Assembly: GCA_003611875.1 (NCBI GenBank)
Contig: RAYY01000008.1
Coordinates: 1-64,000, forward strand
DNA: 64,000 bases
Direction: 5' to 3'
Source: a bacterium D16-56
GTDB taxonomy: Bacteria > Bacillota > Clostridia > Lachnospirales > Lachnospiraceae
Within the stretch, counting starts at the first letter, position 1; each line of letters begins with the position of its first letter. Below the pieces are notes generated by a model. The model worked only from the letters and a program-made list of their open reading frames with translations. It was not told the DNA's origin and did no database searches. Positions 1 to 64,000 of this stretch are shown here, piece by piece. Both the position numbers and the translations under genes were made by a program.

Positions 1-3000
1 CCTTTCCGGCGCAGGGAGGTCACATTCCCGGCATGGTCGTAAGCTACAAGGATGCTGCGGTCGATACCATTTTTTTCGTCCACCATCCGCTCACACACCA
101 GACGGTCCCGCAGGTCATATTCCCGGGAGATCTTGTATCCTTCCGGTGTGCGGATCTCAGTGATGTTCCCATTGGCATCCCTCTCGTAGGTGGTGACCGC
201 TGCCTGAACGGTCTTTTTGCATCCCTCCCCTTCCCAGCCGGCGATCAACTCCCGTCTCTCAGACAGGCGGCCTGCCCGGTCATAGCGGGACTGGATGGTT
301 TTTGTTATCTCATCACTGATGGTCTGATCTTCTTTGATCCGGTTCCCGCGCACATCATACGCATACCGGACACAGGCCCCGGTCCCGTCTGTCACCTGGA
401 TCAGACGGCCCCTGGCATCATAGGAGCAGGAAAGCCGCAGAGCCTTCCCTGGTTCTGCCTCTTCCAGCCTTCTCCCGGTTTCGTCTTCCACCAGGATCCA
501 TTTCCCGCCGTCAAAGCAGACCCCGGTCTGCCTGCCATCCCCGTCACAGGTATACGAGGTGCGGCAGAAGAGCTGCCTGCCGTCTTCCGCCGGGATCGGT
601 TCCGCCTTCTCAAGCAGGTTTCCGGACAGATCATACCAGTAGTAGGAAACGGCCCCGTCTGCCGATCCGGCAGCTGCCATATTCCCATGGAGGTCATAGG
701 CATACCAGGCAAGCTTCGTTCCGTCCGGCCCTGTCACTTCGGTCAGCCGGTTTTCTTCGTCATAAGTATAGCAGTATCCGGGGCCATTATCAACAGCCGC
801 ATCATAATCTTCCGGGAGCACATGCTTGATGCAGTTCCCGTTCCCGTCCCGGAAGAACCGCTCCACTCCCCCATCCGGGTAATGGATCCGGATCAGGTTC
901 TTATCCCAGTCATGGTCATAGGTCTCCCCTTCGCCCCCATCCCGGACAGGGTCGTATGCGTTGGGGTGGATCTTTTTCAGGACAGTCCCTTCCCAGTCCA
1001 CATCCTTCCTCTCATGGCTCCCGTCCGGATAGATGGTATCATCCTGTCTGCGCATGAAATTATAGTGGAAACGGACTGCCCCTTCTCCTGTCCGGATATC
1101 CGCGTTTGGCGGGTAGAGCGCTGTCAGCCTGCCCAGGCTGTCATACAGCTTTACGGTCTCATTCCCTTCCCCGTCCCGGATTAGGGAGATTTCATCCCGG
1201 GTATTATATCCATACTCTGTTCTTCCGCAGGAATCCTCTTTCGCCATCATCCGCTCCATGATGTCATATTCACGCAAGACAGATTCCCCGTCCCCGTAAA
1301 TGGTGGCAACCGGCTTTGCGCATCCCTTTTCATAGGTATAGGAAATGCTTCTCCCTGTAGGTGAGGTCTGTCTGGTAAGCCTTCCCCATGTATCATATTC
1401 ATAAGAAGTGACATTCCAGTTGTCTTTTGACCTTTCTCTCCGGTTTCTCCGTTGTATCAACAGATGGTTTTTGTCATAAACATACCGGGTCTCCCGTCCG
1501 GCGCTGTCCCGCTCCCGTACCTTATTCCCGGATTCGTCATACTCATAAAAAGTTTCCAGGGAATTGGCCTTTTTGTGGCTGACCATCCTTGCCTTCCCGT
1601 CATAAGTAAAGAATTCTTCCTTCCCTCTGCGGTCTTTCCGATAAATACAGCAGAGATTGTCATTATACCGGAAGCACATATCCGTACCATCCGGATAAAA
1701 GATGCGTACAGGCAGCTTCTTTTTGTTGTACTGGAAAACTACGGTTCCATACTGGTTGTGTACTGCTGTCTCCTGAAGGTCATCCCGGTATTCCAGGACA
1801 CCCACTTCCTTCTCTCCCAGAATCTGATGGACCACCCTCCCCTTCCTGTCATATTCATTGACCAAGTAGGCGCTGCCTGCGCAGTCCGATGCGGTTATCA
1901 GTTTTCCCTCTTTAGAATATTCATAACGGATACTGCCTCCTGCCGGGTTCACCACTTCCCTCAGCAGCCCGTTTTCATAAGAATAACGGACTGTCCTTCC
2001 AATATCATCCATTGCCTGCACCAAATGGCCTTCCCGGAAGTCAAACTGTATTTGGTGGCCCAGCGGTGTCACAAGGCAGGCCAGATGGTCCTTTTCATAA
2101 TACAGGTTTGTGCGCTGGTTATTTTTATCTACAAGGGCTGTCAAACGGCCTTCCTGGTCATATTGCAGCTTGTCATGGGTATGAATATCCGTCACTGTCC
2201 ATCCCTTTCCCAAACGGTCTGCCTCCAGCCGGAACCTTCCTTTGATTTCCCCTGCTTCCTCATAGTATCCATCTGCCGGTTCAAACAGAAGGATCATCCC
2301 GGCAGGTATTTCGACCTGGAGACGGCCGCTTTCCTCCCGGCAAAGCCGCCCTTCCCACGGTGAATACCAGCCCTTTCCCAAAATCCCTGATTTCTTTCTG
2401 AGGGAATCGTATTTCCTCTCCCACAGCAATGCCGAACGGATCCCTGCCAATGCCATGTCCGTTTCTTCTGCCAGATACGCGCCTGTTATAGCGTTAACCG
2501 GATCAATCACATGATAGGAATCTGGGTTTAAGGCAGCCATTGTACTTTCAACGGCCCCCATGCCAAGGGTATACCCATAAATAGTCTTCACATATTCTTC
2601 AAGGGTCAGCTTTTCTTCTGTAAGGGGCAGGTGCAGGGCAGCATCGGCTGTACCCCCTACTATCCCGCCTGTGATGATACGAGTTCCGAACTGCAATGCC
2701 TCTGACAGGCCAGATTCCAGGCTAAGGCCAAACCTGACTCCCAGTTTCCCCATTCCTTCTGCAGCATATCCTCCTGCCATGCCGCCTGCTATTCCCGAAA
2801 CGGATGCGATTGCACTGTCCACGGTAAGCCTTAATAAGTCAATCTTGCCGGTCGCCCCCAATTGATCCAGGATGCTTTTCCCTCCCTGTATGGTAAACAT
2901 GGTGGCGCCCCTTGCCAGCCTTTTCACGGTACAGTTTGATATGTTTTTAAATGTATTGGTTAATATATTAGAGGTTAAGGCTGTCATAGTCACTGCATCA

Positions 3001-4865
3001 AAAAGGATCCGGTTCGTAAACCTAAACATCTCATATTCCCTGTCACTCATCTTCAGGGCAGACTGCAAAATATTCTCTGTCGGACTGAGATCCCCCTGCT
3101 GCGCCTTGTTATAGTCTGTCACTCCTTGATGGATGTCTGCTGCAGAAGCCATAATTTCATTTGTAGTCAGGACAGAAACAACAGCCGCCACAGCCGGAGC
3201 AGCAAGCCCTCCGCTTGCTGCAAGTGCTCCCACTATCAGCACCGTTCCTGCCAGACAGCAGATCCCGTTGATGATTTGTTGTTCTGCACGAGCCTGTTTC
3301 TCTGCAAGTGCCTGTTGTCTCGCAAGAATCTGTTCATTTGCCAAGGTCCTGAGATGCCCCTCTGCCCCTTGGTTAAAAGAAATTAAAATATTCCCATCAT
3401 CCGCCTTTACATCTTTCTCTATGGATTCCGCCGTTGGGAATGGGGCTGCCTTCTTTTCTGCCGCATGGGCAATAAAAGCGGAAATAATATCCGTATCCTC
3501 TTTCATTGTGATGGCAGTATCTCCTACATGAAGATACATCTCGTTTTCCGCTTCTGCCTCTATGTTAGCAGGCTTTGTTCCATTTCCTACTGAAAATTTT
3601 TCCTGGGTGACAAACTGGATCGTTTTTCCGGTTAGTTTCAAAACCCCGTCTGTCCCAATGCTTAAAGAAGATCCGCCGGCATCAAAATTATAACTGTCCG
3701 GTTTCATATTCATTGACATTTTATCTGGAGTTGAAAAAGACTTATCCGCAGGGTTCCTTCCTGCCCCGCCTCCCATGCTGATGGCATGGACTGCTATGGC
3801 ATCCGTTTCATCATGGCTTGGGAAGTAGATATGTACCCGGCTGTTTTCTTCCGGCATGCAATAAATACTGCTGCTTTCAATGGCATAAGTAAAATATTTA
3901 CAGTCATCTCCGCCACGGTATTCCCGGTCTATATCCATTTGAACACGAATCCGGTTCCCACTGCGTTCCTTCACTGTGGCCGGAATACTCATCCCAAAAA
4001 TCCTTGGATTTTTTATCTTTCCGGACAGGATCCCTTTCTTTCTGCCTAAGGTATATTCCCGGATCAATTCCCCTTTTTCCGTATGGAATTTCATTTCAAA
4101 GACCATTACTTCATTCCCATGAAACCTTAGTGTTTCACCCATCTGCAGACGTCGTCTGCACCGGATAGTCCACCGGGTCACTTCCTGAGGCATGAGTTCC
4201 GCTATCGCATATTCTTTCTTGGAGCTGCAGATCTTATCGTATTCATCCTGGCTCCGTGAAATCTCATATTCCCCATACTGGAGGCTGGTTCCATAATCCA
4301 TATGGGGAAGGCCAAAATATACCCTTCCACAGTCAGAAGCGCTGTCAGTCACCAGAAAGGATGAAAAATGGCTTGCAAGCCTTTTTAAAAATTCCCAGTC
4401 GGTTTCTTCATATTGAAGCAGCATGTTTCCAATGGTCTTCCCATCCGTAATTTCATCTTTTATATCCTTTCTTGGATATTCCTGGATCACTTCCTGCATT
4501 ACCGCTTCATAGGTCTGGCCAAGAAGGCAAAAGCTCTGACTTTTAGGTGTCAGATCCCATTCTTTTGTATAAGTGGCAAATTCTGTCCATAGGAAAAAAA
4601 TCCCCTTTTCCTTCCTGCCCCGAATATAGACGGACCTCCCACAAAAAGCCCTTTGGGATATACCCTCCGGGGTTTTTTCATTAATCGTAATCTCTGCCGC
4701 CCCTTCTGACCGGAACAGAATGTCCTCTATCCGGTCCTCATCTGCCAGAAACCGGATTTTTACTGTTCCATGCCTGTTTAAAGCCTCATGCCATTCCAGG
4801 CTCTTTATTTCAAGTAATCCCTCTAAGGAAATATCAATTTCCATGTTGTGATATGATAATTTCAT
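1..4865 (-). CDS. VgrG-hydrophobic-Rhs fusion protein (partial, C-terminus beyond window)
   Basis: The frame is open from the ATG at 4865 to the left edge, about 1,621 residues, with the C-terminus missing. Residues 1 to about 480 resemble the phage late-control D/VgrG spike fold: they carry the LQYEETDWEFLKRL motif found in the two standalone spike genes here, then a beta-rich end. Residues about 530-580 are hydrophobic and Ala/Gly-rich, and 680-740 are Gly-rich, like the prePAAR segments of effectors that need chaperones. A DUF6531-like entry (DPVNAITGAYLAEETD) at about residue 790 is followed by Rhs/YD repeats, ending at the edge with YDHAGNVTSLRR. Family knowledge: Rhs repeats form a cage around a variable C-terminal toxin, which should lie just outside the window. 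It starts 11 bases after the PAAR-like gene. I infer a spike-borne toxin carrier and expect its immunity gene beyond the left edge. Confidence 0.85.
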   Translation of the reverse strand, partial: MKLSYHNMEIDISLEGLLEIKSLEWHEALNRHGTVKIRFLADEDRIEDILFRSEGAAEITINEKTPEGISQRAFCGRSVYIRGRKEKGIFFLWTEFATYTKEWDLTPKSQSFCLLGQTYEAVMQEVIQEYPRKDIKDEITDGKTIGNMLLQYEETDWEFLKRLASHFSSFLVTDSASDCGRVYFGLPHMDYGTSLQYGEYEISRSQDEYDKICSSKKEYAIAELMPQEVTRWTIRCRRRLQMGETLRFHGNEVMVFEMKFHTEKGELIREYTLGRKKGILSGKIKNPRIFGMSIPATVKERSGNRIRVQMDIDREYRGGDDCKYFTYAIESSSIYCMPEENSRVHIYFPSHDETDAIAVHAISMGGGAGRNPADKSFSTPDKMSMNMKPDSYNFDAGGSSLSIGTDGVLKLTGKTIQFVTQEKFSVGNGTKPANIEAEAENEMYLHVGDTAITMKEDTDIISAFIAHAAEKKAAPFPTAESIEKDVKADDGNILISFNQGAEGHLRTLANEQILARQQALAEKQARAEQQIINGICCLAGTVLIVGALAASGGLAAPAVAAVVSVLTTNEIMASAADIHQGVTDYNKAQQGDLSPTENILQSALKMSDREYEMFRFTNRILFDAVTMTALTSNILTNTFKNISNCTVKRLARGATMFTIQGGKSILDQLGATGKIDLLRLTVDSAIASVSGIAGGMAGGYAAEGMGKLGVRFGLSLESGLSEALQFGTRIITGGIVGGTADAALHLPLTEEKLTLEEYVKTIYGYTLGMGAVESTMAALNPDSYHVIDPVNAITGAYLAEETDMALAGIRSALLWERKYDSLRKKSGILGKGWYSPWEGRLCREESGRLQVEIPAGMILLFEPADGYYEEAGEIKGRFRLEADRLGKGWTVTDIHTHDKLQYDQEGRLTALVDKNNQRTNLYYEKDHLACLVTPLGHQIQFDFREGHLVQAMDDIGRTVRYSYENGLLREVVNPAGGSIRYEYSKEGKLITASDCAGSAYLVNEYDRKGRVVHQILGEKEVGVLEYRDDLQETAVHNQYGTVVFQYNKKKLPVRIFYPDGTDMCFRYNDNLCCIYRKDRRGKEEFFTYDGKARMVSHKKANSLETFYEYDESGNKVRERDSAGRETRYVYDKNHLLIQRRNRRERSKDNWNVTSYEYDTWGRLTRQTSPTGRSISYTYEKGCAKPVATIYGDGESVLREYDIMERMMAKEDSCGRTEYGYNTRDEISLIRDGEGNETVKLYDSLGRLTALYPPNADIRTGEGAVRFHYNFMRRQDDTIYPDGSHERKDVDWEGTVLKKIHPNAYDPVRDGGEGETYDHDWDKNLIRIHYPDGGVERFFRDGNGNCIKHVLPEDYDAAVDNGPGYCYTYDEENRLTEVTGPDGTKLAWYAYDLHGNMAAAGSADGAVSYYWYDLSGNLLEKAEPIPAEDGRQLFCRTSYTCDGDGRQTGVCFDGGKWILVEDETGRRLEEAEPGKALRLSCSYDARGRLIQVTDGTGACVRYAYDVRGNRIKEDQTISDEITKTIQSRYDRAGRLSERRELIAGWEGEGCKKTVQAAVTTYERDANGNITEIRTPEGYKISREYDLRDRLVCERMVDEKNGIDRSILVAYDHAGNVTSLRRK

Positions 4866-4876
4866 CTTGCCGCTCC

Positions 4877-5356
4877 TTACCCCTCAGGCTGCCCTGTCAG
4901 TTCAATCGTGATGACTCCCCCATAGAGACACTTTAATGTGGCTGTTCCCCGAACCGGTTTCTTCCCTTCCGTCAATACCCCGTCCTTTACTTCATCCCAA
5001 GAGGAGGATATGATTTGCGGAATGCACTGTCCTGCACATTCCATGGTTTTCACAGAGCCTATAGATCCATTGCAGAAAATATCTTCCACCTGGGAATCAA
5101 AACTTTCGCCGGTATCTTCTGTTATCTTTTCCGAAATTTTTTTTGCCATTTCTATGGTTTTTGGATTCTCCGCGCTGATACATCCACAGAAATCTATGAT
5201 ATTGGTTGTGCCAATACAATCCTTCTCATTAATCTGCGCTATGTTCCGCAAAAACACGCCATGAGTTTGTCTAAGGACAAGACGGCTCTGCCGCAGCCCC
5301 ATATTGCATTGGATATAGGCGCCATGCACCACATAAGTATTCTCCTTATCTGCCAT
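4877..5356 (-). CDS. DUF4280 PAAR-like spike-tip protein
   Basis: A 159-residue protein read from the ATG at 5356, which has a GAGGTGG ribosome site just upstream; a TTG four codons earlier is a poorer start. The N-terminus (YVVHGAYIQCNMG), the central cysteines and the C-terminal stretch from GTATLKC to GGVITI match the DUF4280 family, which is PAAR-like and expected to cap a VgrG spike. Six to seven conserved Cys/His residues fit a metal-stabilised tip. The start overlaps the end of the upstream Imm11-like gene by 11 bases and the VgrG-Rhs gene follows 11 bases later, so the three are translationally linked. I infer that it sharpens one of the three spike proteins encoded here. Confidence 0.75.
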   Translation of the reverse strand: MADKENTYVVHGAYIQCNMGLRQSRLVLRQTHGVFLRNIAQINEKDCIGTTNIIDFCGCISAENPKTIEMAKKISEKITEDTGESFDSQVEDIFCNGSIGSVKTMECAGQCIPQIISSSWDEVKDGVLTEGKKPVRGTATLKCLYGGVITIELTGQPEG

Positions 5357-5879
5357 AATCCACCTCAACTTCCTGAAATAAAACCCCTATTGGATTCCGC
5401 CGCAGGATGCTTTCTGCCACATCCACATGAATGATAGGATCCTTCATCCTGCTGTCTGCCATCAAAAACACCTTATGTTCCCCGATTTTATCCCCATCCA
5501 AAAGGATCTGTTTCTCCGTCTGATCCGGGTACCTCTCAACCCGGTCGGATAACGCCTCAATCTCATCCATAAGGACTTGATAATACAAAAGTTCCTGATC
5601 CTTCTCCTTGTGGATCAAAGACACTTTTTTAAAAATCAGCCCGTCCTCATACATATCCAGTACATGGTACAACATGGCAGACGCCATGTTGACCGGGCTT
5701 TGGATAAAATCCCAGGCCGTCTCCCCTCCTTCCGGAGAAAGATACAATACCGTCGTCTGGTTGATTCGGTCTGCATCATTTTTATGAAATAAATGCCCTT
5801 TCCCGCAGATATTAAAATTCCTCAGCCGTATGGATCCTGACAAATCCCTGTCCTGCCTCATAATAAAATACTGCTTCAT
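5346..5879 (-). CDS. DUF1629/Imm11-like protein
   Basis: A 177-residue soluble protein starting at an ATG with AAGGAGG four bases upstream. The N-terminus (KQYFIMRQD, then SIRLRNF), the central YLSPEG..WDFIQSPV block and the C-terminal DVAESILRRNPIGVLFQEVEV stretch resemble the DUF1629 (Imm11) family, often encoded beside polymorphic toxins. It lies between the spike genes and the DUF4280/Rhs genes. It may be an immunity protein. However, it is upstream of the Rhs gene, whereas immunity genes usually follow the toxin, so it could instead be an adaptor or chaperone for the tip. The family assignment is from memory of the motifs. Confidence 0.55.
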   Translation of the reverse strand: MKQYFIMRQDRDLSGSIRLRNFNICGKGHLFHKNDADRINQTTVLYLSPEGGETAWDFIQSPVNMASAMLYHVLDMYEDGLIFKKVSLIHKEKDQELLYYQVLMDEIEALSDRVERYPDQTEKQILLDGDKIGEHKVFLMADSRMKDPIIHVDVAESILRRNPIGVLFQEVEVDYGR

Positions 5880-6814
5880 ACTTCCTCCTTAATCAAGACT
5901 TCCCCAGCCTGATGACTGTCCATCCACTCTGCCGGAATCCCATCTTTTGTAAAGATCACATGCTGTAATTTTGCTTCCTTCCATTTAGGGTTCTTCCAGG
6001 TACAGTGCTTAAAATATGCCATACGGCAATCCGCCCCTTCAAAATCACAGTCCTCAATCAGACAGTTTTCAAATCTCGCCCCAATCAGAACCGATTCCCT
6101 AAATATCAGGTTCCGCAGTGTACAGTCTTCAAATACAGCAAAGGAAAAATCCTTTTTTTCACCATTTCCCTGGTTCAATTCCGCCTGATACCAGTAGCTT
6201 TCTTTTAGATCTGCCCCATTTTCCTCCCTGATTGCCTGCAGCCATTGGCTTTCTGTTTTGGGATCATGGTCTGCCTGTGCAATCAGGACAGAATCCCCCC
6301 GGTACTCTCCCCAATATATCTGCCACACCTTTTGCTTTTTTGCCCCCATGATTTCCGGCATTTCTTCCACATCCCTGAAGTAAAACCGCAGTAGATCCCC
6401 CATCATCCGGAAAGATTCCATAATTGCATCACAGACCATGGCGTTCACATCATAAACATTCAGTTTCCCCACATACCATTTCTGCTTATCCAAAAGTTCA
6501 TCCCACACTTCATGAAACCCTGCAAAAACAGACTCAACCGAAAAACTCCATTCAACAGGCTCTGGGTCTAAAAACCATTGATCATCCTGAGCCTGAAAGA
6601 AAATCGTATACTTTCTTTTTATAAGGTCACAGCGGAGCAGAAAAAAATAGAAATAGGCAAATTCTCTATCTGGAAGCAAGGCAAATGCTTTTTTTATATT
6701 TGCAATCATCTCCTCTGCTTTTTGTTGAAACTCATAGATACAGTTGTCCCTGCACTGTCTTAGTATAGGGTATTGTTCTTCCCGAAATTGTTTTAAGGCC
6801 GCTTCCCTTTCCAT
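5876..6814 (-). CDS. Pentapeptide-repeat-containing protein of the injection locus
   Basis: 312 residues from the ATG at 6814, chosen over one 16 codons earlier because AAGGAGG lies eight bases upstream. Residues 1-210 are helical, charged and unrecognised. Residues about 220-295 hold pentapeptide-type A(D/N)LXX-like repeats (FAVFEDCTLRNLIFRES, then ARFENCLIEDCDFEGAD), which form a right-handed quadrilateral beta-helix. No signal peptide or membrane segment is seen. Its last bases overlap the ATG of the Imm11-like gene (ATGA-type coupling). Position between the spike and tip genes suggests a role in spike or effector loading; that is inference. It could also be an effector or immunity factor, since pentapeptide proteins occur in both roles. 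Confidence 0.65.
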   Translation of the reverse strand: MEREAALKQFREEQYPILRQCRDNCIYEFQQKAEEMIANIKKAFALLPDREFAYFYFFLLRCDLIKRKYTIFFQAQDDQWFLDPEPVEWSFSVESVFAGFHEVWDELLDKQKWYVGKLNVYDVNAMVCDAIMESFRMMGDLLRFYFRDVEEMPEIMGAKKQKVWQIYWGEYRGDSVLIAQADHDPKTESQWLQAIREENGADLKESYWYQAELNQGNGEKKDFSFAVFEDCTLRNLIFRESVLIGARFENCLIEDCDFEGADCRMAYFKHCTWKNPKWKEAKLQHVIFTKDGIPAEWMDSHQAGEVLIKEEV

Positions 6815-6916
6815 GCTCTGCCCCTCCTTGCCAGCATATGTATATCTTGCTCTGCTTTCCATCTCCTTCCAATGCCTTGGAAGGCATCCTGAAAATACTT
6901 GGCATTTGCCTTCTTC

Positions 6917-8311
6917 CTAGTCAATGTTCAGCTTAGATCCACTTATTTTTAAGTTTCCTCCGCTTTCCAGCTCTAATGTTCCTCCTTGGGAACATTTATA
7001 AACCGCCCCTGTTTTGCTTTGAAACGTAATCTCCTGGGCTTCTGTGATGTCAATGCTTTCCTCTGCTGTAATCTCAATCTTCTGTCCTTTCATGGTAATC
7101 CTGCCGTCATTGCCCACCATCATGCTTGCCATTTCATCTACACTGGCAAAATATGCTCCCTGGCTGCTTAAGTTCATCTCCTGTCCAGAGGCGCTCCTTA
7201 GATATTTCGTGCTGGTAGCTGCCATGCGATCCGGCCCGTCTTTCCCTTCATAGCTGCTGACAGCGCTGATAGCCAGAACATCTTTCATGTGTTTGGTGGG
7301 GAAATATACCCGGAGCCGGTCTCCGATTTCCGGCATATAGTACCAGCCGCTCCCATCTGGGGACGAGGATGGGGTAGAATAGGGAAACCAATACAAATCA
7401 CTGCCTGACTGGTCTCCATCTATGTTAAAATGCAGGCGTACTTTTTCGCCTTTTACATCCAGAACAGTCCCTTCTAATGCCAATCCCACCAGGTTCATAG
7501 GAAACTGCGGCATCTCCACGATTCCTTCTTTCCGTCCTAACACAGCCTCTGTCTTGAAAACTCCATGCTCCATATATCCATGTACAGACTCAACCATCAT
7601 TTCAGCTCCATATACCTGACACCTGGTAAAAATACCACACAAATGTCCTGTTTCAATTTTGCACCGCATCCCTTCCAGATCCTGGATTTCGTATCCCATC
7701 TCCCTTAATGCCGCACATTGTTCAAAATTACAGGTCACTTCTTTTAGTTCATAATTCCCAACTTCATCTTCCCTCAACACAACACCTGCATAAATCCGTA
7801 TGGAGGAAAATCCCATTTCTCCTGTCAGCGGGCTATATATACGAGAAAAAATCCGTTTTAAAAAGTTCCAATCCGTTTCCTGATATTGGATCGCAAGCTC
7901 CCCTATAGGGCTGTCTTCTATAGAACAGATAAAATCCACATCTCCATATTCACTTAATACACGGGCCAGCAATTGCCTGTAAGTCATGGTAATATCCTGA
8001 AATGTCCTGGATTTCTTTTTTATGTCCATAAGATAAGTATAGCTTTTAGCCTTTAGTTGTATTTCCTCGACCTTTCCGGCAGATTCCTCCATAAGATCTG
8101 TCAGAACGCCGCAAAAAATCGTCTGTTCCTGTTGTCCTGATACATAAAGCCGAATCGGCTGAAGGCTTTTGATATCTTCAAACATATCATTTTCTACATA
8201 TGCCCGGAGAAACAGTTCTCCATGTCCGCCCGCTTCCTGGCGTATACGGCAATCCGTCAATCTTTGTATTTTTATGCCTTCCAGTTTCAGGCACGATAAA
8301 TCATATGCCAT
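6917..8311 (-). CDS. VgrG/phage late-control D-like spike protein (copy 2)
   Basis: A 464-residue protein with a GGGGG ribosome site seven bases before its ATG. Residues about 1-260 are the late-control D/gp27-like part, including IQYQETDWNFLKRIF at about 140. An OB-fold-like block around residue 310-340 has the motif WFPYSTPSSSPDGSGWYYMPEIGD followed by RVYFPTKH, equivalent to the gp5/VgrG needle base. The final 80 residues are short alternating beta strands (KIEITAEESIDI, NLKISGSKLNID), typical of a triple-stranded needle. It is paralogous to the next gene upstream and to the N-terminus of the Rhs fusion, so the locus encodes three spikes. The gene starts 18 bases after copy 1 ends. Confidence 0.8.
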   Translation of the reverse strand: MAYDLSCLKLEGIKIQRLTDCRIRQEAGGHGELFLRAYVENDMFEDIKSLQPIRLYVSGQQEQTIFCGVLTDLMEESAGKVEEIQLKAKSYTYLMDIKKKSRTFQDITMTYRQLLARVLSEYGDVDFICSIEDSPIGELAIQYQETDWNFLKRIFSRIYSPLTGEMGFSSIRIYAGVVLREDEVGNYELKEVTCNFEQCAALREMGYEIQDLEGMRCKIETGHLCGIFTRCQVYGAEMMVESVHGYMEHGVFKTEAVLGRKEGIVEMPQFPMNLVGLALEGTVLDVKGEKVRLHFNIDGDQSGSDLYWFPYSTPSSSPDGSGWYYMPEIGDRLRVYFPTKHMKDVLAISAVSSYEGKDGPDRMAATSTKYLRSASGQEMNLSSQGAYFASVDEMASMMVGNDGRITMKGQKIEITAEESIDITEAQEITFQSKTGAVYKCSQGGTLELESGGNLKISGSKLNID

Positions 8312-8328
8312 ACGAAATACCCCCTGTC

Positions 8329-9735
8329 CTAATTCTCATAAATTTCCTGTCCATTCAGGAACATCCCCGCTGGACCTGCAATTATACCAGCCCCGGCATC
8401 ATCCTGGATCTGGAGGCTTACCACCGCCTCACATTCCATGGTCTTCGTCTCAAATGAACACTTTTCTTCTGAGGATAAATCAATCCCTCCCGGCGCATAA
8501 ATACAAACCTCCCCTTCCTTGCCTAAAGAAACTTTAGCTCCTCCTTTTTTCGCCTCAATCAAAATTCCAGCTTCACTAAACTGCACCAGGTTTTCTGTTT
8601 CTGTAGAGATACTCCTGACTGCCGGATTTCCCATGGGATCCCCTGCACCAGACGGCGCATGGCCTTGGATGCATGTAATTACATAGCTTTCCTGTTCCCT
8701 TTCTGTCGGAAAATATATTCTTACACTTTCCCCCTTCTCAGGCATACAATACCAGCCGCTCCCATCTGAAGAAGATGATACCGAAGAAAAAGGAAACCAA
8801 TAGCAGCTTTCCCCCAATGCTTCCTCCTGCATAATGACCTGCACCCGGTCTCTCTGTGTGTCAGCTACAATTGCATATACTGAAATCCCAGTGATACGTG
8901 AATTATAATAACGCTCTGCCATCATGGACTCTTTTTGCCTTAATTCATAATCATTGACCAACAACCCGTTCCTAAAGCTCCTCCGGATTCCGGACACATA
9001 CCATGGCCTTCCTTTATAAAAGATTTGGCTTCCAAGGGAAACAATATCATAACATTCCAGGTTATATACCGTAAAATTTGCTGACAGCAGGGAGTCAAAG
9101 CCATTCTGTTTTAAATACTCCAAACGTCCAAAATCTTTTTTCTTTCTATATGACAGTCCATCCCAGTTTACTGCTTCTTCCTGTATGGAAACGCCTGCCT
9201 GATAGTGGATCGTTGGAAAAATTGCTGATGAATACAGACATTCATGGTACTTTGAAAGCAGACGGTTTAAAAACTCCCAATCGGTTTCTTCATATTGAAA
9301 TAAAAGCTCTCCCACAGGTTCATCTGGAATATTACAGATTGAATCATTTTCTTCATACTCACTCATAATCTCCCCGATAATATCTGCCACTGTCTGGTTG
9401 GTGTTCTGAAAGCAACGATTCTTCTTGTCTATGTCCATCCAATAGGTGGCATCCTGTGCCTGGATTTTCAGTACCTGATAGTTTCCCCATGCTTTCAAGG
9501 AACACTGGCTGATTACCCCTTGGAACAAAATCTGTTCTATTCCTTGATTCCTGTAATGGATTGATATTGTTTTCGGAATCTCATAAAAAGCGAACTCATC
9601 TGTCTCCTCTACCATAACCGCCTCCACATACATGCTTCCATGCTTTCCCGGCCATTCCTGTATTTCAAGCTTCCTGATATATAAAAAACCAGGCAATGAC
9701 AGATAAATGTCCTTATATGTAATTGCATTTAACAC
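8329..9735 (-). CDS. VgrG/phage late-control D-like spike protein (copy 1)
   Basis: 468 residues, starting at a GTG with GAGGAGG eight bases upstream. The domain order matches copy 2: a gp27-like part with FQYEETDWEFLNRLL at about residue 150; an OB-like block CYWFPFSSVSSSSDGSGWYC followed by RIYFPTE near residue 315-350; and a short beta-rich end. The gp5-C-like tail is shorter and less regular than in copy 2, so the two spikes probably carry different tips. No signal peptide is present, as expected for a particle assembled in the cytoplasm. The gene lies between the DcrB-like gene and copy 2, all in one polycistron. Confidence 0.8.
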   Translation of the reverse strand: MLNAITYKDIYLSLPGFLYIRKLEIQEWPGKHGSMYVEAVMVEETDEFAFYEIPKTISIHYRNQGIEQILFQGVISQCSLKAWGNYQVLKIQAQDATYWMDIDKKNRCFQNTNQTVADIIGEIMSEYEENDSICNIPDEPVGELLFQYEETDWEFLNRLLSKYHECLYSSAIFPTIHYQAGVSIQEEAVNWDGLSYRKKKDFGRLEYLKQNGFDSLLSANFTVYNLECYDIVSLGSQIFYKGRPWYVSGIRRSFRNGLLVNDYELRQKESMMAERYYNSRITGISVYAIVADTQRDRVQVIMQEEALGESCYWFPFSSVSSSSDGSGWYCMPEKGESVRIYFPTEREQESYVITCIQGHAPSGAGDPMGNPAVRSISTETENLVQFSEAGILIEAKKGGAKVSLGKEGEVCIYAPGGIDLSSEEKCSFETKTMECEAVVSLQIQDDAGAGIIAGPAGMFLNGQEIYEN

Positions 9736-9755
9736 CTCATCAGCCTCCTCGCTTT

Positions 9756-10352
9756 TTAAAGCTGTTGCGCCATTTCCTGAATCATGGCTTCTAACAGCCT
9801 GCCATAAGTATCCCTGTCCTGGTCCATACAGTTACATCCGCCTATTACTCTCCAGTCCACTTTATGGATCCGGTAGCTGATGTTATAAATCCATCCCTTT
9901 TTGGAAGGAACCCGATAGGTAATATAATCCAAATTTTCCAAAGGTTTCTTTTTTATAATGTCCGCATAAAATCCGTTAGCTTTCATTCCCTGTTTAATCT
10001 GGTATCCCCATTCTTCCATATCCAGCCTTTCCATTTCAGCCGGCAAATGGATCAGGGTCTGCCCCACATTTTTTTCATTGTGTACCATCATTATGGCATC
10101 TTCTGTCTCCTGACAGTTCGTATAGAATTTATCTAAAAAAATCAGAGGAATCTTCTCGTCAAAACAGATAACGGTTTCAAAAAACAATTCTCCTTTTTCC
10201 GGCAGGGAAATACTTCCTGTCTGGATTTTTTCCCGAATTTCTTCTACGGACAACAGCAATTGGTCATTGTCTGTGTTCTCTTTGTCTTCTCCTTTTTGCT
10301 CCATTCTCCGTACACGTTCCAATGCCGCAATCTTTTCATCCAATCTTTCCAT
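9756..10352 (-). CDS. DcrB/DUF1795-like small protein, possible effector chaperone
   Basis: 198 residues with no signal peptide. Residues 1-50 are helical and charged. From about residue 55 the pattern of beta strands (FFETVICFDEKIPLIFLDKFY, then MVHNEKNVGQTLI), a helix and a final antiparallel sheet (DYITYRVPS..GWIYNISYRIH) resembles the PsbP/DcrB-like fold of DUF1795. In T6SS loci, DUF1795 (Eag) proteins are chaperones that shield the hydrophobic N-terminal segments of Rhs effectors. The co-encoded VgrG-Rhs fusion has such segments, so a matching chaperone is expected. The similarity is by pattern only. A fold prediction would settle whether it is Eag-like. Confidence 0.45.
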   Translation of the reverse strand: MERLDEKIAALERVRRMEQKGEDKENTDNDQLLLSVEEIREKIQTGSISLPEKGELFFETVICFDEKIPLIFLDKFYTNCQETEDAIMMVHNEKNVGQTLIHLPAEMERLDMEEWGYQIKQGMKANGFYADIIKKKPLENLDYITYRVPSKKGWIYNISYRIHKVDWRVIGGCNCMDQDRDTYGRLLEAMIQEMAQQL

Positions 10353-10359
10353 ATGCCCC

Positions 10360-11142
10360 CTATATTAGTTTAATCTCTCGTCTTCCCTGTATCTGTCTGC
10401 TCATACCCATATCCCCTCGTTTTAACCTATGAAGAAGCAAAAGAAGATTTTTATAGTATTCGTCCATTTTTAAAGGTTTCTCCAGAGAAAACATTTCCAG
10501 ACGTATTTTTAAATATTCCCTTATGCACGCAGCCGGAATATTTCCTCCCATAGCTAGAATATTCATGGCAAAACTGACATCATATATATTTTCTGCTTTA
10601 AGTTCCAATAGCTCTTTGGCATACTGTTTTAGTATGGCTGGTGACATAGAACTTTCCCCCTGGGCGGCATAGGGGGTATAAAGGAGATTGACTGTATCAT
10701 ACTTGGTAGAAAAATCCTCAAAATTTTCATGCTTTACCCGAAGCCTTGCTCCCTCTTGAAGAAAGAAGCGGCATAGCTCTAATTCACAAACAGAATCCGT
10801 TACTTTCGTTTCCAACACAATTTCTCCCGTTCCCTTTACCTGATCTGTTTCCCACTGCTCGTCGGCAAACCGTACTTTCAAATACTGCATATCATTTACT
10901 GACCTGCATGGTATGAAACATGGTTTTTCCTGAAAATACAATCGTCCTTTCCAGCAGAGCATACCTGAAGAAACTGTCAATCCCCCGTTATCCCATGAAA
11001 GATTCCCTCCGGACAATATCCCATCAGAAAAATCCTCCAAAGCAAGTTTTACTATATTTTTAGGGTAATCCCTAAGTTGTTCCAACATTTCTGCCCGTAA
11101 CAGACGCTTGTTCCGAAATTCAGGCAATGCATATCGAAACAT
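10360..11142 (-). CDS. Unrecognised injection-locus protein, candidate baseplate component
   Basis: 260 residues, soluble, no signal peptide. I do not recognise a named family with confidence. The N-terminal third (FRNKRLLRAEMLEQLRDYPKNIVKLALEDFSDGILSGGNLSW, in pieces) followed by beta-rich segments (GLTVSSGMLCWKGRLYFQEKP) recalls phage and CIS baseplate-associated proteins that begin with a short helix and continue into beta-sandwich. The C-terminal 80 residues are helical and charged. It begins 96 bases after the 237-residue gene and ends eight bases before the DcrB-like gene. Its place between the unknown cluster and the spikes suggests a structural role, possibly TssK- or wedge-like; this is inference from order alone. 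Confidence 0.5.
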   Translation of the reverse strand: MFRYALPEFRNKRLLRAEMLEQLRDYPKNIVKLALEDFSDGILSGGNLSWDNGGLTVSSGMLCWKGRLYFQEKPCFIPCRSVNDMQYLKVRFADEQWETDQVKGTGEIVLETKVTDSVCELELCRFFLQEGARLRVKHENFEDFSTKYDTVNLLYTPYAAQGESSMSPAILKQYAKELLELKAENIYDVSFAMNILAMGGNIPAACIREYLKIRLEMFSLEKPLKMDEYYKNLLLLLHRLKRGDMGMSRQIQGRREIKLI

Positions 11143-11238
11143 TCAATCCCTCCTCTAACAAAATAATCCTGTGAATTTGCAGCTTTTTCATTTCCAGATC
11201 CGCCTTATCCCTTTGACATGTCTTCTCCCAGACCATTT

Positions 11239-11952
11239 CTAACAAATCGCAATCTCACCAATCTGCATCGTCTCCTCCACCCCGATAATCCCAAAATGGT
11301 ATTCATAAAACACCTCTGCCCGATACCGGATATCCAAAAACATGTCCATCAGAAAACCAAACCTTTCTTCCAATCCCTTTGTCTTTTTCAACCTGGTATA
11401 AATCAGGATTTCATCTGGGCGGTCATTGTTATGATAGACAATACTGTCCCCAATCAATCCATGGACCAGATCTATAAAAGTTGCCAAAGAACTGCCCGTC
11501 CGGCAGCTTCGAAGCCATCCGGACATCAAAATCCCCTTCTCCTCTTTCCCCATACAGGAAAATACCTTCCATGCCTTTTCTCCAAAAGCCCCTGCAGCTA
11601 AGTCCGATGCCAACAGCTTTTTATAATATTCCTCCTTGGTCATCCCTCTGCGGATATCATTTCCTGCCAGCATATGAAGAATCACATTGGTCAGTTTTAT
11701 CCGCAATTGAGGATAATCCCTTAATTCCGGCTGAAACAAATTCCGGAAAATATCATAAAACCGGCAATAAGTATTTACAGCAATCTTCCTTTCCTCCCCC
11801 AGCTCTGTTTCATTGATAAATGGAATGGCAATCTCCAAATAAGCGCTGCTTCCCCCATCGTGAAAGAACCGCAGCCTCTCCTCCGGAATCCCTTCCTCCT
11901 TCGCCTCCAAAAGAACCTCCCACAAATATCTCACAGCAGCATCCCCCCACAT
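11239..11952 (-). CDS. Unrecognised injection-locus protein, 237 residues
   Basis: A mixed alpha/beta, largely helical soluble protein with no motif I can assign. It has a repeated helical pattern (FYDIFRNLFQPELRDYPQLRI, in pieces; TNVILHMLAGNDIRRGMTKEEYYKKLL) and a C-terminal segment rich in aromatic residues (RYRAEVFYEYHFGIIG). Its first 22 bases overlap the end of the 431-residue gene, so the two are translationally coupled, as expected for subunits of one complex. It has no signal peptide or membrane span. Candidate role: baseplate wedge partner of the 431-residue protein. The call rests on context only. Confidence 0.5.
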   Translation of the reverse strand: MWGDAAVRYLWEVLLEAKEEGIPEERLRFFHDGGSSAYLEIAIPFINETELGEERKIAVNTYCRFYDIFRNLFQPELRDYPQLRIKLTNVILHMLAGNDIRRGMTKEEYYKKLLASDLAAGAFGEKAWKVFSCMGKEEKGILMSGWLRSCRTGSSLATFIDLVHGLIGDSIVYHNNDRPDEILIYTRLKKTKGLEERFGFLMDMFLDIRYRAEVFYEYHFGIIGVEETMQIGEIAIC

Positions 11953-13226
11953 TCATACTCCGGATACAGCCTTTGGACCTCAGACACCAGAAAACTGGCA
12001 ATATCCCGGTGCAGCCATTCTTCCTCCCTTCCTGCCTGAAAACGCAAAAGCAGTTTTTTCTGATTTTTGGTATCCCGGATTTCATCTTCAATAAAAGGAT
12101 TCATGGAATAGGTTTCTTTTCTTCCGTCAAATTGTTCCAGAAGCTCACAGCCCTGATAACAGATATACCTTTCCAGGTGAAACCCCCGAATAAAACGTTC
12201 CAGCTCTGCCCGGGTCTTAATGCTTTGGTTCCATTTCCGCTGATACCGTTCGGAAAAATTTTCCACCCGTTCATTCTGCATCACCGGAAACTCATAGTGA
12301 TCCGTCTTTTTATTTTCAGCATTGCGGATCTGGTAAATGCACCACTTTTTTGTCCGGCTGTTTTCACTGATAATCAGCAGCTTCTCTTTTCTCTGGCTAA
12401 TGCTTCGGATATCCGGTTCATCCCCTGCAAGATAAGCGTGGCAGATTCCATATTCCCGGATGGAGATCCGGTGTTCAAAATTCCTGTGGTCTTCACAGGG
12501 AATGGGAAAACCGATTCCGTCTAAAATAAGCTTCCGCACATTCCACACCGGAACCATATCATAAGATATAAAGTCTTTATATTTCCCAAAATCAATCCGG
12601 ACCTGACGAATTTTTTCATTTTTCTGTATCCTCTCCGGTGCCTGAAAAACCACAACATCCGCCAGTTTATACAGATAAGGGGCATTTAACGTCTGCCAAG
12701 GGATCCCATTTTTCATAAACAACTGATACAGACGGCCAACTTTCTGCAAATATTCCGTATTCCGCCTTAACCTTACGGTGATTTTCCTGGCTTCCCTGGA
12801 AGAATCCGTCTCAATCATCCCGTCAAATATTGGATCTCTCTCCCACAATTCCTTTAACTGCAAATAATCGCACCGGAGCATGATTTTCATTAAGATAAAT
12901 TGCCCTTCCTTCTCAATTCCTTCCTGAATGTCCCCTGTTTCATAGGAAAGATCCTTCAAATCCGATTCTTTCATTGGCGAAAAAAACTGATGGGAGGCAT
13001 CAAAACAGCTTCTCTCTATAATTCCAGTCCGGATCTGATACCGGTTTACGTCATAAGCCAGCTCCTCCTGAACCCTCTGCTCTAATTCCCTATACATTTT
13101 TTCACTGGTTTCATAGAGATCCAAAAACACCTGCTCCATCAGCTCTTTAAAAAGAACCCTCTCCTCCAGAGCCGGTATGGATACAATCTCCTGCCGGATC
13201 ATTTCCTTCATCTCCCCATAAGTCAT
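11931..13226 (-). CDS. Unrecognised injection-locus protein, 431 residues, candidate baseplate component
   Basis: A large soluble protein. Residues 1-75 are strongly helical and acidic (ALEERVLFKELMEQVFLDLY, then EKMYRELEQRVQEEL), which resembles the opening of TssF-like wedge proteins in style only. The rest alternates beta strands and helices with many charged residues, and includes FQAPERIQKNEKIRQVRIDFG and a C-terminal aromatic-rich helix pair. No catalytic motif was found. It starts four bases after the Hsp70-like gene ends and overlaps the 237-residue gene by 22 bases. Similar proteins in Lachnospiraceae are, as far as I recall, annotated without function. Baseplate wedge is the most economical guess. 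Confidence 0.5.
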   Translation of the reverse strand: MTYGEMKEMIRQEIVSIPALEERVLFKELMEQVFLDLYETSEKMYRELEQRVQEELAYDVNRYQIRTGIIERSCFDASHQFFSPMKESDLKDLSYETGDIQEGIEKEGQFILMKIMLRCDYLQLKELWERDPIFDGMIETDSSREARKITVRLRRNTEYLQKVGRLYQLFMKNGIPWQTLNAPYLYKLADVVVFQAPERIQKNEKIRQVRIDFGKYKDFISYDMVPVWNVRKLILDGIGFPIPCEDHRNFEHRISIREYGICHAYLAGDEPDIRSISQRKEKLLIISENSRTKKWCIYQIRNAENKKTDHYEFPVMQNERVENFSERYQRKWNQSIKTRAELERFIRGFHLERYICYQGCELLEQFDGRKETYSMNPFIEDEIRDTKNQKKLLLRFQAGREEEWLHRDIASFLVSEVQRLYPEYECGGMLL

Positions 13227-13229
13227 CCC

Positions 13230-15788
13230 TTACTTCCTCCCATCAAAGAAATTCTCCTCCCATGTATCATCCTCAAAAGCAAAAAATGTCTCCTCCCCCC
13301 GGTACAACAGCTCCCCCTCCCGCAGCACCGGCAGCACGATAAATCCCCATTTTTTCCGGGAAACCCACACAAAGAACTTCATCTCTCCCTCCTGGATGAT
13401 ATCCGTTTCCTCCTGGATCACAGTCCCCCCATAAGCCTCATTGATCTCCTCCTGGGTAGTCTGAAGAAACCGGGCCGTGTCATAGGTAAAAGAATAAGTC
13501 CGAAGCCGTTTCCCCTGGCTGTCATTTAAGTACAGATCAAGCTGCCTTCCCACCATAAACCGAGAAATATATCCTATCTCATCCTCCCGGTCCAGGCTTT
13601 TGATGAGAACCTTCTCCTGGTTCTCATGGGTATAGGCCATAATCTCATAAGGCAGCGTCCCCACCTGGTACTCCTGGTTCACCTTCATATACCCCAGCTT
13701 CCGGTTAAAGAAATAGGCCAGCGCCCCTTCCAGGCAGCACATCTTTAGCTGTGTCCCATTCTCCTCCTTCCGGGAATGCTGAATCAGCCGCCCCGGCACA
13801 TACTCCTTCAGCGCCTCCGTAAACAGCCGGGACTTACAGGACTGCCCTGTCAGCTTGATCATCTCATAGTTCTGCAGCTCCCCCCGGACAAATTTCTGCT
13901 CCAAAAATCGTCCCATCAGCCCATAGATATCCGGGCGCAGAATCTCCTCAATCTCATTCAAATACAGAGAAAAGGCAATCTCCTCCTTCAGATGCTCCAG
14001 CCTTCCCTGCTCCATGACAGACAGCTTCCATCGGTCCAGAAAAATGGCCTGTGTCTTTCTTCCGCTGGTTTGATTCTCCCGGTTTAAGCCTTCTCCGGCC
14101 CGGTTCTCCTGGTCCCAGCCTTTCCGGATTCTCTCATTCTCCCCGCCTGCCAGCTCCCTCCGGGTACTTACCTGAAACTCATACAAAAACTCCGGCTGGA
14201 AAAAACGCTTTTTCACCTCCTCTGCCAATTCAAACAAATAGTAATAATTGTTCTTTACATAAAAATACTCCTCCCGGCTCCGCTCCTCATACTCCTTAAA
14301 GCGGGTAGGAAGCACTGCCTCCGCCCTTTTGTACGCCTCCTCCAGACAGCGGATGGAAGTCTCATCTTCTTTCCCTTCCTCCCATCCCTTCAGGGCTTTC
14401 ACAATCCGTATTTTAATCAACTGCAGAATCCGGTACGTCAGGTTGTTTCCCCCAAAGTTGGTGTCCCCATTTTCATAGCTGGTTTCCAAATCCACCAGAT
14501 AAGACACCCGGCTGTTGTCAATCCGAAACCGCCCGGAGGTCAAATCCGTGGTCCCTCCCCCACAGTCAATCACCAGGGCATGATACCACTGCCCCTTCTG
14601 ATACCCGCCCTGACGAATCAGACTGTCAATGCTGTGAAACAACACCGCCATCCCCTCATCCAGCACACACTCCACCTGATATCCGGACAAAAGCTCCTGA
14701 AACAGTTCCTGGAATTTTTCCTTCTGACGGATGGGCGACAAAAGCTGAATCTGCTTAAAATTACATTTAAACTGCTGCTTCCCCATCCCGATCAAATATT
14801 CCAGGAAGGCAGCCAGCATCTCCCTGCGGGGGATCTGATATCTGTGGCCGTTTTTCAGGATCACGCTTTCCTTCCGGTCCGGGTCGCTGACCCACCGCTT
14901 AATATCATAAAAAACCGGAACCTCCTCATCCCGGTAATTTTGCCGGTTCAGCCTCGCCGCCTCACACCCAAACACATACAGAGGCCTTTGTTCCCGCACA
15001 TCCCTGATTCCGACCATGCTGGGAATCACATACCCATTCTCTGACCGGGCCAGCCGGCTGGTTCCATCCGGAAGGCAGATTCCCATGGTGGTGTTGGAGC
15101 TGCCGAAATCAATCACTAAGGGAAGCTCCGTCTCCTCCACCTTCCGCACCTGAATGTCCAGCAAAGGAATCCTCACTGCCTCCAGATACCCCAAAACCGC
15201 CGCCGTCCTGCCAAAATACCGGTCATACAAAAACTCCGATACCCTCTCCTGGGGAAAATACAAGATGGAATACTGCCTCCTTTCCAAAGGCAGCACCGGC
15301 ACCTCCCTGCCCTTCTGTAAATAAAATTCCCCATCTGTCTCCTTTAGATAAAAACAGGTATAAATCCGGTCCTCCTCATCCACCAGAAGCAGGTTTCCCT
15401 CATAAAGCCCCCACTCCGATTCCACCCGATACCCATCCAGGCTGTTTAACTCCAGATCCTCATATAAAAAGATTGTTCCCGGAATCCGGATTCCCCTCCC
15501 TTCCCGGCTTTCCATGTGAATGCCGTCCAAAAATTCCTGAAGCCTTTCCAACCCCTTCTCACAGCCCTGGTCTACATGGCGGAACTCCCTCTGGCCCCGA
15601 AAACGCATGATCCGCTGAATGTACCCTTCCCGGTCCGGCGTTTCCCGAGATGAACTGACCAGACGCTCCCTCCTGCAGATTTCCCGCAGCTGGTACATGG
15701 TCATCCCCTCTAACTGGCTTCTCTTGTAAGTCTGCATCTGCTCCGGTTCCCTTTGCCCCGGATTCAAGGTATACGTATATCGGCTCAT
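13230..15788 (-). CDS. Hsp70/actin-fold ATPase with SAP-like N-terminus
   Basis: 852 residues from the ATG at 15788, which has GGAGG five bases upstream; the ATG four codons earlier overlaps that site. Residues about 22-65 resemble a SAP-type helix-extended-helix (MTMYQLREICRRERL). The Hsp70 ATPase signatures follow: phosphate-1 DFGSSNTT at 227-234, phosphate-2 DCGGGTTD at 408-415, and an adenosine-loop-like KLTGQSCKSRLF near 650. A canonical substrate-binding domain with an EEVD-type lid is not evident; the C-terminus is a beta-rich extension. It shares the operon with a J-domain protein, which would be its natural co-chaperone. I infer a dedicated assembly or recycling machine for the particle, perhaps replacing ClpV. 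Confidence 0.8.
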   Translation of the reverse strand: MSRYTYTLNPGQREPEQMQTYKRSQLEGMTMYQLREICRRERLVSSSRETPDREGYIQRIMRFRGQREFRHVDQGCEKGLERLQEFLDGIHMESREGRGIRIPGTIFLYEDLELNSLDGYRVESEWGLYEGNLLLVDEEDRIYTCFYLKETDGEFYLQKGREVPVLPLERRQYSILYFPQERVSEFLYDRYFGRTAAVLGYLEAVRIPLLDIQVRKVEETELPLVIDFGSSNTTMGICLPDGTSRLARSENGYVIPSMVGIRDVREQRPLYVFGCEAARLNRQNYRDEEVPVFYDIKRWVSDPDRKESVILKNGHRYQIPRREMLAAFLEYLIGMGKQQFKCNFKQIQLLSPIRQKEKFQELFQELLSGYQVECVLDEGMAVLFHSIDSLIRQGGYQKGQWYHALVIDCGGGTTDLTSGRFRIDNSRVSYLVDLETSYENGDTNFGGNNLTYRILQLIKIRIVKALKGWEEGKEDETSIRCLEEAYKRAEAVLPTRFKEYEERSREEYFYVKNNYYYLFELAEEVKKRFFQPEFLYEFQVSTRRELAGGENERIRKGWDQENRAGEGLNRENQTSGRKTQAIFLDRWKLSVMEQGRLEHLKEEIAFSLYLNEIEEILRPDIYGLMGRFLEQKFVRGELQNYEMIKLTGQSCKSRLFTEALKEYVPGRLIQHSRKEENGTQLKMCCLEGALAYFFNRKLGYMKVNQEYQVGTLPYEIMAYTHENQEKVLIKSLDREDEIGYISRFMVGRQLDLYLNDSQGKRLRTYSFTYDTARFLQTTQEEINEAYGGTVIQEETDIIQEGEMKFFVWVSRKKWGFIVLPVLREGELLYRGEETFFAFEDDTWEENFFDGRK

Positions 15789-15844
15789 ATCCCCCTCCAT
15801 TTCTGTACTTACATTTTCAACCGCTTACTCCAATATTTTTCATT

Positions 15845-17758
15845 TTACAACCCCGGCCCTTCCCCCAGCCGCACCTCTTCCGGCCCAGGTTCTCCAGCCC
15901 CAACACTCCCCGGTCCGGACACATCCTCTCCCGTCTTTTTCCCTGCTTCGGCCGCCTCTCCGCCTCTGGCCGCTCTTTTTTCTTCTTCTCCTACTGCCTC
16001 TACTTCCCTTTCTTCTGCCGCTCCTGCTGCTTCTTCCCCCGTCACTCCTTCTCCAACCGCCCCTCCCCCGGCCTGACCTCCATCCCTGGCCGCAATCCCC
16101 GCCTGGGCCGCTTCCAGCTTCCCATTGATCCCGTCCGCCAGCTCCGGCAGCTCCAGCCGGATATAGATCGCCTGGGCTGTCCGGTAATACGTGACAGCGC
16201 TCTCATACTTTCCCTCCGCCAGATACATATTCCCCTGATTCTCCAGCTCAATGGCATTCTTCTGGTCATTCACCCTCTGCTGGTTCTCCAGCTCCTCCTT
16301 TGCCTCCTGTGATTCCTTCTCCTTCCTGGCTTCCTCCTCCCTTGCCTCCTGAGACTCCTTTTTTGCCGCATCCTCCTGGGCAGCCTCCGCCTCTTTTTCC
16401 GCCTTGGCCTTTTGGCTGTCCTTTTCGACCGCCTCCTCCACCGCCGCCTGCTTCCTTAGGGCCTCCTCCTTCCCCTCGCTGTAATACAAAGCCGCCGCAC
16501 GGTCTCTTGCCTCCCGGTACGCTTCCACAGCCCCTTCCCGATCCCCAAAGCCTTCCCGCCTCTCCCCCAGCTCCATCAAATCAAACACCGCCAGATACCC
16601 TTCCGCCTCCTTCATCCGCGCATCCAGGTAATCCCTCCCCACATTTCCTGCCTCCATGGAAAGCCCGCGGGCCTTTCGGTACAGCTCCTGAGCCTTCTGG
16701 TATTCTCCTGCCCCCATGGCCTCATCCGCCAGCAAAATCTGCTCCGAAAGCTTGAGACAGCGGTCTGCCTCCTGAGCCTCCCCCGTATGCTTCAGGCCCT
16801 CTGCCAGCTTCTTCGCCTCCCCATACTCCTCCGACGCCTTCTTATAATTGTCATAATGCAGATATTCCTCCCCGCTTTCCATACACCGCTCCAGCCGCTC
16901 CTCCCGGTTTTTGATGTTTTGGCGGCGCAGATACACCCCAAGGCTGATTCCCCCCACTGCCAGAACAACAGGAACCGCGGCTATCAGCACCTTCTTTACC
17001 GGAAACTTCTTTTTCGGCGGCTGGTACACCTGATCTACAAAGGTCACTGCCAGCGTATAATTATCCACCGGGTTCTGCTCCTGCCCGGCCAGGATTTCAT
17101 CCTCCACCTGGTTTAAGATTTCCTCCGGCTCCTTTGCATCCTTAGACAATTCCAGCAGCTTCTCGTCGCTGCACCTTTCCCAAACCCCCCGGCTCATCAA
17201 ATACAGAATATCTCCGTTTACCAGCCGAAGCTTTTTGGAAATCATCACCCTTGGGGTTCCTCTCTCCCCCAGGTAAGAATACAGGTTATTCCGGCCCTCA
17301 TAAACCTCTGCCGCATCCTTTGGCAGCTCTCCCCTTTCACTCAGCTCCTCCGCCAACGACTGATCCCGCGTCCGGATCAGAAAACGGCTGCCTCTTTCCA
17401 GATAAAACCGGCTGTTTCCTACACAGCAGTACCGGACGCTGCGGTAATCGGTCACAGCCAGCACCACCGACGCCTTCAGGCGCATTCCGCCCCGCTGCCT
17501 CATCAGCTCCCGATGCGCCCCATGCAGGTAACGCTCCAGCCGCCCCTTCCTCATGGTGGGCCTTTCACTAAAGCTGCGGATCAGGCTCTCCACCACAATC
17601 CGCGCACTGTTCTCAAGGGGTTCCCCGTCCAGACTGTCTGCCAGCACATAACAGGCAAAATCATCCAGCTCCGCATAACCGAAATAATCCCGATTCACCA
17701 GGGCCTGCCCCTCCTCTGACAAAAACCGGGTCTGAAATTCCGAGTTGATCCGTCTCAT
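15845..17758 (-). CDS. Membrane PP2C-fold protein with coiled-coil/TPR-like C-terminus
   Basis: 637 residues. Residues 1-243 follow the PP2C phosphatase pattern: NRDYFGY at 22-28, VLADSLDG at 38-45, the GNSRFYL..GS strand pair near 114, a GDILYLMSRGVW block at 182-193 and DNYTLAV at 232-238. The metal-binding Asp of the usual SDG motif is replaced by Arg (SRG, 189-191), so activity may be lost or altered. A transmembrane helix at about 257-276 is followed by roughly 350 residues of charged helix with TPR-like repeats (EEYLHYDNYKKASEEYGEAKKL, in pieces; MYLAEGKYESAVTYYRTAQA), long Glu/Lys coiled coil, and a Gly/Ala/Glu low-complexity end. Start ATGA overlaps the stop of the upstream phosphatase gene. 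Confidence 0.7.
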   Translation of the reverse strand: MRRINSEFQTRFLSEEGQALVNRDYFGYAELDDFACYVLADSLDGEPLENSARIVVESLIRSFSERPTMRKGRLERYLHGAHRELMRQRGGMRLKASVVLAVTDYRSVRYCCVGNSRFYLERGSRFLIRTRDQSLAEELSERGELPKDAAEVYEGRNNLYSYLGERGTPRVMISKKLRLVNGDILYLMSRGVWERCSDEKLLELSKDAKEPEEILNQVEDEILAGQEQNPVDNYTLAVTFVDQVYQPPKKKFPVKKVLIAAVPVVLAVGGISLGVYLRRQNIKNREERLERCMESGEEYLHYDNYKKASEEYGEAKKLAEGLKHTGEAQEADRCLKLSEQILLADEAMGAGEYQKAQELYRKARGLSMEAGNVGRDYLDARMKEAEGYLAVFDLMELGERREGFGDREGAVEAYREARDRAAALYYSEGKEEALRKQAAVEEAVEKDSQKAKAEKEAEAAQEDAAKKESQEAREEEARKEKESQEAKEELENQQRVNDQKNAIELENQGNMYLAEGKYESAVTYYRTAQAIYIRLELPELADGINGKLEAAQAGIAARDGGQAGGGAVGEGVTGEEAAGAAEEREVEAVGEEEKRAARGGEAAEAGKKTGEDVSGPGSVGAGEPGPEEVRLGEGPGL

Positions 17759-18618
17759 CTCTCACCTCCCCCGGACGTCAAAACCGAGAACAGCACAATA
17801 CTCCCATTCTCCTTATCCTCTCCGGGCTTTTTCTCCGCTTCCCTTACCGCCTGGGCCGCCTGCTTAAAACAGCTTTCCCCTGCTGCCAGAATGTCCTCCA
17901 GCTCTGCCCAGGAAAGCTCCTGCCAGATTCCCTTGCTCACCATCACAATCCGGTCTTTGGCCCGCAGCCGGACGGGCCTTTCCGGCAGCTCGATCTCATG
18001 GAAGCCGTCCATTCCCAGGTAATTCCAGCACCGCTTTTCCTCCATGCTCCAGACTGCCTCCCTCTTAGAAAGCCTCCCCTCCTCATAAGCATGCATTGCC
18101 AGCACATCCAGGGTATGTCCCTTGCTTAAAGGGATCAGCTCCTGATTCCGCCACAAAGCAATCCGAATGTCCCCTGCCAAAGCATAATGGAGCACCCTCC
18201 CGCTGACAAATACCGCCGCCAGACAAGCTCCCCCATACCTCTCCCCAATGGTCCTCTGAATCCGCAGATGGGCTTCCCCAAAGGCTGTGCGGAAAAAATA
18301 CTCCGGATTGTGAAGCTCCCGGTAAGACTCAAAAGCATCCAATACTGTATCCATTCCAATCTGGCCGCAGACCTGCCCTGTATTCTCCTTCCCGATCCCA
18401 TCTGCCAGCACAGCCAAAATCCCCGCGCTGCTCTTATACAACTCCGCCCGGTCCGCCTGAATCTGCCGGTTCCCCGTAGTTTGGGCAATCCCATAATCCA
18501 AAGAAGGTGAAAATTCTTCTAAAAAAAACTCCCCCAGCGCCACTACCCGCACCAGAATCAGCGCCGCCAACAGAACAACCAGAAACACCATGATTTCCCT
18601 ATCTCCTGTCCCTGTCAT
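17755..18618 (-). CDS. Membrane-anchored PP2C-family phosphatase-like protein
   Basis: 287 residues with one N-terminal transmembrane helix (9-27) and a cytoplasmic PP2C fold. Visible motifs are LAVLADGIG at 68-76 (the DG metal motif), HYALAGDIRIALW at 144-156 and KDRIVMVSKGIW at 221-232. As in its neighbour, the SDG metal Asp is changed, here to Lys (SKG, 228-230). The terminal DN motif is represented by DKENGS at 268-273. The gene overlaps the FHA gene before it and the PP2C/TPR gene after it by four bases each (ATGA), so all three are coupled. PP2C and FHA proteins typically work with Thr kinases in T6SS post-translational control, but no kinase gene is visible here. Confidence 0.75.
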   Translation of the reverse strand: MTGTGDREIMVFLVVLLAALILVRVVALGEFFLEEFSPSLDYGIAQTTGNRQIQADRAELYKSSAGILAVLADGIGKENTGQVCGQIGMDTVLDAFESYRELHNPEYFFRTAFGEAHLRIQRTIGERYGGACLAAVFVSGRVLHYALAGDIRIALWRNQELIPLSKGHTLDVLAMHAYEEGRLSKREAVWSMEEKRCWNYLGMDGFHEIELPERPVRLRAKDRIVMVSKGIWQELSWAELEDILAAGESCFKQAAQAVREAEKKPGEDKENGSIVLFSVLTSGGGER

Positions 18619-19115
18619 TGCTTGATGTCATTCCATTCAAAGTTATCCCCGCACAAAGGCACAAAGATAAAACGGCTGTTCCCCATCTCAATCACATCAT
18701 AAGGCTTTAAATCCGTAGGAACATACACCGCATCCCCTCCTAAGTACACCAGACCGGAGGCGTCCCCGGGCAGCACCACGGTCTTTCTCTTTTTGTGGTC
18801 ATACACAATCACTGCATGGTTTCTCCGATTGATCTCATTGTCCCCCAAAATCCGGATGTCCATCTCATCCCCCCGCCCCACAAAATTTTTCCCCTTATGA
18901 ATCTTATAATCCATTCCTACCCGCGCCCCGCTGATACATACCAGCCAGCCGCACACCGGCTCTAACTCCTCCTCCAAAATCTCCACCGGAGGCTCAAACC
19001 CTGCCGGTTTACAATCCCCATTCTCCGTCTCCAGCTTCATACTGCAGTACGGACAAACCTTCCCGTACCGCCTCCCATTGTATACATGCCCGTTGGGACA
19101 TCTCACTAAGCTCAT
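18615..19115 (-). CDS. FHA-domain protein with N-terminal zinc ribbon
   Basis: 166 residues. The first 24 residues carry two CPxx(C/H) knuckles (CPNGH at 6-10 and CPYC at 21-24), a zinc-ribbon-like module. Residues about 60-155 form an FHA domain: GKNFVGRGDEMDI with the conserved GR, then DNEINRRNHAVIVYD, where Asn stands in the usual Ser-rich recognition strand, and PYDVIEMGNSRFIF at the end. FHA domains bind phosphothreonine. No membrane segment is present. AGGAGG precedes the ATG by about ten bases. The tight coupling to the PP2C gene suggests a phospho-switch that gates assembly. The Thr kinase, if any, must be encoded elsewhere. Confidence 0.8.
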   Translation of the reverse strand: MSLVRCPNGHVYNGRRYGKVCPYCSMKLETENGDCKPAGFEPPVEILEEELEPVCGWLVCISGARVGMDYKIHKGKNFVGRGDEMDIRILGDNEINRRNHAVIVYDHKKRKTVVLPGDASGLVYLGGDAVYVPTDLKPYDVIEMGNSRFIFVPLCGDNFEWNDIKQ

Positions 19116-19221
19116 CCTGCGCCGCCTCCTGTTTCATTTTCTGCTTGTAAACCTGAACCTGTCATGGCTGTATTTCACGGATTTTCCATGTCTCCAGCTA
19201 TCCAATAAGTCAAAATGATTC

Positions 19222-19779
19222 TTATGTCAGCAGCAGTCTTGTATTTGCAATATACAGCACATCCCCTGCCATCACCCGGCAGGGACGGTCTGTAATCCGG
19301 TAGCAGTTCCCATCCTCCACCTTCTGCACCCGCACTCCGTTGGAAGACCCCAAATCCTCCACATACCACTGGTCCAGACTGTAATTTAACGCCGCGTGCT
19401 GGTAATCCACAAAAGCGCCGTACTCACACCCTTCCAGATCCACATCCACATCCTCCTCCTTGTTTGCCCGTCCAATAATCACAGACACCCTTCCCGCCAG
19501 ATTCCACGACCGGATCGGCTTATTGCTCTCATCCAAAAGCACCAGCTCCCGAATCACCGGCTCTGCCCCCTGCTGATGGTCTGTTTCCCCTTTTCCCTTT
19601 CCGGCCATAGTCAGAAGCCTTACAAAATCCCAGGCAGAAACTGCCCCGCACAAGGCCCCTGCTCCAGCCAGGGCCAGATTTCCCCATAACGCCATATATA
19701 TCATCAGCAGAACCGAAACCACCAGGATTCCTCCATCACAGACTGCCCTTGCTGTTCTTTTCCCTTTCATATGTTCCAT
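19222..19779 (-). CDS. Membrane FHA-domain protein
   Basis: 185 residues. Residues about 13-50 form two adjacent hydrophobic helices (ILVVSVLLMIYMALWG and LALAGAGALCGAVSA), so the protein is a membrane hairpin with a cytoplasmic C-terminal half. Residues 85-185 form an FHA domain: SVIIGRANKEEDVDVDLEG, YQHAALNYS, YVEDLGSSNGVRVQ and the closing GDVLYIANTRLLL. The SSNG loop is intact, unlike in the zinc-ribbon FHA protein downstream. It lies three bases after the J-domain stop, so the orders of expression are linked. It may recruit a phosphorylated partner to the membrane, where the particle would have to dock. That role is inferred from topology. Confidence 0.8.
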   Translation of the reverse strand: MEHMKGKRTARAVCDGGILVVSVLLMIYMALWGNLALAGAGALCGAVSAWDFVRLLTMAGKGKGETDHQQGAEPVIRELVLLDESNKPIRSWNLAGRVSVIIGRANKEEDVDVDLEGCEYGAFVDYQHAALNYSLDQWYVEDLGSSNGVRVQKVEDGNCYRITDRPCRVMAGDVLYIANTRLLLT

Positions 19780-19782
19780 CCC

Positions 19783-20208
19783 CTATCGTCCGATTTTCCC
19801 GAAAAAAGAGGCAAATATTTCATCTGAGTCAATCGCCCCTTCCGGTTTCTTCCCTTTCTCCCCTTTTGGATGGTAAGTCTCCATTCCCTTCCCTGCCTTA
19901 AACCCAAAGAAACGCTCGAAGGCGCCCATGTCAGGCATCGGACCTGTCTGTTCCTGGGACTTCGCCCTCTGCCTTCCCTCCTTCCCCTTCCCTGCCTGCT
20001 CCTGCAGCATTCGGTCATACTTCTCCCGCTGTTTCGGATCCCCCAGGCACCCATACGCCTCCTGGATCTCATACATCCGGTCCTCTTTCTTTTTATCCCC
20101 CTTCACCACATCCGGGTGATACTGCTTTGCCAGCCTCCGGTAAGCCGCCTTAATCTCCCTCTCCCCGGCCTCTCTTGTCAGGCCAAGCACACCATAATAA
20201 TCCTTCAT
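19783..20208 (-). CDS. J-domain (DnaJ-like) co-chaperone
   Basis: 141 residues. Residues 1-66 are a complete J domain: DYYGVLGL, helix II with AYRRLAKQY, the invariant HPD tripeptide at about 31-33, and the C-terminal helix ending in REKYDRML. There is no Gly/Phe region, zinc finger or substrate-binding domain; the second half is basic, charged and probably disordered, ending in IFASFFGKIGR. It is therefore a specialised class-C J protein, and the Hsp70-like ATPase 4 kb downstream in the same operon is its likely partner. A ribosome site (GAGGAGGGG) precedes the ATG. It is the first gene after the internal terminator. Confidence 0.9.
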   Translation of the reverse strand: MKDYYGVLGLTREAGEREIKAAYRRLAKQYHPDVVKGDKKKEDRMYEIQEAYGCLGDPKQREKYDRMLQEQAGKGKEGRQRAKSQEQTGPMPDMGAFERFFGFKAGKGMETYHPKGEKGKKPEGAIDSDEIFASFFGKIGR

Positions 20209-20355
20209 CCTTTCCCCTCCTCTTTCCCTTAGGAACTGTTAAGAATTAACCTTGCATATGACGCAGGATAAATACCTTCTGTGCAAGGCGGAGGAATAAG
20301 GCGTACTTCGGGTACACCGATTGACGACAGCGCCGCACAGGAGGATTTAAGCTTC
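20209..20355. other. Intergenic segment, possible degenerate dispersed repeat
   Basis: This gap separates the J-domain gene from the internal terminator. It contains a potential stem, CCTTGCA ... TGCAAGG, around 20243-20287, and its left end begins AGGAACTGTTAAGAATTAA, which is reminiscent of the short inverted repeat AGGAACGATTCATAAAT...CGTTCC at 39405-39440. No ORF is convincing and no good minus-strand promoter is seen. A short repeat inserted in the operon is possible but cannot be shown from this window. Confidence 0.3.
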
Positions 20356-20387
20356 AAAAAGGGCAGCCTGCTGCCGGCAGGCCGCCC
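20356..20387 (-). terminator. Intrinsic terminator inside the injection operon
   Basis: Read on the minus strand this is GGGCGGCCTGC, a CGGCA loop and GCAGGCTGCCC, then TTTTT: a stem of ten to eleven pairs with one G/T bulge pair and an immediate U-tract. It lies 43 bases after the stop of the second tube-like gene. It would make the vWA-sheath-tube genes more abundant than the downstream assembly, spike and toxin genes, unless read through. Confidence 0.7.
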
Positions 20388-20429
20388 CACATCACACCGA
20401 CACAGCTTTTTCAAAGCCTTTTTAGCCCC

Positions 20430-20855
20430 TTATACGCTGTATCCGCCTTCCACTGCAACCTGTGTCATCTTATCCTTCTTCTGTTTGATGACCAGCCGAA
20501 AGGTTCCTACTCCTTCCGTATCCCCATAATCCTCCTTGTAATCCACCACAAAGGCATTGGGATAGGTGTATTTGCGCACCACCTGGGACGCTGCAATCAC
20601 TTCAATGCTTACCTTCCGGTAGCAATCAGACTTCTCCGCAGGCACCAGCGCCCACAGCCCCAACTGACGGGTGGAATCAAACGGATCCCCGTCCACAGCC
20701 GTCAGAATCTTTCCCGTAATCTCCACTGTGCTTCCAAGATCCGTGGAACGGGCATTGCTGTCCATAGGAATGTCGGTCCGAAACTTCACCCCTGTCACAC
20801 TCGCAGTCCCCAAATCAATCGTCGTTGCCCCTTCTACCTTTAATGTAAATCCCAT
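20430..20855 (-). CDS. Hcp-like tube protein candidate (copy 2)
   Basis: 141 residues from the ATG at 20855, with AAGGAAGG nine bases upstream; an in-frame ATG 18 codons earlier lacks a good site. The protein is almost entirely beta strand with one helix, and is 60% or more identical by eye to its neighbour: both share DSNARSTDLGS, (I/L)TPVDG-type loops, LVPAE..DCYR, NAFVV.Y.ED and LLIKQKKDKM. Size, fold pattern and position right after the sheath-like gene fit an Hcp/tail-tube protein, which stacks as hexameric rings inside a contractile sheath. I recall homologues in Lachnospiraceae labelled 'membrane-associated protease 1', a name not supported by any motif seen here. Confidence 0.6.
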   Translation of the reverse strand: MGFTLKVEGATTIDLGTASVTGVKFRTDIPMDSNARSTDLGSTVEITGKILTAVDGDPFDSTRQLGLWALVPAEKSDCYRKVSIEVIAASQVVRKYTYPNAFVVDYKEDYGDTEGVGTFRLVIKQKKDKMTQVAVEGGYSV

Positions 20856-20924
20856 GCTCTTATTCCTTCCTTTCCTTCTCTTTTCATTTCCATAACCTGC
20901 TTTCTGCAAAAAGTGCCAGCGCCC

Positions 20925-21353
20925 TTACTCCCCGCTGAATCCGCCCTCAAACTTCACGTTTGCCATCTTGTCCTTCTTCTGCTTAATCAGCAGCGTAAAT
21001 ACCCCGGCCCCGGTCTCATCCGTAAAGTCCTCCTCATACCCAACCACAAAAGCATTGGGAATGACAATCTGGCGCACGATTTGAGACGCATTTACCACAT
21101 CCACCTGCACGTTCCGGTAACAGTCTAAGTTCTCCGCAGGCACCAAAGACCACCGGGCAAGCTTGCTGGTGTCGTCCGCCGCCTCCCCGTCCACCGGCGT
21201 CAGAATCCTTCCCGAAATCAGCACCGTGCTCCCCAAATCCGTAGAGCGGGCATTGCTGTCCTGGGGGATGTCCGCCCCAAACACCACCTTCGTAATGCTG
21301 GTCTCCGGCAGGTTAATGGATTCACTCCCCTCAATCTTCATCCGTAATCCCAT
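20925..21353 (-). CDS. Hcp-like tube protein candidate (copy 1)
   Basis: 142 residues from an ATG with GAGGAGG seven bases upstream, one of the strongest ribosome sites in the block. It has no signal peptide or membrane segment. The sequence begins MGLRMKIEG and runs as beta strands, with a conserved DSNARSTDLGSTV turn, one helix region (DCYRNVQVDVVNASQIV) and a C-terminal strand in LLIKQKKDKMANVKFEGG. It lies between the sheath-like gene and its own paralog, as tube genes do in T6SS and phage loci. Two tube paralogs could form one heteromeric tube, or one could act as a tube initiator or terminator. Confidence 0.6.
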   Translation of the reverse strand: MGLRMKIEGSESINLPETSITKVVFGADIPQDSNARSTDLGSTVLISGRILTPVDGEAADDTSKLARWSLVPAENLDCYRNVQVDVVNASQIVRQIVIPNAFVVGYEEDFTDETGAGVFTLLIKQKKDKMANVKFEGGFSGE

Positions 21354-21447
21354 TGTTTCAATCCTCCTCTTTCTTTGTTTTTTCTTTTTTTCTATCCTCT
21401 AAACGCTCCCGCAGGGCGCGATAGATCAAAACTCCCGCTTCCTCTTT

Positions 21448-23619
21448 TTACCCCTTCTCTCCGGCCTTTCGGGTAAGCTGCACCTTCAGGTTCCGGGTGG
21501 TATTGGAAAATGTCACCTGCACCGTGCAGATCCCATACTTCTCATCAATGGTGTAATCCAGCTCATCCCCATCCTGCAAAATGGAGTTGATATGCTGGCG
21601 GTCCCCGTCCCACCGGCTCTTCTGGCTGTTGGGATTGCTGCTGAAAAATTTTAAAATCTTATCCTGCTTAAAATCCCCGCTGTAAAAACGCAGCATCCGC
21701 TCAATGTACGTTACCACCAAAGTCTTATAAATCGGCTCAAACTCGCTTCCATTGCTCAACAGATTTCTGGCCTTGTAGACCGTGATATTCCGGATTTCCT
21801 TTCCCTTGCACTGAGCATTGTCCGAGCTGAACACAAACCCAAAGCCTGTATGGTTAATGGAATTTTTAATGGCATTGGTAAAACCGGAAATCTCCTTGGT
21901 CATGCTGGTACATGCCAGCAGCCCATTGTCATCCGCCTCCACATCAAACCGCACCCCAGGATACTGGCTGGAGGTGTTGTGAAACCGCTCCTTTAGATAC
22001 TCCGGACACTGCCATGCGGCTGTGATCCCCGCCGCCTCATAGGCAGCCCCCACATAGATCCCCTCCAGCCACATCTTCATCACATCTTCTTTTTCCTTGG
22101 AAAGAGAAACGTTTCCGTCCTCATCCATCACCATCCTCCGGTCCAGAACCAGGCCCGACTTATCCTTGGGAATAATGGTTCCGTTAGGAATGCAAGGCAC
22201 GGCAAACTCACTGTAATCCTTTTTCATCAGCGGCACACATTTATCCTTAAAGCTCTGGACTCCTTCCGTAGCAATATAGCTGAAGGTGGTCTCCTCCCCG
22301 GTACAGAAGCTGAAAAACGTGGTAATCCGGTATGGCTGGATGGCATTCAGCAGGGTGGCCAGACTTTCCATGGAATTGGCTCCCGCCTTCTCCACCTTCT
22401 TATTCCCTGCAAAACGGACCCGCTGCAGCCTGCCTCCCTCTGACTGGTTTAGCTCCACATCCGGGACAATCCCGAACCAGACAGTGTTGTCAAACTCATT
22501 TTTGTCATTGGTGGTGTTGAGATAAGCCAAAAGCCTGGGAAGGTTGGAGGACTTGACCATCATGTCCAAAGGCACGTTGCAGATCAGAAGCTTGGGCTCC
22601 ATCCCCTTTTCCTTTACCTGGTACTGGTCAAAGAAAATCTTCACCCCCAGGATTTTTTCCACCAGAGGCTTTACTGCTTTCACAAAATCATCCTTGCTCC
22701 TCTTATAAAACTCCAGGTACTGGTTATAGTGGCGCACCTCTGCCTCCCGGTCCAGCGTGCTTTCCATACTGGCCCCTAATGGACAGAAGGTCCGCACCAC
22801 CAAATCCCGCACATAATCCGACGGCTCCTCATTTAAGGCGTCATAATCCTCCCGGAAAGCCTCTGCAAGGCTGGCAGCATTGGCGTCCTCCAGCACCGTA
22901 AGCTCTGTGCTCTCCTCCTGCTTCATTTCCAGAACCTTCAGCTCCCCATCGTCCCCAATGCTTAAAATCCCGGCCTTAAAGTCCGGACCTCCGGGACCGG
23001 TCTCCCCGCCTCCATAGAGAAGGCGCATCTTGGAATCCTCAATGGCCAGGGGAAGCATGGCTAAAATATGATTGTAATTGCGGCTGGCCTGGTCAAACTG
23101 GTAATTTAGCTTGTCCCCTAAATCCAGACGCTTGGGGTCCCCCTCATCCAGCTCTGCATATTTCTCAAAGGTATAGCTGATCTCCCTCCGCACCTGCCGA
23201 ATGTCCTCCATGACCTTTTTCGGGGAAATCATATCCAGCACATTGGCAAAATTAAAATCCACGTTAGCTACCCCCTGGGCCCCTTTTGCGTCCAGCAGGG
23301 TAAAGAGCATGTTCAAAAGATCATTGCTTTCATTGAGCAGAATCTCCGTAACACAGTTCTCCGGGATGTTTTCCGGCTTCACCAGGCTGTACTTCATACA
23401 TTCCGCAGCCGCGTCACACCAGGAATAGACCACCGGCCGGAACCGTTCTAAGTATTCCTCCAGGCTCCCCACCAGCAGGACGTCGTTGATCTCCTTGATC
23501 TTGTCGTCGTCCAGGCTGTTCTTCCCCCGCACATCCCCAATCAGGGTCAGCAGGTTGGGCTGTTCCGGATTGATTTCAGCAAACAGGATAGTCCTGTTTG
23601 TCTGTGTGATTGTCTCCAT
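21448..23619 (-). CDS. Contractile sheath-like protein candidate (TssB/TssC-like)
   Basis: 723 residues from the ATG at 23619 (METITQTNR), preceded by GGGAG; an ATG 35 codons upstream runs through the leader hairpins. No signal peptide is present. The size exceeds TssC (about 500) and approaches TssB plus TssC. The N-terminus has a compact alpha/beta start, then a long helical stretch to about 190. The centre includes LICNVPLDMMVKSSNLPRLL and TVWFGIVPDVEL. The C-terminus (TYIERMLRFYSGDFKQ, then ICTVQVTFSNTTRNLKVQL) ends in beta strands, like the interlocking arms of sheath subunits. The assignment rests on size, architecture and adjacency to the tube-like genes; I see no diagnostic sheath motif. 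Confidence 0.5.
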   Translation of the reverse strand: METITQTNRTILFAEINPEQPNLLTLIGDVRGKNSLDDDKIKEINDVLLVGSLEEYLERFRPVVYSWCDAAAECMKYSLVKPENIPENCVTEILLNESNDLLNMLFTLLDAKGAQGVANVDFNFANVLDMISPKKVMEDIRQVRREISYTFEKYAELDEGDPKRLDLGDKLNYQFDQASRNYNHILAMLPLAIEDSKMRLLYGGGETGPGGPDFKAGILSIGDDGELKVLEMKQEESTELTVLEDANAASLAEAFREDYDALNEEPSDYVRDLVVRTFCPLGASMESTLDREAEVRHYNQYLEFYKRSKDDFVKAVKPLVEKILGVKIFFDQYQVKEKGMEPKLLICNVPLDMMVKSSNLPRLLAYLNTTNDKNEFDNTVWFGIVPDVELNQSEGGRLQRVRFAGNKKVEKAGANSMESLATLLNAIQPYRITTFFSFCTGEETTFSYIATEGVQSFKDKCVPLMKKDYSEFAVPCIPNGTIIPKDKSGLVLDRRMVMDEDGNVSLSKEKEDVMKMWLEGIYVGAAYEAAGITAAWQCPEYLKERFHNTSSQYPGVRFDVEADDNGLLACTSMTKEISGFTNAIKNSINHTGFGFVFSSDNAQCKGKEIRNITVYKARNLLSNGSEFEPIYKTLVVTYIERMLRFYSGDFKQDKILKFFSSNPNSQKSRWDGDRQHINSILQDGDELDYTIDEKYGICTVQVTFSNTTRNLKVQLTRKAGEKG

Positions 23620-23654
23620 AGGCACTCGCTCCCTCTTTTCATTTTTTCCTCTGC

Positions 23655-23733
23655 ATGGCAGGTCTTGCACCTGCCATAAAGGTAGATATGAAAGTTTGCT
23701 TTCATACTTTACTGCCAATATCATTTGATATTG
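23655..23733 (-). other. Two hairpins in the vWA-sheath intergenic leader
   Basis: The 128-base gap between the vWA stop and the sheath ATG holds a perfect 9-bp stem, ATGGCAGGT/ACCTGCCAT, at 23655-23677. It also holds a perfect 8-bp stem, CAATATCA/TGATATTG, at 23716-23733. Neither is followed by a U-tract, so these look like mRNA processing or stabilising structures rather than terminators. That would fit high expression of the sheath and tube genes that follow. Confidence 0.45.
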
Positions 23734-23747
23734 TTTCTATATCTCTG

Positions 23748-25907
23748 TCACTGAATCACCGCTATGTAGTGAATCTCCAGATCATAGACCTTATCCTCTG
23801 ACGTAATGTAAATTACATCGCCAAAGCTGACACTGTACCGGATCCTTTTACAAAGAATGGAATTTCCAATCATAACGGATGCGCCGGACGTATGGTAAAG
23901 GATCATCCTCCGGTCTTCATCTGCTGTCAGGGTAATCTCATCCAGCCCCAGCCTGTCACAGGCATCCGGGTATTCCCTCATCAGGCTCCCTAAGCTGACC
24001 TGGTTATCCTTTACCCGGTACATTTCAAAGGACAACGGCGGGATCTCCTCCTCTGTCTCCGGCTGTGCCGTAAAATAGGCGTCCAGCTTTCCGGCAAAAC
24101 GGTTCTTCCTGTTCTCGATTTCCAGCTTTTCCACTTCCGGTACAGGCCTATGCGCTAATTTTCCAATAACCAGAGCCGCTGCCAAAACCAAAAGAAGCAG
24201 CGCCCACCAGTATTCCCTCCACAAAGGAACCACGATAACGGACAGTTCATACTCTGTAACGGCCTCTCCATCCTTCACCTGAATGACCGGCGCATAATTT
24301 CCGCTTCTTTCCGGTTTAAGGAAAAGACGGTCCCCCTCCAGGGAAAGCTTTAAGCCATCCTCTGATCCTGTCACCTCATAAGTCAGAACATCCCCGTCCT
24401 CATCGTCAAAATATTCATTCAAGCACAGTTTCTCTGCCTCACTCAATACAGTACACCTGATTTCCGGAACACTGCCCAAAGGCAGCCTGTTTTCCACCAC
24501 TGCTTCCAGTTGAAACGGATAGCTTCCCAGCCCATCCTTCAAGATTCCGTTTAAGAAATAGGTTCCAGATTCCCGAAAGTTCACAGTCCCCTCCATAACC
24601 CCATTTGCCAGGCTCATCCCCTCCTTCGCCTTCTCGCCATCGACAGCTCCGCCGTCAACACCCTTCTTCTTGTCGCCATCGACAGCTCCGCCGTCAACAC
24701 CCTTCTTCTTCTCACCATCAACAGCTCCGCCGTCAACACCCTCCTTCACCTTCTCGCCGCCTTCCTCCTCACCTGTTCCTTCCTCCCTATCCGCCTTCAG
24801 CTCCCACTGAAACCTGCCATAAAAATCCATGTCCCGGATAATTTCCCCATCCTTTTTCCTAAAATACACCTGATAGGGAATATCCTTGTTTTTATAAATG
24901 GGCTGCCGAAATGCCAAAACCGGTGTTAAACTCCGATAGCTGATCACATACACCTGCAGACTTTGTCCTGCCGATGTGGTGGTCTGAACCGTCAGCTCTT
25001 TGATATCGTCCCTTACCTCCCCATATCCAATCTTCCCCACCGCATAATGGTTTAAGTTAACTGCATGGATCTGCTTCTCCCCATACAGGATGGATGTCTC
25101 TCCCACATTTCCGGAAGATATCAGGATCACGGCAATCTCGTCCAGATAAGGCTCATCCAATATACAGTGGATGCTCTGCTGTCCGTCTGCATACACGCCG
25201 CTGGAATAAGGCTGGATTTTGCAGGACAAAACATTTTTAAAAATCCCATACAACACCTCAATCAGCTTTTCCGGCGTCTCGGCAGAATAGCTTTCTGCCC
25301 CCGTATCCTCTGCCATCCTTTCTAAGTCTGTCCTGCTTCCGTCATAAGTCCCGAAGGCAATGGTATAAATCTGAATATTTTCCTTCTGGCACTGTCTGAC
25401 ACACTGCATAAGCTCTGCATTGGACTGCTCTGTGGTCCGGCCGTCCCTTCCCTTTAGATCTGTCTCCCCATCGGAGATCAGCACAATAACCCGCTTGCGT
25501 CCGGCCTCATCCGGCATCTGATGATATGCGTATGAAAGCCCTAACCCCATATCCGTATCCCGTGAATAGACGATGGAATCCATGGATTGTTTTAAGATTT
25601 CCCGATCTTCCTGATTTTCTATGGAAACCAGCTCTAAGCTGGCCTGAATCCTGTCATTGTAAGCCACATATCCGATTCGAATATCCTCTGCATGGATGGT
25701 ATCGATAAATGTCTTTACCATCCCAAGTCCCGTCCGGTCCGGATCATTGGATTTCAAGGACCCGCTGCAGTCAATGGCAAAGATCAGATCCAGACCCGTC
25801 CTCTGGCTGGTAATTTCTCTCACTGGCTCTGATTCCTGGGCTTGGGAGACGAAGGATAGGGTCAGCATCAGAACCACACTCCATATCAATATCCGTGTTG
25901 CTTTCAT
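23748..25907 (-). CDS. Surface von Willebrand A protein with membrane anchor and cytoplasmic FHA-like end
   Basis: 719 residues. A signal peptide (1-24, LLMLTLSFVSQAQ) leads into a vWA domain at about 38-230 with the MIDAS motif DCSGS and VLISDGETD. Then follow beta-rich extracellular modules, including a charged linker at about 385-435 with three VDGGAVDG repeats and a cadherin-like YFDDEDGDVLTYEV motif. A transmembrane helix lies at about 565-590 (WWALLLLVLAAALVIG), and about 120 cytoplasmic residues end in a small beta-rich, FHA-like domain (MIGNSI..FGDVIYI). It is the first gene after the operator-linked promoter. I infer a surface receptor or anchor, either sensing contact or holding the particle at the envelope, as a stand-in for the missing membrane complex. 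Confidence 0.75.
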   Translation of the reverse strand: MKATRILIWSVVLMLTLSFVSQAQESEPVREITSQRTGLDLIFAIDCSGSLKSNDPDRTGLGMVKTFIDTIHAEDIRIGYVAYNDRIQASLELVSIENQEDREILKQSMDSIVYSRDTDMGLGLSYAYHQMPDEAGRKRVIVLISDGETDLKGRDGRTTEQSNAELMQCVRQCQKENIQIYTIAFGTYDGSRTDLERMAEDTGAESYSAETPEKLIEVLYGIFKNVLSCKIQPYSSGVYADGQQSIHCILDEPYLDEIAVILISSGNVGETSILYGEKQIHAVNLNHYAVGKIGYGEVRDDIKELTVQTTTSAGQSLQVYVISYRSLTPVLAFRQPIYKNKDIPYQVYFRKKDGEIIRDMDFYGRFQWELKADREEGTGEEEGGEKVKEGVDGGAVDGEKKKGVDGGAVDGDKKKGVDGGAVDGEKAKEGMSLANGVMEGTVNFRESGTYFLNGILKDGLGSYPFQLEAVVENRLPLGSVPEIRCTVLSEAEKLCLNEYFDDEDGDVLTYEVTGSEDGLKLSLEGDRLFLKPERSGNYAPVIQVKDGEAVTEYELSVIVVPLWREYWWALLLLVLAAALVIGKLAHRPVPEVEKLEIENRKNRFAGKLDAYFTAQPETEEEIPPLSFEMYRVKDNQVSLGSLMREYPDACDRLGLDEITLTADEDRRMILYHTSGASVMIGNSILCKRIRYSVSFGDVIYITSEDKVYDLEIHYIAVIQ
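24633..24749 (-). repeat. Three tandem 39-bp repeats within the vWA gene
   Basis: The motif CGACAGCTCCGCCGTCAAC starts at 24641 and 24680 and recurs with one change at 24719, an exact 39-base period. It encodes GVDGGAVDG(E/D)KKK repeats in the extracellular linker. Such repeats change number easily by slippage in frame, so linker length may vary between strains. Confidence 0.9.
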
Positions 25908-25995
25908 CCTCTGTATTTCCTCCCTTTTCCTTCTTCAATTTCTACTTGCCAAGAATAACCCTTTATAAAACTTCCAAGATCTTCCTGTTTTACAC

Positions 25996-26064
25996 AAGAT
26001 ATCACACTAATTTTTATATTTCAATATACTTTCCGTTTTTTGTCGTTTTTTGACCGTTTTTTGT
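25996..26064 (-). promoter_or_regulatory. Injection-operon promoter with triple-repeat (LytTR-type) operator
   Basis: On the minus strand, a TTGAAA -35 box (26019-26024) and a TATCTT -10 box (25996-26001) are spaced by exactly 17 bases. Three bases upstream of the -35 is a 37-bp operator (26028-26064) of three CAAAAAACG(G/A) units on an 11/10-bp period, with the outer pair 21 bp apart. The same operator, 35/37 identical and at the same distance from the -35, controls agrD. The 21-bp spacing suits a LytTR (AgrA-type) dimer. Confidence 0.75.
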
Positions 26065-26100
26065 CATTTCATACTATCTTACTCAATATTAATGCAAATT

Positions 26101-26137
26101 AAAAACAGGAGAAACCCTTCTTATCGGATATCTCCTG
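26101..26137 (-). terminator. Intrinsic terminator after agrB
   Basis: On the minus strand, CAGGAGA pairs with TCTCCTG across an 18-base loop and is followed by TTTTT. It begins immediately after the agrB stop codon, so the agr transcript ends before the injection-operon promoter, and the two units depend on separate copies of the operator. Confidence 0.75.
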
Positions 26138-26138
26138 C

Positions 26139-26723
26139 TCATCTTTTATATTTTCTATTTTTAACAATTCCTGCGATCAATAGAAGAATCAACATGAAAT
26201 GACTTAAAGCAATTACCAGGCTAATCTTGTGGATGCCCTTCTGATAGCAAATCACCCCTATCAGCGCTTCTGCCGCCCATATGCCTCTGGCAATCCTTCC
26301 ATAAATCTTCCTCTCCCTCCGGTCAAGCGGCTTATTGTGGTCTTCTACCGGAGCCAGGAAAAAAATAAGCGCTCCGCACACACTGCTGCAAATCAGGCTG
26401 ACGGCAAATACCGCTTCATAAGGGATCCATTTTGCCGCCCAGCATACACAGCAAAGCATCCCTGTGGAAATCACAGTACAAGTGTTAAAGTTGTCTGCAT
26501 GATGTCCCCCTGCATAAGAACGCAGAGGAATAAAGGAGAAAAGAAACATCAGTACTGTGTCATATGCCCGAAAAACAACTGCCAAAAGACAGGCAATCAA
26601 AAGATTGACCACCTGCCCGATCAGCAGTTCAAAGGCATATTGGTATAGCTTCTGATCCTGAAAAGTAAGATACTTATTCTTAATCTGCCATGTCACCAGA
26701 CGTTCTGCCAGCCTTTCAATCAT
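26139..26723 (-). CDS. agrB: AgrB-like cysteine protease / peptide exporter
   Basis: 194 residues, a polytopic membrane protein with about five to six hydrophobic segments. The catalytic pair is present: His75 and Cys82 in RSYAGGHHADNFNTC, with the same seven-residue spacing as His77/Cys84 of S. aureus AgrB, and the RSYAGG signature is typical of clostridial AgrB. The family cleaves the AgrD tail and closes the thiolactone ring. It starts six bases after agrD ends, so substrate and processing enzyme are co-translated. Regulation is probably through the operator-bearing promoter just upstream of agrD. Confidence 0.9.
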   Translation of the reverse strand: MIERLAERLVTWQIKNKYLTFQDQKLYQYAFELLIGQVVNLLIACLLAVVFRAYDTVLMFLFSFIPLRSYAGGHHADNFNTCTVISTGMLCCVCWAAKWIPYEAVFAVSLICSSVCGALIFFLAPVEDHNKPLDRRERKIYGRIARGIWAAEALIGVICYQKGIHKISLVIALSHFMLILLLIAGIVKNRKYKR

Positions 26724-26729
26724 AGCCTT

Positions 26730-26903
26730 TTAGAACCTTTTAAAGCGTCTGGCTTCCTCCGGTACCTCCGGCTGATGGTCCAGCCACATGCATCCTGAGT
26801 TTACATTCTGAAATACAGTCAGAATCGCCAGAGCATTAAAGGCAGTCATAGCCCAATTCCTGCTTCCTAATTTTTTTAATACCTTACAAAGATTTTTACG
26901 CAT
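26730..26903 (-). CDS. agrD: AgrD-like cyclic autoinducer pre-peptide
   Basis: 57 residues from the ATG at 26903, set by AGGAGG seven bases upstream; an ATG 21 codons earlier has no such site and would overlap the leader hairpin. The N-terminus is an amphipathic basic helix (RKNLCKVLKKLG), the middle is hydrophobic (AMTAFNALAILTVF), then comes the signal core NVNSGCMWLD and the charged tail HQPEVPEEARRFKRF, which contains the QPEVP recognition block of clostridial AgrD. By analogy with other AIPs the ring is Cys38 to Asp42 (CMWLD, five residues), with a short N-terminal tail of unknown length. AgrB would cleave between Asp42 and His43. Confidence 0.9.
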   Translation of the reverse strand: MRKNLCKVLKKLGSRNWAMTAFNALAILTVFQNVNSGCMWLDHQPEVPEEARRFKRF

Positions 26904-26942
26904 CACTGCTACCTCCTGCTTTTTGATAGATACCCATAAGCC

Positions 26943-26975
26943 AAATGATTTCAGCACAGTTTCCAATCATTTAGC
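26943..26975. repeat. Hairpin motif in the agrD leader, shared with the agr upstream region
   Basis: AAATGATT and AATCATTT form an 8-bp stem around a 14-base loop. The 31-base core from 26945 matches 29783-29813 at 28 of 31 positions, in the same orientation. Here it lies in the 5' leader between the agrD promoter and the ribosome site, so it could be a regulator site or an RNA element. Confidence 0.6.
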
Positions 26976-26986
26976 CTTGTGAGTAT

Positions 26987-27054
26987 AACATACCAAAAAA
27001 TCAGGAAAAATCAACCCACTTTCCATTTTTTGTCATTTTTTGACCGTTTTTTGT
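26987..27054 (-). promoter_or_regulatory. agrD promoter with triple-repeat (LytTR-type) operator
   Basis: The operator copy at 27018-27054 overlaps the last codons of the histidine kinase gene. Three bases on is a TTGATT -35 box (27009-27014), with TATGTT (26987-26992) at 16-base spacing as the likely -10; TATACT just beyond is an alternative. Activation here by the phosphorylated LytTR regulator would give the positive feedback loop typical of agr systems. Confidence 0.75.
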
Positions 27055-28352
27055 ATATTGGACAAGATCACTACAACCTTAAACTGGTCGCGGCCTTCCT
27101 CTATATTTAAAATTCCATGATATTTCTCCGCAAGCTCTTGAACCATCTGCAGGCCAAATCCATGTCTGGCTTCATCCTCCTTTGTCGTCAGATACTTACC
27201 GCCGCTTTTCTTTCTTTGATGCTTAAAGTTATTCGAAATCTGAAACACCACAAGAGACTCATTTCCTCTATACAGGCTGGCAAACAAACGACCTGCTTCA
27301 CACTCGCCTGCCGCCTTCAGCGCATTATCCATCAGATTTCCAAAAATCCGGATTTTATCTGTCTCACTGATAAAATCAATCTGCGCATCTGGCTGCACCT
27401 GTACCTCATAACAGATTCCTCTGTTTTGGGCTTCCTTTTCCCGTTCAATCAAAATTGCATTTAATACCGCGTCATGTGTATAGAATTTCTTGCTTCCAGG
27501 ACTTTTCCTCTTCAAAAGCTCTGACGCCTCATCCGCTAATTTTCTCAAACCATAATGGGATTCCTCCTCCACCAGCAGCTTCATTGTCTGAACAATATGC
27601 TTCATCTCATGGATATATCCTGCGTATTCCTCATTGATCTCCTGCATACGCTGATAATGATTATGCTCCAAATCCGTTTTTAACTTCATCATTTCCTGAT
27701 TCTTGACCTTATTTTCCGTTATAATCAGCTTTTCAACCACAAAAAAATTCACGATATTACTCAGAATAATCAAAATTCCACCCAGACATATGACTGAATA
27801 TCCATAAGGATACCAGTCCCTGATCAAAAATCCATTTAATAAGATCAGCACAGATACCGGCAGAATAAACAAGCTTTTTAAATCAGAAAAAAATTGGTCC
27901 TTTGACAGATAAGGATGCTTTTTTCTGATCATTTGCATTAAAATCATAAACTCACATATTTTCTCAACAGCCAGACGGAATATCCAACTATCCTCGGTTA
28001 TGGCAATCGAAATTCCCAACGCCCGATATATATGGAAGCATACAAATTCCACAATACACAGCATCGCATAGAAAAAAAACACATAAAATAAAAGCACCTT
28101 GATCTTTTCGCGAAAAAGCAGCCATGAAAAAAAGGTCAGCACAAGAGGAATGCACAGTAAATTCAAATAGGAATTTCCCACAAGGTTAATCCCAAAAATC
28201 AATGCAGCAAAAATGCCGGATTCCAATATTCTGATTTTTTTATCTTCCTCATAGAATGGAAACCATGTGTTTAAATAATGGTAAAACAAAAAGACTTCAA
28301 ACACACAGTTCAGATACATAATCATTCCATGAAAAAATCCCATATCAACCAT
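27033..28352 (-). CDS. agrC: AgrC-like GHKL sensor histidine kinase
   Basis: 439 residues. Residues 1-220 contain about six hydrophobic helices (NCVFEVFLFYHYL, SLFILPVSVLILLNGFLI and others), forming the peptide-sensing domain. A coiled linker leads to the phospho-acceptor box YIHEMKH at about 248-254, then a GHKL ATPase with the N-box NLMDNALKAA at about 345 and a G-box GFGLQMVQELAEKYHG near 405. No extracellular loop domain is present. The ribosome site (GAGGG) lies within the end of the regulator gene. Its ligand should be the AgrD-derived peptide encoded next to it. Confidence 0.9.
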   Translation of the reverse strand: MVDMGFFHGMIMYLNCVFEVFLFYHYLNTWFPFYEEDKKIRILESGIFAALIFGINLVGNSYLNLLCIPLVLTFFSWLLFREKIKVLLFYVFFFYAMLCIVEFVCFHIYRALGISIAITEDSWIFRLAVEKICEFMILMQMIRKKHPYLSKDQFFSDLKSLFILPVSVLILLNGFLIRDWYPYGYSVICLGGILIILSNIVNFFVVEKLIITENKVKNQEMMKLKTDLEHNHYQRMQEINEEYAGYIHEMKHIVQTMKLLVEEESHYGLRKLADEASELLKRKSPGSKKFYTHDAVLNAILIEREKEAQNRGICYEVQVQPDAQIDFISETDKIRIFGNLMDNALKAAGECEAGRLFASLYRGNESLVVFQISNNFKHQRKKSGGKYLTTKEDEARHGFGLQMVQELAEKYHGILNIEEGRDQFKVVVILSNIQKTVKK

Positions 28353-28362
28353 TCACATTCCC

Positions 28363-29124
28363 TCAATTTCTTCCCCAATAGGAAGACAATTCCTTTTCAA
28401 ATTGTGTCCTTTTTGCCCTGGCAACTGTTAATTGGACGCCGCCTGTCAGTTGAACATACTCTTTAAAGCAGCCCACTACATGCCGCAAATTAATGATGTA
28501 GCTTACCTTGGCATAAGCAAACCCATGATCCTTTAACTGTTTATAATAATCATCCACCTTCTGCTTACTTTTAACGGTAAAATTCTTTGCTTCTTTCTCA
28601 GGAATATCCAAAAACTTGACGATTTCCCTGGTGCGGCTTTCTGTCAGATAAATCTCACTTTGCTTCTTATGAATCGCTATGTACAAAATGTCGGACAACT
28701 GCAAGGACAGCGTGTGGGCCCCACAGGAAACCTTCAGCTTATAGGAATCCTTCCTTCTTCTGACCTCCTGCAGCGTGTCCGATAGCCTGGAAGCGCCTTC
28801 CCTCAAAAGAGAATCTTTGACCAGATAGCTAAAAGGCTGTACATGAACCACCTGACTGGCCGGATAATCAATTCCTGTATAAAAAGAAATCACTGTATCC
28901 TTGCTTCTCTCGCGAATGTACTCTGCCACCTGTGTGCCCTTCATGCTTCCCTGCATATTGATATCTAAAAAAACAAGATCAAATTCCCTATAATTTTTAA
29001 TAAAATCTTCCCCGCTATTAAATTCATAGATTGTCCATTCCTCTGGGTCATGTACAATCTGCTCAATCAGCTTCCTTAAATTCCCAATATCATTTCGGCA
29101 ATCATCACATATTGCAATATTCAT
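28363..29124 (-). CDS. agrA: AgrA-like LytTR response regulator
   Basis: 253 residues from the ATG at 29124 (MNIAICDD), which has an AGGAAAGGTG site; the frame opens 11 codons earlier without one. The receiver domain (1-120) has the acidic pair CDD at 6-8 and the phospho-acceptor Asp in DLVFLDINMQG near residue 57. The LytTR DNA-binding domain (about 145-250) shows LSDILYIAIHKKQSEIYL and a final VARAKRTQFEKELSSY, in pieces. LytTR proteins bind paired 9-bp repeats about 21 bp apart, which matches the operators at 26028-26064 and 27018-27054. It is the likely activator of both agrDB and the injection operon. Confidence 0.9.
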   Translation of the reverse strand: MNIAICDDCRNDIGNLRKLIEQIVHDPEEWTIYEFNSGEDFIKNYREFDLVFLDINMQGSMKGTQVAEYIRERSKDTVISFYTGIDYPASQVVHVQPFSYLVKDSLLREGASRLSDTLQEVRRRKDSYKLKVSCGAHTLSLQLSDILYIAIHKKQSEIYLTESRTREIVKFLDIPEKEAKNFTVKSKQKVDDYYKQLKDHGFAYAKVSYIINLRHVVGCFKEYVQLTGGVQLTVARAKRTQFEKELSSYWGRN

Positions 29125-29181
29125 TTCTGCACCTTTCCTGATATGACTTGCTGTCAAAATCCAGTCAAAGGATAGTATTCT

Positions 29182-29553
29182 TCAAATTCCAGACCTTATC
29201 AACACCGCATCCAATATCTTTTCAAATCCCTCAATCAAGGTTTGCCCCTGTTTCGGATCACAGCTCATAATCTCCTTCATTTTCATTACGATCCCTGAAA
29301 GCTGATCGTCTGGTTCACACTGGTTTCCTAAAAGAAGCTTGGATATGGGTGCATGAAGAACCTCTGCGATACACATCATGGTAAATACCGACGGCATGGT
29401 TTCTCCTGTTTCCAGACGGGTAATCGAGCTTTGGGATACCATCACACGCTCCGCCAGCTCTCTCTGGGTAATATGACAATATTTCCGAAACCTCCTGACC
29501 CTTTTTCCGATTTCTATTGCATTATTTTCGAAGGTAGAATCTTCCTTTTTCAT
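29182..29553 (-). CDS. XRE-family helix-turn-helix regulator
   Basis: 123 residues. Residues 13-70 form a Cro/CI-type HTH: GKRVRRFRKYCHITQRELAERV, then VSQSSITRLETGETMPS with the recognition helix, in pieces. The C-terminal 50 residues are helical and may dimerise. The start ATG follows AGGAGG by five bases, and a TTGTAA-17-TATAAT promoter lies about 105 bases upstream. It is the first gene of the agr cluster, separated from the response-regulator start by 57 bases. A repressor or competence-like gate on quorum sensing is plausible; its operator could be the hairpin motif at 29783-29813. Confidence 0.85.
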   Translation of the reverse strand: MKKEDSTFENNAIEIGKRVRRFRKYCHITQRELAERVMVSQSSITRLETGETMPSVFTMMCIAEVLHAPISKLLLGNQCEPDDQLSGIVMKMKEIMSCDPKQGQTLIEGFEKILDAVLIRSGI

Positions 29554-29659
29554 TGTCCCCTCCTGCCTTTTGCTTAGTAGTGTAGCAATGGCAGTAGGAA
29601 ATGTGTAATGTCTAATTCACATCTTTCCATGCTTAATCTGCATTTTCATTTCATCTCTG

Positions 29660-29688
29660 ATTATAGGCGATTTTTTATCATTTTACAA
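29660..29688 (-). promoter_or_regulatory. Promoter of the XRE-agr operon
   Basis: On the minus strand, TTGTAA (29683-29688) and a perfect TATAAT (29660-29665) are spaced 17 bases apart, giving a sigma-A consensus-like promoter with a leader of about 100 bases before the XRE start codon. Confidence 0.7.
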
Positions 29689-29713
29689 GAAAGCGGCAAA
29701 AACAACTTTTTTA

Positions 29714-29742
29714 TTGCCATTTTCAGCGTAAACTGATATACT
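29714..29742 (+). promoter_or_regulatory. Possible promoter toward the methyltransferase genes
   Basis: TTGCCA (29714-29719), a 17-base spacer and TATACT (29737-29742) on the plus strand. The transcript would cross the hairpin motif and the dispersed repeat before reaching the TTG start at 30019, giving a structured leader of about 270 bases. Confidence 0.4.
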
Positions 29743-29782
29743 TTTTATACCTATGAGACAAATGATTTATTGACATCTTCTC

Positions 29783-29813
29783 ATGATTTCAGGACCGTTT
29801 CCAATCATTTGGC
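29783..29813. repeat. Hairpin motif upstream of the agr operon
   Basis: ATGATT and AATCAT arms flank a GGACCG-containing loop. It is 28/31 identical to 26945-26975 in the agrD leader, in the same orientation. Two near-identical hairpin sites around one regulatory locus suggest a binding site for a local regulator such as the XRE protein, or a decayed small repeat. Confidence 0.55.
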
Positions 29814-29832
29814 AAATACTTTTACTTTAAAA

Positions 29833-29966
29833 GTCCGCTGCCGGGCGCATGGAGTTTACTTTGAAAGTCCCATCGCCGGAGGCGATTTAAAATCAGGGAT
29901 GCCAAATGCGCCCGCCAGACTTTCATGATTGGTGGCGCGTCCGCTGCCGGGCGCATGGAGGCTTAC
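29833..29966. repeat. Dispersed repeat, copy 1
   Basis: The segment from 29856 on is about 93% identical to the reverse complement of 54041-54155. Its last part, GTCCGCTGCCGGGCGCATGG (29939 on), also occurs once more 106 bases earlier at 29833, so the copy is a partial tandem. It contains the stem ATCGCC-GGA-GGCGAT at 29872-29886. It encodes no convincing protein and sits directly before the restriction-modification cassette. Confidence 0.85.
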
Positions 29967-30018
29967 TTCCCGAGTATAACCGTTCCTAACAGCAAGAACA
30001 CAAGGAGGATGCAGGAGC

Positions 30019-31227
30019 TTGAGTATAACCGCAAATGCCGGAACCTTTACCCCCAACAAGACCGAGCCCATCCACAGATGGTATCAGTATATGGAAGGCT
30101 ATTCTTCCCAGTTGGTGGAACGTGAGCTGGATGCCCTAACCGGCAAAGACATTCACACCATTTATGATCCCTTTGGAGGCGCAGGAACCACTCTTTTGTC
30201 TGCCAGCATGAGGGGACTCACCCCTTATTACAGTGAGACCAACCCATTTATGAGCCTTGTGGTCAGAACTAAGATCAACCGGGTCATGGACCTGTGCCGC
30301 TCTCCGGAAAGCCTCCGTCTTCTGAATGCTTTTCTGTCAGCTTTTTTATCAGGGGATACTGAACCGGCAAACGCCATTCCTTTCCCAGACACATGGGACG
30401 GGTTTGAGAAATATTACCCTGTCAAAGCATTCCGACAGATTCTTGATCTCAAGGCCCGCATTGCCCATGTGGAGGATCCGGCAGTAAGAGAGATTTTGAT
30501 GCTGGCTCTTTCTTCTATCCTAGTGCCTGCCTCAAAGATGATCCGCCGGGGTGATCTGCGGTATGCCAGACCTTCGGAAAAAAAGTGCTGTCAGCCGGTT
30601 CTTGGGTTGTTTTCAGAGAAATTAAAGGAGATCATCACAGATATCAGGGAATCCGGCCCCTCCGTCCTTTGCCCGGTTCATCCCTTAGCAGAAGACTGCC
30701 GCTGTATCCAGGAGGAGAATCTGATTGACTGTGTCATCACATCGCCCCCTTACCTGAATGGGACCAACTACATCCGCAATACCAAGCTGGAGCTGAAGCT
30801 GAATGATTTTGTAAACAGTGAAGCCGACCTGCCTGATTTTCATTCCAGAGGCATTGTCGCCGGAATCAATAATGTGTCCAAAAGGAATCACCATGACACC
30901 GTCCTGCCCCAGGTCCAGGACTACATAGCAAAGCTGCAGCAATGCTCCTATGACAAACGGATCCCTCTCATGGCTGCCAATTATTTTTATGATATGAACC
31001 AGGTATTTTCACGTCTGAAGCAGATTATGAAAACCGGTTCCTGGTTCATTATGGATATTGGAGATTCCCAGTTTGCAGGGGTCCACATTCCTACCCACCG
31101 GATCCTTGCTGCTCTGTGTGAAACTCATGATTTTACCCTCTGCAGTGAGGACCTTCTGCGGACAAGACATTCCAAAAACGGGATGAAGCTGTCCCAAAGG
31201 CTGCTGCGGTTTCGACTAGAAAAATAA
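30019..31227 (+). CDS. DNA methyltransferase 1 of a restriction-modification system
   Basis: 402 residues starting at a TTG, with AAGGAGG at 30003-30008 ten bases before; no ATG in the area has a comparable site. The SAM-binding motif I is DPFGGAGTT at about 50-58 and the catalytic motif IV is TSPPYLNGTNY near 241. SPPY rather than DPPY points to N4-cytosine methylation, although N6-adenine cannot be excluded. Motif I preceding IV places it in the beta class. It is followed 34 bases later by a second, different methyltransferase and then a convergent HNH nuclease, the layout of a Type II system with an asymmetric site where each enzyme modifies one strand. Confidence 0.85.
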   Translation: MSITANAGTFTPNKTEPIHRWYQYMEGYSSQLVERELDALTGKDIHTIYDPFGGAGTTLLSASMRGLTPYYSETNPFMSLVVRTKINRVMDLCRSPESLRLLNAFLSAFLSGDTEPANAIPFPDTWDGFEKYYPVKAFRQILDLKARIAHVEDPAVREILMLALSSILVPASKMIRRGDLRYARPSEKKCCQPVLGLFSEKLKEIITDIRESGPSVLCPVHPLAEDCRCIQEENLIDCVITSPPYLNGTNYIRNTKLELKLNDFVNSEADLPDFHSRGIVAGINNVSKRNHHDTVLPQVQDYIAKLQQCSYDKRIPLMAANYFYDMNQVFSRLKQIMKTGSWFIMDIGDSQFAGVHIPTHRILAALCETHDFTLCSEDLLRTRHSKNGMKLSQRLLRFRLEK

Positions 31228-31261
31228 AATTAGGATTCCGCTTGACGGAATTATTACCAAT

Positions 31262-32404
31262 ATGAGGCAATTTATGGACGTTTACTTACAAAAAGCAAAA
31301 GACTTTATGGCAAAGCTTCCATATAAGAATGCTCCCTACAGCAGCCGGAACTGGGGACATCCCTGGCACTCCCTGTGCTCCTACCACGGAAAGCTCAAAC
31401 CAGCCATCGCACATTTTCTGATTTCCCATTTCACCAGCCCTGGTGAGGTGATTCTGGATCCGCTATGCGGGGTGGGAACCATCCCCTTTGAAGCGTGCCT
31501 TCAGGGAAGGATCGGCATTGGAAACGACCTGAGCGAGATGGCCTGCTGCGTCGCCAAGGCCAAGCTGGAAAAGCCCTCCAAGGATCAGGCAGATCATGTG
31601 CTCAATACCCTGGATCAATACATCCAAAGCCATCTTCCAAGGCTTGCTTTTGAAAACACCCCTTATCGGGACTTTGGATTAAATCATAAATTAGCAGAAT
31701 ACTTCCATCCGGACACCTACCGGGAGCTGATTCTGGCAAGGGAGTTTTTCCTGCAGGACTTCCGGAATATTACCCCTGCACAAGCCATGGTCTTCTCCGC
31801 CCTGCTCCATGTCCTTCACGGAAACCGGCCCTATGCCTTGTCAAGAACCTCCCACCCCCTGACCCCCTATGCCCCCCATGGAGAATATTTGTATAAAAAT
31901 GTAGGGCAGCATATTAAAAAAAAGCTGTCCCTTTCCTATCAATGCACGGATTTTTCAGAATATACTCCGGGAAAGGCCATTTGGGGTGATTTTTCCACGC
32001 TGGACGGCCTGAGTGCAGACGCTGTCATTACCTCGCCTCCCTTTGCCGGTTCCCTCCGGTTCTACTCTCAGAACTGGATGAGGCTTTGGATGTGCGGCTG
32101 GGAACCGGATGATTTCAAAAATGCCTCTGGGCGGTTCTTAGACCAGCAGCAGAACAAAAATCTGGATATTTACTATTCTTTCTTTAACGTATGCCACAAT
32201 AACTTAAAGCCTGGCGGCAGGATGATCCTTCATTTAGGGAAGACCATGAAGATTGACATGGCAAAAGAGCTGTCCCAAAGGGCCGGGGATTATTTTGACG
32301 TGGTTTATGTAGGAGATGAAAATGTTTCTGATCTGGAAAAGCATGGCATCAAAGATAAAGGAGGCACCACAGCCCACCAATTTTTGTTTCTGGTGCATCG
32401 CTGA
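31262..32404 (+). CDS. DNA methyltransferase 2 of the same system
   Basis: 380 residues as given. The ATG at 31274 (four codons in) has GAGG six bases upstream and may be the true start. The SAM-binding motif is DPLCGVGTIPFEA at about 60-72, followed by the acidic IGIGNDLSEMA, and the catalytic motif is TSPPFAGSLRF near 258-268. TSPPF again suggests N4-cytosine specificity. It is clearly distinct in sequence from methyltransferase 1, so the pair are not a recent duplication; more likely they modify the two strands of one asymmetric site. The gene ends 38 bases before a palindromic terminator shared with the convergent nuclease gene. Confidence 0.85.
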   Translation: MRQFMDVYLQKAKDFMAKLPYKNAPYSSRNWGHPWHSLCSYHGKLKPAIAHFLISHFTSPGEVILDPLCGVGTIPFEACLQGRIGIGNDLSEMACCVAKAKLEKPSKDQADHVLNTLDQYIQSHLPRLAFENTPYRDFGLNHKLAEYFHPDTYRELILAREFFLQDFRNITPAQAMVFSALLHVLHGNRPYALSRTSHPLTPYAPHGEYLYKNVGQHIKKKLSLSYQCTDFSEYTPGKAIWGDFSTLDGLSADAVITSPPFAGSLRFYSQNWMRLWMCGWEPDDFKNASGRFLDQQQNKNLDIYYSFFNVCHNNLKPGGRMILHLGKTMKIDMAKELSQRAGDYFDVVYVGDENVSDLEKHGIKDKGGTTAHQFLFLVHR

Positions 32405-32435
32405 AGCCAAAAGACATAAAAACCATTCTGTCAGG

Positions 32436-32468
32436 AAAAAATGCAGGTGCATATGCACCTGCGTTGTT
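32436..32468. terminator. Bidirectional terminator between methyltransferase 2 and the HNH gene
   Basis: GCAGGTGCAT|ATGCACCTGC (32443-32462) is a perfect 20-base palindrome, with AAAAAA on the left and GTTGTTAT on the right. It lies between the two convergent stop codons and can serve both transcripts, though its loop is small. Confidence 0.6.
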
Positions 32469-32486
32469 ATATAAAAATATAAGGAG

Positions 32487-33485
32487 TCACAGCAACTCAT
32501 CTGCCCTGCGCACATATACCTGGGAAATCGTCCTGGAAGCAAGGAAAAAATCATAACCCGTATCCCTTAAAATCCGGTTGCGCAGCTTTATGACCTCATC
32601 CATATAAGCTGCAAATTTCTCTAAAAGCGCATCCACCTTTTCCGGATTATGAAGCTGAGCCAACGCTTCCGGATTATACTGAGGCCTGCCGGACAAAAGC
32701 TCATAATCAAAACCGGTCAAGATGGACAGACGCCGAAGCTGACTGTCACGATAAAAATCCGAGGGCCAGGCTCCGGACTTTTCTCCATTGCATTTACGGC
32801 AGAGCAGGGTGGCATTTTCCGTGGAAAGGGGCCACAGATAATACACAGGAAGCGTATGATCCAAAGGCTTTTCCCGTTTATCCACAACATCCTTCAAATC
32901 CCTTTCACAGCAAAAGCACTTGTTTTTGTAACGTGCCTCAATCTCCTTGCTGTGAATCTTCGGACTGCCCGCAATGTCTAACAAGAGCCGGCGCTTCTGC
33001 GCTGCCTCCCTGTGCTGGTCTGTAAGCCTCGTGCCATTCTTGATTTCATTGTACGCCTTCTTGCACAGCCTGCACTCTCCCTGCCGCTTCGAAGCCCTGG
33101 AAGCATGGTGATCGAAAAACTCAAGAGGCTTTATGGTATTACATACAATGCAGTATTTGTATTCCTTTGCCTCTGCCAGGTAATCGTCATGATAGATGGT
33201 AAATTCCCCTTGAGCCACAGACGCCAGCTCTCCATTTTCATCCTGAACATCCATGGAATAATCATAGAACTTCGTCTCTCCTCCGGATTCCAGCACAGCC
33301 CCGCACTTGGGGCATGAGACCGCAAAATCCTCCCCGATCTCATCCCTTCTGACAAAGATAAACTCCGTACACTGAGGATTCAGGCATTGAAATCCCTTCC
33401 ATACCACATCTCCCATGCCTTTCACATGGTCTGCCCGGGTCTGATTCCTTCTTGTGACCTTACTATATGCTTTTCTTCTTGCCAC
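32487..33485 (-). CDS. HNH-type restriction endonuclease candidate
   Basis: 332 residues from a GTG with GGAGGAG about 12 bases upstream. The first third has a zinc ribbon (CLNPQC and CPKCG) and a second Cys pair (CIVC ... CRLC). The HNH core at about 206-265 shows YKNKCFCCERDL, then DHTLPVYYLWPLSTENATLLCRKCNGEKSG, with the catalytic His in LDHTLP, the Asn in ENATLL and CxxC zinc ligands. The remainder is helical, possibly the target-recognition part. It converges with two methyltransferase genes, the usual setting for a Type II restriction enzyme. It lies 62 bases after the asd stop in the same direction and could partly share that transcript. Confidence 0.75.
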   Translation of the reverse strand: MARRKAYSKVTRRNQTRADHVKGMGDVVWKGFQCLNPQCTEFIFVRRDEIGEDFAVSCPKCGAVLESGGETKFYDYSMDVQDENGELASVAQGEFTIYHDDYLAEAKEYKYCIVCNTIKPLEFFDHHASRASKRQGECRLCKKAYNEIKNGTRLTDQHREAAQKRRLLLDIAGSPKIHSKEIEARYKNKCFCCERDLKDVVDKREKPLDHTLPVYYLWPLSTENATLLCRKCNGEKSGAWPSDFYRDSQLRRLSILTGFDYELLSGRPQYNPEALAQLHNPEKVDALLEKFAAYMDEVIKLRNRILRDTGYDFFLASRTISQVYVRRADELL

Positions 33486-33547
33486 CTTTAATCACTTCTC
33501 CTCCATTGTATCGCTCCACTTTCTAGATACCGCTTCGCCACCACATC

Positions 33548-34633
33548 TTACTTCACATCCATATATCCCTGTGCTGCCAGAAGCTCTGCGCACAGCACTG
33601 CTCCGCCTGCTGCTCCCCTCAGCGTATTATGGGACAGCCCTACAAACTTATAATCATACACGGTATCCTCCCGCAGCCGTCCTACGGAAATCCCCATTCC
33701 ATTCTCAAAATCCACATCCAATGAGACCTGAGGCCGGTTGTCCTCCTCCAGATACTGGATGAACTGCTTGGGTGCACTGGGAAGCTTCAGCTCCTGGGGA
33801 AGCCCCTTAAAGCTGACCATCCTTTCAATCAGCTCCTCCTTAGCAGGCTTTTTGCGGAACTTTACAAACACTGCCGCCGTATGTCCGTTAAGAACCGGCA
33901 CCCGAATGCACTGACAGGTGATCACCGGCTCTGCCGCCTTCACGATCTGCCCGTTTTCAATCCTTCCCCACAGACGCAGAGGCTCCTGTTCGCTCTTCTC
34001 CTCCTCGCCGCCAATATAGGGAATAATATTCTCCACCATCTCCGGCCAATCCTGAAAAGTCTTTCCTGCTCCGGAGATCGCCTGATAGGTAGTCGCCACC
34101 ACCTCATAAGGCTCAAACTCCTTCCACGCTGTCAGCACCGGCGCATAGCTTTGGATGGAGCAATTAGGCTTTACTGCAATAAACCCTCTCTTTGTTCCCA
34201 GACGCTTCCTCTGAGACTCAATCACCTGAAAATGCTCCGGGTTGATCTCCGGAACCACCATGGGTACATCCTTTGTCCAGCGATGAGCGCTGTTGTTGGA
34301 AACCACCGGCACCTCCGCCCTGGCATAAGCCTCCTCAATCGCCCGAATCTCATCCTTGCTCATATCCACGGCGCTGAATACCATATCCACCTCAGCGGAA
34401 ACCTTCTCCACCTCATTGACATTCATCACCACCATATTCTTCACCGACTCCGGCATAGGAGTATCCATCTTCCAACGGCCTCCCACCGCCTGCTCATACG
34501 TCTTTCCGGCAGAACGGGGACTGGCCGCCACTGCCGTCACCTCAAACCAAGGATGCTTCTCTAAAATCGTAATAAACCTCTGTCCCACCATGCCGGTAGC
34601 GCCCAGCACACCTGCCCGCAGCTTTTTGTCCAT
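33548..34633 (-). CDS. asd: Aspartate-semialdehyde dehydrogenase (archaeal/fungal-type)
   Basis: 361 residues. It converts aspartyl phosphate to aspartate semialdehyde for lysine, diaminopimelate, threonine and methionine synthesis. The Rossmann start is GVLGATGMVGQRF, the active-site Cys lies in KPNCSIQSY at about 154-162, and SGAGKTF and the C-terminal SVGRLREDTVYDYKF are typical of the archaeal/fungal-type branch found in many Clostridia. ATG follows GAGGAG. A weak TTGATT-17-TAGGAT promoter lies at 34673-34701. No lysine riboswitch or T-box is apparent in the leader. It is monocistronic, or shares readthrough with the HNH gene downstream. Confidence 0.95.
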   Translation of the reverse strand: MDKKLRAGVLGATGMVGQRFITILEKHPWFEVTAVAASPRSAGKTYEQAVGGRWKMDTPMPESVKNMVVMNVNEVEKVSAEVDMVFSAVDMSKDEIRAIEEAYARAEVPVVSNNSAHRWTKDVPMVVPEINPEHFQVIESQRKRLGTKRGFIAVKPNCSIQSYAPVLTAWKEFEPYEVVATTYQAISGAGKTFQDWPEMVENIIPYIGGEEEKSEQEPLRLWGRIENGQIVKAAEPVITCQCIRVPVLNGHTAAVFVKFRKKPAKEELIERMVSFKGLPQELKLPSAPKQFIQYLEEDNRPQVSLDVDFENGMGISVGRLREDTVYDYKFVGLSHNTLRGAAGGAVLCAELLAAQGYMDVK

Positions 34634-34782
34634 AATTTTTCTCTCCTCATCTTCAATCTTTTTGCTTTGACTATCCTATCTCATCTTGGCAAAAAAATCA
34701 ATACCTATTCGTCACAAAAATACATTTGTCCGTATATTACATACAAATCAGACAATCATTCCGTCAGACAATGGTTTCGGCA

Positions 34783-34946
34783 GCCTAGTACTCCGTACCT
34801 GAAGTTCCTGTGTAAATTTTCGAGGATATTTTTTCGAGTGTGCAAGTTCAGAAACGGAGGCGTAGCGGGCTGCGCTGAGTATTCTGGACTTGTGCACTCG
34901 GGAAAACAGATCGAAATATTTACACAAGAGTTTTCAGTACTAGCCA
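34783..34946. repeat. Long imperfect inverted-repeat element
   Basis: Two arms of about 62-68 bases pair imperfectly: GCCTAGTACT, GTGTAAAT, TTCGAGTG and CAAGTTCAGAA on the left match AGTACTAGCC, ATTTACAC, CACTCGGG and TTCTGGACTTG on the right. They enclose a GC-rich loop of about 28 bases (ACGGAGGCGTAGCGGGCTGC and on). No ORF fits it. It is in the 532-base space between asd and parC and looks like a MITE-type or REP-like insert, or a large structured RNA. Confidence 0.75.
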
Positions 34947-34975
34947 ACACGCGAAAATTTCCTGATTCCCTTAAT

Positions 34976-35023
34976 TAAGAAGCAGTTTCTTCTATAATAT
35001 AATATAGAAGAAACTGCTTCTTA
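34976..35023. terminator. 21-bp perfect hairpin downstream of parC
   Basis: The 21 bases from 34976 (TAAGAAGCAGTTTCTTCTAT plus A) pair perfectly with 35003-35023 around a six-base loop. There is no clear U-tract on either side, but it is the only strong stem between parC and asd and may stop or stabilise the parEC transcript. The 140 bases between it and parC show no gene; an in-frame 25-codon stretch ending at 35066 is too short to call. Confidence 0.5.
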
Positions 35024-35165
35024 TACTTTCTTGCCTTTTCCTTCCTCTTTTCCCAATCTCCCTTAAACAAACTCTCCCGCAATCGGCGCCAATTCCCGCA
35101 TAAAATGGACGATCTCATTGGTATTCAGGATCCAAATTAGAAAAAGGGGTTATCATAGCTTCCTT

Positions 35166-37400
35166 TTATCCCCGTACCTTACTCCCTTTCCCATCCCTTT
35201 TTCCCACCTTCATCCGATTCAGATGGACCTCTTTCTTCTTATAGGTAATCACCGGCTGCTCCCCCACAAAATATACCTGCTCCAAGAACTCATGCTCTGC
35301 CAGCTTGATTCCTCTTACCCCCCTGGCATTCTTTTTCATCTCCGGAATTTCCGCTGCAGCAAACCGTAAAAATACATCTTCACTGGTCTGAAGCACCACC
35401 TCTGTCTCCGCTCCGATCGGGCGCACGGTCAGCACCTCATCCCCCTCTGAAAGCTTTGTGGAAGCCACGGTCCGGTTATTCGTAACAAATTCCTCGGCAG
35501 GCGTCAGCTTTACCAATGCCAGCTTTGTGGCAAAAAGCAGCTTCTGTCCTGCCATGGCCTCCTGACAGCTCATCCAGACAATATTCTCCTTCCCTCCGTC
35601 AAACTTGCTTACATTGTCCAGGGGCGTCCCTTTATCCCGCATCTTCCCAAAGGGAATATCCGTTATCTTTACCTGATGCAGATTCCCCTTGTCTGTAAAC
35701 ACACACAGCTTATCCGTATTCATGGTAGAAACCACATACTTGTATTCCCCATCCACAGTCTCCCGGTTCCGCTCATAGGTGTTTTTATCCAATATTTTAC
35801 AGTACCCAAACCGATCCATGACAAATGCTACCTCCTGTGCCTCCATAGGCGCTTCCTCATAGACTGCTTCCTTTCCGTCCTCGATCTGCGTCCGTCTAGG
35901 CTGGGCAAATTCCTTCTTAATGTTGTCCAGATCCTCCAAAATCACCTGGTTCATGGCAGCCCGGTCTTTCAATATCTTCTGATATTCCTGGATCCGCTTC
36001 AAACACTCCTTATACTCCTTCTGCAGCGCCAGAATCTCAAGTCCGATCAGCTTGTACAGCCGCATCTCCAAAATGGCTGATGCCTGCTTTTCCGTAAACC
36101 GCAGCGCCTTAGCGTCCTCCTCAAATCCCGGATGGCGGAACTTAATATTGGAAATATCCCCATTCATCAGACAAACCTTGGCGTCCTTCAGATTTTTTGC
36201 TCCCCTTAGAATGGCAATAATCAGATCTATCACGTCACAAGCCTTGATCAGACCTTCCCGGATCTCCTTTCTCTCCAGCTCCTTATCCAGCAAAGCCTGA
36301 TATTTTCTGGTAGCATTCTCATACTGAAAATCCAGATAATTCTTCAGGATCCCCCGCAGGCTTAATGTCTCCGGCCTTCCTTTGGCAATGGCCAGCATGT
36401 TGACTCCAAAGGTATCCTCCAGCTTTGTCTTTTTATAGAGAATATTTTTAATCTTCTCCACATCTGCATCTCGCCGAAGCTCCAGCACAATACGGATCCC
36501 CTCCTTGCTGGACTGATTGGAAATATCTACCACATCTGTCAGCTTCCGGCTCTCCACCAGCTCCGCCACATCCATCAAAAACTTGTTGATCCCAGTTCCG
36601 ATCATGGTATAAGGAATCTCACTGATAATCAGCTTGTCCTTATCACTGCGCCGCCGTCCCAGCTCTACCTCCATCTTTCCCCGCAGCTTGATCTTCCCCA
36701 CTCCGGTCTCATAGATCTCTGCAAGCCCGCTTTTGTTGGCAATGATTCCTCCTGTGGGAAAATCCGGCCCCGGAAGGTAAGCCATCATCTCCTGGGCAGA
36801 CATTTCAGGCCTGTCAATGAATGCCTTTACCAGATCAATAACCTCCCCCAGATTGTGAGGAGGAATGCTGGTGCTCATACCCACAGCAATCCCCTCAGAG
36901 CCATTGATCAAAAGATTGGGCACCCGGACCGGCAGCACCTCCGGCTCCTTCTCCGATTCGTCATAATTGGACACAAAGTTTACGGTCTTATCCAGATCCT
37001 TTAAATAAACCTCCTCCGCAAACTTTTTCAGCCTTGCCTCTGTATAACGCATGGCTGCGGCTCCATCCCCCTCAATAGAACCAAAGTTCCCATGTCCGTC
37101 CACCAGAGCCATGCCCTTCTTAAAGTCCTGAGAAAGCACTACCAAGGTCTCATAGATGGAGCTGTCTCCGTGAGGGTGATATTTACCCATGGTATCACCC
37201 ACAATACGAGCTGATTTCCGATGAGGCTTGTCATGTCCCAGCCTCAGCTCACTCATATCATAAAGCACCCGTCTTTGTACTGGCTTTAACCCGTCCCTTG
37301 CATCTGGAATAGCCCGTGCCGTAATCACACTCATAGAATAATTCAGATAGCTGCGCTGCATTTCTTCTGAAAATTCTGTTGTCAATATTTTCTCTGCCAT
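35166..37400 (-). CDS. parC: DNA topoisomerase IV subunit A
   Basis: 744 residues from the ATG at 37400 (MAEKIL), five bases after GGAG. The catalytic tyrosine is in AAAMRYTEARL at about 118-128, and the quinolone region reads HPHGDSSIYETL, the ParC rather than GyrA form. The C-terminal beta-pinwheel is present but has no GyrA-box (QRRGGKG) that I can find, which also favours ParC. The protein cuts and passes DNA to decatenate chromosomes with ParE. The gene follows parE by 38 bases, so they form one operon. Ser in the resistance-determining position is wild type. Confidence 0.88.
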   Translation of the reverse strand: MAEKILTTEFSEEMQRSYLNYSMSVITARAIPDARDGLKPVQRRVLYDMSELRLGHDKPHRKSARIVGDTMGKYHPHGDSSIYETLVVLSQDFKKGMALVDGHGNFGSIEGDGAAAMRYTEARLKKFAEEVYLKDLDKTVNFVSNYDESEKEPEVLPVRVPNLLINGSEGIAVGMSTSIPPHNLGEVIDLVKAFIDRPEMSAQEMMAYLPGPDFPTGGIIANKSGLAEIYETGVGKIKLRGKMEVELGRRRSDKDKLIISEIPYTMIGTGINKFLMDVAELVESRKLTDVVDISNQSSKEGIRIVLELRRDADVEKIKNILYKKTKLEDTFGVNMLAIAKGRPETLSLRGILKNYLDFQYENATRKYQALLDKELERKEIREGLIKACDVIDLIIAILRGAKNLKDAKVCLMNGDISNIKFRHPGFEEDAKALRFTEKQASAILEMRLYKLIGLEILALQKEYKECLKRIQEYQKILKDRAAMNQVILEDLDNIKKEFAQPRRTQIEDGKEAVYEEAPMEAQEVAFVMDRFGYCKILDKNTYERNRETVDGEYKYVVSTMNTDKLCVFTDKGNLHQVKITDIPFGKMRDKGTPLDNVSKFDGGKENIVWMSCQEAMAGQKLLFATKLALVKLTPAEEFVTNNRTVASTKLSEGDEVLTVRPIGAETEVVLQTSEDVFLRFAAAEIPEMKKNARGVRGIKLAEHEFLEQVYFVGEQPVITYKKKEVHLNRMKVGKRDGKGSKVRG

Positions 37401-37438
37401 TGGTTCTCCATTCTTATACTGGTTTGTGTTCATCTGAT

Positions 37439-39358
37439 CTAGGCATCAATCTCCGCTTCATCCGCATGATCATGGATAAACTTTCTCCGCGGCGGCACCT
37501 CACTGCCCATCAGCATTTCTGTCACCTCGGAAGCTAACCGTGCATCCTCGATCTCTACCCGCTTTAACACCCGCCGCTCCGGATCTAAGGTTGTCTCCCA
37601 AAGCTGCTCCGGATCCATCTCTCCAAGACCCTTGTACCGCTGAAGCCGAAAATCCCCTTTATGGCTTTTCCGATACCTTTCCAGCTCCTTATCGTCATAC
37701 AAGTACTGCTCCTGCCCTCTGCCGGGAATCACCTTATAGAGAGGCGGCATAGCAATAAACACATGTCCGTTGTAAATCAATTCCGGCATAAACCGATACA
37801 AAAAAGTCAAAAGCAGGGTATCAATATGACTGCCGTCCACATCCGCATCCGTCATCAGAATAATCTTGTGATACCGCAGCTTCCCCAAATCAAAATCATT
37901 TCCATACCCTTCTGAAAATCCGCATCCAAACGCATTGATCATGGTCTTAATCTCTGCATTGGCCAGCACCTTGTCCATGGATGCCTTCTCCACATTCAGG
38001 ATTTTCCCCCGAATAGGCAGAATGGCCTGATACATCCGGTTCCTTGCCGTCTTCGCCGACCCGCCGGCAGAATCTCCCTCCACAATAAAAATCTCACACT
38101 TCGCTGCGTCCCGGCTCTCACAGTTAGCCAGCTTCCCGTTGCTGTCAAAGGAAAATTTGGATTTGGTCAGCATATTGGTTCTGGCCTTTTCCTCTGCCTT
38201 ACGGATCTTGGCCGACTTTTCCGCACAGGCAATAATCCCCTTGAGCACCTCCACATTCCGGTCAAAATAATGCTGCAGAAGGTCTCCACTGACCGAAAAC
38301 ACGGCCTTCGTGGCATCGGCGCTGGCTAACTTAGTCTTGGTCTGCCCCTCAAAAATCGGATCCGGATGCTTCACCGCCACAATAGCCGTCATTCCGTTCC
38401 GTGTATCCGCCCCGGTGAAATTGGACTCCTTCTCCTTTAAAATCCCCAGCTCCCTGGCATAAGAATTGATCATCTGGGTAAACCGAGTCTTAAACCCGAC
38501 CAGGTGAGTACCGCCTTCCTGGGTGAAAATATTATTGCAGAACCCCAGAATATTCTCCTCAAACGTATCCACAAACTGGATGGCAAGCTCCACCTCAATC
38601 CCCTCCAGCTTGTCCTTTACATAAATCGGGTCGTGGATGGCATTCTTTCCATTATTAATCTCCTTCACATAAGCTGCCAGCCCCTCCGGTTCATGAAACG
38701 TAATCGTCTCCTCCTCCCCCGGCCGCCGGTTCTCATAAGCAATCGTCAATCCGGGATTTAAGTAAGCAGTCTCGTGAAGCCGGCTTTTCAGCCAGTCCGC
38801 TTTAAAACGGGTTCTCTCAAAAATCTCTCCGTCCGGCAGAAAATTAATCTCTGTTCCCGTCTCCTTCGTCTTTCCGATCACCGGCAGCAGCCCATCCACC
38901 AGCTCTACCACCGGCAGTCCTCTCTCGTAAGCATCATGATGAATCCTCCCGCCCCGGTAAATCTTAATGTCCATATGAACCGACAGCGCATTGACCACCG
39001 AAGATCCCACTCCATGAAGCCCTCCGCTGGTCTTATAGGCATTATTGTCAAACTTCCCCCCTGCATGAAGGGTGGAAAACACGATACGCGCCGCAGACAT
39101 CCCCTTCTTATGCATCTCAACCGGAATTCCCCGTCCGCTGTCCTTCACCGTACAAGAACCATCCGCCTCCAGAATCACCTGGATCTGATCACAATATCCT
39201 GCCAGGTGCTCATCTACCGCATTGTCCACAATCTCATAAATCAGATGGTTCAGCCCCTTGGTCCCCACTCCTCCTATGTACATGCCTGGCCGCTTCCGGA
39301 CTGCTTCCAAACCCTCCAGGACGGTAATGCTGTCCGCATTATACTGTGTCTTCGCCAT
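37439..39358 (-). CDS. parE: DNA topoisomerase IV subunit B
   Basis: 639 residues from the ATG at 39358, four bases after AGAGGAGT; the frame extends 34 codons further without a site. The GHKL ATPase opens with VRKRPGMYIGG, then EIVDNAVDEHLAG and the glycine loop TSGGLHGVGSSVVNAL. The Toprim domain has the EGDSAGGSAK motif and DADVDGSHID. Length and motifs fit ParE. A TTGCTT-18-TATAAT promoter with an extended TG lies at 39559-39588, giving a leader of about 195 bases. Confidence 0.9.
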   Translation of the reverse strand: MAKTQYNADSITVLEGLEAVRKRPGMYIGGVGTKGLNHLIYEIVDNAVDEHLAGYCDQIQVILEADGSCTVKDSGRGIPVEMHKKGMSAARIVFSTLHAGGKFDNNAYKTSGGLHGVGSSVVNALSVHMDIKIYRGGRIHHDAYERGLPVVELVDGLLPVIGKTKETGTEINFLPDGEIFERTRFKADWLKSRLHETAYLNPGLTIAYENRRPGEEETITFHEPEGLAAYVKEINNGKNAIHDPIYVKDKLEGIEVELAIQFVDTFEENILGFCNNIFTQEGGTHLVGFKTRFTQMINSYARELGILKEKESNFTGADTRNGMTAIVAVKHPDPIFEGQTKTKLASADATKAVFSVSGDLLQHYFDRNVEVLKGIIACAEKSAKIRKAEEKARTNMLTKSKFSFDSNGKLANCESRDAAKCEIFIVEGDSAGGSAKTARNRMYQAILPIRGKILNVEKASMDKVLANAEIKTMINAFGCGFSEGYGNDFDLGKLRYHKIILMTDADVDGSHIDTLLLTFLYRFMPELIYNGHVFIAMPPLYKVIPGRGQEQYLYDDKELERYRKSHKGDFRLQRYKGLGEMDPEQLWETTLDPERRVLKRVEIEDARLASEVTEMLMGSEVPPRRKFIHDHADEAEIDA

Positions 39359-39558
39359 TGATACTCCTCTCTCCGCGCAACCATTTTGCCGCCAGTCTCC
39401 CCTAAGGAACGATTCATAAATAGCTTGTAAGCCGTTCCTAACTGTCAAAAGTCTTGTCATTGCTGTTGAAACTGCCGTGCCTGTTCTGTCACATCCGTTC
39501 GGCTTCGCTTTTTCTATTCTGATCTTTGAAAATTCCTTTGGAAAAAGCGCACGTTCCC

Positions 39559-39611
39559 ATTATACACAAAAAGTGGTGGAAAAAGCAAGTGATTTATCGA
39601 ACTTACTTTCG
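39559..39611 (-). promoter_or_regulatory. parE promoter with a LexA-like box upstream
   Basis: Minus strand: TTGCTT (39583-39588) and TGTGTATAAT (-10 at 39559-39564) are 18 bases apart. Just upstream, 39598-39611 reads CGAACTTACTTTCG, one mismatch from the Firmicute LexA consensus CGAAC-N4-GTTCG, inside a wider TTATCGAA/TTCGATAA inverted repeat. It could instead serve the divergent GGDEF/EAL gene, whose -35 lies 56 bases away. Confidence 0.5.
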
Positions 39612-39666
39612 ATAAAAAAGAATACCTTTATTTAAGAACAAACAATTTTTGAATAAACAGTAGCTC

Positions 39667-39695
39667 TTGATTTCACCTCCGGAAAATAGTACAAT
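39667..39695 (+). promoter_or_regulatory. Promoter of the GGDEF/EAL gene
   Basis: TTGATT (39667-39672), a 17-base spacer and TACAAT (39690-39695), followed by AGGAGG and an ATG at 39727. Because the longer reading frame would begin inside this -35 box, the promoter supports the later start. Confidence 0.65.
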
Positions 39696-39726
39696 ATACT
39701 TAATCAATCATACAGGAGGACCCTAT

Positions 39727-42717
39727 ATGGAACATCCAATGTCCCCGAAAATGGAATCACGCATCTCCCTGTCCCACACCGAACTGAACCCCTTAACAGG
39801 CTTATATGACAGCCGGGGCTTTATGCACCAGGCCAAGTCCTGGATCCCTAACCTGTCTCCCAAAGCATATGCCATGATTGCCATTGACATAGCACATTTT
39901 CGCCTGTTCAACAAATTTTATGGAAGAGATGCAGGAGACAGGCTTCTGATCTACATAGCTGACCATCTCAAAAACATCCAGGAATGCCGCCGCGGACTTG
40001 CCGGATATTTCGGCAGCGACAACTTTTGCATCATCATGCCTTTTCACGATGATGCAGTCCGGCAGCTTAAAGAGGACCTTTTAAAAGGGATTCTTCAATG
40101 GAGCGATATGACCGGCTTTCGTCCTTCCCTTGGAGTCTGCACTATTGACGACATCAGCCTTTCTCCGGAAACCCTGTATGACCGGGCGACCATGGCCCTC
40201 TCCCAGATTCCGGATAATTCTGCTGACCGAATCCGCATCTACGATCCCGGGATGGAGAACAAGCTGGAAGAAGAATGGATGCTTTTATCAGAGATCAAGA
40301 ATGCACTCCAGCATGAAGAATTTACCTTTTACGCACAGCCTCAATGCGATATTACCACAGGAAAGATTGTGGGAGCCGAATCCTTGGTACGCTGGCAGCA
40401 CAGCTCCAAGGGCATGGTACCGCCGGCAGCCTTTATTCCGATTCTGGAAAAAACCGGCTTTATTATACATCTGGACAAGTATGTATGGAAAAAGGTCTGC
40501 CAATGGATGCGCGGCTGGATTGACAAGGGTTATTCCCCGGTTCCCATTTCCATTAATATTTCCCGTATTGATATTCTCTCTGCAGATGTTCCCCAATATC
40601 TGCTGGAGCTTATCCATACCTACGACCTTTCTCCCAAGCTTATCAAGGCTGAGATCACAGAGAGTGCTTATGCAGAGGAGGACGATATCATCAACCAAAC
40701 GGTCAAACGTCTTCGTGAGGCCGGATTTTTAGTAATGATGGATGATTTTGGAAGCGGCTATTCTTCCCTGAACATGCTGAAAAGCACTGAGGTGGATGTG
40801 TTAAAGCTTGACATGCGTTTTCTTGATATTCATGGTGAAGAAGAACAAAAGGGAATCGGCATTCTGGAATCTGTCGTCAATATGGCCCGGCTTCTGGGGA
40901 TTCCCATTATCGTGGAGGGTGTGGAGACCGTCCAGCATGAACGGTTTCTGCGGAATATGGGCTGCCAGTATGCTCAGGGCTATTACTATTATAAACCACT
41001 TCCCATAGATCAGTTTGAGCTTCTTTTGTCCGATGAGAGAAAATTAGACCACAGGGGACTGAAATGCCGTCAGGTAGAAGCCCTCCACACAAGAGAATTT
41101 TTAGATGGTAATCTGTTCACGGATACCATGGTCAATAACATTTTAGGTGCTGCCGCTTTTTATGATGTTTTTGAAAACCAGATTGAAATCACCCGGGTCA
41201 ATAACCAGTATTTCCGCATGTCCGGCGTTTCCCCCAATGAAGAAACGAATTACAACAGGAAATTCTGGAACCATGTCCGGGACGATGACCGCCCTCTTTT
41301 ATTTTCGCTTTTTGAGCGTGCTTACGACAACCGCCCGGAAAGCGCTGAGGGCTATATCCATTACCTTCGGGTAGACGGCAAGGTGCTTTGGGTCTACATG
41401 AGAGTCTTTTTCCTGAGAGAAAAGGAAGGACATAAGCTCTTCTACGGCTCCTTAGTGGACATGACCTCCATGCGGGAAAAGGCAGAGGGCCGGCGGGCGC
41501 CGGATCCTCAGGTGACGGAAATCACCCAGCTTCAGCAGAACCGTCTGGAGCAGTACTATGGCAATATTCCCTGCGGATACGGCCTTTCCAAAATTCTTCT
41601 GGATGATTCGGGCAGCCCTTGTGACTATGAGATCATCTATATTAACCACGAGATGGAAAAGGTATGCGGGGATGACAAGCAGCGTCTTCGCCATCTGATC
41701 CTGAAAACCTTTGGAGACAACCAGAAAGAACTGCTGGCCAAAGCCTACCAGGCTGCTTTTTTAGGAGAAACCCTGAATCATTATGCCTACAGCTCTATAT
41801 CCGGCCACTACCTGCAGTTAACCCTGTACCAATATGAATACGGGTATGTAGCCTGCCTGATGCGGGACGTGACCCACATGCAGATCCACGAAGGCGCTTT
41901 AAACAGCATGGTGCTTTCCTATCGGGAGGTCTATTTCCTCCATCTCAAAGACAATTATTGCCGAATGATCTATCCTGACGAAAACCGCATGATGGAACGT
42001 GGAAATTACGAGGCAGTCATTAACCGCCACTTCGGCACCGGGAAAATTTTAAAATACGATGAGGCCAACGTCCGCCGGTTCTTATCTTTAGAGAATTTGA
42101 GGGCTTCTCTTAAAGAACAGAACTCGGTAGAATACCGATACCGCAGAAGCGCCAAGGATACAAAAGACGAATGGTGCCTGACCAGTGTAACGGTCAGCGA
42201 ACGGGAAAACGGTGTGCCCAAGACTGCCGTGATCACCATTCGAAGCATTGACGCCATTATGAAGGAGGAAGAAGACCGCAGACAGCTCCGCATGGCAGAA
42301 TCCCTGGCCAACATGTCTGACGGGTTCTTTATCTACCGTGCCAAGGAGGATGAAAAAATTCTTTATGCTAACCCGGCTGTGGTAGAGCTCTTTGGATGCA
42401 AGTCCATGGAGGACTTTTTGGGTATGGTAAACAGCTCTTTTAAGGGAATGGTACATCCGGAGGATTTAAACCGGGTTGAATGGGATATCCAACAGCAAGT
42501 TGAAAGCTCCGACGGAAATATGGACTATGTCCAATACCGGATTATCCGCAAGGACGGTCAGATCCGCTGGGTCGATGACTGCGGACATCTGGAAAGCTCC
42601 GAATGGGGAGAAGAAAACCGGCTGTTTTATGTGTTCATCAAGGATATCACAGAAAGCATCACAGATATCCAGAAAGAAAAGCTGCTTCATTCCAATCAGT
42701 TTTATACGACCGAATAA
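39727..42717 (+). CDS. GGDEF-EAL-PAS cyclic-di-GMP signalling protein
   Basis: 996 residues from the ATG at 39727, eight bases after AGGAGG. Residues about 25-160 are a GGDEF domain whose active site is degenerate (GSDNF in place of GGDEF), so it probably does not make c-di-GMP. Residues about 170-425 are an EAL domain with the catalytic set present: ESLVRW (Ser for Ala in EAL), the Asp pair in MDDFGSGYSSL, the Lys in VLKLDM and the Glu in VEGVETVQHERF, suggesting an active phosphodiesterase. Three or more PAS-like modules follow, the last with SDGFFIYRAKEDEKILYANP. No membrane segment is seen, so sensing is cytoplasmic. The EAL precedes the PAS modules, the reverse of the usual order. Confidence 0.85.
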   Translation: MEHPMSPKMESRISLSHTELNPLTGLYDSRGFMHQAKSWIPNLSPKAYAMIAIDIAHFRLFNKFYGRDAGDRLLIYIADHLKNIQECRRGLAGYFGSDNFCIIMPFHDDAVRQLKEDLLKGILQWSDMTGFRPSLGVCTIDDISLSPETLYDRATMALSQIPDNSADRIRIYDPGMENKLEEEWMLLSEIKNALQHEEFTFYAQPQCDITTGKIVGAESLVRWQHSSKGMVPPAAFIPILEKTGFIIHLDKYVWKKVCQWMRGWIDKGYSPVPISINISRIDILSADVPQYLLELIHTYDLSPKLIKAEITESAYAEEDDIINQTVKRLREAGFLVMMDDFGSGYSSLNMLKSTEVDVLKLDMRFLDIHGEEEQKGIGILESVVNMARLLGIPIIVEGVETVQHERFLRNMGCQYAQGYYYYKPLPIDQFELLLSDERKLDHRGLKCRQVEALHTREFLDGNLFTDTMVNNILGAAAFYDVFENQIEITRVNNQYFRMSGVSPNEETNYNRKFWNHVRDDDRPLLFSLFERAYDNRPESAEGYIHYLRVDGKVLWVYMRVFFLREKEGHKLFYGSLVDMTSMREKAEGRRAPDPQVTEITQLQQNRLEQYYGNIPCGYGLSKILLDDSGSPCDYEIIYINHEMEKVCGDDKQRLRHLILKTFGDNQKELLAKAYQAAFLGETLNHYAYSSISGHYLQLTLYQYEYGYVACLMRDVTHMQIHEGALNSMVLSYREVYFLHLKDNYCRMIYPDENRMMERGNYEAVINRHFGTGKILKYDEANVRRFLSLENLRASLKEQNSVEYRYRRSAKDTKDEWCLTSVTVSERENGVPKTAVITIRSIDAIMKEEEDRRQLRMAESLANMSDGFFIYRAKEDEKILYANPAVVELFGCKSMEDFLGMVNSSFKGMVHPEDLNRVEWDIQQQVESSDGNMDYVQYRIIRKDGQIRWVDDCGHLESSEWGEENRLFYVFIKDITESITDIQKEKLLHSNQFYTTE

Positions 42718-42735
42718 GAAGGGGTATTGACAACT

Positions 42736-44214
42736 ATGAAGACAGGATTTGACAACCAGAAATATCTCACCATGCAGTCCGAACACATCCGTGACCGCAT
42801 CAGCCAGTTCGGCAACAAATTATACCTGGAATTTGGAGGGAAACTTTTTGACGATTACCATGCCTCCCGGGTTCTGCCTGGCTTTGAACCTGACAGTAAA
42901 TTAAAAATGCTGCTGCAGCTTGCAGATCAGGCGGAAATCGTCATTGCCATTAATGCTGCAGATATTGAAAAAAATAAAATTCGTCACGACCTGGGCATTA
43001 CCTATGATATGGACGTGCTGCGGCTGATTCAGGAATTTCGCGATAAGGGCCTTCGGGCAGAAAGCGTTGTGATCACCCGTTTCGCCGGACAGTCTGCTGC
43101 CATCCAGTTTAAAACCAAGCTGGAAAATCTGGGAATCCGGGTATACCGCCACTATCCCATTGACGGTTATCCCCACAACGTTTCCCACATTGTCAGTGAT
43201 AACGGCTACGGGAAAAACGACTATATTGAGACCACCAGACCCTTAGTGATCATCACGGCGCCCGGCCCCGGAAGCGGCAAGATGGCTGCCTGCTTATCCC
43301 AGCTTTACCATGAAAACAAGCGGGGCATTAAGGCAGGCTATGCCAAATTTGAGACCTTTCCGATCTGGAATATTCCCCTAAAGCATCCGGTAAACCTGGC
43401 CTACGAAGCGGCCACTGCTGACCTGAATGATGTGAACATGATCGATCCGTTCCATCTGGATGCTTACGGCATAACCACGGTCAACTATAACCGGGACGTG
43501 GAGATTTACCCGGTTCTGGCGGCTATGTTTGAAGGTATTTATGGCTACTGCCCCTACAAATCTCCTACTGACATGGGGGTAAACATGGCCGGAAACTGCA
43601 TCTTTGACGACGAGGTATGCCGGGAAGCTTCCCGCCAGGAAATCATCCGCCGCTATTACCAGGCTCTGAACCGTCTTGCCACAGATGAGGGAAGCAAGGA
43701 GGAGGTCTATAAAATCGAGCTCCTGATGAAGCAGGCAAAGATCCATGCCGGCCAGCGTCCTGTAGCCGTAGCTGCCAATGAGCTGGCGTCCCGAAACAAT
43801 TCTCCTGCCGCTGCCTTACAGCTTCCTGACGGCCGCATTGTCACCGGCAAAACCAGCGCCCTTCTTGGCGCCTCAGCCGCTGCCCTGCTTAACGCGGTAA
43901 AGGAATTAGGCCGGATTGCCGATGAAGTGCATCTGATCTCTCCTGCCTTCATTGAGCCGATCCAGGCATTAAAGATCCGCTACTTAGGCAGCCGCAACCC
44001 GCGTCTCCACACAGACGAGGTTCTGATCGCCCTGTCCATGTGCGCTGCCACGGACCAGAATGCCAAAATTGCCCTGGAACAGCTTCCCAAACTGCGGGGC
44101 TGTCAGGTCCACACCTCTGTAATGCTGTCTCCGGTAGATATTAAATTTTTCTCCAAACTGGGCCTGGATTTAACCTCCGAGCCAATCTACGAAACGAAAA
44201 AAATATACCATTAA
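42736..44214 (+). CDS. DUF1846 family protein
   Basis: 492 residues from the ATG at 42736; a TTG nine bases earlier is too close to the GGGG ribosome site. The sequence matches DUF1846, a conserved Firmicute family of about 490-500 residues with a P-loop-like alpha/beta core: KTGFDNQKYL at the start, GKLFDDYHASRVLPGF, ITAPGPGSGKMAACLSQ near 180 and CPYKSPTDMGVNMAGN near 280. Its cellular role is not settled to my knowledge. It follows the c-di-GMP gene by 18 bases, so the two are probably co-transcribed, and ends at a strong terminator. Confidence 0.9.
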   Translation: MKTGFDNQKYLTMQSEHIRDRISQFGNKLYLEFGGKLFDDYHASRVLPGFEPDSKLKMLLQLADQAEIVIAINAADIEKNKIRHDLGITYDMDVLRLIQEFRDKGLRAESVVITRFAGQSAAIQFKTKLENLGIRVYRHYPIDGYPHNVSHIVSDNGYGKNDYIETTRPLVIITAPGPGSGKMAACLSQLYHENKRGIKAGYAKFETFPIWNIPLKHPVNLAYEAATADLNDVNMIDPFHLDAYGITTVNYNRDVEIYPVLAAMFEGIYGYCPYKSPTDMGVNMAGNCIFDDEVCREASRQEIIRRYYQALNRLATDEGSKEEVYKIELLMKQAKIHAGQRPVAVAANELASRNNSPAAALQLPDGRIVTGKTSALLGASAAALLNAVKELGRIADEVHLISPAFIEPIQALKIRYLGSRNPRLHTDEVLIALSMCAATDQNAKIALEQLPKLRGCQVHTSVMLSPVDIKFFSKLGLDLTSEPIYETKKIYH

Positions 44215-44234
44215 AACACTTAAAAAGCTGTATA

Positions 44235-44284
44235 AAAATAACCTGCTCCTTGATCCTTGCTTTGTCAAGTGTGCAGGTTATTTT
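44235..44284. terminator. Bidirectional terminator between DUF1846 gene and ribF
   Basis: AAAATAACCTGC (44235-44246) pairs perfectly with GCAGGTTATTTT (44273-44284), giving a 12-bp stem whose A- and U-rich ends serve both strands; the loop holds a smaller CTTGA/TCAAG stem. Confidence 0.85.
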
Positions 44285-44369
44285 CCTGTTTCTTCTTTCT
44301 TGCTCCGGCTTTTCTGTTCTGTCCTTCTTATTCCGGCCTTCTTATCCCGGTCTTCCTTCTCCGGCCTTC

Positions 44370-45329
44370 TCATCCCGGCTTTCCTGCCCCGGCCCTCCTT
44401 CTCTCCAAATACTCCGCCGCATACTCCTTATCTCTCTCAATCTGCTCTTTCAGATCTTCCAGTCCTGCAAATTTCCTTTCCGGCCTTTCAAAATGCAAAA
44501 GCTGAACCTGGATTTCCTTCCCATACAGATCTGCCCCATCCTTCAGTCCCAGAATGAACGTCTCCACCCCCACCGGATTTTCCCCATGAATCGTCGGCTT
44601 CCTGCCAATATTGCTCACCCCGCCATAATACATTCCATCCACCTGCACAAGGGACACATAGACTCCAAACCTAGGCAGGTATTTGTCTGGCGGCGGTAAA
44701 AGATTCGCTGTGGGAAATCCCAAAAGAGGCGCCCCTATATGATTGCCGTGAACCACCTGCCCATGAATGGCATAAGGCTCCCCTAAAAGCTCATTGGCCT
44801 TTTCCACATTTCCTGCATCCAGCTCCTCCCGGATGTAGCTGCTGCTGATGTCCCGATGGTCATCCTGCTCCTTCTCAATAATCACGGCCTCATAGCCATA
44901 CCGAAAAGCCAGTTTTCTCAAAAGCGCTGCATCGCCTTCCCGTCGGTATCCAAAGCCGCAGTCTGTCCCAGTGACAATCGCCCGGGCCCCCATCTGCCCT
45001 ACCAGAATTTTCTTCACAAATTCCTCTGGCGGCATGTGGGACACCTGCTGATTAAAGGGATATTCCACCATATAATCAATCCCCATCTTCTCCATATTGC
45101 TGCGGCGCTCCTGATTGGTAGTAATCATCTGCTGCCTTGTACCTGACACCACCCTGGCCGGCGCCATATCAAAGGTAAAAACAGCTGTCTTATACCCCTG
45201 TCTTTCCCGAAATCCCAGCATTTCCCGCAAAAGCTTCTGATGCCCTTTATGGCGGCCGTCAAACTTTCCAATGGTGACCACCGTAGGTCCTTCGATCTGA
45301 AAATCCCTCGTCCCGGCAATAACCTTCAT
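44370..45329 (-). CDS. ribF: Bifunctional riboflavin kinase / FAD synthetase
   Basis: 319 residues, the usual RibF length. The N-terminal nucleotidyltransferase part shows TIGKFDGRHKGHQKLL near 21-36 (Arg-His in place of the common GVHxGH) and GTDCGFGYRREGD at about 118-130. The C-terminal flavokinase shows LLGFPTANLLPP near 200, GVSNIGRKPT near 235 and a closing E-containing helix (FERPERKFAGLEDLKEQI). It phosphorylates riboflavin to FMN and adenylates it to FAD. The ATG overlaps the truB stop region directly, so it is the last gene of the nusA-infB operon as seen here. Confidence 0.93.
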   Translation of the reverse strand: MKVIAGTRDFQIEGPTVVTIGKFDGRHKGHQKLLREMLGFRERQGYKTAVFTFDMAPARVVSGTRQQMITTNQERRSNMEKMGIDYMVEYPFNQQVSHMPPEEFVKKILVGQMGARAIVTGTDCGFGYRREGDAALLRKLAFRYGYEAVIIEKEQDDHRDISSSYIREELDAGNVEKANELLGEPYAIHGQVVHGNHIGAPLLGFPTANLLPPPDKYLPRFGVYVSLVQVDGMYYGGVSNIGRKPTIHGENPVGVETFILGLKDGADLYGKEIQVQLLHFERPERKFAGLEDLKEQIERDKEYAAEYLERRRAGAGKPG

Positions 45330-46232
45330 CTAACTGCCTCCCAGAAATAATTTTTGCGGCTGATACCGCCTCTTGTCTTCCTCATATCCGTAAATCCCGA
45401 TAAACTGTCCTCTGCTGTCATAGACCCTTGCACTGGAAAGCCGATTCCCGTTTACAAGCTCAGCTCCAAAAAAATTCCCGTTATGCACCAGCTTGTCTCC
45501 CTCCCCGGTTTTCATCACTAGCTTGGGAAGATCTTCAAACACATGGTCCACTGACAGCACATGCCGCTCCAGCTCTCCCCTGTCCTGCAGTTCTTCGATC
45601 TGGGAAAGCCGCAGGCTGTCCTCTATGGCAAACCGGCCTGACCGGGTGCGTATCAGCTCCTCCATACACCCGCCGCATCCCAGCCTTCTGCCAATATCAT
45701 GACAGAGTGTACGAATATACGTTCCTTTGGAGCACTCCACATACATGACCACCCTGGGCAATTCCATTCTCTCGATCCGGATCTGAAAAATCTTTACTGA
45801 CCGTGGCTGCCTCTCTACCTCCTTTCCGGCCCTGGCAAGCTCATACAGCTTTTTTCCGTTTACCTTCAAGGCCGAATACATAGGAGGAATCTGCTCATAA
45901 GACCCTATAAAGCTTTCTATGGTCTCTGCCACTGCCTTTTCCGTTTCCTTCGAATCCTCTACCGGCTGCTGTGTCAGGGTCCTCCCGGTCGTATCCTGGG
46001 TATCTGTCTCCCTTCCTAAAAGCAATGTGGCCCGATACGCCTTGTTTTTATCTGTCAGCATATCGCACAGCTTGGTTCCCCTGCCCAGACAGACCGGCAG
46101 CACCCCCTCTGCCTGGGGATCTAAAGTACCGGTATGCCCGATCTTTTTCATTCGTAAAATACCTCTCATTTTCGCAACCACGTCATGAGAGGTATATCCC
46201 TTTTCTTTATATACATTGATGATTCCGTCCAT
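45330..46232 (-). CDS. truB: tRNA pseudouridine-55 synthase
   Basis: 300 residues. The catalytic Asp is in KIGHTGTLDPQAEGVL at about 31-46, and the RNA-contact motifs PPMYSALKVNGKKLYELAR and GTYIRTLCHDIGRRLG are present, as is a C-terminal PUA-like end. It modifies U55 of the T-loop. Its usual place between nrnA/rbfA and ribF is preserved. The ribosome site upstream of ATG is weak (AGCAGGT), suggesting low or coupled translation. Confidence 0.95.
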   Translation of the reverse strand: MDGIINVYKEKGYTSHDVVAKMRGILRMKKIGHTGTLDPQAEGVLPVCLGRGTKLCDMLTDKNKAYRATLLLGRETDTQDTTGRTLTQQPVEDSKETEKAVAETIESFIGSYEQIPPMYSALKVNGKKLYELARAGKEVERQPRSVKIFQIRIERMELPRVVMYVECSKGTYIRTLCHDIGRRLGCGGCMEELIRTRSGRFAIEDSLRLSQIEELQDRGELERHVLSVDHVFEDLPKLVMKTGEGDKLVHNGNFFGAELVNGNRLSSARVYDSRGQFIGIYGYEEDKRRYQPQKLFLGGS

Positions 46233-46296
46233 ACCTGCTGTTTCTCACTGTCCTTTCTCTGTCACGGCTTTCCCGGTCAGGACAATGGCCTTTCTC

Positions 46297-47265
46297 CTAT
46301 TCTTCCTCTGGCTCCGGGCCTATCTGTTCCGCAATATGTATGGACAGATTATTAATCACATCATGGACGCTGCCGCTCATTGTGCAGCCTGCTGCCCGCA
46401 CATGCCCGCCTCCTCCGAAATAAGCCGCAATCCTGCTTACATCCACCTGACTGTTCGAGCGCATACTGACCTTGTACACATGGTTTTCCGTCTCATGAAG
46501 AAAAATGGCGCACTCCACCCCGTCCGTCACCCGAAGCTGCTCCACGATTCCATCCAGGTCCGAGCTTCCTGCACCATAAAAATCCATATCCTTCTGACGT
46601 ACTGCCGCAAAGATACATTTCCTGTCCATAAAAGAAATGCTTTCCAAAAGAGCCCGTCCCAGAATCTGATTCTGGACATAGGTTCTCTTAAAAAAGGTTT
46701 CGTCAATGATCCTGCCAAAGGCAATCCCCTTGGCCATCAGCTTTCCGGCAATCTCCATGGTATGAGGAGAAGTATTGCTGTTTTTAAACACATTGGTGTC
46801 ATGGATGATTCCCGTGTACAGGCATTCTGCCACAGAACTGCTGATTTTCTCCTCATCCATGGAATCAAACAATACCTCGCAGGTAGAGCTTGCATTGGGA
46901 TAAATCATATTTTCTTCCGCGTATCCCTGGTTGGTCACATGATGGTCCAGACAGATACTATGCTCTGCCTGGTCCATATATCCTTGAAAATCCCCCAGCC
47001 GGGCCTTATCCCCACTGTCCAAACAAATGCACAAGTCATAAATCACCCCTGACTGCGCATCCTGACGGATCGTATCAAAACGCTTCAGATAGCTGAATTT
47101 ATCCGCCGGCTTCTCCAGATAAACCTGAACGGTCTTATCTGGATATTGCTCCAGCAGGTAGTTGCAGGCAGCCAGACAGGAACCGATACAGTCCCCATCC
47201 GGACGCACATGCCCCAAAATCACAATGGTCTGCGCACACTGCGCCATTTCCATCCATCGGCTCAT
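46297..47265 (-). CDS. nrnA: DHH/DHHA1 phosphoesterase, NrnA-like oligoribonuclease
   Basis: 322 residues from the ATG at 47265 (MSRWMEM), seven bases after GGAGG; the longer frame overlaps that site. The DHH domain has HVRPDGDCIGS near 24-34, the DSGD-type motif CLDSGDKARLG and the signature DHHVTNQG near 126. The DHHA1 end shows YFGGGGHVRAAGC. NrnA degrades short RNA oligos and pAp, and some relatives cleave linear c-di-AMP or c-di-GMP products. It sits between rbfA and truB, as in many Firmicutes. Confidence 0.93.
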   Translation of the reverse strand: MSRWMEMAQCAQTIVILGHVRPDGDCIGSCLAACNYLLEQYPDKTVQVYLEKPADKFSYLKRFDTIRQDAQSGVIYDLCICLDSGDKARLGDFQGYMDQAEHSICLDHHVTNQGYAEENMIYPNASSTCEVLFDSMDEEKISSSVAECLYTGIIHDTNVFKNSNTSPHTMEIAGKLMAKGIAFGRIIDETFFKRTYVQNQILGRALLESISFMDRKCIFAAVRQKDMDFYGAGSSDLDGIVEQLRVTDGVECAIFLHETENHVYKVSMRSNSQVDVSRIAAYFGGGGHVRAAGCTMSGSVHDVINNLSIHIAEQIGPEPEEE

Positions 47266-47347
47266 GCAATCACCTCCCAAAGTTGTTGTCACGCCACACG
47301 TTTCCTGTTCTTTCTTATTTTATTATGATTCACAATCTGCCAGCCCT

Positions 47348-47737
47348 TTACAGACTGTCGTCTCCTTCATCTTCCTCGGACCGGTCTCCCACTACCTGAT
47401 CAATCAACTTAGACATATGAACTCCATACTCAATAGACTGATCCAGGATAAAACTGATCTCCGGGGTATTTCTTAAATTGATCCTGTGGGCCAGCTCCCG
47501 GCGGATATATCCCACAGCGCTTTTTAAGCCTGCAATGGCTTCCTCTGCCATCCCTTCCCCGCCAAGAACACTGATATACGCCTTACAATACTTTAAATCC
47601 GGCGTAACCTCCACAGAGACCACACTGATCATGGAGCCGGATACCCGAGGGTCTTTGATCTCCGTGCGGATGATCTCACTCAGCTCTCTCTGAACCTCTC
47701 CGTTGATCCGTGTATTTTTAATGCTGTTTTTCCGCAT
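47348..47737 (-). CDS. rbfA: Ribosome-binding factor A
   Basis: 129 residues with the KH-fold pattern of RbfA: INGEVQRELSEIIRTEIKDPRV near the start, VSVVEVTPDLKYCKAYISVLG, and ELAHRINLRNTPEISFILDQSIEYG. It helps mature the 5' end of 16S rRNA. It is preceded by an AAGGATG site and follows infB by 32 bases. The short acidic C-terminus (DRSEEDEGDDSL) is common. Confidence 0.96.
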   Translation of the reverse strand: MRKNSIKNTRINGEVQRELSEIIRTEIKDPRVSGSMISVVSVEVTPDLKYCKAYISVLGGEGMAEEAIAGLKSAVGYIRRELAHRINLRNTPEISFILDQSIEYGVHMSKLIDQVVGDRSEEDEGDDSL

Positions 47738-47769
47738 AAAACATCCTTTCTGCTGCTGTTTCGTTCCGC

Positions 47770-50700
47770 CTATCGGGGAACCTCTACCATAATATAAGCC
47801 TCGATCACATCGTCTTCCTGAAGATCGTTAAACTTCTCAAACACCAGGCCGCACTCGTACCCGGTAGCCACTTCCTTCACATCATCCTTAAACCGCTTTA
47901 AGGAAGCCAAAGCGCCCTCGAAAATCTGGTCCTTGCCTCTGGTAATCCGGCAGGAGCAGCCTCTCTGGAACTTTCCGTCAGTCACATAAGAACCGGCAAT
48001 GGTGCCTACACCAGAAGCCTTGAAAAGCTGACGCACCACCGCATGGCCGATCACCTGCTCCTCGAATACCGGATCCAGCATCCCCTTCATGGCTGCTTCC
48101 ACATCCTCAATCGCCTGATAGATCACCCGGTACAGCCTCAGATCTACCTTCTCCCGCTCTGCAATGGATTTGGCCGTCACATCGGGCCTTACGTTAAAGC
48201 CAATGATGATCGCATTGGAAGCTGACGCCAGAGTCACATCCGACTCATTGATCGCGCCCACTCCTCCATGAATCACCTTAACCATAACCTCCTCATTAGA
48301 AAGCTTTACAAGGCTTTCCTTTACTGCCTCTACAGAGCCCTGCACATCTGCCTTGACGATAATGGGAAGCTCCTTCACATTGCCTGCCTTAATCTGGCTG
48401 AACAGATCATCCAGAGACAGACGGGATTTGGTATCCTCAAGAAGTTTGTTCTTACTCTCTGTGATAAAGGTCTGTGCATAGCTTCTTGCCTCTTTCTCAT
48501 TCTCCGTAGCCATCAGCACATCTCCGGCTCCCGGCACATCATTTAAGCCCAATATCTCTACCGGCTGGGAAGGTCCTGCCTCCTTCACCCGGCGTCCCTT
48601 ATCGTCCATCATGGCCCGAACCTTACCATAGCAGGCTCCGGCTGTCACACTATCCCCTACCCGCAGGGTTCCCTTTTGCACCAGAATGGTAGCCACCGGC
48701 CCCTTTCCTTTATCCAGCTCTGCCTCGATCACCAGACCTCTGGCCTTTCGGTTGGGATTTGCCTTCAGCTCTTTTACCTCTGCAGCCAGCAAAATCATCT
48801 CCAGAAGCTCCGGAATCCCTTCCTTGGTATGGGCAGATACCGGCACAAAAATCGTACTTCCGCCCCAATCCTCAGGAACCAGCTCATACTCGGAAAGCTC
48901 CTGCTTCACCCGGTCTATATTGGCGCTGGGCTTATCAATTTTATTGATCGCCACAATGATCTCCACCTCTGCCGCCTTGGCATGATTGATGGCCTCCACG
49001 GTCTGAGGCATGACGCCGTCGTCTGCCGCCACCACCAAAATGGCAATATCCGTAGACTGGGCGCCTCTCATACGCATAGCCGTAAACGCCTCATGGCCGG
49101 GAGTATCCAAAAATGTGATCTGCTGTTCATTGATCTCTACTGTATAAGCGCCGATGTGCTGGGTAATACCTCCAGCCTCTCTGGAAGTCACATTGGTTGA
49201 ACGGATTGCGTCCAGCAGGGAAGTCTTTCCATGGTCTACATGCCCCATAACACAGACTACCGGAGATCTGGGAATCATATCCGCCTCGTCTTCCTCATCC
49301 TCCTTTAAAAGCTCGGCAATCACGTCGATCTTTTCTTCCTTCTCGCAGAGGACATCATACTCCATGGCGATCTCCTCTGCCTTCTCAAAATCAATCTCCG
49401 AGTTTACAGTAACCACCTGGCCCTGTAAAAACAGCTTTTTAATGATCACGGAGGGCTGCATCTTCATCTTGTCTGCCAGCTCCTTGATCGTCAAAACCTC
49501 CGGAAGAGTAATGACCTTTACCACTTCCTCCGCCTGCTTCTGAGCCGTCTTTTGAGGCATGGAAAGGGTATGCTTGGAAACCTTTCCTCCCTTGCTTCTT
49601 GGTCCGTCCTCGTTTACATTCTTTTTATCATAACGTTCGTTCTTGTAATTATTGTTGTTGTTCTTACGGCTGCTGGTGGGCTTTGACTGAATCGGGGTAT
49701 CAAAGCTCTTAGAACCGGAATCCCGCTGTCCGGGACGGGCAGAACCACCTCTGGCCCCTCCGCCAAAGCTGCCTGAACTACGGTTTCCGTCACGATTCCC
49801 GCCAAAGCTGCCGGTTCCGCGGTTTCCGTCTCGATTTCCTCCAAAGCCGGTTCCACGGTTTCCGTCCCGGTTTCCTCCAAAGCCGGTTCCGCGGTTTCCG
49901 TCCCGGTTTCCTCCGAAGCCGGTTCCGCGGTTTCCGTCCCGGTTTCCTCCAAAGCCGGTTCCACGGTTTCCGTCCCGGTTTCCTCCAAAGCCGGTTCCGC
50001 GGTTTCCGTCTCGGTTTCCTCCAAAGCCGGCTCCGCGTTCACCGTCACGGCCTCCTCCGCGATTCCCGCCATAACTGCTTCCACGGTTTCCGTCACGATT
50101 TCCGCTGTAACCGGCTCCACGGCCTCCGTCACGGCTCCCACCGGTTCCGCGGCCGCTTCCCTGAGGACGGCCTCCGTCTCGGTAAGACGTTCCCCTGGTT
50201 CCGTTATTTGTCTGTCCTGCCTGGCCTCTGACCGCGCCGGAGGCCCCGGCCTGCCCCTGAGCCGACTGAGATCTTCCTGTCCCTGCAGCCCCCTGGCCTG
50301 AAGCGCCCTGAGGCCGGACAGCTCCTGCCGGCTTTTCTCCGCCTGCCGCTTGGGGCTGGCTCTGCAATGTGTGAGGCTTAACGGTTCCTGATGCCAAGCT
50401 CTGATCCTGAGTCCTGACTGCACCTGACCCGCTCTGGGAACCCTGTGCCTTGGCCGGGTCTGTCATGGAACTCTGGCCTTGAGCCGGCTGGGACTTTCCT
50501 GCTTCTGCCGCAGGATCCTGGCCCTGAGCCGGCTGAAACTTTCCTGCACCGGAAACCGGACTCTGGCCCTGCGTATTCTGGGTCCGCGCTATTCCTGCTG
50601 CACCCTGGCTTCTGCCTGACCCGGAAGCGGTTCCCTGTTCCTGACTGCTCTGGGGCTTTGATACGCCGGACGCCGCACCCGAAACCTTTCCGGCTCCGGA

Positions 50701-51327
50701 TGTTCCATTTTGCTCCTGAACGCTCTGCGGCTTCGACCCAAGGGATGCCGCACCCTGCTCCTGAACGCTTTGCGGTCTGGACACACCAGATGCCGCACCC
50801 AAAACGCCTTGAGGTCTGGACGCACCGGACGCTGTCTGACCTTGGGGAGTCTGGGTCTTCACCACGCCGGATGCCAGCCCTCTGCCCTGGGCAGTCTGGG
50901 TTCTGGCTGATCCTGCTTGGCCTTGGGACGCCTGAGGCCTTGCCGCTCCCTGACTCTGAGCCCCCTGTGTCCGGGCAGACCCGGCGCCGCCGGAAGCCAA
51001 AGTCCTGGCAGCGCCCTGAGCTTTGCCGGGAGCTGCTGCCCGCCCTTGCTGGGCTTTTGATCTGGCTGGTCTCTGCTGAGAATTTTGGGGACGATAAACG
51101 GCAGCGATTTTTTTCTTAGGCGCTTCCGCCTGAGATCCATTCTGGCTTTCCGCCCCTTTGCTGTCCGGTCCCGCCGCCTTTTCTCCGGCTGCCCGCCTGA
51201 CCATCTGAATCTGTTCTTCGGTTATGTTGGAAGAATGTGTTTTCACATCCTGATTCTGCTTCTGCAATATATCCAAAACCTCCTTGTTGGATTTCCCCAA
51301 TTGTTTTGCAAGCTCATTAACTCTCAT
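47770..51327 (-). CDS. infB: Translation initiation factor IF-2 with an expanded low-complexity N-terminus
   Basis: 1,185 residues from the ATG at 51327, eight bases after GGAGG. Residues 1-55 are the IF2-N module. Residues about 60-560 are an unusually long Gln/Ser/Gly/Ala-rich stretch, then RG-rich repeats of [13 protein letters not shown], and a further IF2-N-like motif ([20 protein letters not shown], in pieces) starts near 617. The GTPase domain follows, with [16 protein letters not shown] (G1) near 700, DTPGHEAF (G3) and NKID (G4), then the C-terminal barrels and fMet-tRNA-binding domain. The core is standard; only the linker is odd. Confidence 0.95.
49780..50130 (-). repeat. Tandem 39-bp repeats encoding [13 protein letters not shown] in infB
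   Basis: On the plus strand the unit is GTTTCCGTCCCGGTTTCCTC followed by CAAAGCCGGTTCCGCG, about 39 bases, with at least six near-identical copies between 49840 and 50040 and more diverged copies on both sides. Copy-number change would keep the frame. Confidence 0.9.
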
Positions 51328-51649
51328 ACTCACTACCTCCGATTGTATTCATTAGTTTTACGATTGCCTTGGCAAACCCATGGTCCACAACAGCAAGAGA
51401 CGCCCGCATCTCCTTGCCCATGGCGTGTCCCAGTTCGCCTTTTTTGCCGAAGCAACAGATAGGAACCTTATAATAAGTACACATGTTGGTAAACATCTTT
51501 TTCGTATTATCTGACGCCTCCTCAGAAACGATCACAAGCTGCGCCTTTCCCGTTTTCACTGCCTTCTCTGTGGAAAACTCTCCGCTGGCAGTCTTTCCGG
51601 CCTTTGTCGCCAAGCCGATTAAATTCATGGCCTTTTGTCTGCTATCCAA
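51317..51649 (-). CDS. L7Ae/L30e-like protein YlxQ
   Basis: Read from a TTG at 51649 (ten bases after AAGGAG), 110 residues. An upstream ATG at 51679 would lie inside ylxR. The protein has the L7Ae fold: [20 protein letters not shown], then [34 protein letters not shown] and a final helix. It probably binds kink-turn RNA or ribosomes. It overlaps both the ylxR end and the infB start region, the usual place in Firmicutes. Confidence 0.8.
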
Positions 51650-51911
51650 GATGCTCCATCTCCTTTTCCAAAGCCTCATATACCTCTTTGGGAATTGCCA
51701 TCTTAAAAGACCGTTCCAGCCCTTTTCCCTTCACGGCTTTCTGAAAACATTCCACAGACGGGCAAAGATACGCTCCCCGCCCATTTTTTCTCCCTGTGGT
51801 ATCTAATGCAAATTGTCCTTCCGGAGTCTTTAATATCCGAATCATTTCTTTTTTATTCTTCATCTCATTACAGCCGACACACTGCCTTTGCGGAATCCTC
51901 TTTGTTCCCAC
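51642..51911 (-). CDS. YlxR/RnpM RNA-binding protein
   Basis: 89 residues from a GTG after GAGG. The signature RQCVGCNEMKNKKEMIRI and GRKNGRGAYLCPSVECFQKA are the YlxR (DUF448) pattern. Recent work calls B. subtilis YlxR RnpM, a modulator of RNase P. It lies between nusA and ylxQ as expected. The stop overlaps the ylxQ start by eight bases. Confidence 0.93.
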   Translation of the reverse strand: MGTKRIPQRQCVGCNEMKNKKEMIRILKTPEGQFALDTTGRKNGRGAYLCPSVECFQKAVKGKGLERSFKMAIPKEVYEALEKEMEHLG

Positions 51912-51944
51912 CAGTTCCTCACTCCCTATCTGTCGTTCACACCA

Positions 51945-53402
51945 TTATTCTTTGTCCTGCTCTTCGTAATCCTCCACGGGGTAGTCTTCCTCATCCGGTA
52001 CTGCCGAAGGCTCCTGCCTCATCTGATCGTCAGATGACGGATACTCCTCATCTTCCGCTGTTTCTTGAGACTCTCCATCCACATCTTCCGGATCGTCTTC
52101 CTCTGTCGGTCTTTCCAGGAACTCTCCATCTGCAGGCTGCTCTGTACTGCCTTCGTCCTCCGCTTCCAATTCCTCTAAGTAATCCTCTGATGCCGCTTCC
52201 TCCAAAGCGCCCTCATCCATAGATTCTCCCAGGTATTCCTCATCCAGAAGCTCTTCCTCACCGGAAAGCTCCTCCTCATCCAAGGACGTAATATCAAAAT
52301 CTGCCGGGAAGTCGTCATATACGCCCTCCTCCTGGTCGTCAATCCCCATCTGCTCAAACAAGCCGGTCTCCCTGGCCTGTGTCTCGCTCTTAATATCGAT
52401 CTTATATCCTGTCAGCCTGGCTGCCAGTCTGGCATTCTGTCCCTCCTTGCCGATAGCCAGAGACAGCTGGTAATCCGGCACAATAACCTGTGCCTCTCTG
52501 GCCTCCTCATCTGCCACAACACAGATCACCTTAGCCGGACTCAAAGCATTCTCAATCAAAAATGCCGCATTTTCATCCCAGGTAATAATGTCGATCTTCT
52601 CTCCGCGCAGTTCACTTACGATCGAATTGACCCGTGCGCCGTTCATGCCCACGCATGCCCCTACCGGGTCCACATTGGGATCATTGGACCACACGGCGAT
52701 CTTGGTTCTGGAACCAGCCTCCCTGGCAATGGCCTTGATCTCCACGGTTCCGTCCCGCACCTCTGCCACCTCTGCCTCAAACAGCCGCTTTACCAGGTCC
52801 GGATGAGTCCGGGACACGGAAATCCTGGGCCCCTTGGGAGTATCCTTCACCTCCAGCACAAACACCTTGATCCTCTCGGTAGGTTTGAAAATCTCGCCTC
52901 TGACCTGCTCCGCCTCGCTCAGCATGGCATCTACCCGTCCTAAGTTAATGCTGACGTTTCTGCCGAAATTGCGCTGTACAATGCCAGTCACCACATCCTT
53001 TTCCTTCTGATACCACTCGTTGAACTGCATGCTTCGTTCTTCCTCGCGTATCTTCTGCAGAATCACGTTTTTCGCATTCTGGGTGGCAATCCGGCCAAAG
53101 GACTTGGACTCAATCGGGACATGGACCACATCTCCCAGCTCGTATTTGGGATTCTTCATCCTTGCTTCCGTCAGACTCACCTGAAGCACCGGATCCTCCA
53201 CGGTCTCAACCACTTCCTTATCAGCAAAAACAGCAAAATCCCCGGTCTTAGGATTAATATTTACCCTTACATTATCCGCCTTGCCAAAATGGTTCTTGCA
53301 GGCAGTGATCAAAGAATTCTCAATGGCTTCCAGCAGAGTTGCCTTGCTGATGTTCTTCTCCTTTTCCAGCAGCTCCAGCGCCTCGATCAGTTCTTTATTC
53401 AT
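51945..53402 (-). CDS. nusA: Transcription termination/antitermination factor NusA with a long acidic tail
   Basis: 485 residues. It has an N-terminal polymerase-binding domain (1-125), an S1 domain and two KH domains, with the signatures ACVGMNGARVNSIVSEL and LAIGKEGQNARLAARL at about 245-320. From about residue 350 on the protein is highly acidic, with over 50 Glu/Asp in roughly 130 residues and no AR repeats, longer than in most Firmicutes. ATG follows GGAGGAAAG. It is the second gene of the operon and may regulate the leader. Confidence 0.95.
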   Translation of the reverse strand: MNKELIEALELLEKEKNISKATLLEAIENSLITACKNHFGKADNVRVNINPKTGDFAVFADKEVVETVEDPVLQVSLTEARMKNPKYELGDVVHVPIESKSFGRIATQNAKNVILQKIREEERSMQFNEWYQKEKDVVTGIVQRNFGRNVSINLGRVDAMLSEAEQVRGEIFKPTERIKVFVLEVKDTPKGPRISVSRTHPDLVKRLFEAEVAEVRDGTVEIKAIAREAGSRTKIAVWSNDPNVDPVGACVGMNGARVNSIVSELRGEKIDIITWDENAAFLIENALSPAKVICVVADEEAREAQVIVPDYQLSLAIGKEGQNARLAARLTGYKIDIKSETQARETGLFEQMGIDDQEEGVYDDFPADFDITSLDEEELSGEEELLDEEYLGESMDEGALEEAASEDYLEELEAEDEGSTEQPADGEFLERPTEEDDPEDVDGESQETAEDEEYPSSDDQMRQEPSAVPDEEDYPVEDYEEQDKE

Positions 53403-53420
53403 GGTTCTTTCCTCCCCTTT

Positions 53421-53888
53421 TTAAAAGTCAAATGCCAGTCGGATCAATGCAATCTCCTGGCGGGTAAATACTTCCTCCCTGCCGTCCTCTGTCTCAATCG
53501 TCACGGTCTCTCTGTCATAGCCTTTCAAAATACCTGCAAATTCCTTCTGCTTATCCCTTGGCTTATACAGCCGCAGCTCTACATCCTCACCCAGGCTTCT
53601 CTCAAAATCCTTATCCTTTTTTAAGGGTCTTCCCAAGCCTGGGGAGCTTACCTCCAGCGTATAGCTGTCTGCAATAAAATCCTCTTTGTCCAGCCAGTCG
53701 CTGAGCGTCCGGCTGATCACCTCACAGTCGTCTACCGTGATTCCGCCTTCCTTATCTATATAGGTCCGCAGATACCAATTGCCTCCCTCTTTCACATATT
53801 CCACATCTACCAGCTCAAAATTATGTTCAGCCAGAAGGGGAAGCAGAAACCTCTCCGTCCTGGACTCATATTCTTCTCTCCTTGCCAT
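53421..53888 (-). CDS. rimP: Ribosome maturation factor RimP
   Basis: 155 residues with the RimP pattern: ELVDVEYVKEGGNWYLRTYIDKEGG near 25-48, DYTLEVSSPGLGRPLK-like YTLEVSSPGLGRPLKK and a C-terminal SH3-like barrel ending EIALIRLAFDF. It acts in 30S assembly. It is the first gene of the nusA-infB operon and follows a TTGCAA-17-TATAAT promoter and a leader hairpin. Confidence 0.95.
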   Translation of the reverse strand: MARREEYESRTERFLLPLLAEHNFELVDVEYVKEGGNWYLRTYIDKEGGITVDDCEVISRTLSDWLDKEDFIADSYTLEVSSPGLGRPLKKDKDFERSLGEDVELRLYKPRDKQKEFAGILKGYDRETVTIETEDGREEVFTRQEIALIRLAFDF

Positions 53889-53936
53889 CCGATCACCTCA
53901 ATTCTGTCAAGCTATCCTTTTCCATGCCAAAAAGTT

Positions 53937-53958
53937 AGAGTGGACGTATGCCCACTCT
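53937..53958 (-). other. Leader hairpin of the rimP-nusA operon
   Basis: AGAGTGG and CCACTCT form a 7-bp stem with an eight-base loop, followed on the minus strand by AACTTTTTGG. It lies about 35 bases after the predicted transcription start and could act as an attenuator or pause site, a natural target for NusA feedback. Confidence 0.5.
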
Positions 53959-53990
53959 ACTATTTGTCATTCTATCATGTTATCGTATGT

Positions 53991-54019
53991 ATTATAACAC
54001 CAGGAAATACCAATTGCAA
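53991..54019 (-). promoter_or_regulatory. Promoter of the rimP-nusA-infB operon
   Basis: TTGCAA (54014-54019) and a perfect TATAAT (53991-53996) with a 17-base spacer on the minus strand. The dispersed repeat copy begins 22 bases upstream of the -35 box. Confidence 0.75.
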
Positions 54020-54040
54020 GAGCTTTCTTACATTTTTTCA

Positions 54041-54155
54041 CAGTAAACCTCCATGCGCCCGGCTGCGGACGCGCCACCAATCATGAAAGCTTGGCGGGCA
54101 CATTTGGCATCCCTGATTTTAAATCGCCTCCGGCGATGGGACTTTCACAGTAAAA
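54041..54155. repeat. Dispersed repeat, copy 2 (inverted relative to copy 1)
   Basis: The reverse complement matches 29856-29966 at about 93%, including ATCGCCGGAGGCGAT and GCGCGTCCGC. It is flanked on both sides by ACAGTAAA (54040 and 54147), which could be a terminal or target duplication. It fills the space between the divergent rimP and GntR-family genes and is not part of either promoter, but lies close to both. Confidence 0.85.
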
Positions 54156-54229
54156 CCCTATTGACATTTCGTCTGTTGTATGACATCATATATTATGACA
54201 AGATACCAGTTAAGGAGGAATGTGTTTTT

Positions 54230-54955
54230 ATGGCTACCAGTCCCATCCACCATCTGCAGAATTTAGTGAATACACGCCCTCAAAAGAACATGTCTGACAT
54301 GATATATGAAAAGATCAGCCAGTTAATTCAAAGTGGAGAGTTTCCAGAAGGCTATGTTTTCCCCAATGAATCCACCCTATGTGAAATGCTGTCCGTAGGC
54401 AGAAGCACCATCCGAGAAGCCTATAAGGCTCTGGAGCTATCTGGCTTTGTGACGCGAACCAAGCGGGGCACTATTGTTAACAGCTACTCTGCCATCTTAG
54501 AGGCCACCCCCTTAAAGGCAGTGATCCATGGCGCCAGCCGCCAGGACTTTTTAGAATTTCGCCTGATGCTGGAAGGACAGTCCGCCGCTTTGGCCGCTGA
54601 ACGTGCGCAGCCCCATGAGGTAGCCCAGCTTCAGCAGCTTCAGAATGAGCTGTGCAGTGCCAGACAAAACGGGGACTATGACCGGATTGCTGCCTTAGAC
54701 CGGAATTTTCATGAAACCATTGCTGCCTTAAGCCACAACCCCCTGATGATCACATCCATGGCTGCCATTGCAGAAGCATGTGAGACCGAGACACGAGAAT
54801 CCTTTTCTAATCTTTCTGCGATCTCTGACACCATAGACCAGATGATCTCCATGCATCACGCAATTCTGACAGCCATACGCAACCGCTGTCCCGGAGAAGC
54901 CATGACAGATATGCTGAACCACATTGCAGGAATATCCGAACCAGAATCATTATAG
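54230..54955 (+). CDS. GntR-family regulator of the FadR/FCD type
   Basis: 241 residues from the ATG at 54230. The frame opens 59 codons earlier, but that part lies in the dispersed repeat and is spurious. The winged helix at about 20-90 shows IYEKISQLIQSGEFPEGYVFPNESTL, then VGRSTIREAYKALELSGFVTRTKRG, in pieces. The FCD effector domain (about 100-235) has the expected metal ligands: DRNFHETIAALSHN near 160, and His-containing helix SMHHAILTAI near 215. Family members sense small carboxylates. AAGGAGG lies upstream, and TTGTATGACA/ATTATGACAA (54175-54200) is a possible autoregulatory operator. Confidence 0.9.
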   Translation: MATSPIHHLQNLVNTRPQKNMSDMIYEKISQLIQSGEFPEGYVFPNESTLCEMLSVGRSTIREAYKALELSGFVTRTKRGTIVNSYSAILEATPLKAVIHGASRQDFLEFRLMLEGQSAALAAERAQPHEVAQLQQLQNELCSARQNGDYDRIAALDRNFHETIAALSHNPLMITSMAAIAEACETETRESFSNLSAISDTIDQMISMHHAILTAIRNRCPGEAMTDMLNHIAGISEPESL

Positions 54956-54963
54956 CTCATAAT

Positions 54964-55009
54964 AAAAACTGCCGCAGCAGTACTTCTCTTTACCGCAGCG
55001 GCAGCTTTT
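54964..55009. terminator. Bidirectional terminator after the GntR gene
   Basis: CTGCCGC (54969-54975) pairs with GCGGCAG (54998-55004), with AAAAA on the left and CTTTT on the right, between convergent genes. Confidence 0.8.
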
Positions 55010-55025
55010 CAGTCTCTGATTTTCT

Positions 55026-55421
55026 CTAGCTTTTATTTCCCTCTAAGGTTTCCTCTGTAAATCCGTCAATCAATGTAACTGCCCCGCAGATACAGGGATA
55101 GTGGCTGTCAAATTCTTCTGCCTCCGCCACCCGGAAATTATAATATTTTTTGGATTTAATCTGCCTGTAGACAATGGATTCCTCAAAACGTTCCCCAATG
55201 GCCTCATTGGCGATCTCAAAAATCTCCTCCTGCCCATCCTGTTTCATACAATGAAGCACATAAACATCCTCCCCGTCGATCTGCATGATCTCCTTACTCA
55301 CAACCTGAACCTCAACAAATCGTCGATCATAGCGCTTAAAACCACGGAACGGATTCCACATCAGCAATGCTGCTATGACAACAGCTCCAATTCCCAAACC
55401 AATGGCTTTTCCCCAGCTCAT
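55026..55421 (-). CDS. Small membrane-anchored protein of unknown function
   Basis: 131 residues. One N-terminal transmembrane helix (about 5-22, GLGIGAVVIAALLMW) is followed by a beta-rich soluble domain (RRFVEVQVVSKEIMQIDGEDVYVLHC, in pieces) and KYYNFRVAEAEEFDSHYPCICG. Three Cys residues may matter. I do not recognise the family. It starts two bases after the hflX stop, so it is the last gene of the TPR-hflX operon, and ends at a bidirectional terminator. Confidence 0.6.
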   Translation of the reverse strand: MSWGKAIGLGIGAVVIAALLMWNPFRGFKRYDRRFVEVQVVSKEIMQIDGEDVYVLHCMKQDGQEEIFEIANEAIGERFEESIVYRQIKSKKYYNFRVAEAEEFDSHYPCICGAVTLIDGFTEETLEGNKS

Positions 55422-55423
55422 GA

Positions 55424-56686
55424 CTATTCTTCAACCTCCCCCTGCAGCAGCCCGGCAAAAAGCTCTGCCGGGACATACGCCCTAATGGCAATCCCATTTT
55501 CCTGATATTCTTCCGAAAGCAGCTCTCCATACTTTCGAATCTGCTGAAGCTTTCCTGCCTCCTGATAAGCAAAAGTCCGTTCTAAATACACATTCTGATT
55601 TCGCAATATCTTCTCTAAAAGCTCCGACAATACACTTATATTCTCCCCGGTCTTGGCAGAAATCCTGACCTGGTAATCGGAATGCAGGTCTCTGGGAAGC
55701 TGCTCCGCTCCCGCCTGATCCATCTTGTTAAACACTGTCACCACGATCTTATCCTTCACCTCAAGCTCCCGAAGAGTCTCATAGACCACATGCATCTGCA
55801 TATCCATCTGAGGATTGGAAGCATCCACCACATGGAGAATCATGTCGCTGTACCTTGCCTCCTCTAAGGTGCTCCGAAAGGCGTCGATCAGATGATGAGG
55901 CAGCTTCCGGATAAATCCCACTGTATCTGTCAAAAGAATCCTTCTTCCGCTTTCCAGATCCAGGCTGCGCGTAGTAGGATCCAATGTGGCAAACAGCTTA
56001 TCCTCCGCTAAAATTCCCGCGTCGGTCAGCTTGTTCAGCAGCGTGGACTTTCCTGCATTGGTGTAGCCTACAATGGCTGCAACCGGCGTATGAGTGCGCT
56101 CTCTCTGCTTTCTCTGAACCTGCCGGTGGCGCTTTACCTCTGAAAGCTCTGTCTTTAGCTGACCGATCCGTTCATGGATCAGTCTTCGGTCCATCTCCAG
56201 CTTTTTCTCTCCCGGTCCGCGGGTCCCGATGCCCCCTCCCAGACGGGACAGAGAGTTCCGCAGGCCCACCAGACGTGCAGCCCGGTATTTTAACTGGGCC
56301 AGCTCCACCTGGATCTTGCCTTCGTTTGTGTTGGCACGAGACGCAAAAATATCCAAAATCACCATGGTTCGGTCCATCACCTTTGTATCCAGCGCATTCT
56401 CCAGATTTCGGAGCTGAACAGGAGACAGCTCGTCGTCACACACCACACCGGTGGCATTCAGCTCCCAGATCCGCTCCTTTACCTCATCGATCTTTCCTTT
56501 TCCCAGGTACGTACCTGGATGAATCTTCTCCCGGTTCTGAATGACCCGGTCCACAGCCACGGCCCCTGCCGTATCCACTAATTCTTCCAGCTCATCTAAA
56601 GCCGCTGCGGCGTCCTCTGCCCCTGTCTCAACAGCAAGCAGAATCACCCGCTCCTTCACATCTCCGATTTCTATTAATTCTGCCAT
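55424..56686 (-). CDS. hflX: Ribosome-associated GTPase HflX
   Basis: 420 residues. It has an N-terminal HflX subdomain with the conserved GKGKIDEVKERI and DDELSPVQLRNLE, then GIGTRGPGEKKLEMDRR near 160. The GTPase motifs are GYTNAGKSTLLNKLTDAG (G1), the VDASNPQMDM block and NKMD (G4). It splits stalled or hibernating ribosomes during stress. AGGAGT precedes the ATG. It follows the TPR gene by 11 bases. Confidence 0.95.
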   Translation of the reverse strand: MAELIEIGDVKERVILLAVETGAEDAAAALDELEELVDTAGAVAVDRVIQNREKIHPGTYLGKGKIDEVKERIWELNATGVVCDDELSPVQLRNLENALDTKVMDRTMVILDIFASRANTNEGKIQVELAQLKYRAARLVGLRNSLSRLGGGIGTRGPGEKKLEMDRRLIHERIGQLKTELSEVKRHRQVQRKQRERTHTPVAAIVGYTNAGKSTLLNKLTDAGILAEDKLFATLDPTTRSLDLESGRRILLTDTVGFIRKLPHHLIDAFRSTLEEARYSDMILHVVDASNPQMDMQMHVVYETLRELEVKDKIVVTVFNKMDQAGAEQLPRDLHSDYQVRISAKTGENISVLSELLEKILRNQNVYLERTFAYQEAGKLQQIRKYGELLSEEYQENGIAIRAYVPAELFAGLLQGEVEE

Positions 56687-56697
56687 TCTTACTCCTG

Positions 56698-57777
56698 TCA
56701 GCCGGCGCTGCCCGCGCCCTCCTGATTCCCTTCCAGGCTCTCGCCGCTTTCTGCGCCGCTGGTATTACTTCCCGTCTCCCCGCCTTCGGCGCTGCCTGAT
56801 TCACTGTCGGCTTCTGTCTGTCCGTCGGCGTCATCCTCCTCTGCGCCGTTCTCATCGCCAGAAAAATCCCCCTGGCGGCTTCTTAAAAACGTCAGCTCCC
56901 GCTCAACATTTTCATCTGTGCCATACTGAGCCGCATATGCCTCAAACAGCTCCAGGGCCTTGGCAAAATCCCCCTTGTTCTCCCAGGCTACCGCCTGGTT
57001 ATACGACAAATCCTGCGCGGAGTCTCCTGCCTCCAAGCCCTGCCGGATCAGCTCCAGCGCCGCGTCATACTCCCCTGCGTTGATCTGCTCCACTGCCTTG
57101 AGATTGTAAACATATCCGTCAATCACTCCGTAAGCCAAAGCCCCGTCATAATCCTTCTTCTCCACCAGGCAGCGGGCCGCGCCCTTTTTATACTCGGAAT
57201 TTTCTTGATCCTCCTCTAAAAGAAGCTCATAGGTATTCAGGGCAGCATCATAATCCTTCAGCCTATATTCTGCCTCCGCACGGTACAGCAGCACACTCAG
57301 CTCAAATTCCCCGACCTTTTTTCCGCTTGACCATTTGAGGGCATTATCTAAACGCAGTATGGCTTCATCATAGCTGCCTGCATCCAGCAGCAAAATCCCC
57401 TCTGTCAAAAGCTCCTGTCTCTTCTTTTCTCTCTGAAAACGCATAACGCCGTAAACGGCTGCTCCAACCAGAATCACAATCAGCGCCATACAAATGCCGA
57501 TCAGCATCTTCATCTGTCGGCGGCGCTTCTTTTTCCGGGCCCTGGCCCGCACACGCATGCGTTCCTCCTCCATGGTCCAGGAGCCAGGCCGGGCCGGGCC
57601 TCCGCCTCCGTAAGACACCCTGCGGTTATTCTGCCCTGCAGCGGCGCCGGTACGTCTCTTAGGCCCGCTTGTACGAGCCTGCCCCGAAGCTTTGGTTCTG
57701 GCTTTATTTCCTCCTGACCCTGACGGCCGGCTTGACACATTTCTGATATTTTTATTGTCCTGTCTTCCGTAATTACT
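56698..57777 (-). CDS. Membrane TPR-repeat protein
   Basis: Read from a GTG at 57777, about 359 residues, just after the dut stop; an ATG at 57855 is inside dut. Residues 1-90 are basic, disordered and Arg/Gly-rich. A transmembrane helix lies at about 92-112 (LIGICMALIVILVGAAVYGV). Residues about 120-310 form TPR-like helix pairs (EGILLLDAGSYDEAILRLDNAL and YDAALNTYELLLEEDQENSEY, in pieces), and the end is an acidic Gly/Ser tail. Topology puts the TPRs outside or inside depending on insertion; the basic N-terminus favours cytoplasmic N and external TPRs. Confidence 0.75.
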   Translation of the reverse strand, partial: SNYGRQDNKNIRNVSSRPSGSGGNKARTKASGQARTSGPKRRTGAAAGQNNRRVSYGGGGPARPGSWTMEEERMRVRARARKKKRRRQMKMLIGICMALIVILVGAAVYGVMRFQREKKRQELLTEGILLLDAGSYDEAILRLDNALKWSSGKKVGEFELSVLLYRAEAEYRLKDYDAALNTYELLLEEDQENSEYKKGAARCLVEKKDYDGALAYGVIDGYVYNLKAVEQINAGEYDAALELIRQGLEAGDSAQDLSYNQAVAWENKGDFAKALELFEAYAAQYGTDENVERELTFLRSRQGDFSGDENGAEEDDADGQTEADSESGSAEGGETGSNTSGAESGESLEGNQEGAGSAG

Positions 57778-57790
57778 CACGATCTCCCCA

Positions 57791-58225
57791 TCACTTTCTG
57801 CCGGTGCTGCCAATGCCGCCCCGATCTTTATTCCCCAGGCTTTCTGCTTCCTCAAACTGTATCGTTGGCTGATGTTCCATGATCCGGAACTGACAGATCC
57901 GGTCTCCCTCTTTTATCTCTGTGTCCCGAAGCGCATATGCAGGAAAATACCACTGGTCATGATCCCCGCAATAGCTTTCATCAATGACTCCCATGTGGTT
58001 AGTCTGAATAATCCCAAAATTCTTATACGTACTGCTGCGGGGAACCACATGAGCCTCATAGCCCTTGGGAAGCTCCATGGCAACACCCAAGGGTATGAGG
58101 TAAAAATCCCCTGCCTTCATCACCACATCCTCTGCGGCACGCAGATCGATCCAATCGGACTTGCCATCCACATAAGACAGCTTCTGCACCCGCTCATTTA
58201 AATACTTTACCCTGATTCTCGGCAT
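57791..58225 (-). CDS. dut: dUTP diphosphatase-like protein
   Basis: 144 residues from the ATG at 58225 (MPRIRVKYL), after AGAGGAAAG; an upstream ATG lacks a site. The trimeric dUTPase motifs are recognisable: [10 protein letters not shown] (motif 1), [12 protein letters not shown] (motif 2), [13 protein letters not shown] (motif 3, with the catalytic Asp) and [10 protein letters not shown] (motif 4), ending RGGIGSTGR (motif 5). It hydrolyses dUTP to dUMP. A TTGACT-17-TACTAT promoter lies 42 bases upstream. Confidence 0.9.
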
Positions 58226-58266
58226 CTTTCCTCTGTCCCTTATTTTTCCAATATTCTTATGAAGAA

Positions 58267-58295
58267 ATAGTACCATGTTATAGGAAGCAAGTCAA
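58267..58295 (-). promoter_or_regulatory. Promoter of dut
   Basis: TTGACT (58290-58295) and TACTAT (58267-58272) are 17 bases apart on the minus strand, and the ATG at 58225 follows a leader of about 35 bases. The rest of the 155-base gap to scpB shows nothing else. Confidence 0.55.
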
Positions 58296-58380
58296 GGTCA
58301 AACCCTTCGTCACTGCCATTGGGCAATTCCCCAGCTGCGGTTCCTGCCAGTACACCGTTGCCGGAATCTAAGCAATGCCG

Positions 58381-59070
58381 TTAGTCTACAGTAACCGGCA
58401 AAAATCCATGAAAATCGCCTGCAGCGACAGGATTTATGTCCTCTGCCTCCGGCAGACCATTCTCAGCTTCCTTCCCTTCCTCCAGCTTAATCTGAAGTTC
58501 TTCCTCTACCTCCTGAAGAATCTCCTCCTCCTGCTCCGGGTTCATACTAGGCAGGTCTGTCATGGAGCCAATGCCAAACCGCCTTAAAAATTCCTCTGTT
58601 GTGGCAAACAATGCCGGCCTTCCCGGCGCATCCAGCCTTCCAACCTCCCCGGCCAGTCCATACTCCACCAGACGGTTAACCGCATGATCCGAGGAAACTC
58701 CCCGGATTTTTGAGATTTCCAGCTTTGTCACCGGCTGCTTGTAGGCTATGATAGACAAGGTTTCCAGCATTACCTCTGTCAGTACATGCTTTTTTGGCGC
58801 TGACGCCACACGGATCAGATTCTCATAGAACCGGGTCTTGGTACACATTTGAAACGCATTTTCCAATTCAATAATCTGCATTCCCCGGTTCTCCCTTTCA
58901 TACCGTCGCTGAAGGCTCTCCACCACATGCCGCGCTTCCTCCTCGCTCTGCCCGATGGCTGCAGCCAGCTGCCCCAGCTCCACAGAGCCGCCCATGGTAA
59001 AAAGCACGGCTTCCGTCACTGCCTCCCAGTCGCTCTCCGGGCAATTCTCATCCTCCCATTGTTTTTTCAT
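58381..59070 (-). CDS. scpB: Segregation and condensation protein B
   Basis: 229 residues from the ATG at 59070 (MKKQWEDEN), which overlaps the scpA end; the frame opens further upstream inside scpA. Two winged-helix domains are present, with the family motifs LEISKIRGVSSDHAVNRLVEYGLA and GRPALFATTEEFLRRFGI at about 125-175. An acidic tail of about 55 residues follows. ScpB with ScpA and Smc forms the bacterial condensin. Confidence 0.93.
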   Translation of the reverse strand: MKKQWEDENCPESDWEAVTEAVLFTMGGSVELGQLAAAIGQSEEEARHVVESLQRRYERENRGMQIIELENAFQMCTKTRFYENLIRVASAPKKHVLTEVMLETLSIIAYKQPVTKLEISKIRGVSSDHAVNRLVEYGLAGEVGRLDAPGRPALFATTEEFLRRFGIGSMTDLPSMNPEQEEEILQEVEEELQIKLEEGKEAENGLPEAEDINPVAAGDFHGFLPVTVD

Positions 59071-59905
59071 ATCCGTCCCCTGCAATTTCCGTCTCATGAT
59101 CTGTCCCTCCATCCTCCTCCAGTCCCTGAAGGTCAAGCTCCGGCTCGGTCTCCTCCCCTTCTTTTTCCAGAATCTCAATCTCCATATCATCAAAGGTATG
59201 TTCCTGGGTAAGAGAAAGCTTTCCCACCTTCATCAGCTCCAGAACCGCCAAAAATGTCACTACGATCTCCAGCTTGTCCCCCTGCCGGGTCAGCATCTGA
59301 CGAAAGCTGAACCTGCGCTTTTTTCTTGCAAACCGCAGTACATCCATGACCCTTTCCTCCAGGCTGACCGGCTCCTTTTTGATGGTGCCGAAGCTGCTTC
59401 GGATTGGGTCCACCTTGTCCTCCTGCCGCTTCATAACCCCCTCAAAAATCCGCTGCAGCTTGGCTAACGTCAGCCCGTCTAAAAGCTGGTCCAAATCCAC
59501 AGGAGGCTCATATTTTGCCACCTCTTTCGGCACAGTAGGCGGTTTAAAAAGGATGCTCTGGGCATCCTCCTCCAGGTCAAGAAGCTCCTGGGCCATCATT
59601 TTATACCGTTTATATTCCAAAAGCCGCGCCACCAGCTCTGCCCTTGGGTCTTCCTCCTCTCCCTCCTCATCTTCCTTTGCCGGAAGCAGCATTCGGGACT
59701 TGATATCCAGAAGAGTGGCAGCCATTACCAAAAAGTCACTGACAATGTTTAAGTCCTCCCGCTCCATCTGATTCACATATTCCAGATATTGTCTGGTGAT
59801 CTCCACAATGGGAATATCATAAATATCCACCTTATTCTTGTCAATCAAATGCAGGAGCAGATCCAACGGCCCCTCAAACTTTTCCAGCTTATACGATATT
59901 GCCAT
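59048..59905 (-). CDS. scpA: Segregation and condensation protein A
   Basis: 285 residues, a kleisin. The N-terminal Smc-binding part opens with YKLEKFEGPLDLLLHLIDKNKVDIYDIPI, read in pieces, a highly conserved signature. The acidic middle and the C-terminal winged helix (RRFSFRQMLTRQGDKLEIVVTFLAVLEL) follow. It overlaps scpB by 23 bases, which keeps the two subunits stoichiometric. Confidence 0.95.
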   Translation of the reverse strand: MAISYKLEKFEGPLDLLLHLIDKNKVDIYDIPIVEITRQYLEYVNQMEREDLNIVSDFLVMAATLLDIKSRMLLPAKEDEEGEEEDPRAELVARLLEYKRYKMMAQELLDLEEDAQSILFKPPTVPKEVAKYEPPVDLDQLLDGLTLAKLQRIFEGVMKRQEDKVDPIRSSFGTIKKEPVSLEERVMDVLRFARKKRRFSFRQMLTRQGDKLEIVVTFLAVLELMKVGKLSLTQEHTFDDMEIEILEKEGEETEPELDLQGLEEDGGTDHETEIAGDGYEKTMGG

Positions 59906-59926
59906 AGCTTCCCTGCCTTGTCATCT

Positions 59927-60640
59927 TTATAGAAAAAACTCCATCCAGGTTCCTTTCATCCATGTCCGCCAGGGCAGACCATATACTGCCGCAGCCATCC
60001 CTGCTGTCACCAAACAGCCGCACACCACATCCACCAGGGAATGCTGCTTTAAAAACATGGTAGAAAGACAGATGCCGCACACGATCAGATCAATCCCCCG
60101 CCGCAGCCATGGATATTTTCTCAGCGCCTGAGAGCCATGTGCAGCCGCTGCCACGGACAAGGAAGAAGACACATGAATGGACGGACAAACATTTCCCGGC
60201 GTATCCACGGCCTGAATCAACCGGACCAGCTCCCCGCACACACCGCTCCCCGGACTCTCCGGACGCAGGTCAAGTCCATTGGGAAACAGCCAGTATATGA
60301 CAATGCTGATCGTCATGCCGCCAAACATCATCATACAAAGATTCTGAAAATCCTCTTTGCTGGTGATCATCGTATAAAACCAAGATGCCGGCAGCAGCAA
60401 AAACCACATCAGATAAGGAATCACAAAATATTCATGAAAGGGGATCCACTCATCTACAGGGCAGGAAATCATATATTTGGGAACCACAAGCCGCTCTGTC
60501 ACAAAAAACGCTGCCAGAAAAAACACCAGGTATCCCAGTCCATAGCAATATTTGTGGGTTTCAACCCATCCCCTGATATCCCTTTTTCCACTTCTGCCAT
60601 ATTCCCTTGTCAGTTCCAGAATATCGTATTTTAAATTCAT
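59927..60640 (-). CDS. PAP2-family membrane phosphatase
   Basis: 237 residues with five to six transmembrane helices. The PAP2 motifs are CPSIHVSSSLSVA at about 164-176 (the PSxH motif) and the final KQHSLVDVVCG near 210-220, carrying the His and Asp. The first KxxxxxxRP-type motif is poorly preserved (DLRPESPGSG). Likely substrates are undecaprenyl pyrophosphate or lipid phosphates such as phosphatidate. The gene follows the metallophosphoesterase and precedes scpA by 21 bases. Confidence 0.8.
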   Translation of the reverse strand: MNLKYDILELTREYGRSGKRDIRGWVETHKYCYGLGYLVFFLAAFFVTERLVVPKYMISCPVDEWIPFHEYFVIPYLMWFLLLPASWFYTMITSKEDFQNLCMMMFGGMTISIVIYWLFPNGLDLRPESPGSGVCGELVRLIQAVDTPGNVCPSIHVSSSLSVAAAAHGSQALRKYPWLRRGIDLIVCGICLSTMFLKQHSLVDVVCGCLVTAGMAAAVYGLPWRTWMKGTWMEFFL

Positions 60641-60684
60641 TTCATTATCCGTCCTGTCCTTTTTTCGTCCTTCCTCTATTTAGC

Positions 60685-61563
60685 CTAAATTCCGCTTCCT
60701 TCCGGCAAAAGCCTCACTGCCACCACCTGAGGCCGGTTCCCCAGACGGATATTGATAGAGTGCGTCCCCAATCCCCGCCCCACAATCATGCGGCGCCCAT
60801 GCTTTGTAAAATCCCCTGCACAATAGGGCAGGAAAAACTGATACTGGGGTGTCATAAGTCCTCCTAATCCCGGAATCCGGATGGTTCCGCCATGAAAATG
60901 ACCGGCCAGGGTCAGATCTGCCCCCCACTTCGCATAAATATCAAAAAACATCGGTGAATGGGCCAGCAGAATCTGAAACCGTCTGGAGTCTGCCTTGCCT
61001 AAATGCCGTCTCATATATTCCTGATCCATCCTGTCCGGAGAAAGACTGCGGTAATATCCATTGTCAAGATTCAGCCCGCTTATGCACAGATCCTCCCCCA
61101 CATTTACAGAAGCATCATTCAGATATACTGCCCCATACTGCTGAAGCAGCAGGCAAAGCCGGTCATAGAGCCCGCCGTACAGACCCTTTTCCCGTTTCAG
61201 CCTTTGCTCATGATTTCCGTTTCCATAAAAAACAGGACATATCCTTGTCAGCCCGGCCAGAAGCCGCTCCGTCACACAAAGCCCGGCCTTCCCTGGCTTT
61301 GCAATCATGGTATCCCCGCCGATCAAGGCCAGATCCGGCTCCAGGTCTTGGATGGCTGAGAGCATCCTTTCATTCCCCCGGCCAAACTCCTTGTCATGGA
61401 GATCCGTAAGAAATACCAGGGTTTTAGGCTCTTTTATTTTTTTTGAGGAAATCCTTATCTCCTCAGTCACAAAATGTCCCCGCTCATACCAGGACCGCCA
61501 AAGCCCGGCTCCGCCCAGTCCCCCAAAAACCGACAGGAACAAAACCATCTGTTTTCCTCTCAC
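60685..61563 (-). CDS. Membrane-anchored metallophosphoesterase
   Basis: 292 residues from a GTG that overlaps the HAD stop (GTGA). An N-terminal membrane helix (MVLFLSVFGGLGGAGLW) is followed by a calcineurin-like phosphoesterase: FLTDLHDKEFG, IGGDTM, GNGNHEQR, AHSPMFF and LAGHFHGGTIRIPG, a complete dinuclear metal set. It is similar in type to YaeI/YkuE-like enzymes that act on lipids or cyclic dinucleotides at the membrane. Confidence 0.88.
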   Translation of the reverse strand: MRGKQMVLFLSVFGGLGGAGLWRSWYERGHFVTEEIRISSKKIKEPKTLVFLTDLHDKEFGRGNERMLSAIQDLEPDLALIGGDTMIAKPGKAGLCVTERLLAGLTRICPVFYGNGNHEQRLKREKGLYGGLYDRLCLLLQQYGAVYLNDASVNVGEDLCISGLNLDNGYYRSLSPDRMDQEYMRRHLGKADSRRFQILLAHSPMFFDIYAKWGADLTLAGHFHGGTIRIPGLGGLMTPQYQFFLPYCAGDFTKHGRRMIVGRGLGTHSINIRLGNRPQVVAVRLLPEGSGI

Positions 61564-62231
61564 TGCTTCTGCTCCTTAATCAACCAGTCCTTTACCTCAA
61601 AAAGGGACGCACATACCCGGTTGACCCTTCCCCTTAGATTCTCGTCAGGTTCAGTCAAATCCGGCACCATAATGGTCACAAACCCTCCCCTGAGTCCTGC
61701 TTCCACCCCGTTTAAGCTGTCCTCCAGCACCAGACACCGGGCAGGCTCCTCCTTCAGGGCTTTGGCCGCCTTCAAAAAAATCTCCGGATTGGGCTTGGCC
61801 TCCCCAACCATATCCCCGGTAATAATCTCCTGAAAGAACTCCTCAATCCCGGCCAGGCGCAGATTCTCCATAGAATACTCCCTGGCGCTGGCCGTGGCCA
61901 GAGCTACCTTATATCCTTCCTGCCTGAGATAGCACAAAAGCTCACGGGCGCCTGGCTTTACGGGCATCTCGTTTTCCCGAAGAATCCTTAAAAAATGTTC
62001 CTGCTTTCTCGCCCGCAGCTTCCAAAAGTCAAACCGGTCTCCAAAAGTCTCCTGAAACCGTCTGGCCGCATCACTGGCATTGGCCCCGCGGATGGTCTTT
62101 AAAAATGATTCCTCCAGATAAAACCCCAGCTCATCCCCTGCCAGCTTCCATGCAACGGCAGAAAGACGCTCCGTATCAAACAGCAACCCGTCCTGGTCAA
62201 AAATCACCCCATGAATCGTTCCTTTTTCCAT
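61560..62231 (-). CDS. HAD-family phosphatase, beta-phosphoglucomutase-like
   Basis: 223 residues. The nucleophile motif is VIFDQDGLLFDTERL at 8-22, the cap follows, then ATASAREYS (motif II Ser/Thr), a Lys in GEAKPNPEIFLKAAK and LVLEDSLNGVEAGLRGG (motif IV, ED). It is most like the beta-PGM/DOG-type subgroup; the substrate cannot be set from the sequence. It is coupled to the metallophosphoesterase by a four-base overlap. Confidence 0.88.
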   Translation of the reverse strand: MEKGTIHGVIFDQDGLLFDTERLSAVAWKLAGDELGFYLEESFLKTIRGANASDAARRFQETFGDRFDFWKLRARKQEHFLRILRENEMPVKPGARELLCYLRQEGYKVALATASAREYSMENLRLAGIEEFFQEIITGDMVGEAKPNPEIFLKAAKALKEEPARCLVLEDSLNGVEAGLRGGFVTIMVPDLTEPDENLRGRVNRVCASLFEVKDWLIKEQKQ

Positions 62232-62271
62232 ATGTACAGCCCCTTCCCGAATATAATCATAATTGTCAAAT

Positions 62272-62326
62272 AAAAATTGGCCAAATATGCGAAAATGTAC
62301 CGGGGACTGTCCTGGCCCCCGGCCAA
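62272..62326 (-). terminator. Terminator after the rubrerythrin gene
   Basis: On the minus strand, nested stems TTGGCC/GGCCAA and CCGGGG/CCCCGG precede TTTTTATTT. It separates rubrerythrin from the HAD gene. Confidence 0.6.
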
Positions 62327-62344
62327 ATTTCTCCTGTCTGCTGC

Positions 62345-62938
62345 CTATTGAATATAAGGAGCCAGCTCCAGACGGATAAAATATCCCTGCTCATGGCTGC
62401 ATACCGGACAAGCGGCAGGCGCCTTGGTGCCGCGGAATACAAAGCCGCAGTTCAAGCACATCCAGCCGGTCTCCACCTCTGACACAAAAAGCTGGTTTTT
62501 CTCCAGATAATCCGCAAAAAGCTGAAACCGGTCTCCATGGACCTTCTCAATATTTGCAATCTGGAAAAACGCTCCTGCAATCGGTGCAAAGCCTTCTTCC
62601 TTGGCTATATTTCCAAAGCTTTGATACACATCTTGAAATTCCTCATACTCATTGTGCCTTGCCGCCTTTAAAAGATCCAGGCTGCTCTCGTACTGATCCA
62701 CCGGATACGCTCCGTCAATGTGGATATTCTGTCCCTTAAGGTCTTTCAAATAATCGTAAAACACCTGGGCATGAGCCCGTTCCTGCTCTGCTGTAAATAA
62801 AAATACCGATTCAATTACCGGCAGTCCCTGCTTCTTTGCCTTTCCGGCTGCAAGAGTATAGCGATTCCTGGCCTGGCTCTCTCCCGCAAAGGCCCTCATC
62901 AGGTTCTTTGCCGTCTCACTGCTTTTAAAATCAATCAT
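62345..62938 (-). CDS. rbr: Rubrerythrin
   Basis: 197 residues from the ATG at 62938, six bases after AAAGGAGA. The ferritin-like diiron domain (1-150) has AFAGESQARNRY and TAEQERAHAQVFYDYL with the Glu/His ligands. The rubredoxin end has WMCLNCGFVFRG and ACPVC ligands. It reduces hydrogen peroxide in anaerobes. It follows the DUF6062 gene by 53 bases. Confidence 0.95.
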   Translation of the reverse strand: MIDFKSSETAKNLMRAFAGESQARNRYTLAAGKAKKQGLPVIESVFLFTAEQERAHAQVFYDYLKDLKGQNIHIDGAYPVDQYESSLDLLKAARHNEYEEFQDVYQSFGNIAKEEGFAPIAGAFFQIANIEKVHGDRFQLFADYLEKNQLFVSEVETGWMCLNCGFVFRGTKAPAACPVCSHEQGYFIRLELAPYIQ

Positions 62939-62991
62939 GGGAAAATCTCCTTTCCCCACTAGTATCTCTCACTTTTCCTAAAATATGCCTG

Positions 62992-63765
62992 CTATTTCCG
63001 GCATTTAAATACCGGATCTGCCGGATAACCGCCAATCAGCTTCTGCATGGTTCTCTGAACCGCATCCCGAGACTGCTTCCAGTCTGCATCCTGGTTCCGA
63101 TAATCATATTTCTCGATCAGCCAGTCAATATCCTGCTGGACCCGGTCTAAATTCTTCGTCATCAGCTGGCCCAGCCTGGGGATCCACACTTGCTTTTCCT
63201 GAGGCTTCAGCTTCTCCTCACAGACCATCAGCACATCTGCAAAATGATGGATGCAAAAGCCTTTTGATTCCGTCAAAAGACTTCCGAAACCAGGATCCTC
63301 CCGCAGCATATACACAAAAGTATCCAGCATCCGCTCATAAATCACCTTCATCCGCCTGCACACATAGCAGTGATCCTCCTCACTGCGGATCCACCCTTCT
63401 GTCCCTGACCGGCTCCTGTCTGTCTCTGCCTGCTCCGTCCTCCTGAACCGCTCCCAAAATCCGGTTCCTCCTGCAGGCTCATACCGGGCTATGTGCTCTT
63501 TTAGCTGCTGATTCATCCACTCCAGCCTGGATTTGAAAATCCATGCATTTCCCAGACTGTTTCCACAATCATACATCATCTTTGTGTGATGCCTGCAGAA
63601 TCCGCTTTTGCTGGTTTCCTCCCGAATATCCCCCTCCATATAGGAAGACCCCAGCACAAACTCCAGATTCTCCTGCTCCAGCTTTCTCTCCAGCCAGCAG
63701 AACATACACTCATCCCCGGATTTCACTCCGTCGGTCAGCTCAATCGTGTACAATTTTTCCTTCAT
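62992..63765 (-). CDS. DUF6062 family protein
   Basis: 257 residues, soluble and helical. Two related halves each begin with a CxxC knuckle and end with a CxHH motif: CMFCWLERKL then GFCRHHTKMMYDCG, and CYVCRRMKVIYERM then GFCIHHFADVLMVC. These suit metal or redox ligands. This arrangement is the DUF6062 pattern common in Lachnospiraceae, with no function known to me. It begins 12 bases after the receiver-domain gene ends, with GGGAGG four bases before ATG. Confidence 0.8.
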   Translation of the reverse strand: MKEKLYTIELTDGVKSGDECMFCWLERKLEQENLEFVLGSSYMEGDIREETSKSGFCRHHTKMMYDCGNSLGNAWIFKSRLEWMNQQLKEHIARYEPAGGTGFWERFRRTEQAETDRSRSGTEGWIRSEEDHCYVCRRMKVIYERMLDTFVYMLREDPGFGSLLTESKGFCIHHFADVLMVCEEKLKPQEKQVWIPRLGQLMTKNLDRVQQDIDWLIEKYDYRNQDADWKQSRDAVQRTMQKLIGGYPADPVFKCRK

Positions 63766-63777
63766 GGCGCCTCCCTG

Positions 63778-64000
63778 TCACCCCAGAACCTCTTTCAGCG
63801 CAGCAAATAACGCTTTTATATTAATGGGCTTTGCAATATAGCCATTCATCCCGGCCGCCAGGGCTTCCTGCTTATCCTCCTCAAACGCATTGGCCGTCAT
63901 AGCCAGAATGGGAATCTGGGACAAAGCCGGATTCTTCAGCCTGCGGATCTGCCTGGTAGCCTCATAGCCATTCATCTCCGGCATTTGCACATCCATCAGC
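63778..64000 (-). CDS. Receiver domain, C-terminal part of a response regulator or hybrid sensor kinase (partial)
   Basis: Only the last 74 codons are in the window; the gene continues past the right edge. The visible part opens at the phospho-acceptor motif [14 protein letters not shown], then [29 protein letters not shown] with the conserved Thr and Lys, and ends [12 protein letters not shown]. This C-terminal receiver sequence is typical of hybrid histidine kinases. Confidence 0.85.

Follow-up and report, generated by a model that had tools for sequence, protein, structure and literature searches.

The window, a stretch of 64,000 nucleotides from the Lachnospiraceae bacterium D16-56, carries an agr-type quorum-sensing module and, downstream on the same minus strand, an operon for a contractile-injection-like machine, with near-identical operator-like boxes ahead of the two transcription units. 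We consider it very probable that the locus is an AgrA-type circuit with two promoters and a contractile-injection-like payload. The agrD peptide, processed by AgrB, would be sensed by AgrC, which would phosphorylate the LytTR regulator AgrA. AgrA in turn would bind a pair of 10-bp direct repeats, with a spacing of 21 bp and centred near −60, at each of two promoters; the first would drive agrD-agrB, giving positive feedback, and the second would drive the operon of the contractile-injection-like machine. Since a terminator is predicted to end the agr transcript, the injection operon would require an operator copy of its own. The boxes, the promoter-like elements and the terminator, the uniqueness of the box pair in the assembly, the pairing at six loci and the covariation with the regulator can all be read from the DNA. 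From these features we infer that AgrA binds the boxes and activates rather than represses, that the promoters respond to the peptide and that the machine injects.

The agr genes are all located on the minus strand. AgrA (28363..29157) has a receiver and a LytTR DNA-binding domain according to Pfam (Response_reg, 4e-9), so that the LytTR regulator reported for this locus in a preliminary description is indeed encoded there, although the LytTR score is barely above the cut-off (23.2 bits compared with 22.6). It is accompanied by AgrC, a GHKL-type sensor kinase (27033..28352; HATPase_c_5, 7e-17), the 57-residue peptide precursor AgrD (26730..26903) and AgrB, the peptide processing and export protein (26139..26723; PF04647, 6.4e-36). 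A Pfam search with the window AgrD gave no match, and the protein is identified by its likeness to AgrD-like ORFs that adjoin the agrB genes of relatives. It has a Cys and four residues ahead of HQP, and its start is probably the ATG at 26903, which gives 57 residues, rather than the TTG of the long ORF. AgrD-like ORFs with the HQP pattern lie beside 19 of the 24 agrB genes examined, that of the window included, and ring formation by their products is putative. At L115, L117, L118, L119, L126 and L128, AgrD-like ORFs that follow agrB read SEFG[MIL] before HQP or FQP, with Ser in place of Cys; these may perhaps give a lactone ring.

A 37-bp box had been described at two places in the window, and scanning and alignment located both copies there on the minus strand, copy 1 ahead of agrD-agrB (27054-27018) and copy 2 ahead of the injection operon (26064-26028), with 35 of 37 bases identical. 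The two promoter regions reached a score of 33.0 in a local alignment, compared with a maximum of 21.0 over 3000 dinucleotide shuffles. The box had been presented as three repeats. Three units are present in the window, but relatives keep only the outer pair, hence the three repeats are better described as two conserved units and a middle unit specific to this lineage. The conserved operator thus appears to be the outer pair of 10-bp units, and the three-unit box was rejected in this role because the relatives in an alignment of 12 promoters are without the middle unit. The distance of 21 bp between the outer units, as originally given, was found in both copies. A genome scan for further copies, which had been proposed, covered the assembly of 5,542,728 bases (202 contigs, 97.5% complete) and returned the 37-mer with up to 3 mismatches at exactly two places, both in the window, with none for the control; with just two copies in the assembly, a dispersed or mobile repeat was rejected. 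A looser scan for the outer pair (20 specified bases, at most 3 mismatches) gave 15 places compared with 11 for the reversed control, and is therefore regarded as noise except for the two window copies, which alone had 0 mismatches, the next-best place having 2. RNA structure at the box was also rejected (fold z 0.11).

The box stands 3 bases ahead of the −35 element in both promoters, as the preliminary description had it, with TTGATT beginning at 27014 and TTGAAA at 26024, in each case 3 bases past the 37-mer. The predicted agrD promoter (26987..27014, minus strand) combines this TTGATT (27014-27009) with a −10 element TATGTT (26992-26987), the automatic scan slightly favouring TATACT at 26987-26982 as the −10. 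The predicted injection-operon promoter (25996..26024, minus strand) consists of TTGAAA, 17 nt and TATCTT, with a TG ahead of the −10. The terminator expected after agrB was recovered as a fold followed by a T run (26103..26140, minus strand), with a free energy of −19.9 kcal/mol and z of −4.8; none of 200 shuffles was equally stable.

Box 2 is located in non-coding DNA past this terminator, 990 bp from box 1, in which the first 22 of the 37 bases belong to the end of agrC and its stop codon. It might be argued from the coding origin of these 22 bases and the 990 bp between the copies that box 2 is a functionless relic left when the end of agrC underwent a short duplication. We regard this as highly improbable, since the likeness stops at the box edges (identical bases: 10 of 50 upstream, 19 of 50 downstream) and since in five relatives boxes with different sequences are paired at comparable promoter positions. 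Two operator copies serving two promoters remains our preferred reading. The overlap of the operator with the last agrC codons (27018-27040 in the window) recurs at the related locus L165; in both, one stretch at the agrC end would be protein code and operator at once.

The window operator comprises 10-nt units separated by 11 nt, with the −35 about 8 nt past the second unit, an arrangement that fits the LytTR/AgrA-type layout. As far as the available text of these sources goes, LytTR regulators usually recognize repeats of 9-11 nt with 11-13 nt between them (PMC4847170), Staphylococcus aureus AgrA a direct-repeat pair near −60 (PMC4227749), and the LytTR sites of HdrRM/BrsRM have the same kind of layout (PMC6193735). 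We searched for repeats, with no anchor, in 33 non-redundant promoter regions kept of 39, two of them from the window. 10-mers repeating at 9 or more of 10 matches with a lag of 20-22 were present in 18 of the 33 regions (shuffles: mean 1.7, maximum 5). Lags of 20, 21 and 22 were seen at 10, 7 and 2 loci, respectively, and every other lag from 12 to 45 at no more than 3. Direct repeats of 20-22 bp therefore stand out across these regions and match the published layout, in accordance with the earlier view that the unit spacing is that of AgrA-type LytTR regulators. The alignment of 12 promoters was anchored by hand on boxes already seen, and so illustrates the layout and is no independent test; the repeat-lag test, the second-box test and the 3000-shuffle test were unanchored. 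In most of the 12 aligned promoters the second unit starts 21-22 nt after the first; L206_inj and L153_agr have a poor second unit. A hexamer resembling a −10 element, at +62 to +64, puts the repeat pair near −60. The automatic scan chose another −10 in four of the 12; the +62 to +64 hexamer ranked second or third in three of these and was recognized only by eye in L206_inj.

Related loci were collected with the tube protein as marker, from the best 80 of 246 relatives and from stretches of further genomes. The named relatives among the best 80 of 246 include Lachnospiraceae, Lacrimispora and Clostridium, and also Paenibacillus and Brevibacillus. Cluster and architecture counts omit L209, L210 and L223, which repeat L096, L116 and L152; L235, L236 and L237 are L101, L099 and L119 again. 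An agrB gene lies upstream on the same strand in 23 of 96 clusters. When only the 77 clusters for which 4 kb or more of upstream sequence is available are considered, 38 have an agr-type gene within 3.5 kb (agrB in 20) and 39 have none, so that the association of agr with injection genes is common but not general. At L096-L099 and L101, agrA-agrC stands directly ahead of the gene for a VWA protein, and no agrB was detected. At L161-L163, L166-L168, L174 and L175 (Paenibacillus, Brevibacillus) and at L220, the VWA gene is oriented divergently to the injection genes; agr genes were not detected at these loci.

The architecture set consists of 23 loci, six with a separate injection promoter and 17 others. 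The six (the window, L153, L156, L159, L165 and L206) carry agrA-agrC-agrD-agrB, with agrD before agrB and then a gap of 155-842 nt to the injection genes. A hairpin followed by a T run lies 3′ of agrB in five of them (about −13.5 to −20.1 kcal/mol); at L159 the scan gave only a weak hairpin (−7.8) in this position, and an inverted repeat lacking a T run is visible in the gap. At the 17 other loci agrB, or agrB then agrD, leads into the first injection gene across a gap of −47 to about +227 nt. None of these run-on loci has a strong terminator: eight have no gap to fold (−47 to +15 nt), seven gave no terminator-like hairpin when scanned and two have weak hairpins (−3.8 and −7.2). L110/L111 and L139/L146 are near-duplicates, and the 17 loci are thus not independent. 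L114, with its gap of ~227 nt, has neither terminator nor box. Taken as sequence features, these arrangements support the conclusion that agr is linked to the injection genes either by run-on or by a second operator. Two loci from a genome of another family were added later. L247 is of the run-on type, and its agr genes are preceded by a 21-bp repeat. The gap at L248 measures 88 nt and holds an AT-only hairpin (−8.9 kcal/mol). A shared box is lacking at L248, where 211 of 1000 shuffles scored as well, and its best repeats include no lag of 20-22; this locus is a possible exception, a terminator with no second box, if the AT-only hairpin terminates. A search of the two genomes of the G320 genus yielded no further close locus, and an agrB search of genome contigs found no relative.

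All six loci with a clear separate injection promoter have a box common to the agr and injection promoters, the weakest being that of L153. The number of dinucleotide shuffles, of 3000, that reached the observed box score was 0 for the window, L165, L159 and L206, 1 for L156 and 45 for L153. L206 was fetched and read after the paired-box pattern had been recorded, and it shows the shared box. The sequence of the box varies among lineages, and when the six agr promoters were matched with the six injection promoters in all 720 ways, the in-locus pairing was best (151.2, the next being 143.0). L156 is a near-tie, its agr promoter scoring 16.2 with the injection promoter of L165 and 15.8 with its own. 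The second-box test covered 21 loci, five with a separate promoter and 16 others; L207 lay outside it, and L247 and L237 were scored without shuffles. No convincing second box was found among the 16 run-on loci tested. The best of them, L148 (gap of 4 nt), gave a weak match that 4 of 500 shuffles equalled and was not counted as a box. Chance as the source of the paired boxes was rejected by the 720 pairings, the shuffle tests and the repeat-lag test. That a shared box co-regulates the two operons had been proposed from one genome; comparison across loci supports this proposal through the pairing of the boxes, their divergence together, the run-on loci with no strong terminator and the direct repeats at 20-22 bp.

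The boxes also vary with the regulator. The strongest matches between loci are those of the window with L165 and of L159 with L206 (20.0-23.4). The LytTR domains of the window and L165 are 36% identical, those of L159, L206, L156 and L153 are 43-55% identical to one another, and identity between the two groups is 20-30%. The injection genes group otherwise: the window VWA protein shares 27% identity with its L165 counterpart, 43-47% with the proteins of 13 of the 16 run-on loci in the second-box test and 24-32% with the other three; for the window tube protein o20430 the values are 64% with L165, 77-91% with 14 of these 16 loci and 65% with two. The box therefore appears to go with the regulator, its similarity mostly tracking the DNA-binding domain of AgrA and not the injection genes.

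The same comparison bears on whether another protein reads the boxes, either the XRE-type regulator whose gene (29182-29553) adjoins agrA in the window or another LytTR protein, in which case the operons would be co-regulated with no peptide input. An XRE gene also lies beside agrA at L153 and L156, and the window genome, which has two agrB matches in total, gave 16 matches to the AgrA query. However, no XRE gene was detected near agrA at the remaining three separate-promoter loci, the repeat spacing is of the LytTR type, and box similarity for the most part follows the AgrA LytTR domain. We therefore judge a different reader to be distinctly unlikely and retain AgrA as the probable one.

The injection genes run on the minus strand from 25907 to 4877; the gaps between them are no longer than 106 nt, except for one of 221 nt. 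The first encodes the VWA protein (23748..25907; Pfam), and it is followed by a conserved protein of 758 residues (21448..23724), recognized by its conservation and a candidate sheath from position only, and by two paralogous Hcp-like tube proteins (20430..21353) that are 58% identical to each other. The remaining presumed operon genes (4877..20208), assigned from Pfam and gene layout, encode DnaJ, two FHA-type, PP2C and TPR proteins, five unnamed proteins, two VgrG-like proteins, a pentapeptide protein, one unnamed protein and a DUF4280 protein. In the 221-nt gap, which separates the tube genes from DnaJ, a GC-rich hairpin is followed by a T run (20290-20400, minus strand; z of −1.5 for the whole stretch), and this could reduce transcription of the downstream injection genes. 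Further VgrG-like genes occur in this genome (G000:C126 and C153, that is L088-L090; window 3585-4841) and are without a box copy.

The label of injection operon depends on the Hcp-like and VgrG-like genes. Pfam places Phage_GPD (VgrG-like) in two proteins and DUF4280, which we take to be PAAR-like, in a third. The top Foldseek match of the Hcp-like tube is F. johnsoniae Hcp1 (E 7.7e-5, TMq 0.55, model pLDDT 68.8), and Pfam TssD was found in 13 of 17 tube members at E values up to 1, the window protein at 0.014 being under the gathering score. The unnamed injection genes searched gave no convincing family match to a sheath or to canonical Tss baseplate or membrane proteins. The 758-residue sheath candidate has no family match and a model pLDDT of 36, and searches of solved structures returned only weak, unrelated matches in one case and none in another. 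For want of a sheath or canonical Tss match the machine is called contractile-injection-like and is not filed as a type VI secretion system. It is conceivable, given that these searches recovered neither a sheath nor a canonical type VI baseplate protein, that AgrA binds both boxes and that the operon is not for attack, serving for example in particle release or in a role within the cell or population. The presence of Hcp-like tube paralogues and two VgrG-like proteins speaks against this, and we think it rather unlikely; a machine that injects is the reading we favour.

A comparison of the window with G023 (L084), two species of the genus, suggests how such loci change. Three neighbouring genes (window 32487-39460; L084 9163-17376) are 91.5-97.5% identical, and agrA is 28% and agrB 42% identical, with strongly different boxes. 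From this it seems that the code of signal and operator has been replaced as a unit at a fixed chromosomal site. More tentatively, and with rather less than even confidence, we suggest that the injection operator and the agr module of this Lachnospiraceae group evolve as one exchangeable cassette, with a peptide, an AgrA-operator code and two copies of the operator particular to each lineage, such that the weapon would be armed only by the density of kin.

To our knowledge, the switching-on of contractile-injection-like machines in Gram-positive gut bacteria has received little study. In several of the species compared here, the DNA alone allows signal, operator and target promoter to be recognized, and the circuit would tie agr-type cyclic-peptide signalling, best known in staphylococci, to a tube-and-spike weapon. 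The loci also provide a natural series of paired operators that have changed along with their regulator, interspersed with run-on designs for which a second operator is unnecessary. In the open-access literature we found no paper joining agr quorum sensing with a contractile injection system, or AgrB with VgrG; an injection-type payload and the alternation of run-on and second operator were likewise not found among the open-access matches listed, and the link between agr and injection may already be in print elsewhere.

The design in which one LytTR regulator acts on its own signal genes and on an effector operon through operator copies is already known from S. aureus P2/P3. There, one such regulator drives both the genes of its own signal and an effector transcript via direct-repeat operator copies near −60 (PMC4227749). 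In that system the two promoters (agrBDCA, RNAIII) point in opposite directions and P3 yields a regulatory RNA, whereas the window has tandem operons split by a terminator, the second encoding a contractile-injection-like machine. The HdrRM/BrsRM systems of Streptococcus mutans are similar in having direct repeats with a separation of 11-13 bp immediately ahead of the −35, with low conservation of sequence and high conservation of spacing, and a regulator that also activates a weapon, namely bacteriocins; they differ, so far as the excerpted account describes them, in being without an AgrB/AgrD peptide module and in a weapon that is a peptide, not a tube-and-spike machine (PMC6193735). Gram-negative type VI secretion under quorum control, as partly described for Vibrio fluvialis and Chromobacterium violaceum, relies on other circuits (CqsA/LuxS-HapR in V. 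fluvialis) with no AgrD-type cyclic peptide in these descriptions, and resembles the proposed circuit in that density sensing controls a contractile weapon.
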